Below are positions 1 to 64,000 of a DNA stretch of 64,000 nt, piece after piece. The stretch's first letter is position 1; each line of letters opens with the position of its first letter. The notes under the pieces are model-generated. The model was not told where the DNA came from, searched no databases, and saw only the letters and a program-made list of their open reading frames with translations. Position numbers and translations under genes: made by a program. Origin of the DNA: Pomacea canaliculata (lineage: Eukaryota > Mollusca > Gastropoda > Architaenioglossa > Ampullariidae); NCBI RefSeq assembly GCF_003073045.1, contig NC_037596.1:11839950-11903949 (forward strand), written 5' to 3'.

Positions 1-503
1 TACATTATGAAATTCCAACACTGCGCCTGGAAATAAAAGATATAAAACCTTTAGTAGGTTTGTTAAAATAAGCTGAATGCGACCTTTATTATTGTTAAGC
101 ATAAATGAAACTGTTGTTATTTATAGGCTAATGATATAATTTAACTCAGTAACAGTTTCAATTATAGTAAGAAAGTATTTTTCGTTCTACGATCGGCACA
201 AGAATCTTTCAGCGAAATCAGATCCTGAGATATCTTTCTGAAGGAATTATTTGTCAAAAACGAAATAGAAGATTAAAATCAGCTTGATTACTGCCTTAAG
301 CTGTAAATTTCAACGACAAAAATTGTAGTATGAGCACTACTGAGCTTTTTTTTAAAAAAATAAACATTCAAAGAAAAATTAAGGAATAGTACCACACGAA
401 GTAAGTATAATCATTTATGCAGTTATTTTATTACAGGCAACTAGTTGTCGGATTTATTTCCTCAGCTTTTTCAAGACATATTGCAGAAAATAAAAGAACT
501 CAC

Positions 504-570
504 AGTTTTCTTGTACACATGTTGACTGGTAGATGAGCAACATAAAGACGATACAACCCAGCGCCGCCAT
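504..570 (-). CDS. gene 0: first coding exon (signal peptide) of a secreted or membrane protein, partial
   Basis: On the minus strand an ATG at 570 opens a 22-codon exon, MAALGCIVFMLLIYQSTCVQ then EN, which is a good signal peptide: short N-region, hydrophobic core, small residues before the likely cleavage site. It ends in phase 1 at a consensus donor (gtgagt, 498-503). The phase-1 donor directly after the signal peptide is the same design as in genes 1, 3, 4 and 7 of this window, so this is probably another member of the receptor cluster. No convincing second exon was seen between 1 and 497, so the gene should continue beyond the left edge. It lies head to head with gene 1. Seen: ORF, splice site, hydrophobicity. 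Inferred: family membership. Confidence 0.6.
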
Positions 571-639
571 CACCTGCTTCTTGTCTAGTTCAAACAGGAA
601 GTTAACTTTCACTTGAATTTTCTACTAGTCTGACATAAA

Positions 640-1988
640 TCCGGGAAACTAATGACAAGGAAACATATTGATCAATCTATAAAAATCTGACACAATGAAC
701 CTGTATATATATATATGACAAAGATTCACTGGATGACTTCCGTGAGCAGCTGCAGAAAAGATCAAATCCAAACAACAGATGGACAAAGTTAAAGCTTAAG
801 ATGTGACCAAGACCTAGAGACACTGGTAATAAAATCTGGAAAATAAAATAAAAATTAAAGAAACCAAAACTAAACTTAAAGGTCCTTAAAACAGTAACCT
901 AGAACAGAGTACCATGAGAGGTCTGGCAACCAACACAGTACAACACCACGGAGGTCTTCTCAGGCCTCCTAGACACTAAAGCAAATGTACACAACAGGAA
1001 AAGATGGAACAAACAACACCTACGGCATCAGAATGGCGACCCTCATCTCACATCTCCCCAATCTCCTTGTCCACCTTATCCCCTATACCCACATTCTCCC
1101 AGCAACCCGCAGTGTGAAATCAACTTCGGATGGAAGCACTTTCCCTTCTAAAGTCAACAATAACAGACCCTAGACAAATGTTCCTGACATTATATATTCA
1201 CAACCACTTTTTCATGGTCTTACAGCTTGAAACTAGTCATATAGACAGATATGTCATCTACAACAGCAAGTCTCTGAACTGGAAGAAAGGAAACATTTAT
1301 CAGCTGGTTTAATTCCATTCTACAAATAATCATATGAAAATACCCCAATAAATCGTGGATGGATTTGCTGACTTGTTTAAATTGGATACAGTGTTACACA
1401 CAATTTGTACAATATAAAAGTTTGAAATATCTTCATTGTAAAGGCTTTTCCAAAGCGACACTCAAAAGGCCTTTTCCTATTCAGGAAAAAGACAAAATAA
1501 GAAGCTAATAATGGAGAATATTTTATGTCAATAACATTCTGAATGAAAGGAGATACAGGGGATAATTTAATAGCGAGACCAATGATGTAAGTGTGAGTAA
1601 CAGAGTGTGCTGCTCTTTGTAGATGAGCGGAGAAGGACCCTCATTATTTACATTTTTCTGTTTCAAACCGCATGTAAACCGTATGTAGTCGCTGTTTACA
1701 AACCATGTTCCATTCCTGGCTTAAGAAATGCAGTCTTAAGATGAAGGAACGATGCTTTTAAATTGAAATATCTACAGCGAGTGACAGTGGTTTACTTCAT
1801 AGCCGTCACCCGTGAATTTTAGTTTAGTCATGGTTTGTCGTAAATGTTGTTGTGCTTGAAAACATGTGACGTGACGGGACGATATTATTAGCTCCAGGTA
1901 GGTAGCAATATTCACACCTGGGCTATCGGCAGCGCTCACGTGACCGGGACATGCTCACACTTCGGGGAGCTATCTTTAAATAGGCTAC
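640..1988. other. head-to-head intergenic region between genes 0 and 1
   Basis: About 1.4 kb without a supported gene. It separates the divergently transcribed genes 0 (minus) and 1 (plus) and so must hold both promoters. Short open frames at 985-1173 and 1130-1312 overlap each other and have no splice or signal-peptide support. No repeat was recognised. Confidence 0.4.
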
Positions 1989-1996
1989 TATATAAG
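1989..1996 (+). promoter_or_regulatory. candidate TATA box of gene 1
   Basis: TATATAAG lies about 320 bp upstream of a consensus donor at 2319 that ends a non-coding first exon. The second exon starts after an acceptor at 2451-2455 and holds the gene 1 start codon. A transcription start near 2020 would fit. This is a position-and-motif inference only. Confidence 0.35.
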
Positions 1997-2516
1997 TCGG
2001 CAACGGTTGTTTACGGTCATCAAAGCTCATCGAATACAGTTTCAGATCACACCATATCACCAGAAAGCATTGATACCAGAACGATTGAAGGAGGAGCGTG
2101 TGTGTCTCTGTACAAATATTGAAGTTCAGTCCTGAGAAGGAAAACGTGAAATCCATCTTGCATGACCTCCTGAAGACAATTGCAAGATATTTTGCAGTGA
2201 AGAAAGCCTTACTTGGACTTATTGTGAATTATAGGAAGAACGATCATAGTCCAAAGTGTATTTTGTCCCCGAATACAAGCGATAATCATAACATGTGAAA
2301 GATACACAACCTGGAAACGTGAGTATTTCATGCAAAGTTACCTCAACATTATTCGATATTTTCGTTAAGGTAATTAGGTTCCTATGATGAAGGACACAAA
2401 CATTTAACAATAGTCTCATTAAACTAAATAATCACATTTTTATCATTTCTTGCAGGTTCTCAAGGTGACAAATAATCTTTTCAACAGCCACAACTCAGTT
2501 TCTGAAGAGGCGATAC

Positions 2517-5407
2517 ATGGCAATACTTTACCTCCTGTCATTTCTTGTATTTCATGCATCATATGTAAACGGTACGACATATCTAAATTGCATCTTTGGT
2601 TCCCTATTAAAAATTCTCATATTATTTAGATATAAGAAGGTGTTGTAACCAAAACAGTCTACGATCTTCTATCGATTGAAGTAATTTAATCATAGTTACA
2701 TGTTATTAAATTATTTGTGTAGGTTTTACTTTGACAACGAACTCATTATTGATACACAAATAGGTAAATCTTCTAAGTAAAATTAAGGTGGTTGATGTCT
2801 GTACATATGATTTTACATCTACTGCTAGGTGGACAAGGCAGCTGTGAAGTAACATGGCTAGAAAACTGTCCTAACAGGATTGTATACACAATCGAAGAAA
2901 AGATTGCCAATGAAGGACTATCTCTGACACTTTCTAGTAGTCTACACGGAAAATCAGGTATTTATATTTAACATTACGATTTTGTATTTTACGCTATTGC
3001 TTAAGGCATATTACAAAACAAATTCAATAAATGTATGCCCTGCAAAATTAATTCTCATGAGTGTATTTACATGGCTTCACATCAGACTTTGGCTTGTTGC
3101 AGAAACTGTTGCTGTGCTTGCTTTTGTGGGATTTTACAAGTGTAATCCAGCATATGGTTACACATGTAAGACTGAAGATAACATCTCTTTCATTATCACC
3201 ACGCCTTGTATACCTGGAATAAAGTTTACCATTTCAGTCGATGGAGGATCATCCACTCCGTGCACAGGTAGAAAAAACTTTACAATCTATATGTGTTTGT
3301 CTTTTTTGTTGTTAACATTACCTAAAAATCTGAGGATAAAATCAATTTCTATATTTTTCCATCTACAAACTAATGTTTGTGACATTTAAGATATTTTGAA
3401 GAAATGAGACCAAGACATGACGAGGGGTGTAGTAATGGATCATTAGGTCATACCCTAGTTTAGCTGCTGGCATGCCCAGAGGTACGAAACAAAGGTTTTG
3501 TTAATTCCTGATATTAATAGTTATATGAGGTTACTATGGTTTGAAGGTCGTCAGAACCTGCTCTTTATGAGGAAGAATTTTAACACCTTGCATGTACACA
3601 GCGTTGAATTTATCCAAAGAAATTACTCATAAACTGTCTAGAATTATGTCACATTTCTTTCTTTTCCCTCAGAAAAAGTAGAATTACCCAACAGACTACT
3701 AACTCCAGTAAAAAATGATACTTCATGTCAAGAGGGTGAGTATGATGAGAATGTCTTAAGAAAAATCACTTTGCTCTTTTTTGTGTTACAAATGAACATA
3801 CAGGTGACAGTAGCATGGTAGATATTCTCTCTAGAACCATCTACTAATAACGAGGGTACCTACATATTCCTACATAGTTGCATGTTTTATCTTTTGCAGG
3901 CAAACCAGAAGGCGATTCTCTCGATACAAACAAACATCGCAATAAAAGAAGTGCTGGTGTTGAGTGTCTTGAAGATTCGCCTTCAGAAGGCAAGTATTTT
4001 GAGCATGATCCAGTTTAATATTCGATGCGGTTTGTTGTTGTTGTTGTTGTTGTTTTGTTTTTAATCAAACTGAAAGTACATTGCAATAGAAAATATAGAA
4101 GTAAAATATATTTATAAACATAATTATTACATCAAAATCGTTGTACAAACAATGATGTCCACATGCACATATACATACACAACAGCACATATTTCATCTT
4201 TGGTTGTTTAGAGTAAGTGGTTCTTGTAAAATGGCTATCTCTCTTTATGGCCATGAAAAGGTGACCGAATAAAAGGTATTGAATATTGTAATTGTTATTG
4301 TTGTGGACGAACTTTTAACAAAGGACCAACATCCCTCTTTAATTGCGTGTTTCAGAGGAAGATGTGATTGGTAAAGCTGTTGGAATTAGCATTGCGGTTG
4401 GCTTACTTGTAGCTGCTGTCATTGTTGCTGTTATTTATTTCTGCAGAAAACGGTGAGTCACACTGACATTTCTCTTTCCAGAGCAGAATTTATTAAATTT
4501 AAGATATTTACTGTGCCTTCAATGTAGCAACCAGAAAATTTAATTAAGTCACATAAACTACATTTAAAAAGCTTATAAAGATACCTTTATAATTTTAATG
4601 AGTGTGTAAATGTTTCTGGTCTGCGCATTCTACTGTCCTAAGACTAAGGATGGGACATAAAATGGCATTTAAATAAAAAGTAAAAAATGTATACATGAAT
4701 AATTACATGTTCACAAATAGTGGCATGCATTTCCATTGCGCCTAGTGGTATTTTCACTTTTGTTTATAACCTGTTTTTTTTTATCTCAGTGTAAAGGAAG
4801 CTAATCCTGAAGCTAGCACTGAGTTACAAGATGAGAAAAACAAATTTTTACCTGGAGACAGTAAGTTTTACACTAATTAATGTACTTCAAATTAATAATA
4901 TTATTGAAAACCTTACCATGGTCATAATAAAAGGCAAATATTAACAAAAGAGAAAGTCGATAAAAGCTCCTCTCCTTGTAAGATGATTTTATCGTCATGA
5001 AATGCAGTTTCCATTGTTTCTACATCCAGTTGTTTCATATTCAACTGAAAATATAACAGCCAACACTAGATGAAAAATTTCAATATAAATGAAAAATAGC
5101 TTCCTCACGTAGCGAGAGTAAATAAACCGATCATCCCTGAATTGTAAAATTGAGTTGAAATCTCTCCAAATGTTGTAGTTTTAACAATGTCGAGAAAAGA
5201 CATATTTCCATCTACTTTGTGTCTAAATTTAAGTTCGTCTGTCTGATTAGTCGATTTTATTTTTTTCTATTCTTTATAGTAGTCCTATCCTTAGTATTTC
5301 ATGATATTAAGTTTTTGCTTTGAGATTTTCTGAACTGCTGTATATTTTTCTTGTCTTTAGAGAGTCAAAAGAATGAAGCAGAAGAGGCAGAGGGTTCAGG
5401 TCCATGA
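2517..5407 (+). CDS. gene 1: compact single-pass receptor-like membrane protein, complete
   Basis: Eight coding exons join in frame to 238 aa: 2517-2571, 2829-2957, 3103-3267, 3673-3735, 3900-3989, 4356-4452, 4790-4860, 5361-5407. All internal exons up to the membrane exon are phase 1. Order: signal peptide MAILYLLSFLVFHASYVNG; two short ectodomain exons with Cys (contains the element YKCNPAYGYTC); two stalk exons, the second with a furin-like RNKR; a membrane segment (about VGISIAVGLLVAAVIVAVIY) followed by CRKR; and an acidic tail of about 38 aa without tyrosine, ending GSGP. The intron after 3989 uses a GC donor (AAG/gcaagt). A non-coding first exon ends at 2318. The ectodomain fold is not recognised; it is paralogous to gene 5 (shared C-P-x2-GYTC). 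Function unknown; a surface receptor is inferred from architecture. Confidence 0.8.
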
Positions 5408-7120
5408 GCTAGAGGATGGCCAGCGTGTCGTGCTACAGTCGGAGACGATCTCGTTCACCACACGTTCAAGTTTTCAGCCCATGAAGATGATCCCATGTCC
5501 ACTACTGAGGTTCTCAAGGCGACCGGCATTGTTTTTACTTGATATTGTAATCTTATACACAACCTGCTTTCGTGCTGTGTGTCGGAACTGAACAACCAGA
5601 GAAAAAGCTGCTTAACACGCGGCTTGGAAGCATCTTAAGACAGAGGCACTCTCTTCATAAGTGTATTTTAGTTCCCCACGATTGTAAGAAATAATCATGC
5701 AAATTTACTATAGTATCGTTGTGAAATTATTTAGAAAAAGTGTATCCATTAGTGAATTCGTCAAATAATCATACATCCACACCCACAGAGCTTTTAAATT
5801 GTATACCACATATCAGTTTGTTATGTCAGGGGTAGCTTTCTTGCTTGAGTCCAATCCGAAAGTATGTATGTGTGTGTAGGGTAGGGGAGACATGGAGTGA
5901 AGCCAAATATCTTACTGATCAATTTTAGATGGTTTAATGCATAGCTAGGAATTTAATATGATTTCAAGTACAGCCACCTTATTTATTTTTACATCTATCT
6001 GTCGATTACTGCCTATAAAACGCAAATATGTTCTGGACTGTTACACTATCTAGTTATTACGGCTTAAGCCTTTAACAAGTGATGATAAACAAGTATTTCA
6101 TTGAAACCGGAGGTGAAAAGAAAGATACACCAAGGTTCCTGATTATACTGATATTGTCCAGAGAAAAAAGGCCTAGGCCAGTAAAGCGAGTTGGTAGTCG
6201 ATTGTGAGATCTTTCGGGTCAAAGTTATTTAAAGCGAGAACAGACATGAAGGACATATTACTGATTTTGCAATGCGTTGGTATTCGTGTGTTTGTGTGTG
6301 TTAGAAAGAGCGCTTTCGAGAAAGAGAAAAATAGAAAGAATAGGAGTTTATGTAATTATCAATGGTTTGGTTAGAGGAAATCAATGAACAAATTGGGATG
6401 ATTATTGTTTTTGTTAAAAGGCCTTCTCAACTTTTACACCACTTGTTCTAATACCCCAATCCTTCGGTCTGTGTTTCACGGGTGGACGGTTTTCTAATCA
6501 GTTGATCTTGCTTCTAAATGTGCACCCTACTACTGTACATGCATGCACTAATTATTTTCTTTGATTTTTAAAAAAAATATATTTCAACGCTGAATTGAAT
6601 TGGAGATTTCTTTGTTTGCTTTGGCATTGTCGGTCCTGGGACTTATTGTTTCCAGTCATGGTCCTTAAGCAACAGATATTTAATGTGAGTGCAAAGTTTG
6701 TTGAACAGACTGGCAAAGTATTCACGGTGTTTTTTTTTCAGCTATATACAGTTCAATCTTAATAAGTTAAATTCAGTTGACCAAAACTCTTTAATTTGTT
6801 GGTTCGAATGGATTGTTCTTTCCATTTCCAAATTACTTCGCTCTGATACCTACTGTGTTGAGGTAGATCGGAGAAGGATTTCTTGTTATTCCTATGTTTG
6901 GTCACGACTGTACCCTTACCAGAGCTGTTTTGAACAAGCTGTGCTAGCCTTTGATCATATCACTATATAATGATACATATCATTTGTGTTTATTGCCAGT
7001 AGTTTTGGTGATAACAGCTTTGAGTTGTATATGATGGATACAAAATCACACGTATCTACACACAACTTGCAACATGTTTACTTTTGAGACCCTGTATAGC
7101 CTATTATATACAGTGTATGC

Positions 7121-7121
<1 letters not shown>

Positions 7122-7155
<34 letters not shown>
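7122..7155. repeat. homopolymer T tract
   Basis: Thirty-four consecutive T. It could be the reverse of a poly(A) tail of an inserted element or a simple tract; no element body was recognised next to it. Confidence 0.9.
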
Positions 7156-7547
7156 CTATTTGGTTTGAATCAATTGTGTGATGAATAAACTAAACAAAGT
7201 GTTTTATGTTTTGAGTTGGACCGAAGACTTTATTTATGAGTGAGAGCTTCCTTCTAATGGTATCATCACCACCCGATCACCATCATTCCCTCGTTATCTC
7301 TTGTTTTCTTGTTCTTTCTCTGTCATCCAGCTCTTTGTGCGTGTATTTATTTTTAGAAAAGTAGAGAGGTTGCACTGTTGTTATCTAAGCTTTAATAACA
7401 AATGTTGCATTAGGACTTGAAACGCACAAAATAATTCAGGGCAGTCCTTCAAAGTTCTTCATGCAGATGATCGTTTCATATATATTTAATAGACATAAAT
7501 TTGAATGAGGCTGGTTTCTGCAAAGTTATAAACTCCATACACAGAAA

Positions 7548-7576
7548 GACAGACAGAGAGAGAGAGAGAGACAGAC

Positions 7577-7630
<54 letters not shown>
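7548..7630. repeat. GACA/GA microsatellite
   Basis: Imperfect runs of GACA and GA, ending in about ten perfect GACA units. Open frames read through it in both directions only because the repeat lacks stops. Confidence 0.95.
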
Positions 7631-7631
<1 letters not shown>

Positions 7632-8681
7632 AAAAGATTGCCAAAACAAGTGTCTAAAGTGTACGCACTTCCATGTCTGCTGCTGATATGCCTATTGCGG
7701 AAATTTCTACAGAAACGCATACACGTGCTCACCCACATCGTCAATGTTCCTTCCAGCAAAACCCAGACTTCCAAACAACCTCCCCAAATGAAGAAAGACT
7801 CAACGACAAAGAGACAGATAAGGATAAAGACAGTTTAATGCGACAATGAAGTTCAGTATTGAATTCACAGTAGCCTGCAAAACACAGTTTTATACTGGTT
7901 CCAGGACTTTACGATTTTGTTCAACGACAAGACCGACGGTAGTTAATGATTCTGCTACTAATTGTGGTGATCATCTTAAACGTCGTGAAGAGATAGAGAA
8001 AAAAAATCATAATATCTGTTTTGATTTCTATATGATTATGAATAAACTAACGACAAAGCTTTTTGCCAGTGTTAGCCTAGTTTCCGACTATTCTTTCACT
8101 ACACACATCTGTAGTCTAATCTTCCATGAGTCATCTGAGTGGAGAAGGCTCAGGCCACGTGGGCTTGCGCCTGCTAGCGGTATATTCTCTTGCAACCAAC
8201 GGTCTAGTCAATCGTTGTACGAGTCATAGAAAAAGATTCAAGTCCAAGGGGTGCCGTCGATTCAAATCACGAGGCTCATTCAACGAACAACCCTAAAAAT
8301 TGCCGTGTCAAAAAAAAAGGAATCTGGGGTGTTTTATTAAATTATATACAGACCCTGACTTGTTTTCTGTCGTTATCTTGAGAGCTTAGCTCAACAATTT
8401 TTTATAAAAATTTCTTTAGATGTTACAGACATGCCAAGCAATCACATTGTGCATTAACGGTGCTTGAAAAAAATAATAATAATAAAGGAGCCACACACAC
8501 ACACACACAAAGAAAGCAAGACATGTTTTATGACAAGGTTTTTAAGGATATAATGCAAACTTTTTTTATGTTGGACTAATTGAAACATCTCCTGGGTTTT
8601 TTTTTTTTTTTTGATATTCCCTTGCTTTGTAATGCGTTTTGCTAAAAACGGTCATGTGACGGACTGTATATCTCTCTAGAG

Positions 8682-8781
8682 NNNNNNNNNNNNNNNNNNN
8701 NNNNNNNNNNNNNNNNNNNNNNNNNNNNNNNNNNNNNNNNNNNNNNNNNNNNNNNNNNNNNNNNNNNNNNNNNNNNNNNNN
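8682..8781. other. assembly gap, 100 N
   Basis: Exactly 100 N, the usual placeholder for a gap of unknown length. Missing sequence here could include exons of gene 2. Confidence 0.99.
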
Positions 8782-9883
8782 TCCCATCTCAAATTCATGC
8801 CTTGTTAGCGTAATAGCTGGAAAAGTAATAAATGCCCTCAAGAGGAGTGAACAAATCTTAATCCATTCACTTTACTGTTCACTGTCCAAGCGACGACGGT
8901 GGTCCCATTCATCCTGTGTGTTAGATATTTGGCTCGACAATGACAGATCTGTCACCTTTCTTTGGTCAGATGTAGGTAGTCCAAACTTGGAAGGTGATCC
9001 TTAGTGTTTACTTTACCATAGTGAAGGGTTCTTTGACCATGTCACGCAATCTGGTTGGGGTCCTTAGCTTCGCCCCTCTACCGCGTTAGGCTGTGTGCTG
9101 TCGCTTCTGTTGTTATGTGTGTTGATGTCTGGGGTTACATGGATTTTAGTAGGCTTCGATCATGTAAACGTTGTCAAGTCACTTTACAAAAAAGTTTGGT
9201 TTTCCAAGCTTCTATGGTTACTGTCGATAGGTCACCATTGTTTTAACCTCTAACCGTTACATCTTCCAAATACTAGTGAATCAGAGGATACTCTCGTAGT
9301 TTAAACTGTTGATCGTCCGCCCATCAACAATGTTGTTAACGATGTAAACATAGCCGGAGAATATCTCCTCGAGAAACATCACTAATGCATTTACATGGAG
9401 CTAGATTGGGTAGGGTGCGCAGAGGAGTTAATCGTGCTTCACGCTAGATTGTTTTCTGAGATGACCTTAATACGTGACATTGACTTAGGGATGGCAGTAC
9501 AGGTGAAGAAACGTAGCATAGCAAGACAGTCGCTGTGTCTAATCTTGTCTTATCGAGTTTGATTCAATATGACATAGAATGCTTTTTCTCCAGATGTCGA
9601 GTTCCTATTGGGTCGAAGGCTGCTAGCGTTTCAGCGGTTGCGAGGTCGGCGGAAGAATGTTAACTGGAGTTCTACGCATAGTGTACAAACAGATAAACGA
9701 AGAACCAGACTGTCAGAAAAATTTCAACAAGTCGACTAGTGTAGAGTATGAAAATATGTTTTGAAAAAAGAAACTATTTCGTTACCGCAGGCAAAAGCCG
9801 TGTCAAGATTAAAACAAATTCAAAAGACGTATCTGACACTATAAAAACTCCATGCTATGTTTTTGTTTAACTTTTGTTTGTAG

Positions 9884-10135
9884 GTAAGCCTAGGTTTCTC
9901 AACTCAGTCTCGCAAGTGTCCAGCGGCCTCGGAAATATGGACGATGGAGTTTTAGACATATAAGCCAGCACCATGGTTGTAGAATAAATGTGAATACTAG
10001 TGTCTTTGTCATCTGGAGAAAACTGGAAAAAGAAGTGAACTGTGTCACCTGGCTAACTGGAGATCCACCTAGCCTGAAATTTTGACGGTTGTAAATTTTA
10101 ACGACAGCATCACAGGGGAAAATTGGTCGTTAAAT
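9884..10135 (+). pseudogene. dead copy of the third Ig-like exon (gene 2 remnant)
   Basis: After an acceptor (tttgtttgtag) the sequence opens GKPRF, matching the RPQF start of the third Ig exon of gene 7 (57033-57320). Further down, GAAGTGAACTG, then CTGGAGATCCACCT, then AACGACAGC and GAAAATTGG line up in order with the gene 7 exon (VNC, TGDPP, EKDS, GNW). The reading frame is lost, with in-frame stops after about 26 codons and apparent small indels. It is therefore a decayed exon lying upstream of tail exons that are still intact. Confidence 0.7.
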
Positions 10136-11694
10136 AAATGTATATTGAAGGAGGACTTGTCAGATACATTTTTTTCCACGTTCGCCTCAGGTGATGGTTG
10201 TCGTTTAGTAGGTGTATGATGTGGTGTTAGTGCATGTTTCTGGGTGTTAGGGGAGCGTGTAATTGCATGCCCCACTACATATTTACAACTCTACTTTAAC
10301 GGAGAGATAAAAGTGTATCGGACAAATTACGGAAGACGCTCCGTCATATTAGGTTACGTTCTCGTGAAAAGAATAAATAAGTCTATATAACAGCCGATTT
10401 GTAGAAACGAAGCTTATTATGAGGATTTACAGTGGGTTTTTAGTGGCATGAGATTTGACTCCATGTGGTTGTCTTCGATCAGGTCCGTTTTAAACAGATC
10501 ACAATCTTTTTTTTCGTAATTTTGGCAAAACAATCATGAAAACGTGGCGGTAGTAAAATTTGGTTGATACTATTCTCATTCTTCTAATATCGTTGGTTTA
10601 AAAAATAATGTTTTAGATATTTCAACATCGAAGCTGCTTCATCATAAATCTTATAGGCGTCTATGACCTAATATTTGTTCAGTCATTACATCGAGGGACT
10701 ATAAAGTGCACTGTTACCAAATTTGATGTGTCAGCTTTGCATCACTGGGGGAGCTGGGTGTGTAGCTAAGCCATCACTAAGGGTTACTAACGATGTCTAC
10801 GTCTTTATTCTGCTAACGCACGGTAAGTCATTGCGAAATTGCTAACATATTTATCTCCTAATTTAAGGCGTTTGCACATCTCACGGTGTGATAAAGAGTG
10901 CTAGTTAGGCGCCACTAGTGGCATACTGTGTATCGATTGAATTTTTTTTGCAAAACGAAAAAACTATGTAGTACTAGATTTTTAGGCATACTTTTACATT
11001 CTCGGTATCTTTATATGTAGAAAAAATTGCCGTGGTGTACATGTTAACTTGGGATTCTAACAGAAAGGTTGCTATAAGACAAACGGTTACAACTAATAAA
11101 AACCTTTCGGAAAGATAGTAAAGAGCTCTGATTGAAAGGCAGTTACAGAATCAATTCATACGGGTTGTCCAGCTCTCTTCAGAAGAAACCCTTTGGTCCT
11201 GAATTGTTTGTGGGTATTTTTTTGTCGGGTGAATATGTTCATTTGTCTTCACTGGTGCACTTGAGCGCTCAACATGTGTTTCTTGGCTTGTTCTTTGTGG
11301 CGTGTTGTTCTACTTTAGTTTCCGATCACGCACGCACCAGAGGAAAACAGACTGAAAGTAAGTTATTTAATAATAGTTATCAATTTCTTATTAATTATTA
11401 TTTTGCCGTGGTTATTTCAACAAAATTGTTGACATTAAATTGCATAGCTCCATTATATGTTCTTTATTTGTTATTTACAGCTGAAATCAAATCGTTTTGT
11501 CACACTCGATAAAAAGGAGTGCATGTGTGGGTAAATAGCTTGGCAGTGTTCAAGTTAATATGTCACATGACTTTATTAAGCTTAAACCGACAGAACTTGT
11601 GAAATATACGCAAAGCAATGTGTCTATTGTCTTTTTTAAACTAAAATGTTTATCGTTTATTTTTAAACAAATTTTTCTGTTTCTTTTGTACTAG

Positions 11695-14600
11695 ACAGAG
11701 GGATCAGGTGAGTATTCTTTTTACAGAATTTTAATAGTATTTCCTGTAAATAATTTTTTTATATGTTGTTATAGTAACCTCCTAAAAGAAATACACTCCC
11801 TGATGATCGCTCTCTCATGTATCAACAAAAGTTTTGATGTAGAATTACATTTTATAATCATTAATCAGTATATACTGTATAATCAATTTATAGAGACTGC
11901 AATTGCATTCTGTACTAAAACGTGCATCTACACAAGTTGCCAATATACCAACACAGCCCACTCTCAGCAATGTTGAATGACTAAGTGTACATAGTGTTTC
12001 TGTACTGCTAGATATGTCTTTAAAAAAAGCCTACACAATAATGTGATTAAAGACAAAAAAGTCAACAATAGACTGTCAATACACCACTTGCTCATACAAT
12101 TATAAATAGCTGCCTGTGTATTTTCTCACAATCAAGCTTTACATTAGTGTTTTATGCTTTATCCTCCCGTGTGATAAGTGTTAAAAGGGCAACAGATAAA
12201 AGTGTCATTTATTATCAAAAAGCAAAGCAATTTCGTGGTTTCTTCAGTCAATATAAGAATCTAATTTATGATTTGAATATCTTCAACACAGAAACGTCCT
12301 CAGTGTAAACAAATAACTTCTTTACAGGGATAGAGATGAGAGCAGAGTTTCAACAGAAAATGTGCGGGAAATGTTTACACGTAAGTGGCTCACATACTTC
12401 TTAAACTGTAATAACATAGGCATTTTTTGGTGTGGTTGTTCCTTCCTTGTAATTCTTTCACATACTTCCTCCGTCTTTCTTTTATATTATGACCTTTTCT
12501 TCCCCTTTTTTTATCATTGTCGAGTACAGGGTGTCGCGTGTGGGAAGAGTGTAGTAAGGTTTCTGGTTCTTCTAAAAGCAACTTTTACAGGCCTTGCGTG
12601 CAAAGTTGGGGAATTTGTCATTCTCCAGCAGACTAATTGGCTTCTCCGGAAACGCAGAGATGTCCAGCGGACAATCCCAGCGGCACGAAATAGTTGATGA
12701 CTAGTTGCCAATCACCCTGTCTGTCACATCAGGTGGAAATAATATGGTTCCCCAATAACATCTTTTTTTTAACTGACCAAATTGACGTATAGTTATTTTT
12801 CTGCCTGCTGGGATCTGGAGGGGTTTGTACATCGTTGCAGAATTGGCATGAATCAGGGTTGGGCGGCCACTTTTGTATTTAGTTCGGGTGCGAAAATTTG
12901 GCGGTAGGAACAGGTATGTTTCGGAAAGATTTATGCCGGTTTGGTGGTGACGGTTGCCCTGAGAGTTATGGTACGTTGTATTCAAGTGTTGACGTGCAGC
13001 TAATTTTCCCTTCCAAAATCAGAGAAATAAGGAAACTTCGTTTTGAGCATTGAACTCCAAGTGTGCATGGTGTTTTGTAACAACTAACCCGTAGTTTATT
13101 GCGCGTGTGTTATTACTGCTTTTTTTACAATAAATTGCACCTTTGGATAATTGGAAGTAAAAGAACTCAAATAAGTGAATAGTACATAAAACGTATTTTA
13201 AAGAAAGGCACTTTAGTAAAAAGAATGAATACCCTTAGCTAATACAATACAATGTTTAACTGAATTGCGTTAATAAATAAATGGAGAACAAAATGTCTAC
13301 AAAAAGAAAGAGCATAGTATTTTTGTCATAATATTTTTAAAACAAATGTGCTAGCGTTTGAAGATCATAAAGAGGTTTTAAAGACAAATTAAGTGTACAC
13401 AGATTGAAGAACCTTTAACATTTATACATTAGTACTTAATTTCTCAGGAAACTCTTCAACAGAAGCAACCGAAAATGATTATACCTCCATGGTTGTCCAA
13501 GAAAAAATGCGCCAACAACAAGGTGAGACATAGTGATTATAACCTTCCCAGTGAGACAGAAAGGTGCAGAAAGGTAATCCCACTTAAAATAACTTCCATT
13601 TTTAGCACAAAAGCACATCGAGTCTTCCACAATAAAAGTTATTCTCATTCTTTTTCTTTATCCAGAGAGACTGTGGACAAAGTAACTCGCACGTCTCTCT
13701 AACACAAATTCAAAAAGAAGAAAATATTATACGAAATATTTAACTTGCATCCTAGAAACATACGCTGACTGTAACTGCTGTAAATGAAAATATTGTGACT
13801 TCTTTAACATCACTTTTATCTTCTTTAATGACTATTGTAATAGTTAACTGAAATTGAAATTTTCTCTCGATAGGTCCACATGTTGTTTACAAAAAAGAAA
13901 AATGCATGTTCTTAAATTCGCTGAAAGAAAAACATATATCAAAATACTAACTTTACTTAAAGTATGAAAAACTGAAAAGTGTAAGTCGGGAAAAACGCGA
14001 TGGACTTTTGTGTAGGAAATATCAGATAGCAACTTAAAGAAAAAAAAAACAAAAAAAAAAAAACAACATCCGAAGCAGCAATAACCTCCACTAGTTAGAT
14101 TCTGTACTTAGTAGGATAATGAATGATGATAGGTGATGCATTATTTTCGAATTTTTTACAGGTGTGAAGACTGATGTTGCTGAAGTCGCAAATGTTGGTG
14201 CATCAGCAGAGATAATGGTAAACATTCAGCTTGTTTCAGAAGGTGTTACACGGTCACTAATAGCGTTTTGCTTAATGTTTAATCCAGTCTACTGTGCATC
14301 GGATAGGTCACCCTGAAATTGTAGTACAAGAATATTTTGACATCATCCTGTCTGAAAATAAAACCGAAACGTAGATATGACTACTTAAGTAAATCTGTCA
14401 ACCATTAAAATATCGTTAACTTATTTATGGTTGCAATATTTAACTAAAAGTGAAACAAAAAAAGACAATATTTTATGAGTGGTTGAAACTAGCAGTTTGT
14501 TTCCTTGGCAGCACATTAACTCTTTGACAATTTATATTCTTGTTTATTATTTTTATGCACAGTACACTTTTGAGGCTAAAACAGACTCACATTAATCGTA

Positions 14601-15358
14601 TGATCTGTACGTTTTTTTCCTTTTATTTATTTTTTTGTGTGTGTGTTTTGTTGTTCTGCGTGCTTTTCTTGATAAGACTGACTTCATTTCCGTTCGCATT
14701 TAACAAGTAATATTTTAATGGTTCGCTCTACACTAGTGACCAACACATGGTGTGGTGACTAAATTGATCAGACGTGTTTAATTATCTTTCTAATGAGCAC
14801 TTAAGTGATAATGTTTGACTAAACTTCATTAGATAGTTTTGTTTCCATTGCATACTCGTAATGAGCGAATATCAAAACAATTTCATCTGCATAATCTCTG
14901 TCGAAATGGATTGATAACACATAGAACACGCTGAAAAATCAAATTAATGGATTCTTATACTTCTAGCTAAAACCATCTAATTTAAAATATTTGTAATATG
15001 AGTTTGTGACCTTCTAATATTTGAAACATGTGGACTAACTTTGCCTTAACAAGAAAGTTGACTGATTTTTATATTTGATGATCACAAACAATACCAAGAC
15101 AAGTAATGCAGAATGTAAGCAAATTTGCAACTTGTTTATTTACAAGCGTTGAGAAACACTGATAGTTATTATCTGATTTTATCTCACTTATAACAGGAGG
15201 CTTCGTCTATATGCCGCCATAAACGTTCAGATGGGTTGATTTACGGAGACCTGGACTTTACAACCACCAGTGTTAGTGATACAGTCAATGGCACCATGTT
15301 GGAGACTGAGTACGCTGCACTCAACTTCAATGCCATTGTTCCTCCACCACGTGACTAA
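11695..15358 (+). CDS. gene 2: cytoplasmic tail exons of a long-type receptor, ITIM/ITSM-like end; 5' part unresolved
   Basis: Five exons continue in one frame: 11695-11707, 12328-12380, 13448-13522, 14162-14217, 15197-15358 (stop). Their phases match the tail of gene 7. Two lengths are identical (53 bp versus 60817-60869; 56 bp versus 62769-62824). The 13-bp exon differs from its 19-bp partner by two codons. Gene 7's 189-bp tail exon and one of its two YVSA-type exons have no partner here. The last exon has LIYGDLDF, then TEYAAL 23 residues later, ending IVPPPRD. A possible membrane exon ends at 11357 (VFLGLFFVACCSTLV then basic residues, phase 1), but no clean acceptor or start was found for it. 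The Ig exon upstream is dead. Either the gene now uses an ectodomain I could not see, or a pseudogene retains an intact tail. Confidence 0.6.
12520..12990. other. GC-richer coding-like patch inside a gene 2 intron
   Basis: Several frames stay open on both strands, for example the minus ORF 12701-12985 and a plus frame running from an acceptor-like site near 12590 to a TAG near 12699. Base composition differs from the flanking AT-rich intron. The patch may be an inserted element or a decayed gene fragment. No family was recognised and no single frame can be preferred. Confidence 0.25.
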
Positions 15359-15369
15359 AACAAAGGACC

Positions 15370-15375
15370 AATAAA
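15370..15375 (+). promoter_or_regulatory. candidate poly(A) signal of gene 2
   Basis: AATAAA begins 12 bases after the gene 2 stop codon. Another AATAAA-like motif lies near 15768. Position fits a 3' end signal; no transcript evidence is available. Confidence 0.4.
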
Positions 15376-18300
15376 AAAGAAATAGAAGAAAAAATATTTT
15401 TAAAGAAGGTTTAAAATTGATATCAAGAATATTTAACATTTTTGTTATTTAGATGAAAGAAGTGTTTTACTTTTAGCAGAAGTCACTTTGAATACAAATT
15501 TACTTTTCCTGTATGTTCAATTGAAAACGCAACAGGATGGCCATATAGTTAACTGATGATGTTGCTAACATATCTAGTACGAATGATTTAATGGGACAAA
15601 TCATGACTGGTAAAACAAATCACTCTTGGTGTAAATAGTTTTGGTTAGACAATTATTCAAACTTTTCTTTGGAAGTTAAGTCAGTGTATAGAATAACTTT
15701 CCATCTTTAAATGTGTCCACTGGATATTGCATTTTGAAATGAATAGTTAAATAAGAATTATTAATAAATTATTTCTGAAATGTTTTCTATATATACATAT
15801 CAGTTCCTCTATGGACAATGAATATCAACAGTTAAGGACGTTTTCTATTTTACACATAAGGCTAGAGCTAGATAAAGTGTGGACTTATCAGCTACTTTCA
15901 CAGCAAATAGCTTATTGCAAGCTGCTTAAAGGAGTTGTTAAATCTTCCCGATGTGGGAAAAACTGACAAAATGACCGAGATTTGCCGTACAGAAGGTTTT
16001 GAGTATATGTTAGAAAATTTAGTGAATACTTTATTATTATTATCTCGCACAGCTGTTTGTGTGTATATTTATATTCAAAGAAAGATTTTGACTTGATAGT
16101 CTACTACATACACACACGCATGTATGTGCGGGTGGATGTATAATTATTTAGACCAAACAGATAAGGAAGTATGAGTTGACAAATATCTGTACTGTTAAAA
16201 TTCTATAAACTCGAGTTTATACCGCCCTTGTCCTGTATAGCAAATACCTACAATTATTTTTTTTTAAATCAGGTTTTGAATTTCCAATGATGTTGGGATT
16301 CCACTATTAGCACAGTTTTTAAAATATAAGAAACTGGGTATCAATTTAACTTTCTGGTGTGATAGCTACACCATCTGCATAAACATGGTCAAGACTTTTT
16401 ACTTTAAATATTTAAGTTTAGGAGTGTCTACTTTCAGTATGGGATTATATCAAGACATCTACTAGACTTAAAGAATTAGCTCTACGGATATCTGTTCCTA
16501 TTTCAGTTCTAAGAACGGATGACATACGTAGCTGGGGTGTGTGGTTCATACCCGGACTAGTCAGTAATCCATCCTAATCTTAATGCTCAATCCTACTTCT
16601 GATGGAAGGAGTTTTCCTCACTTCGATAAACGAGAGAAAACTAAACGAATATTATTCACAAATGTTATTTCGCCAATATGATGGTTTCATAAACTTATAA
16701 AATGTGTTATTTGTCTTCTTTGACCTGTCTTTGTATTGTTTTCAAGATATAGCTGTAATTAATTCTCTTTCTGCAATAAACTTCATGAGACAAAGGCATG
16801 TGTTTCGTTCTGTTATGGCCATGCCATAGTACTAGCTCAGAATGCAATGTCTATTGTCCCTCTAATCAAATACCGAACCAAAACATATTTCTGTCTACCT
16901 TAGAATTGGATAAAAACACGCAAAAGCAAAGAGGTGGACAGATGTCCATACGGAACACTAATAGCGCAATGTGAAGATTTTTCCCTTTACAATTTCTGGT
17001 AACAAAGCAGACAGGGAGAGTATGATTCTCTTTGCATGTGGTTCTTTTTTTCCAATAAATCTTCAATTTTTCTTAGTAGACAAAAAAAAAAAAAAAAAAA
17101 GAAGAATGTAGAGAAATTGGAAACCACTTAATTTAAAACATTTTCTATGTTTGTCATCTTACTCTTCTTCTCCGCAATACACACTATTAGAACAACACAA
17201 AAATGCTGGACAACTAAACCACACACATACACGCACTCACAAACACAGAGAATTATTTATTGGATATACTATAGTAGAAACATGGAAGAAGATAAGAACT
17301 GTGTGTTTGTTCCTAATTCTCTTGATTTTCTGTCAAGCCGCTTTTAGCTTTAGAAGAGGGTTGTTTCAGCGAAAGGGCAGCTCAAAGTACACTGTACATC
17401 ACTAAGTTCAATTTCCTTGAAACCTTTCCTTAGAAGAGACTGCACCGTTTGTTCACTTCAGTTCAGCCATAAGTTTCAGTTTGATTAATCACCTTAAAGG
17501 ATTGACACTGCGCCTGTTGTTTAAACAACAAACCTACGCAATGTTCTTTCTCTCTCTTGTTTTTCGGTTTGCTATCAAGGATTACATACTGGTGTGAGTT
17601 GATGAAAACTTTTCAAAATAAACAAAATGTATTAAAAAATCATATGCGCGAGGCTATTCCCCCTTTCTTCTCATGTAAACACACACACGCACACACTAAA
17701 GATATAAATAATGTAATATAAATACATTGAAAAGTCATTTTAATGTAAGAAAAACATACCAACTGTTCTAAAAAGTTGGTCACACAGACATCACGTGAGA
17801 ATCATACAAGCCAAGATCTGTAACCTAAAGGTCAATAAAAGGTTTGTTAATTTTCGTAAAGTATGAAAAGACCTTGTCGCCAAAAACACATTTAAAGTCT
17901 TCAAGTGTATGACAGACATATAAAACATATTATTTGTTAACAAGTAAAAAGCATAAAACACAACCAGCGTTCTTCTGGAAGGAAGATGTTATAATTAGGT
18001 TTTAAAGTTTCAAAAAGAAACAATGATCTCATTGCTTGATTTCCTTTCTTTCTTCCTTTCATTGTTTTTTCTTTCATTTTTTTTCCTTGCATTTTTTCGC
18101 TTTCAGTTTTCATTTGTGCTTGTTTCGACTATTTTAATCAGACATGAAAAGTAGCAGGAACAAATAAATACGCGGTACAAGATAAGTACAACAGCCAAAC
18201 CTCTGAGAGGAAAAAAGACCTTTGCCCTAGTCTACTGCCCATGACCTGGAAAGTTTAATCAAAATAGTTTAATTTCTTATAACTTTGGTCGATTAAGAAT

Positions 18301-19683
18301 CTATGAACAACATTTACTGGGAAATTTAGCTTTCCTGGCGTCTTTTCTTTCAAAATTTAACTCGCACAGGCCTACCATTGAGATCGTCCGAAACTAGCCA
18401 CACCTTTAGCCTTTTAATGCCGACTCTGTGTACAAGCTGATACAAATGTCCATCATTCAATTTCGTTTGTCTTCACACATTCTTGGCAGTGGTAACACAG
18501 GCTCAAATGTCGATTGCTCGTTTATGTTCTATATAAATCTGCAAACCAAATAATAATAATAATAACAATCATCATCATCATCATCGTCGTCGTCGTCGTC
18601 ATGTTTATTTACAGAGTTCCAGCTAAGGCGGACATAAGGTGTTTTAAGTTCATGTAATTTATTTTGTATAACTCATACCTATGACACTTACAGACACGAA
18701 CACACACAGAGGTTGGAGGGAACAGGATTACCGCAGGAGCCCATGATGCATACCCATGCAAATAGGAGTCTATCCAAATGTGTTTCAGAGTGTTTACCAA
18801 GACCCCGGACTCTCATGGCAACAGGAGATTTAGCTTTTTTTTTTACCACCTATCCCCTTATTTAAATGGTAGAAAGAAAGAGATAGAGAAGTAATGCAGG
18901 GGTAATGTATTCACAAACGTATTTGAATCTGACGGGTCTGAGTCCCTTACTACTATAGGCGATGCTTTTTTGGTCTACACACCACACCATTTCCAAGTAC
19001 TGGCGAAATCCTGCGAAACTCTCTGACTTCCAAAGATTTAGTTAAGTTTTCCTTTTACTGATCGTCTAATGTAGGGATTAGAAACAGCGTTTGTATTAGC
19101 ACTCAGAGGAAGAAAGCAAACATTAGAATAGGTCAGTAATAATTCTTTGCAGTTTAGTTGGAAATCAGCTATCAATGGCTGCCACATAATATAATGTAGA
19201 AGATCTACTGGGGTAGAAAAGAGACATAAATACAAAATATCCCAAATAATTAAACAGTTAAAAGTATAATAGTAGCAGGCTCACTTTTGCTGGTTTTGTA
19301 GTGTGAAATAAATCGGAGTCTTACCTGCAACAACAGCTGTAAATAAAAACAAAAATTGAAAAATATGCTAATTATTCTTTAACCACATTTTACCATTCAT
19401 GTTGTTTCTCTCCTCTTGCCTTATTGTTCACTTTCTTTCTCGATACAAATCATATAAATCAGTAAAGTTATTCTTTGTACTTAGTGAAAATTGAAGCTGC
19501 AGCAGGTGTAAAACGTTCTTTATCATTCACCTGCGTTTGCTAGCAAGTGTGAGTTCTGTTGCTCATTTATTGTAGACTAGGTTTATAAAGAACACCTTCA
19601 GTACATAAATATCAGTATTTAAATAAAAAAATTAATAAATAAAAATTTTACCTGTTTGTGTTCAACAGTGTCTATTCATATAG
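15376..19683. other. intergenic region between genes 2 and 3
   Basis: About 4.3 kb, AT-rich, without a supported gene. The minus strand was searched for membrane and tail exons belonging to gene 3 and none was convincing. A 66-codon plus ORF at 17147-17347 starts with a hydrophobic, signal-like stretch (MFVILLFFSAIHTIRTTQ) but has no other support. Confidence 0.35.
18550..18601. repeat. compound trinucleotide microsatellite (TAA, CAT, CGT)
   Basis: Runs of AAT/TAA, then ATC, then GTC units in direct succession. Confidence 0.9.
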
Positions 19684-20302
19684 TTAATTTTCAGAGAAAT
19701 TTCTGACGGTCATCATGAACTCTTGAACAGCATTTCCTGATAATTTGGATATTTCTTTGCTTTTGATTTCAATAGCCGAGTTTACTCGTGTCCGCAATTT
19801 GTGGATGACATGGAAAATACCCATTGACAGCAAAAACTTCATATACGGAATAAATGGATCCTCTTGACTTACTCTGACTCAAAAATGTTTTTTTCTCTGC
19901 AAAGTGTAGGTGAATTAAATGGCATCATGTTCAGCTTATGAAGCTTATTACCGTTCTTATTTTTCTGATCATCTTTTCGTTGGCGTATAAAACTGGTTTC
20001 TTTAGTACTAAGTAAGCAACTTCTTTTCGCATCGGAAGAGACAAAAGACAAAGACGAGTGTGCGTTCACACACGTCCTCAGGTACACCCACACCCACACC
20101 CAAACGTTATGTACGGAGACTAAAACCCTCATCTTTTCCGGGTGTATTATAAAATTTGTCTTAACATAGTAACCCCAACTTATTGTTCATCAATTTTGAT
20201 GCCATACGCCTTTTTATCAATCCCAACATCGACATGCGTATCTACATTAACTGAAAGATGATCCAAGTTGACCTTTTGAACATTTATTTCATTTTGTTTT
20301 GG
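19684..20302 (-). pseudogene. two short coding-like fragments, unidentified
   Basis: On the minus strand, 20302-20180 is open for 40 codons to a stop and reads like real protein (NEINVQKVNLDHLSVNV, then GIDKKAYGIKIDEQ). Below it, 19878-19684 is open for 64 codons with an amphipathic, helix-like end (EIKSKEISKLSGNAVQEF). Both lie just downstream of the last recognised exon of gene 3, but neither joins it in frame: the first begins only 19 bases past the gene 3 donor. They may be remnants of another gene or retrocopy, or chance. No family is recognised. Confidence 0.25.
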
Positions 20303-20321
20303 CTAGTTCTAGACTACCTAC

Positions 20322-21881
20322 ACTTGGCAAGAAGTGTCACTGATGTGTTCTTTTCCGAACCAGTTCCTTCACATCGAACAAGGGGCCAGTCATCTTGACA
20401 TCTGACGGTCACTGAATGTATGAGTTGTTCTTCTGATCTAGAAACATTTATTTCTTTTCCAGTTTTATCCAACAGGAAGAAGACAGTTTGAGGGTTTCCC
20501 TTGTCAAACGAGCAGGAAATGTTAACTTCTTTTCCCTCATTAATAAGATAGTTGCCATTGACCTCGTTTTTATCTATAGTGAAGCTTGAGACTTTGGGTG
20601 GATCTGGAAAAATAACAGATATCACACAGAATAAATCAACAACATTGTTACAGATGGAACACGTGACACCTAGCGTTTTATTTCATAATTTTGGTAAAAA
20701 ACAAAGTATGTTAAGTAAAAAAAAAATTGACACCCAGTTTGTTAATGACCCTAATCATACGAAAACACAAATACAGTGTTCAATTAAAACTTATTTAATT
20801 TCAGGTGTTAAACAAAGAATAAAAGAAATTATAGAGTCAAGGAAATATCCCTGTCCCCATGTGTGTGTGATGGATGCACAAATAAGGAGACAGCGATGAA
20901 AAACGAGGAGTAGTTAAAGAAAAGAATTAAATGTAAGACAGACAGAAAGAGATACTTACACAACACAGTAAGATTCTTTCGTATGAAGGTAGATGAATCA
21001 GAGTGTGTAGAAATCAACTCCCACTCAATCTGCACGTGAGAACGGTTCACTGTTCTGTTCAGCTCTGCTGGACCTGTCGGGCTGATGCACCGAACTGACT
21101 TCCCTGGTCTCTCAGTACACGTGTCATTCCAGTAGGTAATCGTCCCGTCATACTCTAGACTTCCGGTCTTCGTCCTGGTGTGAACAATTATTTTGTGTGA
21201 AGTATTCGACTCCTTACAGGTCGACATGTTCACCCAGAACGTCACGTGGAAAAAGTGATTTTCAACAACCGACAAGTCTTCTTCTTTAAAATGGTGAAAA
21301 GTCAGTTCAGCACCTACAATATACATTGTAAACAAACTGTTTATAAAAACTTTTATCAGAAACATAATTTATAGAACAACAAGCTTCTTTTCCAAAGTAA
21401 GTGTAATTCTAGAAAATAAATGTTTAGTTCATTAGCTAAAATTTCTGACGGAGTTTTAACGTAAAGTACGTTCAAGATTCTACATCTGCACAGTGATTAT
21501 GGTCATGAATATTTTTAGACTGCTTACTACATAAGTATGGTGTTAAAGAAGACCATGAAAGTCAAATATCTTGGCTTAAGACATTTTTTGCTATTAATAT
21601 ACATCGTAGATCAAGTCATTTAAAAATGAAAGAATATCATCAGTTTAGTATAATTTATAACATGTAAAGAAAGTAACAAAGCTGAAGAAAGAAATCTTAA
21701 ATAGCCTGACAGAAACTAAACAATCTGTTAGTATCAACTGATATGTAGATGTGTCGGGGTTATTTACATCTTCAGTTTGAAGATTAACAGGAAAAATAAA
21801 CTTACAGGCTTGCAGTGGAAGTGTTTGGTGCATCAACAACAAGACATGAGCGACACATGTGGTGGTTGAAGCTGGAGACAT
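20322..21881 (-). CDS. gene 3: secreted or truncated two-Ig-domain protein, 3' end unresolved
   Basis: Three exons on the minus strand, all ending in phase 1: signal peptide 21881-21806 (76 bp, the same length as in gene 7), Ig-like D1 21313-20960 (starts AELTFHHF), D2 20603-20322 (PPKVSSFTID to VTLLAKC). D2 is closely related to the second Ig exon of gene 7, sharing NEGK or DEGQ, KGNP, FFLLDK or FYLLDK, CxDDWPxVRCEG and SVTLL. D1 has many N-glycosylation sequons. An earlier in-frame Met exists at 21998, but the Met at 21881 gives the proper signal peptide. Without the gtaggt donor at 20321, the frame stops two codons later. No transmembrane exon was found downstream, so the product may be soluble, or its tail exons were missed or lost. 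Confidence 0.7.
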
Positions 21882-24193
21882 TATCGGCCTGTAGTTGTGA
21901 TGGTGGGGAACTGATGAGATCGAAGCCTGAGCTCCTTTCACTGGGGCAGTGTTTCCCGCACTACCAGCCCCTACTGGTCCTTTCAGGTCGCCAGTCATTA
22001 GCTTATAAACTTTGATTGATTAATCTTCAGCAACCAATAGAAACAAGAAGACACTGTTTCTTACAGTCTTTATACACGTATCTCTATCGTGACTTTCTAG
22101 CACTGTTCCCTTTCCCATGAAAGATAACTCCAATCAACAAAATGATTCTCGGACAGCAGCATTTACCTCCCTTTTGAATATTAAAAAAAAATAGCTTTTA
22201 ACTCATTATTATTTCTGTTTCGAGTAAATTAGACTTGCTGCAGTTTGGTCATATGGTGGGAAGGGTGTTGACGATTCAATCTGCTCATTTTAAGAACATT
22301 ATATAAATACAGTATCTGATAAAACAAAAATCCCAGCCATGACTGCCTTTCGCTGATTTTAGTTCCACGTTCAGTACAGTACAACTATATTTTATAGCAC
22401 TGAGACTGATTTCTGATTCTTCCACTTTAACTGGTTTTGTGGATATTAACGTGTTTACTTGCAGACAGCAGCGAGCTTTTAATGCTGATTATTATGGTAT
22501 TATTATGGATTTCCACAGGGCTGTTGTATATCACCAGTTTTGTATATCATGTGCACAGATAGGTACAGAAGTATTGAGGAGAATATCTTGTTAAAATGTC
22601 AAATGAAGTGATACCCCATCACTAATGTCTACAAGGAATACATTGCATAAATGCCTCATAAAAATAAAAAAATACTTGATGAGGTTATTACACTAGTTCC
22701 ATTAAATATTAAACCCTAACCCTTTACACTCTATATTACTTCCCTTTGACCATAATGTGAGCAAATCGTCTGCCGTAGACTTCAGATCTGCTTCACAAAT
22801 ACGCATATTTATACATACATAAACATGATTTAATAATATAAACTCAAGCATTTCAAGTGTAAAAATGCTGAAGAAAGATAAACTAAGGTGTGCACAATTA
22901 TTATACTGGGAAGGTAAATGTTTAGGTTACAAGTAACTAGGTTCATAAACAGTTCCGGCCATAATAAGATTTATGTATACTGAAAGCTCGCCTTAATCAA
23001 GAAAAGTTTTCGGTTCCATGTAGTGAAACCTTCCGGTATGTCGACATCTTGCCAATGAGTTTAATATAGCATTCGCTTCAATAAATAATACATATAATTA
23101 ACTGATGATAAAAGTTTCAAGTTTCGAATAATTTGATGGAAACGAATACCCAAGTAAATAATACTTGATTATGGCTTCCTCCTCTCGTAGGTCCTCTTTG
23201 TAGACTGGTAGATCTTAAAAAGCTAGATATTACAAACTAACTATGGATGATTATGTTCACCCAACAGTCATGTATTAAATTACTTTAAATAAGAATTTAT
23301 CTACCAATACATGTACGGCTTAGTGATTTTTTTTCATCCGGGTTCTGGGTGTCCTGCTATGGTATTGTGCTCTTTGACTTTTATTAACTCCTGACAACAT
23401 ACCTAATATATCGTCTTATATCATTTACTAAAGAGGATTTATCAAATATCGGTAAAAGTTCAAATGATGAAAGCACAATCAAGGAGAACATGAATGCGAT
23501 CTCACAAGTTTTTAATTAGTGTGATTCAGTAGGTAGTATTTTCGACATTTCCTTAAAGCCTGATGACTCATCACACCATGGCTGATATTTCGGGGAAACT
23601 ACCTGAAACCAAGCCTACAGGCAGCTTTTGTTTTCCTCGAAATATGACCTTCTTGGTCTCATTCTTTTCGGTGTAACCAATTATTTATAGAAACATCTCT
23701 CGATGTAAACTTAAGACATCCTGGTCTTTGGTGTTGTACTCGCTCTTTGTCCCAAACTTGTCTAAACTTTATCTTCAAACGACTATTTTGTAAAAATTGA
23801 GAGGTGGCAGCTCTTTGATGCTTGCCGCTGGACAAAAGTTGACTAAATGATATTTTACAACCAACTAGCAAACAATTAGAAGTATTTATTATCTGTCAAG
23901 GCATGCTAACTCTAAAATTTTTAAAAAATATATAAAATATATTTTCATGAGCAGCATTGACATTTGTCCTTTCTCCAAGAGATATGCCTCGATTGTTTCT
24001 TTATACTACAGAGTCGACTACATCCTTGTCCTCTTCCGTCTCAACACATCTCACGGAAATACTTCCCTTTGCCTTAATTGTTCCTAAACTTGCTCATCTA
24101 AAATGTTTATACACTAATTCCTCGGTGTCAGTCAAAAAGGAGGAAGGATACCTATATTTTATGTCTGTATCAAACTCAGTTACTAGAATAGTA
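21882..24193. other. head-to-head intergenic region between genes 3 and 4
   Basis: About 2.3 kb, AT-rich, no supported gene. It presumably contains the promoters of gene 3 (minus) and gene 4 (plus). No transposon or repeat was recognised. Confidence 0.4.
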
Positions 24194-27100
24194 ATGTACC
24201 GAAAAGTCAAAAATTTATTAACTGCTGCATTTGTGTTGTTGTTTTCACACAAGATGCTATGGGCTCAGAAGGAAAAGTGTAAGTTTAAAAAATCGTTTTT
24301 CAATAACATTCATAACATTCTATTCAAATTCAATTCTACGAAAAATCTTGAAATTTGTTAGAAGAAGGAAGAAAATTCAAATTGTCAACTGGTTTTATTT
24401 TAAAATTGAAAACTCACTTTTGCTGCTCATAATCTGTTTGACACTCAGTGCTCATGTGACACTTTTCAGACATGTTTCTACTTGGTTATTAATCTGTTTG
24501 CCATGATTAATGACATTTGTTATTTGTAGTTGTCCACACTGCAATCGCAAATGATTTTCCAATGTTTCTCACTTCCACTACATTTCTGTTCCTAGCGCCA
24601 TCTTGGTTGCGCGCCTTCATTCACTGATCTCTGGAGCCGCTAACTCTCTGGGAAGTGTAGCTCGAACATTCTCTTTTTTTAACCCAAATATTTTTTCTTC
24701 TTTTCTTTGTCTCGTTAAATTTGTCTCTGTTGCAGGCGCAGAACTCGAGATCTACTCAACAAGTGCCGACAGTATATTTATCTCAGAAAACGACTTCATT
24801 AACTTGTCTTTTGGAACAAACGTGTCCGCCTGTACGCAAGCTGGATGTAGTCTTTAAAATAGTCGTCAAGACCCAATAGGTGCGGGTATTATTGAAGAGG
24901 ATGGCCGGGTGGAGTTGACGAAAGATAGATGTAATGTTACATCAGTCCAGCATGTCACGTGCACTGGTCACAATGGCGTGGCTGAGCTCTACAGACAGGT
25001 GAACACATCTCATGTAGCCATAGAACTGACAATGTGGTGGAAAGAAGACATTCGGTATAAGCTTCAACGGAAAAAACTTCAGCTTCATGTTTCTCGTAAG
25101 CACATATGAGCAGCCTCTTTAAATTTTACACACATACTTCAATTTCCATCAGTAGCATTCTCTAATATCAGATATTCCTCATCTTTTTCCCATATGCAGT
25201 TTTATCTTTTGTTAGGCATTGGTCTTAAAATCACTACCAAAGTCATAACATCAATAAGTTTTGTATAAGGACATTTTTTTTTGCAGTACGTGTACCTATC
25301 TATTACTTTTCCTCCTTAACTTTTCTGTATTTTTCTTGTTTCTTAATGTTTGTGAGAATCAGAAATATAAGAAAACGCAATCGCAACTGTCTTTAAAGCT
25401 GTATTATGACGAGTGCTGTATTTAGGCAACTTCTGTTGCACTCTGTGATGTGCATCTGGACCTCTAGTTATTATTTGCAGTATAGACTATTATGCATCAG
25501 TATGTAGTAGTATCTTTTTTCAGCAGACTTATCTGTGGAATACATGTATGAAAATATAGTGTAAATAAGAAAAAATAAAAATTGCTTTACCATGCATTTA
25601 CTTTTTCATAATACAAGAACTATGCTGTTTGTTATTGTTCTTATCTATTTCTGTGTTGTTTATTGAATGCTTCTCCAAAATATTTGTGGGCCTTTCTTTA
25701 ATTTAGTGACATTCTATTAACAGGCTCATCAACAGACTCTTTTCCGACTGATGAAATTTCTCCAGTCGGCGATATTCCCCGAACAAAGAGAGGAAATCAA
25801 ACGATAAATACAGCACAGGATTTTAATGGGCTAGGTGAGTAATTAATTAATTTAAACATTTGATGTATCACTTCTGTTGGTCAAAAAGAGCATGAACAAC
25901 TCTTCCTATCATGTGTTACTTCAATATCATTGGCATGATGTAGAGTTATACAGATGGTTTAAACATCATGGTGCAATTTGGTGATTTGGTTGGCGATTTG
26001 GACTTTTCTCCAACTTCCACAATTGGAAGGGAAAGAATAAAACCTGACCTAATGTTTTCAGCTCGCAGCTACAAAGTCATGATTAACATAGTTATAGTTA
26101 GGCATCTACCTTTCAGTGCAACAATAAGCTGAGAGATCTACAAACAGGTTCTACATCCTCCGTGTCCACACCTGTGGCCAGCGTGTCAAAGAGGACCTGG
26201 AGGTGGTCCAATGTTGGGGCCAGACCATACATGGGGGTCAGCACTGTCTTGTATTTGTCACACTGGACACACAAGGTGTTGATATGACAACAATTGCAGT
26301 TTAGTGACAAGAGACAGTGCTAACCTCTGTAAGGTCTGGAAGAACCGTCCTGACACTGCGACTAGAGTGGTTCAGAAACTGTGATGACGAGTCGTGATAT
26401 CTGCGTTTTAGCAAAAAAATAACTTCTGAGCTTGCTGCCCTGTCTTCAGAAGTTGTAACCAATTTGTTTACCTCGGCTTTTTTTACCCTGATCTGACAAC
26501 ATTTCTTGAGGTTAAAAAAAAACAAATGAAAAAAGGACCAAAAAGGCTGAGGACAGGAAAACCCACATTCAACTGATGCTTGATCTCCAGTCTAACCAAA
26601 TGGGTGAGTAGTTTTCATAGTCTAAATATACATATGCCTTTCCATGCATCAAAGCTACATTTTTTTCAGTTAATAAGACACCAAACCAATGGTGTAATAA
26701 TTTGTTGGCAACAAATTTATCTTGTTCAAACAGCTTTAATCCTATTGTTTCTGTTGTACATAAACGAAATTCTATGTTATATTTATGTTCAGTTTTCTTG
26801 TGGTTTTGCTAACCTTTTTTCGCTTTAGGGGTACAAACGATGCGATTGGTGAAATGGTGTGAGAGCTCACAATGTTGGGAGTGGAGACTGTGTGAGTAGT
26901 TCTGGGTATCTTTAAATCCAGAAAAACTTGAACATTAAAATTATTTTAATGCTTGAATATCAGTTCCGTGATGTTCAGTTGCCAATTCAGAGACATCTTT
27001 CGGGACGAAATCTCAAATAGTATTATTCTTTAACTTACAAACGTATATGGCTTTGTAAATTTTTCTTTGAATGAATATTCATGCATCAAGTTTGGTTAAA

Positions 27101-27513
27101 ATGTTTCATCAGGTTTTATACACTTTTCTTATTTCCATGAGATAAACGCAGATATATTCCTCCTCTTTATCTCATTTAATAAAAACAACTGCGCTGTATC
27201 ATGCTAATACACACTTTTTAAGAATAAACTTTTTCCTGTAATTATTTAATTCAGTGACAGGTTTCTACAGTTGTGATGGTTTGTTGATAGTAAAAGGAGA
27301 CAAAAATTAAGAAAAAAAGCAAGATTACAAAACGTTTTTGGTTTCAGTAACAAAAACAAAAACAAAAACAAAAAAAAACTCTCCAAAACATTGACTGTAA
27401 AACAACTAACCCAGACAACAGTTCGAATATTCCTGGTTATTTAGCATTTGTCTCTCCATCATTATGACCACGGTATTTGTCATTTGGTACAATGGGAAGA
27501 ACGCAAAGAGACG
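24194..27513 (+). pseudogene. gene 4: long-type Ig receptor copy, probably a pseudogene
   Basis: Signal-peptide exon 24194-24278 (MYRKVKNLLTAAFVLLF, phase 1). D1 Ig-like exon 24736-25095 aligns with D1 of gene 3 over its whole length: AELEIYS against AELTFHH, ISENDFINLSFGTNVS against VVENHFFHVTFWVNMS, and GVAELYRQVNTSHVAIE against GPAELNRTVNRSHVQIE. Stalk exon 25724-25834 carries a furin-like RTKR. A membrane-like segment (WLFSICLSIIMTTVFVIW) ends at a donor after 27513. The D1 frame is broken by one in-frame TAA at 24855, after which the frame continues intact. The frame upstream of the membrane segment also contains stops in an A-rich stretch. The second Ig exon was not found. A recently disabled copy is the simplest reading; an assembly error at the TAA cannot be excluded. 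Confidence 0.65.
26113..26600. pseudogene. unidentified coding-like fragment inside gene 4
   Basis: On the minus strand, 26525-26301 and 26310-26113 are open in two frames and read like soluble protein (CDKYKTVLTPMYGLAPTLDH, then FDTLATGVDTEDVEPVC). On the plus strand, the stretch before a gtgagt donor near 26603 also reads plausibly (KKAEDRKTHIQLMLDLQSNQ). The frame shift suggests a decayed gene or retrocopy piece inserted in the intron. Strand and family are unresolved. Confidence 0.3.
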
Positions 27514-28328
27514 GTAAGTGAAAGTTTACAACTTTTTGACATTTTTTATTTGTTGGTCTAAACACATGTTTATTTAGATATCATTTATACTGAACTACTA
27601 AAGCTATCCATTTGTTAAAATCAGTCAACAAACATATATGCTTCTCTTTTGCCTGTACACACCTCTTTTGAAGAGGGGAGATAATTTACAGTATATACAT
27701 TAAAGTTTAGTGTTTCAACATTGCTTGTAGAGATCATTGCATATACAAAGTGTCTACACACATGCTAAACACATAGTGGCATTTGGAGAGGGCAACATTG
27801 TAGTCTATGTTGAAAACTGGGGAATACATTCACTGAACATAGTTATTTAAGCACACAAAATATTATGAAATTGACAAATAACAAACATTATTAATGCCAG
27901 GTGTTAATTAGAAGTCCGCTAAGTTACAAGGCAAGTGCTCACTTACAAAACAAAGTGATACATTTTAAAATAATGCTTGGCTTGATAAAAAAAGTAATTC
28001 CTACATCTAACACCATGCCCTTCGCACACACGCATACACATCTTTCACTCACTATTCAGCAGTTGAAATGATAAAGGAAATGATTTTCTGTGTGTATACT
28101 TCATTTTGGCATAGCATAAAGTTTGCACTGATCATTTAATAAACAAAAAGCAGCGACATATGACACATTGACTAAATGCCCAACATTTTTGACACTATAT
28201 ATATAATACACATAAATCCCAAATTCCTCTGATCAGCCCTACACCCGTTTAGACAAACATGCATACTCTGTAGTCCTTTAACACAGTCCAGGGTCCTGAC
28301 TGATGTGTTCGTTGAAGTCAGTTGAGGA

Positions 28329-28692
28329 TTGTTTCGTAGTCGGCGTCGTAGTCAGCTCAACAGGAGCTCAACTGAAGAAAGAACCAGTGAACATGGGACT
28401 AACCCAAGCTTCCCTCCTCCCGAGTCTCGCCCTCTTGGCTTAATGTCCAGTCTCGATGTACAGATGAAGTACGCTCTGATGTCGTGCCGAGAAGTGTCCT
28501 GCTGGTCCTCAGTTCCTACTTCGCACATTTCGACACATACACCGAGGGATGCCAATGGTCACTCACTCACCAGCCAATCAAGTAGTCAGCATCGACAAGA
28601 CAACGACATCCTATCGAAGTTCCACCCCACCTGTAGTGACGTGGACAGGTGTAGACAGGTGACTAACGCCCACCCCCGTCAACCTGGCGGAC
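28329..28692 (+). other. GC-rich open frame with a strong donor, possible exon
   Basis: The frame is open for about 120 codons (28329-28706) in a patch clearly richer in GC than its surroundings. It reaches a consensus donor (GGACAG/gtgagt) after 28692. It is rich in Ser, Thr, Pro and Arg and has no domain. It could be a tail exon of gene 4, a promoter-associated CpG-rich patch, or an unrelated insertion. The minus strand is also open over part of it (28352-28555). Confidence 0.25.
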
Positions 28693-29502
28693 AGGTGAGT
28701 CCCTGAGGTGTCACTTCCTTCATAGAGGCAAGCTGGTCGCGCTTGGCTGCTGTAACCACTTATGACTGTCTCCCATTTATAACACCTTTGTAGGAACCTC
28801 ATATTACATATCTACACTGGCACATACCCCTCCCTTTTCTACATGATGGGCTTGAGGCATCAGGATTGTAAACACTTCACCCTAGACACCATAAATTGTT
28901 ACTTCCCCAGTAAAGTTATCACGTGACAACCAGGGAACATTCTAACACAACTTTCTATAAATATTTACAATTTGTGTAAACATTCATCCCGCAATAAGTC
29001 AATACTGTCTAGGGTGTAAGAAATGACTCTTAGAACGAATTTGCCCTGTGGTGTGTCACGTGGTTCACGAGTGCACAAGTTAGTGCTTTGCCTAAGATCT
29101 TTTCAGGAAACTTCTTTACCCATAATGGGGTCAAATGTCTGATGTCTACAGTAAAGTGCAGATTCAGCATAACAGTTATTACTGTGTGGTGAGGTTGTAT
29201 AATGTTTCACTTTGTCACACTGCAGACGAACCCGAGGCTGAAGCTCCAGGAAACCACAGCTGTCTGAGCTGTAATATAAAAAAACATTTCATTTGCTGTC
29301 TTTATTTATGCAAACAAAATAATTATTATTGTATAATAATAATAAAAATTGTTAAGAAAAGGGAAGAAGGGTAGACTGTCAGTCACTAAGCAGACTTATA
29401 TCTCCAAATTTTATGTCTTATTTTTATTTCTCTGTGTTTTACAGAGGAGGTCATGTACCTGCTTTACACATGTCCATTTTCTGTGGCTCATTCTTCTCCG
29501 AC

Positions 29503-32500
29503 TCATTCAAACATGTTGTCGTTTCTTGGTGTGTCTTTCCTACAGAGCCGGATGTGGGATTGTTGACTGCAGGCTTTCTGCACCTGATTAAATGATGAGA
29601 TACTTAAAGTTTGACATTTGAAGCAGTATGAGTGAAACTAAAGGAGAGAAATGTGTATCTGGGAAAAGCCATGGGTACTTCTCAATGTGTGGGTTATAGT
29701 TTAGGGTAGGCTCTTTGTATAACTGATGCATTATATCATCTGTGTTTGAAGTTGTCTACAACTCTACATTACACTCGCAGACCAACACTTGTTTGAGATG
29801 AAACTATTTAAGGACAAACCATTTGAAGATAATTTCAAAATATTTTATACAGTATAATCTCAGAAATGGAGACTACCACTCACATTTTTATCCAAACGAG
29901 AATACCAACACCAACGATTAAAAGTATCACAAAGCCTCCAATAACAGCGCCGACAACACCAGCGACAATAGTGTTGTCCTTTGCTTCATTGACTGTGTCT
30001 GCAAGTACAACATCATGTAAGAACCAATCTCATCATAAGGTGAAGTGGGTTCAAGCATCAACCTTAGTCTAAGGGATGCAAACTGCTTTTGTAACTGCTG
30101 AGTGAAGCTCATTTTAAAATATTTTTTTCAAATTCTGGATAAATATCCCTTCTGATCTCGAGATCAATGCCTTTAATTATCGATTATCACCAGGATCAGA
30201 AGAGATCAATAAGGGTTAGGCTGTGCATGGATAATTTATACTGTGACCACCTCAGACAATGGACAGCTGGGTCCACATGCTACTTGGGTACATCTGTGTA
30301 CAAACATGACCAGGAATTTGATGTCTGTGTATGAGATTTTTGTAGCCCCTTCCTTAAACCAAAACAGCAGCAACAACCAAAAAAAAAAAAAAAAAAACAA
30401 AAAAAAAAAAAAAAAAACAAAACAAAAAGAAAAACAACAACAATCCACCCACCCCAAAAGAACAAAAACAAACAGAAATTGTGTATTTTCATAGATTTAG
30501 CAATGAACTTTACAAAGAAGTTTGCACCGAACTTTACACAGTTATTAGAAAAATATTTCGTACCTGACAAGATACTGACCTGCTGTTAATAACTAATTTA
30601 GTATTTTTCTCAATCTTGTTATCGTTTGCTAAGCTGACTTGAAATGAACCCTTTTAGGGTAATAAACTAAATTAATTTTAAAATTGAATTGAAATTAAAA
30701 TAGTAACAAATCAAAATAATAGAAACCTTCACTCAGAATTACCGCTCTTGAGTTTCTGTATCATCTGGTTCAAAAACATTAAAAACCAGAACTTGATATG
30801 TAAGCAAAGCTTTTTTGTGTGTATTTGTGAATATAAGAATATGTGTACATGTGAGAATGTGTGCATGTGTGACGGTTGGGGTCAGGGAGAGGTGATCCAG
30901 AACGTCGCCGCTAGGAACACGTCAGCCACTGACCCCTTGACCTATTGTAGTGTCTGCCTTCATGCTGTTTATCAATGCAAGACTATGTTTTAATGTTTGC
31001 TTTCATCTATACCCTTGTTACACTGTCAAAATATCTCACTAACTTAGTACGTACCTTTAACAGTTGTGATGCTAACTGGAGAGTTCAGGTCAGAGGCAGT
31101 GAGTCGGTCTGTTATAGTAATAACAGCATTAGAAATGATACTATGATAGGTATTCATTTTTTACGAGTATGTGTCAGCGTGCATGTGCATGTGTGAGGGT
31201 AAAGGTCAGGGAGAGGTGATCCAGAACGTCGCCGCTAGGAACACGTCAACCACTGACCCTTGACCTATTGTAGTGTCTGCCATCATGTTGTTTGTGTTTA
31301 TGTGCATCTTTCTTTCTCACTCTCTTTTCCTCACTTTTTCTCGTTGTCACAAATGTGTGTGTATCTATTAATATATCCAGAAAATTAAATTATAGTTCAA
31401 AGCTTTTTAAAAATATGCTACATCATATTTTAAAAGCTTTAACATCTGAAAATAAATCATATGAAATATTAAAATATTTTTATGTATGAATACAAAGCGT
31501 GACAAAATGTCTCACAAAAGTAATCTTACTTGGTAGGCTGAAGAATGTACCATCGTAATTTTAATTGTAATGATAATAACATATAATTAGTGCTAGGAGG
31601 CTATATAGTATTTGCTATCATCTGGTCAAAGAAGATCCCCAAGCATAACAAGAACTCACACTTTGAGATATCGCAGCGGATGGGTTGCTGATTTGCTGCA
31701 TCAACCTCGAATTCCCCAGACGACAGACAGTGTGCACCCTGATTTATTGAGACAGTGAAATACCTGGGTGGAAGAAGTTCACAAGTGTAGCCATCCACAG
31801 GGTCGCAGCGAAAATCCCCGGACTGCCAATCGCACTGTGCGATCACTTCTGGAACCAAGGACCCGCATTATTGTTCCTCTAGACCAAAGGGACACTGATC
31901 TGCTGTTCATGTCGACTAGAGCCACACAGTATCAAAGTTTCATTTTGCAGGCCTCTAAGGTCCATGTCTACCTTCTCTCTTTTGTTTTTGTTTTTTTCTC
32001 TGTCACCTTCTCGATGTTCATTGAGAAAGTGAAACAACAAACGTGTGTACGACACTTGTTGGTCTTAGATAACTGCTGATTTCATCATGATGCAAAATAA
32101 ATGAATGTGCTTATATCATGTAATGTTGAGTATGCGGGATTTTACCTTCTTCCTGTTCTTGTCCTCTGTAGGCAACAAAAAGTTCACTTTTCTCGAGTAC
32201 CACCTTTTCTTCAACCGTACAGTTCACCCTCCTTAGACACTGACCATCAAACTCAGCTTTGCACTTTTCTGTCGTACTTTCTGCAAGAAATTCTGAGCAG
32301 ATTCTAAATGCCATTTTCTACCTGTTTCATTAACATACAAAGTTTAAAAAACTTTAAACTTACACATACTGAAATATTATTTATTTCATTTGCAATGACA
32401 TGTTTACAAGAAAATCATCTTGTCACCCTCTTTATGGGAGGAAATAATTTGAAAAAGTTTCATTGTGAAGCCTTCCACAAATATGTTAGTGAACTGAAGC

Positions 32501-32924
32501 TGTTTCCGACTGCAAATGCAAACTTAAGTACAGATTGAAGCTATTTAGCTTTTTTTTCGAAACTATACCTTGGGAAAGAAGACTTGGTAAGAACAGGGAC
32601 AAGACAAATATTGCTATTAACATCTTCTGAGTCCGCAGCTGAAAAACGCAAGAATATAATAAAATTTGACACATTATCTACTAAATATCTACTAATAAAT
32701 TATTTTTGAAAGTGTGTGTGATTAAACCTTCTCTTTAAAATATACTAATACGCCAATACCTTAAACTCAAGCATCGAAAATCGTGTAAAATCATGTTTAA
32801 AAGTATTATCCATTGAAAATAATTGAGACATTGTATTTCTTTGCATAGACTACACTCGCAATATTGTGATTAGTATAAATTAATTAAAACTTACGTGAAT
32901 TTCTTTCACTAGCATTTTCATCAT
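29503..32924 (-). CDS. gene 5: compact single-pass receptor-like membrane protein, complete
   Basis: Seven coding exons on the minus strand join in frame to 209 aa: 32924-32895, 32638-32569, 32280-32146, 31848-31660, 31108-31055, 29998-29884, 29539-29503. The upstream Met gives MMKMLVKEIHLRTQ before MLIAIFVLSLFLPSLLSQG; the inner Met at 32623 gives a cleaner signal peptide and would serve either first exon. The ectodomain has two Cys-bearing exons. The second contains FRCDPVDGYTC, matching YKCNPAYGYTC of gene 1, and WQSGDF. Then come a Ser/Thr stalk exon, a Gly/Val/Ile-rich membrane segment (VAGVVGAVIGGFVILLIVGV) and a very short tail, KDTPRNDNMFE. The last exon is the least certain. Genes 1 and 5 have the same exon plan and phases. 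No charged residue lies in the membrane core, so pairing with a DAP12-like adaptor is not indicated. Fold and ligand unknown. Confidence 0.7.
30380..30430. repeat. A-rich low-complexity tract
   Basis: Runs of A broken by single C in a gene 5 intron. Lys-rich and Phe-rich open frames across it are artefacts. Confidence 0.9.
30858..30970. repeat. short dispersed repeat, copy A
   Basis: About 110 bp nearly identical to 31181-31293 in the same orientation. The core GTGATCCAGAACGTCGCCGC is shared exactly. It lies in a gene 5 intron. Confidence 0.85.
31181..31293. repeat. short dispersed repeat, copy B
   Basis: Second copy, offset about 324 bp from copy A. The stalk exon of gene 5 (31055-31108) lies between the two. 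The sequences beyond the repeats differ, so this is not a simple tandem duplication of the whole interval. Confidence 0.85.
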
Positions 32925-33504
32925 GGACGTTTATTCAAAGTGTGATTTTTGAAAAAAATTGAAACCTCTTCTTTTTGACCAACCCTAGAAAAACGTTGCG
33001 AGAAAATAAGCTTGAAAACCTTGATTTTCTCGGCTGTTGTTAATGTGGAGATACAAGCTGCAAGAAATATAAAAAAATAATAAATAAAAATAATTTTACA
33101 ACGCAACGCCCCAGAAAGAACTGCGACCACAAAACAGAAAACAAAATTTATAACAAGTCATGCTCTATGAAAATTGGCTTGAGCTTGTGTGACTAAGCTC
33201 TCTGTTATCTGGTACTGAAGTCGTCTACGAAAAAAGGCCTAAGCTTTTCTTACCTGAGGTCACATCTGATATTTCTTAAAACAGGTCGAAGGGACAATAA
33301 AAATAGGCCTAAGCTTCTCTTACCTGAGCTATCACGGATACATAGATATACATTCATCTTTCATTCATTTACGTCATCTATACATTCACATACAATTCGT
33401 TAAAACTACAAGGAAGCAAACTATTTCAATCGTAATGAACTACAATATCTGTTTTATAAAACAGTTATCATGTACAAAGGTTTCTTTCAGACTATCCCGC
33501 CATT
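32711..33504. repeat. 0.8-kb tandem duplication, unit 1 (carries first exon of gene 5)
   Basis: Unit of about 794 bp that repeats at 33505-34300. Shared landmarks include ATTATCCATTGAAAA, the block from GACTACACTCGCAATATTG to the TTACGTGAATTTCTT donor, CAACGCAACGCCCCAGAAAG and several GGCCTAAGCTT motifs. It contains the 5' exon 33057-32895 of gene 5. Confidence 0.85.
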
Positions 33505-34300
33505 AGTGTGTATGATTAAACCGTTTCTTTCTCTTTAAAATAAAGAAATAAGCCAATACCTATAACACAAGCAAAGATAATTATGTATGCTGTTTGGAAA
33601 TATTATCCATTGAAAAAAATTGAGACAATTTATTTCTTTGGATAGACTACACTCGCAATATTGTGATTAGTATAAATTAATTACAACTTACGTGAATTTC
33701 TTGAACAAGCTTTTTATCACAGCCAATTCGTGATTTTTAGAAAACAAAATTGGAACATCTCCTTTTTTGACCAGCCATAGAAGGACTTCGCGAGAGAATA
33801 AGCTTAACAACCTTGTTTTTCGTGGCTGTTGGTATGTCTGGAGATGAGAGATACAAGCTGCAGGAAATCATAAAATAATGTTACAACGCAACGCCCCAGA
33901 AAGAACTGTGAGTCTGTGACCACAAAACTGAAAGCAAACCAGGTCCTGCTCTATGAAAATGGGCCTAGGCTTCTTTTACTATCCTCTCTATTATTCTGAA
34001 GTCATCTACGAAAAAAAGCCTAAGCTTTTCTTATCTGAGCTCGCTTATGTAATATCTAAACATATCCATGGCACATGGCCAATAGGCCTAAGCTTCTCGT
34101 CCCTGACCTGTAAGCGAATACATAGATATACATTCATCTATCTATGATTCATCTGTCATTTAAACATTCACATACACTTCGTTACAAACAACAACGATGC
34201 AAACTCTTGTAATCGTAAATTAATTAAGTAGAAGAGCTTTTTTACAAATACTGTTATCATGCTTAAAGATTTCTTTAAGACTCTTCTGCCCCTACATTAA
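33505..34300. repeat. 0.8-kb tandem duplication, unit 2
   Basis: Second unit with the same landmarks in the same order, diverged by scattered substitutions and small indels. The right boundary is approximate. The exon and its splice sites are conserved (see the next entry). Confidence 0.85.
33692..33857 (-). promoter_or_regulatory. alternative 5' exon of gene 5 (tandem copy)
   Basis: Copy of the 33057-32895 exon, with acceptor TGCAG/CTTGTATCTC and donor GAAATTCAC/gtaagt both preserved. In this copy no in-frame Met precedes the splice to 32638 and an in-frame stop lies upstream. A transcript using it would start at the inner Met (32623). This implies two alternative leaders and possibly two promoters for one receptor. 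Confidence 0.5.
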
Positions 34301-36255
34301 AATACAAATGTCTGTTTAGAAAAAATTTTTGGTTAGACCTAAGGCGTTTTATGTTATGTTGTAATAAAGTTTTATAGTAAATGTATATGTGTTGATAGTC
34401 CTCACTGTTCAGAAGAAAGCATAAGAGAAAGGGATTTAAGCCACCGTTCAAGTTTTTAAAACTTGTTCTTTATTTATCATATTCTATGCAGTCTGATCAT
34501 TCTTACTGACAGCCTTCAAAGAAATATAAGAATACCTCATTGCAGTGTACTTCAGATACCCTGTTCACTTAACATTCACACACACATGAAGAGACAGACA
34601 AAGTCAATGAAGTAAAACAAACTTTAACGCCTTTAAGTCTTTTAATCCAGTGTCATAACAACAGGGTAGTCTGTACTTGAAAGTCCTTACACCGACATCC
34701 AGACACCATGCATCTTCTACACCACATCCATACCCGTACACACACCTACACACATACTCACATCATCATCATCATCATCATCACCACCATCTAATATTCA
34801 TCATCATTAGGGAAATAACATAACTTAAAATTATTTTATAATCAATAGGCCATCAATTATTAATTGATTACAATGATTACAGGTGATTACAATTACAATA
34901 ACCATGGTTATAGATACACAAGACAAAAAACTGCGAAACTAACTTAAAAGCAAAACAATAGCTTAAATAACATGGTCAGGGCAGTAAACATGCACAGGTA
35001 GTTTAAATTGACCCTGCCCCCCACCCCCTTGTAAGGTAAAATAAAATAATTGAGATTAAAATAGGTTTACATTGCTAGTACACGTAACACGATATACAAC
35101 AATAGCAACAGCATCGATAGTAATTGTAAGCACCCTACATAACGATTTATGTTACAGTCTCAACACAAGTCGTTTTGCTTATCAGTACAAACAGTGGACT
35201 AGTAAATAACAGTTTAGAATACTGTAGCATTATAGCTTGCTCATAAAGTAAGCGTAAATGGTAAGACAAAATTATGTTAACGCTTAATGTTACATAAATA
35301 ACTCATTAATGTTAACAATGTTTGACTAGCTCTGTATATTCAAACAAAAAGTAAAATTGCAAAAGTATATATACATATAAGCAAAAGTATATAATGTCCC
35401 TGTTAAAAACAAATTCTCATATCCCCAAGCGCACATACGATTAAGATAAACATTTTTTTTTCACTTTTACTTTGCATTTAAGTAGTTCTTCTTTTATTCA
35501 CCTCGTTCACATTTGTCTAGTTTAAAAAAAAATTGTTTGTCCGTATTGCATAAGTACCCATACACATACTCTTAACACACATGCACGCTGGACACTATAG
35601 CAACACAGAATAATGCGAGTTTGTAATCTTGCATTACCTAGACCTTATATCATTAATATCTAATATCATTAGAGACCTTTACATCAGCGAGTCCAACGTC
35701 AACAGCAATATTAACAAGTAGAAGACATCAAGCTTGTTGACACTACGATATTGAAGTAAATAAATATGGCAAAGTAACAAATGTTGACATCAAGAGAAAA
35801 TCGACTACAGAGTAAAGAGACTGAGTGCTTAACACCTGATGTTATTTACTAAACAGTACAGATGGTTGCAGATGAAGAGTATATTCACACTTAAACTATG
35901 TACACATGTAATTTATGAGATATTGTCTTTTTGTAACAAGTTGAATAAAGATGAGAATCATGGTTCATCGCCTGTAATGTACACATGTCCTTTCCAGTCC
36001 TCCATTACTGACAGACCATGAGATACCTACTGGTGTTTCCTGTGTGTTGTGCATTCTATGATGATTGCTTTATTTGTGTGGCTTCTCTGGGCAGATGGAT
36101 GTATTCTTAAAATGTTTGTTAATTCATTTGCATATGTTTATTTTTATGTTGGTATATTGTAAAATATTGCTTGTTTGTTAATCATACTTATATTGTTATG
36201 TATCTGTGAAAAATCACGTATCCCTTATGTCTCCTCGTAGTCTGGATACCCTATA
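34301..36255. other. intergenic region upstream of gene 5
   Basis: About 2 kb of AT-rich sequence without a supported gene, with CA and ATC repeats at 34734-34810. Confidence 0.4.
34734..34810. repeat. CA and ATC microsatellites
   Basis: Short CA-rich runs followed by about eight ATC units and imperfect ATC/ACC repeats. Confidence 0.8.
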
Positions 36256-37145
36256 CAGTGGAACCTCGGTTAACGAACTTAATCCGTTCTGGAAAGCTGT
36301 TCGTTAACCGAAATGTTCGTTATCCGAAACAATTTTTTCCATAAGAAATAAAGGAAATAGATTTAATTGGTTCCCAGCCCCTGTTGACTCGCTATTTGAA
36401 AGTTGCAGGCTGTATATATATATAGGTATTTGTTTTAATGAGAACAGTTATAATGCAATATAAATGGAGTTAAATAAACATAAAAAATTAACGAAAGCAT
36501 TTAAACAGAAAACTTGACGTTTTGACGGCGTGGTTGGAAACAGGTGTGGGGAGGAAGGGGTGGAATTACTGCTTTGATTCCCCTCTCCATGAGCACACGT
36601 GACATTATAAAATCGGGGAGACTTCCCTTTTCTGTAGCTTTGAGGTTAAAGAAAAAAACTTGTCCAGTGTCTGCTTCTTCTGCCTTTTTTTGTAAAACTC
36701 TTCGGTAATACGACATCACATATCCGACAGACGCATGCCACCTTCATACTTTGAAATCATTTCCTTTTTCAATTCATTTGTTGGCCGCGTCCTTGTCATT
36801 ACATCACTACTATTAATTGCTCTTAATCTTCTTTGGAGCCTTGATTGAGGATTATCTTATTAAAATAAAGCACAACAATCACTAAATAAGAAGGATGTGC
36901 ACAGGTAAGGAACGACTGATCGTAACTGTCTCGAGCGCGAATGATTACATGCTGGTCGGTCACGTGTTGTTCACGTGGCTGTTCGTTATCCGAAATTTTG
37001 TTCGCTATCGGAGACAAATTTTTAACGAAATTTTTGTTCGTTATCCGAAATTTTGTTCGCTATCCGAGACAAATTTTTAGCGAAATTTTTGTTCGTTAAC
37101 CGAAAAATTCGCTATCCGAGGCGTTCGCTAACCGAGGTTCCACTG
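36256..37145 (-). mobile_element. non-autonomous Tigger/pogo-like DNA transposon (Tc1/mariner superfamily), copy 1
   Basis: 890 bp bounded by terminal inverted repeats, CAGTGGAACCTCGGTTA at the left and the inverse at the right, flanked by TA on both sides, the target site of this superfamily. The ends carry several CGTTAACCGAA / CGTTATCCGAA style sub-repeats. Inside, the minus strand keeps pieces of transposase: an N-terminal start like TNELKKEMISKYEGG (CENP-B-type helix-turn-helix) and a C-terminal tail (QTLDKF, then LQKRE). The catalytic middle is missing, so the element is an internal-deletion derivative. It is related to copy 2 at 47807 in the opposite orientation. Confidence 0.85.
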
Positions 37146-37837
37146 TACCTGGATACCTACTTGAAAATGTTTGTGAATAGAAATGTTTTCCTCCCCCGAT
37201 TTGGTATTTGTATATGTGAAGATAATATATGGGTGAGCTATTCCTCAGATGTAGCTAATGTCATAAGTTTATAGATAAGTATAAGTTCAGTGTACAGTTG
37301 AAATGTGCGAACAGCCTGAAATATGTGTATTGATGTATGTTGAAAGCTATGGGTATCAACTAAAAGTTAAAGACAAACCACTACAACCTATGCTGTTACT
37401 AGCGTCAGCTGGTCCTTTCATAGGGTAGGGCATGATGAGATGGAGGAAATATTTGTGTAGATTGTCAGAGATATGTTTGTTGATCTATTTATGTAAATTG
37501 ATGTGTGCGGTAGTTTTTGTTATGTTTTGTATATGTATTGTTTAATAAAAAAAATTGTAATTATGTCAAACATTTTAAAAGATTAAACAATGTTGTTCAT
37601 ATCTACAAAATGTACCAGTCCTCAGTTTATCTTCATCTTCTTGCACGGCATAATTCTGCTGTACCTACTGTTTATCAACCAAATTCGCCTTTCATTCAGA
37701 ATGTGATGTCACCATCTTGATATCACTGTCACGTGCAAAACCATATGAAAAACAATCGGAGTAAGACAAAAGTAGACAAACTTAATAGTAATGGGCTAAA
37801 TCAGTCGAAGGCCTAGTATTTTTATAAACAAAGGATG
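37146..37837. other. no feature seen
   Basis: AT-rich intergenic sequence. Short open frames only, no repeat recognised. Confidence 0.4.
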
Positions 37838-38519
37838 CACCAGTTGGATGTCAGAATGGAGAACACGAAGTCTATCCACGGATTCCAGCGAATGCCTAGT
37901 ACACATAAGATGTGATGCAACATTCTAAATCTTTTATAAAGGCTTTTCAAAGGATGTACCTTTGTATATTTTACCATGACAATAATACGAACATACTTGA
38001 CCCAGAAGACATGAGATATTCTTATCCCAGAGACATTATTCGCTCTCTTATCAGCAGCACACAGAAAACCAGACGATTCAGACGTTTTTACAGATTAACC
38101 TCCTCACCAGTGTCACTTATATATTGCCCTCTCCTACCTCTGGTCAAAAGTCTGTATGGGAGATTGCATGGGAGACACCTTACGAAGTCTTTTTCTGAAA
38201 TATCTCCTGTACACACACATGGCGATAAAGTCAGGTTTAGGTACATGCGGCAGATAAACAATCATTACAATCGTTCTTCTCCTGCTAAAAATAAAGATTT
38301 CAAATATTTACTTATGGAATAAACTCTGATCAACAGTTGAATTTAGTTGAAAGAAGAAGCGTGTCTGATCTATCACTCCCTGATGAAGATGTCTTGCTGA
38401 ATGAAGACTCCGTCGTTTTTAACCCAGAAGAACCGCCACTGATGTGGTTGTCAGTAGATGTGTGCTCCTTGGTGACGTGTCCCGTCTGTTTATTGATGGT
38501 CAGTACGTTATCCCTATAA
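37838..38519 (+). pseudogene. unidentified coding-like stretch
   Basis: A plus frame near 37838 reads KDAPVGCQNGEHEVYPRIPA to a stop. After two more stops the same frame stays open at 37912-38322 (about 136 codons, basic and aromatic). A different frame at 38337-38519 contains ERRSVSDLSLPDEDVLLNED. The composition of the pieces is protein-like, but they do not form one ORF and no family is recognised. It may be a decayed gene or exons of an unrecognised one. Confidence 0.3.
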
Positions 38520-39062
38520 CAAATAAAATCAACAGATCTTATGGGTTAGAAAGAAAACAAGATTTGGAGGCAAACATTACAGGTGGAGTGTGCGTACGAA
38601 AAATGAGCTTAGTTTGATGACTGATAAGTGCTGAGAAGAAAGAGAAAAAAATTGGATAACTGTCTCCTTGTTTTGATGGTCTACACCACTAACTTAGCAA
38701 GCTGTTTAAATGCAAACAATTATTTATAATGTATTTGTCTGATTGCTGGCAACCGAGATCGTCGTTGGTGCGATGCTCTATAAGAGTGCAAGTTTTATAT
38801 TCTCATCTCTTAGTCACCAGAAAAAATATAGTTATTTTAAGGAATATTTTTTCTCAAAAGGCGTGCATGCCTTCATTCAGATATTCTAATACACGTATGC
38901 AAACACGCTCACGCACGCAAGGATGCACACCGATAGTGTATAAAGGTATATCTCTACAGTTTGTCGTTATGGACAATTTACAACAAAGTATGTAACCCTT
39001 TAGTTCGTTCTTCAAATTCTCCAAATTCTTCATCATATGCATCAAACTATTTTTGTAGTGTT

Positions 39063-42000
39063 TTATTCATACCGTTTGGTCGGGTTATTTACTCGCATAA
39101 TGGCGTCCATGTAGTTAACCGATGCACGGCCACTCTGCGTTTGTTCCACATGGTTGCCTGTGTTTTCTTTTTCAAGAAAGGGTATCCCGGATTCCAACAT
39201 TACTGATGGACAGCCTTTGTATCTAAAAAAGGAAAATGTATGGTTACTGTACATGTTTCAGCGGTAGTGAAAAATGATATTTTATGATTTATGTGCTTTA
39301 GAATGAATAAATGAATGTACAGAGTACTGTCTCATGGTATAGGTATAGCACGTGTATATGGAAATAAGCAGCTGCGAATATTCTTCTCAATCCTTTAAAA
39401 CTTGCTCTGTTACTTCAGCCTTTGATTGGAATTATTTGCTAACATATAGCACTTTTCTTAATGTCGTCTTTGTACCATTTACTGTAAGTTTGGTGGTTTT
39501 TTTTTTTGGTAAAAATAAAATACTATTGCAGTCAAGTTGATTCTTAAGACCTCTCAGGAAGAACTGTTCGATACACAGGCTTAACAACTGAGTGGCATGC
39601 TAGTATAGAGTGAAAGTAAAATCTAATTTTTATTGTGGATATGTCAAATAGTTAAACAAAGCATATAACTTACATTGAAGATCGCTTGGAACCTTTATGA
39701 TCTGAAACAAATTTATTTCAACTTTTGTTTTAAAATACAATACCTGCAATAGTTACTGAAGTGGGACTGCTTAAAGACTATACAGTATATACAGCATGAT
39801 TTGCTTGCCTAAGTTTTCGAAAGGTGTCTGCTTTTTTCTTCTTTTTTTCTTATCTTTTATTTTAATTTTATTTCAAATAAGAAGTTATATAAGCATCGTT
39901 TTGGATCATATCAAGGGTTAACGGTGGTCGGAAGCGAAAATCTCTGGAAACAGACGATAAAGTATTTTAAAAACATATTCCATGGATGTTGTTATTTTAG
40001 GACGAAAAGCCCCGAGAAGTATATTATTAATTTTTTCTTAATCAGACCTTGATTTCTTTTCTGGGCAAAAGAAGGGAAAAATCGCTTCTTGAGCATGACA
40101 GCCTCAGAGATGTTTATCTGACTAGAAGAAATGCACACATTTGCTTCACTGACTCACCTGTATGCAACTGAACTCTACCGCCTAGCGGGTATTTCTTTTG
40201 CTTTCGTAGTTACAGGTGAGAATGCGGATTTTTAAAGACAGATCTTGAAAATTATGCATAATTATATACTTATGTTTGGGAAACTATTATTTTAAAATGA
40301 AATTAACCAAGTTATAAAGAAACCAAAGTTCCACTCGTGCTTTCCTTTAAACTGTGATTTCATAAGCTAATCAAGTGTGGAAAATACAGTCGTACCCTCA
40401 GATCTGCGTTTCCTGAGCCACACTAAGCCAATGATGATGATAAGCAAAATGGCGACGATTGGTACTACAATTGTAGCAACAGGAACTGAAGGATTGATTC
40501 CTTAGAAAACAGAAACACATATAATAGCAGTTGCAGTTCCTAAAGAAAATACCACGCACACAAAAACAAAACAAAAACAAAACAAAGAGACAAAAAGATT
40601 TTCTCAAGGACTTCTGGAATAAAAAGGCCTCTAAATAACAGACATTTAGTTTATTATCTCCCCTAGTTTTATCTCGTAATGTGCTGTTTATCACTATGCT
40701 GACAATCATTTCAAAAAGCGATTCAACACAAGGTCATAAACAATAAATGTCACAATAGTATTGCAAGCAGTTTCTAAATTTATTCTAAATTTATTCTACT
40801 TGCCTTCATTTCGGAACTGTTCAGTGGTTAAAGAGGAGCGAATACCTAAAAATAGAAACAAATGTGATAGATTGAAACGTGCAGTGTTAAATTAGTCCCA
40901 ATGTCTTTTTATTTAAAAAAAACCAAATGACAACACTCATAATACATAAATAAATAAAGCAATAGATTGCTTTTTACTTAACCGAAAGATTGGTTTAGCA
41001 CAAATATTTTTATAACTGCTCTAATACTTTCATGCCCATGAGAAAGAGTACAGCTTTTAAGCTGTCCATCTACTTTTTATTTTCTTCTATGTCTCAAATG
41101 GCATACAACATATTAATTTACGGAAGAGTATATAAAATGATCAATAACTGCACAAAGTAACAATCACAAGCTTAAATATCTATAAGTATTCACATAGTTT
41201 TAGTGAGAAAAGCTAGTTAGGGTTCCTCGAGTTCTAGGCTTTACTATTTTCTTTGTAACTACAGCCACTCACATCTCCATCTTTCATTGCCTCTCTCCTT
41301 TTATGTAATTACTAATAATACTGCACGCGCTAGCGACCGTTAATATTTTTTTTTACTTAATGCAGGAAGGTAAGACATGCATTTATTACATTGTAATAAC
41401 TACACTATTTCAATCACATTTAACGACTCAGCTTCCTGTCGATGTCAGTTCTAGCTACTATCATTAGTTATCATCTATTTTATTCTCAATGAATGAAGAC
41501 AGATTAAAAAAGTGGGGAGATGGACAACATCGCAAGGCTGGTAAGAATACAAGTTTTAGACATTTCACTCAATGAAGGATATAACTTAAACATAACCAAC
41601 ATCAGCAAGTTTTATACTGTGCACTTCAATACCCGCTGCCCTATCAAATGCAAAAGAAAACAATGTTCATCAATGTCAGTTTGAGGTGTATCACATGCGT
41701 CTCCACAGGAACACGTCAACATATTGACTACTGACGATCACCTGCCTGCATTCTATAAAAACGTGTCAATAATTGCATGTTTATTTGTGTGTGTGGACAC
41801 TTGTGTGCTTGTATGTGTATGTATGTGCGTGCGTGCGCTCACTTGTTTAGTGCTAAAGGACTTAAATTTTAATATCATTTAAAGAAACAGATGTAAATAT
41901 TATTGGGATGTGTTTTCATAAATAAAAATAAAATATTCAATACTACAACATGAATTTTTCCAGTGTTCACACATGACTTTAAGTCGCATTTTAACCACAC

Positions 42001-44372
42001 ATACACACAAAGACGCGGAACTACGTAAAAGAAAGTGTTGGGCATAGGATAAGGAACAAGAGGAAAAAGGACAATAAAACGTGTTTCTAGTTTGCCAGAT
42101 AAATTGTCATAATAACAATTCTGCTTCGATTCTACAATACGTTACGTCTGTCTATGATAATGTTTTACACAGTAGTTAACAGGTTTTAATGAAAAGGTGA
42201 TTTTGAACTTGCCCCTTTGCTCACACTAATATATGTACTTAGTATGTTGATAGAAAATAATAACAACAATAAGCGCATTTATATAGCGCGTTCCTCCATC
42301 ATCAGCAGCGTTGTACAATAATAACAGTCTACTTGTACACCTCGCCTCCCCGTTAGAAAGACAAGCATTGTGCACTACATAGGAAGACAAAGTCACAGTC
42401 CAGTGAAGAGACAAAGTCTGAAGATGGTTATATGACACAGCAGGGCATACAACAGATACAGATGAATACACTTTGTCTAATACGCATAATCATATAAAGT
42501 TTGTAATGTCATCTGTCTCGTTAATGGCGACTGCTGCTTAATCGTTTTATTTGTACATTTTTTAGCAGTAAAAGAAATATTTCTTTAAAAAGAGCAAGAA
42601 GGTGTAAGCAGAGCTAGAATGTTTAAAAAGCCTTCAAAAGTCATGCTTTAAAGAAAGAACTTCGTTGTCTTGTCTCTGTTGGCTAAACCATAAAGAGAAA
42701 TAAGAAATTAATATTAATAAGTAATTTTCACCTACCTTTAGTAGTCGTTCCAGGACCAATTCCAGATTTGGTGCTGCTAATATAACTGGAGATTTCTTTA
42801 AAAAAAACAGTACATAATACTTAGATTTGGTTTTCAAGCTTAAAGTGAAAACTGTTTTCAATACAATGGTAAAAAGCTGAAACAAATTACATGTGTTTCT
42901 TCTGTGCTTTGTATTCGCATAGTTAATGTTTTTGCTATCGGAGAACAGACGTGATTGGTCCTCACTTGAACATGTAGTGAAGTAGCTATGCGCCCGTAAG
43001 CAGAACATCGACCTAATGCTCTTTAAGAGATCTTCTTCTCTCTCTCTCTTTCTTGCGCATTTTTTTCCATGATATTATAATTCGATCTGCTTTCCTGTTT
43101 ATATTGAATTCTATATAAAACTGTATTTTCGTTGCCACTATTATTTATCAATCTCTGTTGTTCTTGGTGGGTCATCGAGCTTCAGCTTGAGGAATTTTTC
43201 TTTCTTTTTCAGAACGTCTCAGCTCAATCTTACCTAGAGGCTAAAGGCGGTCAGACCCCCTTGTATGCAAGAATTTACCCCTTTTTCAAAAAGTTATTAA
43301 AAATAAGTAAACAAGACAAAAGAACACTTTGAATTAAAAACGACAGATCAAAATGTGTAGAAATGGATAAGTATTACCTGAATCTTGCTTGAGAACTCAC
43401 TTTTATGATAATCCAACCAAAATTAGGTATAGAGTTTTGAAAAAAAAAAGTTTCTGTACACATTTCAAACATGGCGTGGCCCGAATTTCGGGAGGAGATG
43501 AAAATCTTTTTCACACCACAGTCTGTATGCTCAGCTTCTTTCAAGAACGGTTCAAATATTAACCGATCAAAAGATTTGTCTTCAAAAGTTTAGGATCAAA
43601 CAGACCCGTCGGCCATCTTGACGCTAATCTTTGAACCCGCTTTTCTCACAATGGCCGCCACCGTACTGTCACATTTCAAACGTTTCTAACTCACCCAGTG
43701 TTAGGACTAGAAGAACAATGTTAGTATCAAAAGAAAGTTCAAAACCTGTTTTTTTTTAAATATGCAATTTGGCAACTCTCAAATTTACGACTTAAGACTC
43801 ATTTCGTCGTGGAGGATTACATTGACATTAAAACATCATGTTTTTTCGCAGAAATTTATAAGGGTATATTTGTATTGTTCGTTGTTTAAATCAAATCTCT
43901 TTCTATTTTATGGTTTTTGTGTGCTAAGTATTACGATTTTAAAGTACATGCAAGCTGACCGTATCTAATCTGCAAAATTCCACGAATTACCTGCAAAATT
44001 GTTTTAACCTTATGAAAAGGTTTTGGTCTGTATTGAATTCTCTCACATCAAATAATTAAAGTTTAGTACTTATTTTTGTTACAAACCAAACTGTTGATAG
44101 ATATATATTATATTAGCTAGCCAGAAACTTTAAACTTTTTTTTATTTGGTTACAAAATCATATTTTACAAATTAAGAAGATCTTACCTGGAGGGGGGTAT
44201 GGGCAATTTTTAATGATGTCAGTGTCTCCTTTCTGACATTCAAATGAACCTTCCCCTGCAAATGTGTCAGGAACTGTGATGGTGACATCGTTAAAACCGT
44301 TATGCGTGATATTGAAGCCAGTTTTTTTAGAGCATCGAGGTTTTTCATTGTACGCACAGGCAACCACTAGTT
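39063..44372 (-). CDS. gene 6: compact single-pass receptor-like protein, 3' six exons
   Basis: Six exons join in frame on the minus strand: 44372-44187, 42795-42736, 40845-40804, 40500-40396, 39701-39674, 39222-39063. The first is a Cys-bearing ectodomain exon of Ig-like look (NDVTITVPDTFAGEGSFECQ). Two stalk exons follow (SSTKSGIGPGTTTK; IRSSLTTEQFRNE), then a membrane segment (VATIVVPIVAILLIIIIGLV) with WLRKRR after it. The tail of about 60 aa has one potentially phosphorylatable site (VNYMDAI, not a canonical ITIM) and ends TKRYE. The second stalk exon uses a GC donor (AAG/gcaagt), as in gene 1. An AATAAA overlaps the stop codon. The signal peptide and any upstream ectodomain exon were not located between 44373 and about 49400; a possible signal exon is at 49361-49408. 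Ligand unknown. Confidence 0.65.
42796..44186. other. gene 6 intron
   Basis: About 1.4 kb. The part around 43480-43720 is GC-richer (GGCGTGGCCCGAATTTCGGG, ATGGCCGCCACCG) than its surroundings and might be an old inserted element, but no ends or family were recognised. Confidence 0.3.
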
Positions 44373-47300
44373 CTGCGGAAGAAGTTGAAAATTAAAATGT
44401 AAATAAAATTTGTTTCAGATTGTTTACGATTAATTTAAAAAATCTAGTAGATTGTTTATCAAGTAGAAGAAAAAAATATAAAATTTATAGCACACACTTC
44501 ACTTTGAGACTTTCCAATAAAGACTTTTCACTGAGGTGTATGAGACCTTCCCGGGATGTCTGAGTTCTACATAAGATACTGGTGGGCAATATAATTATAC
44601 CCTATAAATTTTACTATTTAAAATACAATTTATGTTTTAGTTTTACTGTTGTCGATTTGCATTTGTAATAACAGGTCCTGTAAAGTCACAGCTCTCGCTA
44701 GCAATTAACGTGCTATGTCATGTCCTCGAATCCAACCCACGCTATGCCCGACGGTCCAACTGATGCTTCAAATGATTTCACTTTATTTCTCTAAAGTTAA
44801 ATAGTCATACTGATTTTAACCTAAGGAATGTGGGGTCTTGGACTCGCACATACTAGATAAAGATGTTGAGGTCGCACACGAAGCAGGCAACGAAGAACGG
44901 CTTCACACTTTAATGTTAAGCTGATCATTAATTAAAAGCAAGAAGTAAGCAGTCGTTTTACTCCCTAGATCTGCTTTCTATAAGTATATGATTATTTCCC
45001 TGTTTTGTTTAAGAGAATTTTTTACAGCTATTGGCGAAAATCCGAAGGGCTAATCTAACTAAAAGATGTTTATCTTTGTATTTTAATATGCATGGATGAA
45101 GATCGGATAGATGGTAAGTGAGACACAAGGCTCTACCATTCCTTACTTTGGGTAGAATACTGGTACAAAGAAAAAGATCCTGTATCATTAGGAGCCGTGG
45201 GAAAAGTGCATTGTATTTTACAGCTCATTGTGGGAATACCTGCCATATACACAAACACAAAAAGTCAATATTCAATGTTACTTGTCAATTGGCTTTTAAA
45301 TTTATCGCAATAATAATAGTGTTCAGATAATATAAAATAGTACTTTCAGGGGATCAGTTTGATGTTAAAAGGTAAATTTGTCTTTTTATGCGAAGAAATG
45401 GTCTTACTAAAGTCACACATTAAGCGGAGAATTTTATATAAATTTACTTAAACACTAATGCTTAATTTTTAACAACAAGCAAATGTGGACTCACCTCACC
45501 GTTGATGGGTAATTAGTGGCGTATGTTTAGGCAAAGGGGGACTTAGGGATTTCTGATATGTAATAAACATGTATAAATAGCAATGGTCATGTCGAATATC
45601 ATAATCACAAAGAAAGCGAAGAAAGGCTCACCTGTATATACAAAGGATGCAATCTGCCTGAGAACGGACAACTAATCACAAGACAGTCGAGTGAAGCTTC
45701 AGCCAGTGATGAACCACCTGAGTTTTGACCTGTCAGGTAACGATGCCAACTGCGCTCTGGGTAGACAGGTTTGATGCCAGGAATGTCTCACATTTGACCT
45801 TGGGAAACACTGGGAGCAAAATACAGCAAGACCATAAATGAAAACTCAGAGTTAGTAACACGTCTGTCCAAAAATAAATAACTCTGGATGGAGGAAACAA
45901 TCATTCCTGGGTGCCAGGTATAAATGCTAGTGAGAGGGGAGACAAAGAGATGCCGAACTGAAACATACGGTTTTGATTATTTCCCTTCCTAGCTCCTGTG
46001 CCATTTATAAGCTTTAACATATCAGTGCTGTAGGAATGTCGGTGTGTCTGGGGATGAGCGACTTCAACCTTCTTGTATCTCAAACGCGTACTATTGGGGT
46101 TGGACGTTGTTCTAACTAGCGCTGTCTCTTGGGGACGAGCGACCTCAAGTCTCCTGGGCCAAGAACTCCAGGATAATAACGTTGAAACTACTCACCAAAC
46201 AAAACGAAACAAATTCACTTTAAATACTTTATGGCATCTGAGCAAGTGCCTAAGGGGACTGAAATGAATCCCTTACAGAGAAAGTAAGACTAACGACTTT
46301 GTACTAATTGTGGCCACCATACTTGTACCAACAAAGCAGCAGGAGTCTCTAGTTGCATCCGTGAAATAGTGTCGGTTGTTTTGGTTCGACCATGTGACCG
46401 CACCCGACAGTTAATACTTCCGTTTAGTGAGGTGGATGCAAAAACTGGCTTGTAAATGTGAAGGAATTACCTGGTTATTGCATACAATCCTATTCGCCAT
46501 CACGCAAGTGATGGGCTTTGTCAACTACTGCATCAGTCAATTTGTTCCTCTCGACGACCAATACAGGCTAACCGCCATAGCTGATACCAGTCAATTGATA
46601 TGAAAGAATAAACACTGTTTCTTTCGCTATTGTTAACGACTGTTTGTATCCTTCACAAGACTTTTTTAAAATAACATTTCCGAAACCGACAAAGAGTTGC
46701 AGACACTCATTAAGAAGAGTTCAAAGGGTTCATCATGTGAAATGCTGTTGACATGGCATCATTAAAACATGTTTAGAGGAGAGCAAGTCATCAATGTATC
46801 AGTCGCCGTATTACTACTACTACACTAATACTGGTTACTTTTGATGGGCTACCATTATTAAGGACTGTCATGTAGTAACTTATAAGTGGGACACTAAAAT
46901 TTTCGACAGCAAAAGAAACCTTAAGTAACAAATAAGGTCTTGTGTTTAGGCTTTTTAATGACATTTAAAAAAAGTAAACGGGCTTAAATGGCTAGATCCA
47001 GCCACGTGTAAACAGCTGACACAAATGCAGGTGTAAAAGTGTCTGTGGCAGAGAGTCTGACGTGAAGTGTCCATCTGACGGCTGGACACAGAGCTTGTCA
47101 TACATAGCCAGCGGGATGTACTGAACTAGAACGGTTAAATGAGTTGTTTTCTTACCATCCAGCTTATAGGCAGGGATAGGGTTAGTCACGTGTCAGCGTT
47201 GGAGGTCTTCTCTGTTCACAACAGCTGATAACTGTTTAAAGTCTGTTGTTGCGTTAAATTTATTCAGTAGCATTCCTGATGGTAAGAGAGAAAGAGATAG

Positions 47301-47806
47301 TCAAAGCTAAAAAGATAAAGAGAACCTCAAATTAATGTTGTAAAAGTCTAACAAATCTAACAACAAAAAATTGTTTAATCGAATCGTGTCAGTGATCAAA
47401 CACCGAGTAAATGTTAACATGAAATATTAAATTACTGTGAACATGACGCACATGTTTGTAGCGCAGATAAGTAAATGGGTCATATCATAAATGTTAACAT
47501 CCTATCTTTGTGCAGATAACATTAATAAGGTTTTACAAGTATATCAAAATTATAATACCAAAAAGAAGTTATTTAAATAATATTAAGATTTTTAGTGACA
47601 ACACACCTTGTGTCATTACTGAAGTACATACATGTATTACATTTGTTTGACTGACTTTTGATGGCGACAACAATATGGGGAAAACAAATAAAAAGACAGT
47701 GTGAGAGTAAGAGTCATGAGCTATGAATTATATTTAGCTCAAAACATGAATTTCACTACAAATTACTGAAACGACTACAATTATAGCAAATGGAAAGATT
47801 TAACTA
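44373..47806. other. 5' region of gene 6 and intergenic
   Basis: About 3.4 kb without a confirmed exon. Minus-strand donor-like sites occur at 45491-45497, near 45631 and near 47153 (GATG/gtaaga). Any could end a non-coding first exon of gene 6, but none is tied to a start codon. Confidence 0.3.
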
Positions 47807-48622
47807 CAGTGGAACCTCGGTTAGCGAACGCCTCGTATAGCGAATATTTCGGTTAACGAACAAAAATTTCGTTAAAAATTTGTCTCGGATAGCGAACAAA
47901 ATTTCGGATAACGAACAGCCACGTGAACCACACGTGACCGACTAGCATGTCATCATTTGTGCTCGAGACACAGTTACGATCGGTCGTTCCTTATCTGTGC
48001 ACATTCTTCTTATTTAGTGATTGTTGTGCTTTATTTTAATAAGACAATCCTCAATAATGGCTCCAAAGAAGATTAAGACCAATTAATAGTAGTGAGGTAA
48101 TGACAAGGAAGCGGCCAACAAATGAATTGAAAAAGAAAATGATTTCAAAGTATGAAGGTGGCATGCGTCTGTCGGATATGTAATGTATTACCGAAGTGTT
48201 TTACAAAAAAGGCAGAAGGAACAGACACTGGACAAGTTTTGTCCTTTAACCTCAAAGCTACAGAAAAGGGAAGTCACCCCCGATTTTATAATGTCACGTG
48301 TGCTCATGGAGGGGGAATCCAAGCAGTAATTCCACCCCTTCCTCCCCACACCTCCATCCACCCACGCCGTCAAAACGGCAATTTTTCTTTTGTTTAAATG
48401 CATTCTTTAATGTTTTTATGTTTATTTAACTCCAGTTATATTGCATTATAACTGTTCTCATTAAAACATATACCTATATAGCCTGTAACTTTCAAATATT
48501 AGCGAGTCAACAGGGGCCGGGAACCAATTAAATCTATTTCCTTTATTTCTTATGGAAAAAATTGTTTCGGATAACGAACAGCTTTCCAGAACGGATTAAG
48601 TTCGTTAACCGAGGTTCCACTG
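47807..48622 (+). mobile_element. non-autonomous Tigger/pogo-like DNA transposon, copy 2
   Basis: 816 bp with the same terminal inverted repeats as copy 1 (CAGTGGAACCTCGGTTAGCG at the left, CCGAGGTTCCACTG at the right) and TA on both flanks. The plus strand keeps the transposase N-terminus as MTRKRPTNELKKKMISKYEG, then GMRLSDM, a CENP-B-like helix-turn-helix start. After a large deletion it keeps a C-terminal stretch (QTLDKFCPLTSKLQKREVTP). The two copies share the same deletion, so both derive from one already shortened element that spread by borrowed transposase. Confidence 0.85.
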
Positions 48623-48679
48623 TATATACAAAGTGTAATATTGACATTACTAAAAAATTACACACTAGAAATATGAGAA

Positions 48680-49130
48680 AGTGTCCTGAAATGCTTGTAA
48701 GTTACCTTTTGCATCCTCATCTTGTATTCTATAAAATAAAGCCTAGGCCCATCTGGATAGTCGGTGCATCCTAAGCGTCCATTTCATTTAATGAGTAATT
48801 CCCGTTATTAGTAAACCTTTAATCAATAGAAAGGGTCTCTTCTACAAGAAGAGCAGAACTAATATAATAGTTCTACTATGAAATAATAACATACTAAAAT
48901 AAAAAAAATAATTATATGCATTTATGAATGTGATACTGTCCTTAAAAGCTTGTATCAGTTAGCGTTTGTATCGCCATCTTCCAGTCTATAAAATAAAGCC
49001 TATTACGATGTGACTAGTTCGTACACTGTAAACGTCTGTTCTATTTAATCGGTAATTCCCATAAGCAGCGAACCTTTATTTGATAGAAAATTTATCTTTC
49101 ATAGAAAGAGCAGACTAATGATCGAGCATG
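48680..49130. repeat. diverged tandem duplication, about 257-bp unit
   Basis: 48680-48870 resembles 48938-49130. Both carry TCTATAAAATAAAGCC, later GTAATTCCC, AACCTTTA, GATAGAA or AATAGAA, and AGAGCAGA in the same order. No gene is tied to it. Confidence 0.6.
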
Positions 49131-49360
49131 CGATAAAATACGAGATTGGCCTTCTAAATAATTCGTCTTCCGTAATACTATTTATATTGAAAAGCATACC
49201 ACAAAGTTGTAATGCTTCATGTATTATTTATCTTTACACTACGTGTATACTAGCATAAACTGCAATAAAATAAATCTTTGTGAAACATAAAATAACCTTT
49301 TCTTCTGTACAAGAGAAATACAGTTTGAAAAAGTATCTCGAAAGAACTGATTAAACTCAC

Positions 49361-49408
49361 ATATATATATATTGTCAGAAATAAACATATGCACAGCACT
49401 GAGAGCAT
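49361..49408 (-). CDS. candidate signal-peptide exon, possibly of gene 6
   Basis: On the minus strand MLSVLCICLFLTIYIY runs directly into a gtgagt donor. The hydrophobic core is good, but the exon ends in phase 0 while the known first exon of gene 6 needs phase 1, so an intermediate exon would be required. The low-complexity AT run at its end also allows chance. Confidence 0.25.
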
Positions 49409-50384
49409 ATTCCTTCGTGAGAGTGATTCTACCACACCTTTATTTTTACACATACTTTTTATTATAAATAACTGCTAAATTTAACGAACAATAGGTTCCT
49501 AATCACCTTTAAATTTCCAATAAAACAATTTTATTTTTATCTCTCATTAATTGATCTCTCAAATATTAGCACACGCTTTACCCTCTAATAACACGAATAC
49601 GGTTCCGTTCTGACATCTTTCTATCTTACTGTTTCTCTTAGCATTGATAATATGACTTGTCAAACTATGTGATAGAAAATCTGAGAGAGGACTAAGATAA
49701 CTTGAAATTTACCGGCTGTACTGAACGAAATAGTGCCGAGAAAAAAAAATTACTTTCATCTGAAAGTTGCAAGATCTTCACAAACCAAAAAGAAACACTA
49801 CTTTTATATTTATACATTATAGGTAAGCATGTATAGAAAACTCGAAACAAATATAATCCTGACATGAAGGTGTTTCATCTCACTATAAATAATAATAATG
49901 AAAACCAATTATAATCTGAAATGACTGACTGGGAAAGAATTAAAACTCGATACTTACAAAATGGCCCTCAACATAATCTGTTAACTACTAGAAAAAAAAA
50001 TTCTAGCACCTATAACTAGAGCAAATATAATACTAAAACACATAGATAAAATAGAAACAAATAACATAGAAACCAAGAACAAAAGATTGAGTGTCTAACG
50101 GTGCAAAGAAGCATAGAGATCACATGTTATCTTCCTCATGATTGTTTTGTAACTGTATTCTTACATTCTCAGAATAAAAGAAGTACAGGCACAGACCACT
50201 TTAAGCTGAGAGATCTTTATTCGACACTGACCATAATGTGGTTAATCTGCAATAAAATGCACATGGAAACTGAAACTGATGATCGCTGGATGTTTGGGAG
50301 ATCTTTGGCATCCTGTGGTAATTTTCCGGTTATAACTTCATTGCCAGTGGTTTACAACAACTAGACCATAGTGAGAACTTCAAA
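49409..50384. other. 5' flank of gene 7
   Basis: AT-rich sequence with no feature. An 87-codon frame at 50101-50364 ends before the gene 7 start codon and has no signal or domain; it is most likely 5' UTR or promoter. Confidence 0.4.
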
Positions 50385-53300
50385 ATGAGCACGTTTATGA
50401 AGGTTTGCTGTGCATTTGTCATTCTTCTGAAGCTGATGAAAGGAGCGCTTTTGATGACGTGTAAGTAGTCACAAAGATAATTTAATTTTCTTGGCAGATT
50501 TATTTTAATTACAAGTTTTAATAATGAGTTTTAAGTTTTAATAACAAGTTTTGCCAATCATTAAAGCATTTAATCTAATAACAGATTTAATTCAAGAACC
50601 GAGGACAGAAACATTTGCAAAAATAATGCGAAAATTGATTTTAAAATGAAATGATTAAAATGATAAGATTAAATGACACTTCGAGAAGAAAGATAATTTT
50701 GATGTTATTTTAAGTTACGGACCATATAATTTTAGTTATTTTGACAGATTTAGGGTTGAAATGACATGTAGATCCAAAACATTTTTTGAAACTGATATTT
50801 CACATAGGTTTCGAGATACCAAGTGGCACTAATGTGTCCCTATGGTCGGCAAGGAAAACGTATCGTGAATAATGCCAGTTATGGGTTTCATCAATAGCTT
50901 AATTTTTTTAAATGGTGATTAAGCATTATACCAGCGGTTCTCAACCTTTTACTTGTGACGCCCCCCTGGCGAACAAAGGTACGTACGCGCGCCCCCCTTA
51001 GCCAGCAATGTAAGCTAATTTCACTAATACCGGTATAAGAAACTTTTAAAAAATGACCACCTTCGCGCCTCCCTTAGCCAGCAATGTAAGCTAATTTCAC
51101 TAATACCGGTATAAGAAACTTTTAAAAAATGACCACCTTCGCGCCCCCCTTGTAAGCAGGTCGCACCCCCCCCCCCTTCAGGGGGGCGCACCCCACAGGT
51201 TGAGAACCGCTGCATTATACTGTTGTTATGCAACATCAGAAGGGATATTATACTGTAATGAGAACAAATATATATATTTTATGAATGTAATTTATGAATG
51301 GTACTTCTCAAAGCAGTTACATGATGTTGTGTAGCATAAGTGAACGCGGCATACCGGCCTATAGAGAATGTTACACATATTGTCAGTTCTGCTTTTAATT
51401 TTGTCCTTTGGACATTGAGCACAACGCTTACGTTTTTCTTCTTTGACCAGTTTTTGGGGGTTGACATGATCTTTCCCTGATTCGAACAGGTCCTGATGGA
51501 ATATTTCTTTTCCTGTTTGTGTAATTTCCAATGAGCGCTTTTGATATCATTTGTCTGCACTCAAACTGGGATATCTTCTTGCATTCAGGATTGAATTCCT
51601 GGTTCATCTGCGTATAAACACAGTGAGTGTTTTTCACCGCTATGTACAAACAAATCGAAAACTTTTTGAAAGTAGTGCTTTACCTTTGACCTTCGATCAA
51701 CTTTATATGTAATCCACGAGATCGATGATCAGAGGCCGAATTCGAAAGTCCTATAAGTGTCGGGATTTCTTTTCAAAAACAGCTCTTCAGAATTTGTTTG
51801 GAAAGTGTTAGGCATTCCTTATCACTTCAAAGCGATTCTGAGGCATCACATTGGCAGCGTATAACACCTAAAGATTTGGTTCAGTGGACCAGTAGTCTCT
51901 CAAGGATGGAATCAAATATTATTACATTATACACTTTATTCCCAAGAACGCACGAATTTCTTGCGAATCAGTTTTGAAATGAATCTCCTTCTTCAACAGG
52001 TTGTCAGAGACGCGTTCAATTCACAATTTCACACTACTCGCACTCACTGTATACACACGTCCCAACACGTGTTTTTCCAATCATAAATCACACAGATTTG
52101 TCTAGGCAACGAAAAATTTTATATAACTCGACATTAAGCACACACACGCGTTACTGCGAACTATATATACAGTCTGAATGTCTTTCACGCCACGGCCTGT
52201 ATATCAAAGTTGACGATTGTTTTTCGAATAGTTCGTTAAAGTCCTAGTTACTCACACCGCACTGCCTGAAGTTATCGTCCGAGAAACCAAAAGTAAAACG
52301 TCCTGGTAAAATTCTCCCTTTCCCTGGTCCAGAAATTAAAAGTGCAGTCTTGGCATCACTTGACCGATGTGCACGAACAAAACTCTTAGGGAAACCACAT
52401 ATACGTTCCGGTTCTTAATAGGGGTAAGTGCTGTCTTGGCAGACACCTAGCTGACGACCAAGATTATATTCTCTGGGATCAACACACAAGATCCAAAGCG
52501 AACACTCCACACACTCCGTCCGCCTCTCGTCACTTCTCAATGCCGCCTGCAGCGGTTTCGTTGGGATTCCTCACTCCCAATGAGTCCCTCAGTAGTTCCT
52601 TGACTAGGCAAGCAGCTTAGTTCACTTATTACCGGTCCATGTACACGTACAGCAAGACCTCTTTCCCGCCTGTCTTTCCTATCTCTCGTCTCCCCGTCGT
52701 CTGCTGTCTTCCCAATAATTGTCAGTCCCCGTGCAATCTAAAATTACGTCATAATATGACGTCGGGTTCTGACGCGAAACCACCACGCAGCAAACACACT
52801 CATATACTGGTAAGGGCAATAATCTCTAACAACAGACAGGGGCAACAACCCCCTGTTTCCTAACACAGGTACGTTTCACTTTGCTAAACAGCAAGAACTA
52901 TCAAACCATAAAAATCTCAGGATTTTTAAAATATCTCAAAGGCATTGGGTCCTTCGTTTCAATCAGCATTTATTGTTGTATGTATTGTAAAAATAAAGAA
53001 GAATAAAGAAGCAGCATAAAAGTTCTCTTCTGGTCCGTAGGGACACATATGCCCAATAAAATTTGATTGCTCTGAGTTGTTTCAATCACTTTTGGGGTCC
53101 ATTTAAAAGTATGGAACAAATTGTTATGTTCCTTGGTCCTCAAACGGTTAAGTCATCACTTTGTGTAGAGTGTTCAGAGTTTTATCTTAAATGTAGTCAC
53201 TCTTTATGACTATTCAACAGGCGTCTGTATTACGTATCTTCATAGGCATACAATACAAGAGATTTTGTTTAATGGCACATTGTTTATTATTGGAAAAGGA

Positions 53301-56300
53301 TACAATCATAGTAAAATGCATATATCAGTTATTTTTAAAGGAAAATTTTAGTCAACCTGTGTCGTCCGTACTGTTGCTATTCTTAGGCTATTGCACACTA
53401 AAATAAAAATCTTGAAAACATTTATCCCTTTAAATTCACTAAAACATTACAGATATTCATTTCGAATCTTTACATTTTTATGAAAAATATTTTTCAGGTG
53501 GATTTTCTAACTTTACCGAAAGCCTGATTAAAGAAGAATACAGTTCTATCAATATCAACTACACCATCAACGTTACGGCAAGTCCTGATGTTACAGACAT
53601 GTTTTATGCTCAATATACGGTTTGTGAAGGAAACTCTTTGAAAACTCCATGTATATTTATTTACGAGAAAGACTTTAGCACCGAGTTTAAGAAGGACTTT
53701 AGTGGGAGGACAGGAGTCACCTGCTACTGGGAACAACGACACGTGAGCAGCTCTGTGGTGGCTTTAGACATCTACATCTCTCAGGTCGTCACCAGGTCAC
53801 TGAGTGCGATTATCCTCTCTACTGACAGAGGCGAGGCACCAAAACCTACTCGACTGATACGTGTTGAGGTGTTGTGTAAGTAATAATAAACTACCTTCTT
53901 GAAAATATTTATTAAACATTAGTTCGGCTTTCAGTATGTACAAAAGAGTATTATTAACATGTTATTTACATAATGGTGATCGGTGTAGGTTATATATTTG
54001 TGATTTATAACATGTAATGTTCAGTATCAATTGAAGTACTACTTTGTATATTAACGAGGACAGATGGTTGTTCTGTAAAATTCTCTTAGGGTGGCTGCTT
54101 TTAATCTTTGTACAGAAATAATAGAAACTACAACACGCGAGCGCACACAAAGACAGGGACACATACAGATTTATTACTAAAATAATCTGAAATAACGGTA
54201 CGAAAATTCCTTTTTTTTGTAAAAAGTTTTAAAAAGTGCGAAGCAGCTAAATAATAAGAATACCTTTAAAGGTCGCTACAGTCACATTACAATATATTTT
54301 TGAAACTATGTGGCTAAGAAACGTGTCATTCTCTGCTGAAACATTTGTCCCCATTTGTTTTCATTTAAGGATATCACACTAACTTCATAGTTTCTTCTGC
54401 GATGCTCTGAGAGGTCATTCCATTCATGAATAGTTTCTGTTCTTCCTTTCTGCTGTAATCTTTTACATATTGTGCGTTGCTGCTTTAAATTTTAAAGCTG
54501 GGCATGCACTTGTATCACTTCAACTTGCATGTTTTTATCCTCGTCAGGAGCTTATTTTGTTTTTCTTTTGGGGGGGGATGTAGTATTCTTAAAAAAATAT
54601 CCTCTATTTATAGGAAATTAACAATACAGCAATACATATATACAGTAATAGTTTACATCTCAGTCCGAACATTTCGGTACTTTACAACTTATCTTTTTGC
54701 GATGTCGCCCGCCTCACACATTGCTCCAAGTTCCCAGTTCACAATCTCACAGTTCTTTTCTCACGACATCAATACCATAGGTCCAACCTCGCGTTGGCGT
54801 AAGCATCCAGTCAATTACATATATATACACTGAGTCCAGCAAACAACAACTTTCTTACATCTCCTCGAGACTGACTTCCAGTCGCTAACACACATCTTTC
54901 TATTTATCCGAGGATGAGTTGCCTTTTTCTACATGTAGGATGTCCCTTGTCACCCTTTGATCTCGGGCAGAGTCAGGGAAGTCACAGTTACTAAAACTCT
55001 TTACTCCCTGCCGTGTCCCGAGTCAACGGTCAGGTTTATGGGCCCCACCTTGACTATTCCGTCAGGTCATTAACAGGAGCGGTGGTACCTTGACCAGTGC
55101 ACTGTTGGTGGTCCAAACTCTATAAAAACATGACTAAAAGTAGAAAATACGTTTTCTGCAACACCCCTTTTTCTGGGGGAAAAATTGTTAATGATAAAGA
55201 ACAAGTTTTCAAAATCAAAATTTATACATATTGAAAATGACATAAAATGGATTGGCACACATTTAATTAAATCTCAACATTCCAAAGATCACCACCAACA
55301 TATAATTTTTATCATAAAAAAAGTGTTACAACTTAAACCATTTCAGCAAAAATTTCAATTTTACTAAGACTACCCTTTGTCAGTATACAACAACAAATAA
55401 AGATAAATGTGGTCAAAACATGATAGTATGCATTCTTACAAGCTAGTTGTCTGCAGCCCATACTATGATGGATGTGACCAAGTTCTATAGTGCAGCTTTC
55501 TCCGTTCTTTCTTTGTGCTGTGAGTGTCTGCTGTGTGTAGACGTTTACTGCGATAGGTGTGACACGGTGCATATATTGCAGTTTTTGTGTTCTCTTTGTC
55601 TCTTTTCTCTTACTACCACGGGTATCTGCTGTGTGCAGCTGTTATACATCTGAAATTCATTAAAATAGAGAGAATAGCATAAATGCATGCAATATATTAC
55701 TGTGTTAGTTTTTCCTTTCTGTCGTGTGTGTATGTGTGCAGATCCACCCAATGTCACGAATCTGACTGTGGACGGGGGCGATAATGTCATCATCGATGAG
55801 GGCCAGGTGGTCAGTGTCGCCTGCTTCTTTGAGAAGGGCAATCCAGCAGGTTTCTTTTATTTGCTGGATAAACATGGAACGAAGCTGAATTCCTCTAGTT
55901 CTGAAGGACACCTTAGCTACTCTCTTACTGCCCGGTGTGAAGATGACTGGCCAGTAGTCAGGTGTGAAGGCAACGGGTCGCAACATAATAGGTCTGTGAC
56001 ACTACTCGTCAAGTGTAAGTAAACAAACTTAATGTCTACACGTATCTTACACATTAATGTGATACTTTTATTGCTTCTTTATATGGGCATCAAGAGTGTG
56101 CGATCCACCTTATGCACAAGGCTTTGTGGACATGGTTCTGAAGAGGGCATACCTTTGTGTGTGTAAGAGTTTTTTGTATGTCTGTGTTTATTACTGTGTG
56201 AATTTCTTCCTTTAAAATGCAAATTGTATGGCCGTTGGCTGTTATGTAAAGAAAAAAAATGGACTGTAAGGGATTTTAAAAGTATGTCCACAGTGTTTAT

Positions 56301-59300
56301 ACACAAGAGATATCCAGAGTAGATATAAGCCCTACTTAGGATTTGCTTAAAATGACTAAACCTTCAGCAAAGCAGTGTGTTTATACAAGGAGGCAAAGAG
56401 CTGACAAGATTTGCAAACAGAAAACATGCTAACGAGCTGCAATAGTGTGGTGTGACCGTTGCGATAGAAGTGTGGCCTGTTTCGATATTTGTTGATTTGA
56501 TATTTGTTGCTCTTTGTTGACTATCTTTATTCTTTATATTGTCACTTTGTGCAGGGAGCGCCCTATGTAACACGATCGTTGTTTAAATTTCTTGAAAGGA
56601 TGCACACCTAGTGCAAGTGTGGCGTGATAATTACCAAAATTTTCTAGCTCATATTTTATACGATCAGTATGCATGGAAAGAATATTTAAGAGATATGCTT
56701 GAAGATCATTTATATTGGAAAATAATATCCTCACCTAGACAATGAATGACATTTTTCTCGAAAATATTTTTTAAAGACGTGTTTTTATAATATAAAGATT
56801 ACTTTCAATACATTAGACTTACAACTACACGTTTTTATTAGACTTTGGTATTTGAAAAGAATTTGGCATCAAAGATTTTAGTGTTAAAATGAATTTAGAA
56901 AAAATCTTACACCGTAAATACATTTTAGAATGAAACGATCCTTATTGGTTCATACTTTTAGCATACATTTCGTTATGTTTAAAATACGGAATAACCTAAC
57001 TTCTAAGAACGTTTCTTCTTTTAATTGCCCAGGTCGTCCTCAGTTTGTTGACAAGTCAACGAAAATTGTTAATCCTGCTGTTGACACTGTAACGTTTAGT
57101 ATCAAGGCCCACACCACAGCAGTCAATGGATGTCTCCTGACATCTCTCACTTTACAACATAACAACACGAGGGAAGTGAACTGCACCCTTACTGGGGATC
57201 CACCTGACCTCGTCCTGAGTCTTCAGCTCGAGAAAGACAGTTTCCGTGGAAACTGGACATTGACACTAAGCAATGACTGGGGTTCTTCCAACACAACTTT
57301 CATTGTCTTAGATGAGTCAAGTAATTACAATTTTTAAAAAATACTAATTATTTAGTGGATAATTTTTTGCCAGTTGTTCAAGTTCACGAAATAGATTTTA
57401 GACATGAGTAATAAAATTTAACTTGTATATTTGCTTTGTCGTGCAATATCGTGATGTGAGCGGTTAAGAGGCACAGTTAGCAACTATAAACAATACCAGA
57501 AATGGTACTTGAACAATACTCTAAACAAAAATTCCAAATGCAACATTAAATAATACGTGCGAGTTACACTCTTGACTGCACTGATATGTTCAGTCAAGAA
57601 CACATTCTTATCAAAAACTGGATTTCACTTCTCATTTATTAGTGGCGAAAATGTGCGCTTGTGATGGGTGGGGTTAGGAAATGTCCATTTTTTTAAATGA
57701 TACAATGTATGGCATTCCAGAACCACAATATATATATAAACAATATTTATTAAAATCATTCGTCAGACATCCTTTCCTTAAAGTGCTAACCAACACAATT
57801 TACCAGTAACCGTTCGTAGTTTAGTATCTGAGTAATGTACTCTACTTGCATTTTCTAAATAATAATATTTATCCATCATCATCATCTTTTCAAATATGAT
57901 AAACGCTTTATTTTTATATACATCGTGAAATTTTTATAAAAAGTATTCTTATAAATTAACCGAAGTTATTTCTGTTTTCTTATTTTTTTTTAAACAATTA
58001 CATTGGCCAAATATAGTATGATGTATGCATAGTAAATAAAACTTACGTGGTAAGCTATTAATGACAATATACACGAAAAAACCAATTGTGCACAGCAGGA
58101 ACTAGAATTCTTTTGTTGTTTCAGTGCCAGAGCGATCTTCAGGAAAAACAATAAACATCAAACTGGTGTGCGGTATTGTGGCTGCTGTTGTTGTGATCGC
58201 TGTTGCTGGTACTGTTGCCATTGAAAAGGTCAAAAAGAAGAAATACGGTAAGAATATTTAAAAGTAGTGGTAGGCAAAAAAACGTTAGTCATTTCCCTCT
58301 CTTGAAATATTACAATATAATTTGTGTCTTGATTTCAATAATCATTTTTTTGCCGAAAAGTAACGCAGTCGTATTTACCACATGTAACCATTTGTAATAC
58401 ACGTCTAAACCATTATTAATTATACTAAACTACTATATATGGTTGATTTTGCGGTGATGATGACGCTAACGACGATGATAATCGCAACGACGACATTGAC
58501 AGATATTATCTTAAAAAGAGCTTAACACTTTAACACAGCGGTTCTTACGGCGTGCTTACAAGGGGGGGGGGCGAAGGTGGTGATTTTTTAAAAAGTTTCT
58601 TATACCGGTATTAGTAAAATTAGCTTACATTGCTGGCTAAGGGGGGCGCGCGGACGTACCTTTGTTCGTCAGGGGGGCGTCACAAGTAAAAGGTTGAGAG
58701 CAGCTGTTATAACACATATTAACTATTCAGAAAAATGGTTATCACACGTTGTTCGAAACGTCTTTTTAAAACTACTAAGTACTTTTTTTTCCATAATAGC
58801 ACTTGCACTGAGAAGCGTCACTATAAAGGTTTTTTTTCCAACATGAGTGAAGCAAATATTTGCATATACTTTTGCATTCGAGCTTACTTAGTAACTACTT
58901 ACCTCATTTTCTTTACAAAAACCAGAAACCATTTCACCCCGATAACAGGTTTCATTTGTACGTCCTTGATCCTTCATTAGCTGCAGGGACTTGGGTCTGG
59001 TTACACCAAGAGTATCTACCCAAGACCTTTAGACTGATTAAGGGTCATAAGATGAGAAATAGAAAAAAATGTCCTCGTGTCTGGTTTTCACAGGGCTAGG
59101 ACTTTAGTGGTTCACTTAGACGTCCATGTGTTCATGGGTGACCATTGACTGCCTAACTCTTCCCTGAGCTGTTCTAATTTATGTTGTGTTATAATTAGGT
59201 AGTTTCTAATGCAATTTCATTGGCTTCGTTGGGTCACCGGTCACTAGCTCCAGCCTAAAAGATAGAATAAATTTTTTTTTCGATCTTATATAGCAAACCA

Positions 59301-62300
59301 GTAGAAATGGGTTTCGATCTACAAGATGTTGCAGTCTTAATGATTGATCGTAAGGACAGAATATAGAATTCGGTTTTCCTAAAACTATTAGCCACCTGCT
59401 GTTATAAACTTATAAACATCACATATATTATTGCTTCATGCTAAGATAAAAAAAATCATTTTTAAATCAATGAATTTTGAAGGTGGCTACGTGCTTTCCG
59501 CCCTTAGTTTATCCCTTGTAAAATTACTAAGTATGATTGGATGTGTAAAACGCATTTATCCACTCGGATATAGGATCAAAGCTCTGCACACAAAAAATAT
59601 AAACAATCCCACAGTCAGCTCTACAACCAACTTAATCTTTAGTAGACAGATAAGATCATTAAAAAGTGAGAAGATGAAGAGTCGAAAAGTCATCAGAATT
59701 GTACTCCTGATTATGCAAGGTCTTTGTTTGAAAATTTCGAGACTGCATTTGAAGGCTTTTGATGTAAACACCGTTCGAAGAGACAAAGAAAAACAAGTCC
59801 AAGCATGGCGCCTGAGGATGAAAATAGCGGTCGAATTTCTCCCGTCTGATGGATGGCACAGAGAGAAAGAATCACAAGTAGTAAGGCATCAATACCTAGC
59901 CAGGTATTCTGGGGCAAGGCCGTGAAGACAACGGCAGCTCAACCAGTAAAGCTCAGTTTGAATTTGTTGATGGAACCATTGTCGGACACAAAATGATCAT
60001 AGATGTTATCTTCACACTCAATCAATGACATGGTGTTGCGTGTGTGTTTCCTGTTGCACCAGGTTGAAATCATTTCAGAATAATTTTAGACGCTTTAGAT
60101 GATGATTGGAAGGAAAAATAAAATTGAAAATTCACTTTACCGAGGATATAATTAAATTATTATTAAATAATATGGTCAATAAGATGCTACTTTATGTAGC
60201 GCAGATAACCTCAATAAAACTTTCCGTCTAGATATTAGAAATGGTATTAAAAAGTCCCAAGGTGGTGTTTAGGTTCTGCCTTTTGCATAAAGATGGTATA
60301 ACGGCCTTATAAAGGCATTTTATTTTGGTAGTATTGTATGATCTTTGACTGTTCGACATTATTTACAATTGTACTGCTCTTGTTCTCAGATATTTAGTAA
60401 ATAATTTAATTTCATGTATAAATTGTTTATCAATTAAGAGACCTGATTGTGTTTAGTTTTATTCTGATATTGCTTTGCGTTTGTGTTTCCAATGGAATGT
60501 GGCCAACAGGATCAGACGACACAAATAGGTATGTATTTTTTCACTTCATGTATTCATTCACAACATAAAGACTTACTTGGATGATTGCTGAATTAATGAA
60601 TGCGCCCAATTACTTCTATCTGCTGCATGACTTCCTTGCTTGCCCATTGTCTGGCTGGAGAGGTACATGCGAACAGGTGGATATTAGTAATAAAATTTAT
60701 AATTCATTTTACAATCTTATGCAATTACCAGAATAAAAGCCTTATATTTTTTTAAATAAAACAATATTTATAATTTTCACTCTTTAAACATACAATATTT
60801 TTTAATCAAACTGTAGACATACAGTTGGAAACAGAGGATCGAATGATAATCGACGAGGAAGTTGTGCAAGTAAGTGATTATAAACTATATTATCAGTTCT
60901 ATCTTTATTACACTAAATAATTACATTTTTTAAAGTTCATTTTTTTGTTTTGCTTTCTCAAATAAGAGCAAAAAAACGAGTTCCAAGAAAGAAATATAAT
61001 TATGTTCTCTAACTCCCAGGCTCTTTGTCAGGAGAACGAATCTTACAAGGCTACAATCGTCAGTACGGCTTTTTTTAGACTGCAGGATATTTAGTCTTTT
61101 AAAACAGAATATCCCTTTTCTCTGTAGGTATGATTGTCAATGATGTGTATGAAACGAGTGGAGCGGTTAACAACAACAACCACACCATCCACACGTGTAG
61201 TCCTCCCACCCGAGACCCTCTTTCTCCACTGACCATGTCGGAGATGCCAGCTCGCCCTCCACGTTCACAGCACGCGCAGACACGAGTCACTGCTGCTGAT
61301 GTTCATCATGTTTCTTGTGAGCTATCATCGGATATTTATTGTCACTTTGGCTTCAGTAGGACTTTAATGAATCACTTTGATGTAACTTTTAAATGAATGC
61401 ATAGGATATCTTGGAAGAAAAAAAATTGTTTTTAAGCCTTACATCTATAAAAAGAATAAAGATAATAATCATAGCTGGTCCTTATTTATCGCCTTTGTTG
61501 TTGATAGGAAAAAAAAGTAATGAACATGTCTACGTTAAGCCACAATGCCCTTGCTTTCTTTGACATATCTCTGTTGTGTTTGGCCTTTCTTTCATTAGCA
61601 ATTGTGACATTAAGCAACAAACCTTCTTTTTCATATATATATTCAGTCTCAGATAAACATGCGGGACTCCGTGGATAAAAGCATGTATGGAAGGAAAAAG
61701 ACACAGACAAAGCAACAAAAAAATCTTAAGACAGAGTTATAGTAGCAGTAAAGAAATTCTTTGTCTGTTGACAAAAGCATGGTCGGATTTCATGGGAAGT
61801 TTTCGCTGTTTCTCAGGTAACGCATCATTGGGAGCAGAAGAGAATACCTACGTGTCTGCACCTGAGGTTCGAGAGAAAAAACGATTAAAAAAACAAGGTG
61901 AGACAAACAAAACAATGTTCATTTCAAACTTTGTATTAAACTTGACAAAATTTAAGAGTCTGGCTTTCCAGATTTACAAATCTAGCCCAATGAGCTTGAA
62001 GCAAAAATAAGGTAACATAAAATGCACAATAACAAAAACTCTTTTCGGTTGTCAGTTGGTGCTGATGACTCACAGGGTGACACCTATGTTTCGGCAAGAG
62101 AAGTTCGCAAAGAAAAGAAGAGAACACGAGAAGGTTAATATTAAATATTAGAGAGAATAGTGTCAGAGGCAATAACAAAGAAAAAAGACGGACGGACGGA
62201 TGCACGTGCGAGTGAGCGGAAAAATGAATGAATGAAGCAGTGTGCTGGCGGACGAGGTAATACAGACGGGTTGACGGAGAGACAGTAAGGACATAGTTGA

Positions 62301-63883
62301 CTTTTGAATAACGGCTTCATGGTGAACAACTTTCTTGTTTTGTTCTATGAAATAAGAGCCTGTTCTGTGCAATACCACTTGCACTTGCCACCAGCTCAAT
62401 GCTTGATTCAAAGAAGGAACTAGGAAATATTTCCTATCGTCAACACTCTAGATAATCTGTACTTAGACTAGGATCATGTCCAATGAGAATTTTAAGTTCA
62501 GGGTGCATTTGATATTTTGTATGTAATAAAATGACACATCAATATTATCATCAACATCATCATCGTCATATTTCTTCTTCTTTCTGTTTATAGCTGTTTG
62601 AAAACGTTAACGATCGAACCTGACATGGCCAGTAAATACTAAATAAATACAGAATATAGATATGTCATTCTAGAATGGCCGGAAACATTTGTAGAAGTAG
62701 AGGAGTTATTTAAGTGATGCTTGTTGTATTATAATATATATTTCAGTATTTATTTTAATGTTTTGCAGAATTGAAGGCACCTCTTGCCAAGGTCAGCGAT
62801 GAAGCCCAAACAACAATGTCACTGGTGAGCATACACTCAATTCCATTGCGGATGGAATTATGAGGTCTCGGGCCTGATTAGCTTTCTATCAGGACTTTTG
62901 GTCAGGGTTAACATCCCTAACCTTGAGCGTTGTAACGTTCGTTGAATTTCGAAGTCGTTGTCAAAGCCGCCATCAAGACAGTACTTAGACTTTAACCTTT
63001 ACTCTCACAAAATTGAAACCGTGACTCGTTCATGTCTTCTTGCTGCAAGAATTGAAAGAATATTTAACTTCCTTGAACCAGACACAGAACATGAGGAGTG
63101 CTCTACAAGTATTTCACAGAGAATTAGTATTTCTGAGAATACGTGACATCAATCGAAAATCCTAAATGCATCTCAAAATAGTGATTTCTTGAAATTGGAG
63201 GCTGCTGGCATTGGCAACGAGTCGAAAACATACTTCTCCTATAATTGACCCTCTCGTGGTTAAGGACCACAGCACATTCCACTTACTGTAAAACAACAGG
63301 GACTGGCAATAGAATAATATGAAGTCTCCAATAAAAATTGGTTAGTTCATCGAGTTCAGCGACGATTGAATTGTGACAAAAATTGTAAATGTGGTGATGG
63401 ACGATTTATGAGTGCGCGGCTGTTTTCACTAAGGTTTACTTAATAATTATACGTCTACTCACCCACGTTTTACTCTTCCTTGCCCACTCCTTCACTTCTT
63501 CACGCATGCATTCCTTTACATCGTGCATGCATCTATTTGTATTAATTAAGATACTTGTCACTACGACAAATATCGCTTAACCTGTGATTAGTCCTGTCAT
63601 CTTTTTTTGTAGATTCAACCACTGTAATTAAATTAGAACACAGAAATATGGCTTTTACGATGACAAGATATTTGATTTATTATTCATGTAACAGGAGAAG
63701 CCATCTTGTAGCAGAAACGCTGATGGATTAATTTACGGAGACCTAGACTTTACAACCACAAATTTGCCCAAGGACATCATCGGCTCCACAACAAAAACTG
63801 AATACGCCGACATCAAAGGCACCGCCATCGTCCCCCCACCCCGAAACTACAAACAAAAAATAAACAGACCGAAGAAAGAGTAA
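50385..63883 (+). CDS. gene 7: three-Ig-domain inhibitory-type receptor with ITIM/ITSM-like tail, complete
   Basis: Twelve exons join in frame to 600 aa: 50385-50460, 53498-53875, 55742-56014, 57033-57320, 58125-58247, 60510-60528, 60817-60869, 61128-61316, 61817-61897, 62056-62133, 62769-62824, 63695-63883. Signal peptide 1-25; Ig-like D1 26-151, D2 152-242 (CEDDWPVVRCEG), D3 243-338 (GNWTLTLSNDWGSSNTTF), each on one phase-1 exon with many N-glycosylation sites; membrane helix about 352-372 (VCGIVAAVVVIAVAGTVAI) then a KKKKY stop-transfer. The tail of about 225 aa has Tyr411 (DVYETS), a duplicated exon pair with NTYVSAPEVREKK (Tyr478) and DTYVSAREVRKEK (Tyr504), then LIYGDL (Tyr552) and TEYADI (Tyr575). 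These last two fit ITIM and ITSM patterns. Expected to sit in the plasma membrane and recruit SH2 proteins such as SHP phosphatases; this and the immune role are inferred. The weakest donor is gttaat after 62133. Ligand unknown. Confidence 0.85.
50932..51212. mobile_element. hAT-type miniature inverted-repeat element with perfect target duplication
   Basis: 281 bp with terminal inverted repeats CAGCGGTTCTCAACC and GGTTGAGAACCGCTG, flanked by identical 8-bp copies of CATTATAC (50924-50931 and 51213-51220). This is the target-site length and end sequence style of the hAT superfamily. An internal unit of about 76 bp (AGCCAGCAATGTAAGCTAAT onward) is present twice in tandem. No coding capacity. 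It lies in intron 1 of gene 7. The perfect duplication suggests a fairly recent insertion. Confidence 0.9.
51290..51660 (-). mobile_element. piggyBac-like transposase relic
   Basis: The minus strand keeps pieces resembling the C-terminal end of piggyBac transposases: KKISQFECRQMISKALIGNY followed by basic residues, then in another frame a Cys-rich stretch (RCAQCPKDKIKSRTDNMC, later CRVHLC) like the C-terminal zinc-binding domain of that family. Frames are broken and most of the transposase is absent. No TTAA-flanked ends were identified. Family assignment rests on motif memory only. Confidence 0.5.
51661..53497. other. rest of gene 7 intron 1
   Basis: No exon found. 52400-52870 is GC-richer, contains a palindromic ACGTCATAATATGACGT and could be an element end or regulatory patch. 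No family was recognised and it may belong to the piggyBac relic. Confidence 0.3.
58536..58706. mobile_element. hAT-type miniature element, second copy (inverted, degraded)
   Basis: About 171 bp, reverse-complement relative of the element at 50932. It shares the ACCGGTATTAG / TTAGCTTACATTGCTGGCTA core and the ends CAGCGGTTCT and GAGAGCAGCTG. It has only one internal unit, where the other copy has two. The flanks CTTTAACA and TTATAACA suggest a worn 8-bp target duplication. It lies in an intron of gene 7. Confidence 0.75.
59670..59996 (+). pseudogene. unidentified processed-pseudogene-like fragment in a gene 7 intron
   Basis: One plus frame reads as convincing protein with about two interruptions: EDEESKSHQNCTPDYARSLF, then MAPEDENSGRISPV, then SIPSQVFWGKAVKTTAAQPV and on to SDTK. 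A second frame over 59930-60030 is also protein-like (KAQFEFVDGTIVGHKMIIDV), suggesting a frame shift. There are no introns and no link to gene 7. The 164-codon ORF in another frame here (59431-59925) is probably its shadow. Family not recognised. Confidence 0.4.
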
Positions 63884-64000
63884 AGGAGGGATTACTAAAG
63901 GATGAACGGGATGGAAAGGAAAGAGGACCTCACGATAAAAAAACATCTTGCTTAATATTTTGTTTTTGTTTAACTTGTGCTTAGAAGACAACAATCCTAA

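Follow-up and report, generated by a model that had tools for sequence, protein, structure and literature searches.

Human PD-1 signals through two tyrosine motifs in its tail, VDYGEL and TEYATI (PMC7710690). The bony-vertebrate consensus, in the available part of a comparison, is [IV][DE]YG[EV]L[DE]F followed by [TV]EYATIx[FY], best seen as one combined motif; in that part the comparison is confined to vertebrates, and cartilaginous-fish PD-1 is given Ala, not Gly, at pY+1 of the ITIM (PMC12151841). PD-1 has also been reported to hold the sole human ITIM with Gly at pY+1, the motif spacing of 25 in PD-1 and BTLA is reported to permit bivalent binding, and ITIM/ITSM pairs at such spacing have been described for inhibitory receptors (PMC8631942, in part). 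Siglecs are defined by an N-terminal V-set domain with a sialic-acid-binding arginine, according to a partly available account that also describes CgSiglec-1 of the oyster Crassostrea gigas, a Siglec-homologue Ig receptor whose blockade raises apoptosis and phagocytosis (PMC5877582).

Several invertebrate systems are close in kind. ITIM tails have been published for Botryllus FcoR and for candidate allorecognition receptors of Hydractinia, and for an ITAM-bearing oyster Ig receptor the output described is ERK signalling, as far as the available excerpts tell (PMC12065747; PMC11999971). With invertebrate ITIM receptors and an inhibitory oyster Siglec homologue already in print, a receptor of this kind is not new. 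The tail of CgSiglec-1 reportedly carries an ITIM as well. The terms ITIM, IgSF and Siglec each occur 0 times in an apple-snail immunology review (PMC9178244), and no description of the Pomacea Ig receptor family treated below appeared among the matches listed from open-access titles and abstract openings, a scope outside which most subscription literature lies.

Our analysis covered a window of 64,000 nt from Pomacea canaliculata, an intermediate host of Angiostrongylus cantonensis (PMC6187997, in part). By splice reconstruction, 11 exons between 53498 and 63883, with AG/GT borders and matching phases, join into a single frame, and the rebuilt gene, all on the plus strand, has a signal-peptide exon, three ectodomain exons, a membrane exon and seven tail exons ending at 63883. 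Residues 370-600 of the joined product, used as query in a protein search, retrieved isoform X2 of RefSeq LOC112567776 (P0001, 541 aa), which equals the model at all residues from Met35 to the end; Tyr552 and Tyr575 in the numbering of the 600-aa product correspond to Tyr493 and Tyr516 in that isoform. The identity shows that in a public annotation, too, the last exon is spliced to those of the Ig domains. Of the two findings that the preliminary description had named as counting against it, a last exon not spliced to the Ig exons and homologues in which neither tyrosine is kept, neither was seen.

The signal-peptide exon (50385..50460; MSTFMKVCCAFVILLKLMKGALLMT..) ends in a phase-1 donor GTAAGT and is 76.9% identical to residues 1-25 of the RefSeq paralogue P0006. 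The exon of Ig-like domain D1 (53498..53875) was placed by splice borders and phase, agrees with P0001 from model Met35 and shows beta strands in structure models; those of D2 (55742..56014) and D3 (57033..57320) follow from the splice model and the RefSeq match, and the structure predicted for P0006 gives both domains an Ig fold. Hydropathy, a helix in the structure model and splice phase place the transmembrane helix and the basic stop-transfer EKVKKKKY at 58125..58247. With a signal exon, one hydrophobic helix and basic residues, the receptor is predicted to be a type I membrane protein with its motifs on the cytoplasmic side.

The tail begins with a 19-base exon (60510..60528) that is required for the reading frame and appears as GSDDTNR in P0001. 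Without it, the next exon (60817..60869; HTVGNRGSNDNRRGSCA), supported by the splice model and by P0001, is read in another frame (DIQLETED..) that meets a stop in the following exon; its frame in RefSeq gives HTVGNRG. The exon at 61128..61316, with the same two supports, encodes MIVNDVYETSG and PARPPR. The latter matches PxxPxR, an SH3-binding pattern, and PxRPxR is kept in 4/4 proteins having that exon. Two exons then encode related units of the form TYVSAxEVR: 61817..61897 (TYVSAPEVREKK), placed by the splice model, and 62056..62133 (TYVSAREVRKEKK), which resembles it, and from their sequences they are apparently an exon duplication. The Tyr of the first unit (P0001 Y419) is Tyr in 7/7 tails of the family, and in this gene it matches neither ITIM nor ITSM. 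A further tail exon (62769..62824; ELKAPLAKVSDEAQTTMSL), also from the splice model, precedes the last coding exon (63695..63883), which carries an ITIM, an ITSM-type motif and the stop, and on which the splice model and RefSeq agree.

In this last exon a motif scan places the ITIM LIYGDL at 63728..63745 (Tyr codon 63734-63736) and the ITSM-type motif TEYADI at 63797..63814 (Tyr codon 63803-63805), with 23 residues from Tyr to Tyr. The preliminary description had reported just this arrangement, and the coordinates and a six-frame scan bear it out. Over the six stop-to-stop frames of the whole window there were 166 (+) and 176 (-) ITIM matches and 16 (+) and 16 (-) ITSM matches, but a single ITIM, on the plus strand, had an ITSM 10-40 residues behind it, against 0 on the minus strand. 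When the 229-residue tail was shuffled 200,000 times, an ITIM followed by an ITSM 15-35 residues away arose in 0.12% of shuffles, an ITIM alone in 20% and an ITSM alone in 6%, so either motif alone means little. The frequency of lone ITIMs is what could be said for chance motifs in a poorly constrained tail. This reading is extremely improbable in our estimate, given the rarity of the pair, an ITIM block that is the best-conserved part of the tail in seven proteins, and codon differences in this block that are synonymous only between the copies in the window. Conservation is stronger evidence than shuffling that the pair goes beyond chance.

The family consists of 28 Pomacea proteins: 27 matches at E<=0.01, from a search limited to the 7996 candidates with most words in common, which did not return P0003, and P0003 itself, taken from the search with tail residues 370-600. 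That the receptor belongs to a clustered family is supported. No homologue beyond Pomacea was among the 4 (E<=1), 2 (E<=10) and 27 (E<=0.01) matches of our searches, an absence of little weight; the search with the last exon (E<=10) returned only P0001 and P0002 and missed the five other tail-bearing proteins. The tail is present in 7/28 members (P0001-P0004, P0025, P0027 and P0028) and lacking in 21/28.

Within these seven tails, which are paralogues in one species and not independent, GLIYG, Leu at pY+3 and Phe at pY+5 of the ITIM are identical in 7/7, and pY+2 is Asp in 6/7 and Glu in 1/7. The second Tyr is likewise kept in 7/7, so that both tyrosines are conserved in all tail-bearing homologues; Thr-Glu precedes it in 6/7, TEYA is found in 5/7 (P0001, P0002, P0003, P0025 and P0028), and Phe at pY+5 of the second motif occurs in 3/7 (P0025, P0027, P0028) and not in this gene. 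The claim of an ITIM plus ITSM pair thus stands for the ITIM in every tail, whereas the strict pattern TxYxx[VI] holds in 5/7, the others being NHYAQI and TEYAAL, and most of the family has no tail to carry it. The Tyr-Tyr spacing is 23 and the linker free of gaps in 7/7. Mean pair identity, over columns filled in >=5/7 rows, was 0.91 for the GLIYGDLDF block, 0.66 for the second motif and 0.30 each for the linker and the remaining tail. The upstream tail (P0001 columns 340-486) has up to 103 gap characters per 150 columns, much of this from missing exons, and the contrast with the gap-free linker is therefore only illustrative. As far as sequence can tell, constraint acts on the two motifs and on the distance between them, in a family where the tail comes and goes.

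On another reading the motifs are sorting signals. Both YGDL and YADI fit YxxPhi, the endocytic signal, and the motifs could drive endocytosis of a scavenger-type receptor. This leaves unexplained the invariant Leu-Ile at pY-2/pY-1, the Gly at pY+1 and the Phe at pY+5 of the ITIM, as well as the Thr-Glu before the second Tyr (6/7) and the spacing of 23 in 7/7, and we regard it as distinctly unlikely.

As in PD-1 and BTLA, an ITIM is followed by an ITSM, at a spacing of 23 in the snail against 25; the snail tails have the Gly at pY+1, Leu at pY+3 and Phe at pY+5 of the PD-1 consensus in 7/7, and TEYADI is close to [TV]EYATIx[FY]. Single paralogues come closer still, with LIYGELDF in P0027 and TEYATI in P0003. 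The full ITIM consensus is however not reached, since pY-2/pY-1 are Leu-Ile in 7/7 and not [IV][DE], and pY+2 is Asp, not Glu, in all but one tail. The comparison was made after the sequence had been seen and with few other receptors, and it carries an unquantified look-elsewhere cost. The reported preferences of the C-SH2 domain match Ala at pY+1 and Ile at pY+3 of TEYADI, and Glu at pY-1, by analogy with PD-1, argues against an ITSM switch function via SH2D1A-type adaptors (PMC12151841, in part).

The preliminary description had put Siglecs first and PD-1 second, and had left open an independent or an ancient origin. By sequence, the snail motif pair is closer to PD-1 than to Siglecs, with a Gly at pY+1, a Phe at pY+5 and a TEYA that fit PD-1; the Siglec-first reading is kept as an analogy only. 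The snail receptor shares with Siglecs a cytosolic ITIM; identity to SIRP-alpha and CD33-type Siglecs is 11%, and the common fold is generic. From CgSiglec-1, a mollusc Ig receptor like the present one by its description, it differs in that the available account gives two I-set Ig domains (PMC5877582). Botryllus FcoR and the Hydractinia receptors are similar as invertebrate receptors with ITIM or ITAM-type tail motifs, and FcoR also as a clustered multigene family; FcoR differs in its ectodomain of a V-type Ig, a sushi and two C2 Ig domains, and in having hemITAM members, of which none was seen in the snail family (PMC12065747, in part).

The snail protein has three Ig-like domains and additional tail tyrosines. 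The ectodomain of PD-1 is a single IgV domain. In view of this difference in ectodomain, and of the Ala that cartilaginous-fish PD-1 has at pY+1 of its ITIM in the available part of PMC12151841, we take the two tails to have converged on SHP2-type SH2 domains, and have dropped an ancient common origin with PD-1: shared descent is unlikely, and of the two origins offered earlier the independent one is much the likelier.

The architecture itself held up. Three Ig-like domains, a membrane helix and a basic stop-transfer are supported by the splice model, hydropathy and the predicted structure of the close paralogue P0006 (mean pLDDT 82.4), in which the three domains are clear. A Pfam search with a rough joining of ectodomain and helix, predating the splice model, gave 0 families at E<=1. 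In the family as a whole, Pfam matches at E<=0.1 were Ig_C17orf99 in 14/28 and Ig_2 in 10/28, and the 28-row family profile gave one match in a PDB sequence search (DSCAM, E 0.098). In a fold search with P0006, 520 PDB entries matched at E<=0.001, and the 50 listed are proteins with Ig domains, judging by their titles and by what is known of them. Siglecs and PD-1 were not prominent among the matches listed, which says little. The best structural matches of the P0006 ectodomain, among those listed, were IgLON, DIP, SYG-2 and nectin, and on this ground the receptor might be a neuronal or adhesion protein and not an immune one, its Ig domains serving in cell contact as in IgLON, nectin and DIP; we think this very unlikely. 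The tail is predicted by the structure model to be disordered, and hence its motifs would be accessible. When the last exon was compared with PDB chains, 4 matches up to E 10 were returned; all of them were chlorophyll a-b binding proteins (best E 0.78) and were set aside as chance.

Assignment by hydropathy and motif divided the 28 proteins into 7 long-tailed, 5 short-tailed membrane proteins (P0006, P0007, P0008, P0015 and P0026) and 16 without a clear membrane helix. P0028 was counted as long-tailed for its tail, its model having neither helix nor D2, and may be a faulty gene model; P0023 was placed among the 16 despite a hydrophobic stretch that ends its model, and some of these 16 may be truncated models. 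Over D2-D3, with P0028 left out, P0001 is 87.0% identical (184 columns) to the short-tailed P0006 and 81.0-84.8% to the short-tailed P0007, P0008 and P0015, against 85.9% to the long-tailed P0002 and 37.2-53.0% to the long-tailed P0003, P0004, P0025 and P0027. The short tails of these close relatives (81-87%) have no motif pair. P0008 (LOC112568070) and P0015 (LOC112567434) carry an alternative tail, PTDGSRxxYE[NS]VRGN, with a YENV/YESV tyrosine motif.

On a D2-D3 tree in which all rows were kept, P0026, P0027 and P0028 lying on long branches, the distribution of the three tail classes takes 8 changes, and by the well-supported branches the long-tail class must have changed at least 4 times. 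Shuffled tail classes were as low as observed in 62/500 (long), 108/500 (short) and 46/500 (none) cases, and the classes are not strongly clustered and not strongly scattered. Near-identical ectodomains with different tails, as in P0001 (long) and P0006 (short), are what marks paired receptors, and related ectodomains with and without a signalling tail are, by analogy, the pattern of paired receptor families. No activating partner is apparent among the short-tailed members, of which 0/5 have D/E/K/R in the 19-residue helix core.

We favour, with modest confidence, an inhibitory receptor that would dock an SHP2/Corkscrew-type phosphatase bivalently via both motifs; the signalling, the ligand and the cell type are what we infer. 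Pomacea presumably has an SHP2-type phosphatase (Corkscrew/PTPN11 orthologues). This single-pass member of the Pomacea Ig family would bind a ligand with its Ig domains, upon which a Src-type kinase would phosphorylate Tyr552 (LIYGDLDF) and Tyr575 (TEYADI). At their distance of 23 residues, the phosphotyrosines could then jointly dock both SH2 domains of one phosphatase molecule, which would open at the membrane and dampen activating signals, probably in phagocytic haemocytes. Given close relatives without the tail, this suggests a family of immune brakes that arose in snails on their own.

Inhibition does not necessarily follow from docking, because SHP2 can also promote ERK signalling. The tyrosines might dock the same phosphatase, or adaptors, with a positive, ERK-type output, and the receptor would then be activating or developmental. 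SHP-2 is required for ERK activation below growth-factor receptors and the ITAM-bearing oyster Ig receptor signals via ERK, both from partly available accounts (PMC6823243; PMC11999971), and the conserved Tyr (P0001 Y419, 7/7) and PxRPxR (4/4) could recruit more adaptors. The pair at such spacing is, however, that of inhibitory receptors in the available part of PMC8631942, and we consider a positive output rather unlikely.

If the tail docks a snail SHP2-type phosphatase via both motifs, it would offer an independent test of which residues in the PD-1 tail owe their identity to the phosphatase. Such docking would also show that families like those of paired receptors, whose tail-bearing and short-tailed members have an ectodomain in common, evolve in a mollusc. 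Tentatively, and with more doubt than belief, we raise the wider possibility that within its own diversifying paired-receptor family a mollusc arrived independently at a bivalent SHP2 docking tail of PD-1 grade, with its Gly at pY+1, its Phe at pY+5, TEYAxI and a fixed spacing. The detailed tail grammar of PD-1 would in that case reflect SHP2 and not vertebrate descent.

The window holds further copies of the family. A paralogous last exon (15197..15358, +) with LIYGDLDF and TEYAAL was identified by translated search, splice borders and codon comparison, and splice borders and similarity searches place two tail exons of the copy at 13448..13522 (+; NDYTSMV) and 14162..14217 (+). Between the two last exons 40 codons can be compared, of which 14 are identical, 10 synonymous and 16 non-synonymous (dN 0.31, dS 1.15, dN/dS about 0.27). 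The 13 codons DGLIYGDLDFTTT have 4 differing sites, all synonymous, while the second motif differs in protein, TEYADI against TEYAAL. Upstream of this copy, the D3-like sequence at 9856-10198 lies in more than one frame and contains stops, and the second set (9856-15358) may belong to a gene copy in decay. Parts of P0028 (C0Q70_12346) match the tail exons of this set at 94.7-100% identity, and the best identity of the P0028 D1 to anything in the window is 80%.

On the minus strand, 20317-21377 encodes D1 and D2 of another family member, below which a tblastn search of that strand detected neither a D3 nor a membrane helix or tail. At 24690-25127 there is a further D1-like sequence of the family, interrupted by an in-frame stop. 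Another member probably starts at 487-606 on the minus strand, judging from 77.5% identity to residues 1-40 of family member P0024, and extends out of the window. Positions 8682-8781 are an assembly gap of 100 N. A separate small membrane protein gene is possible at 2518-5406, with a signal-like MAILYLLSFLVFHASYVNG and a helix near 4358-4440, and a cysteine-rich stretch at 3063-3263 has weak similarity (E 0.008) to 31733-31858 on the minus strand.
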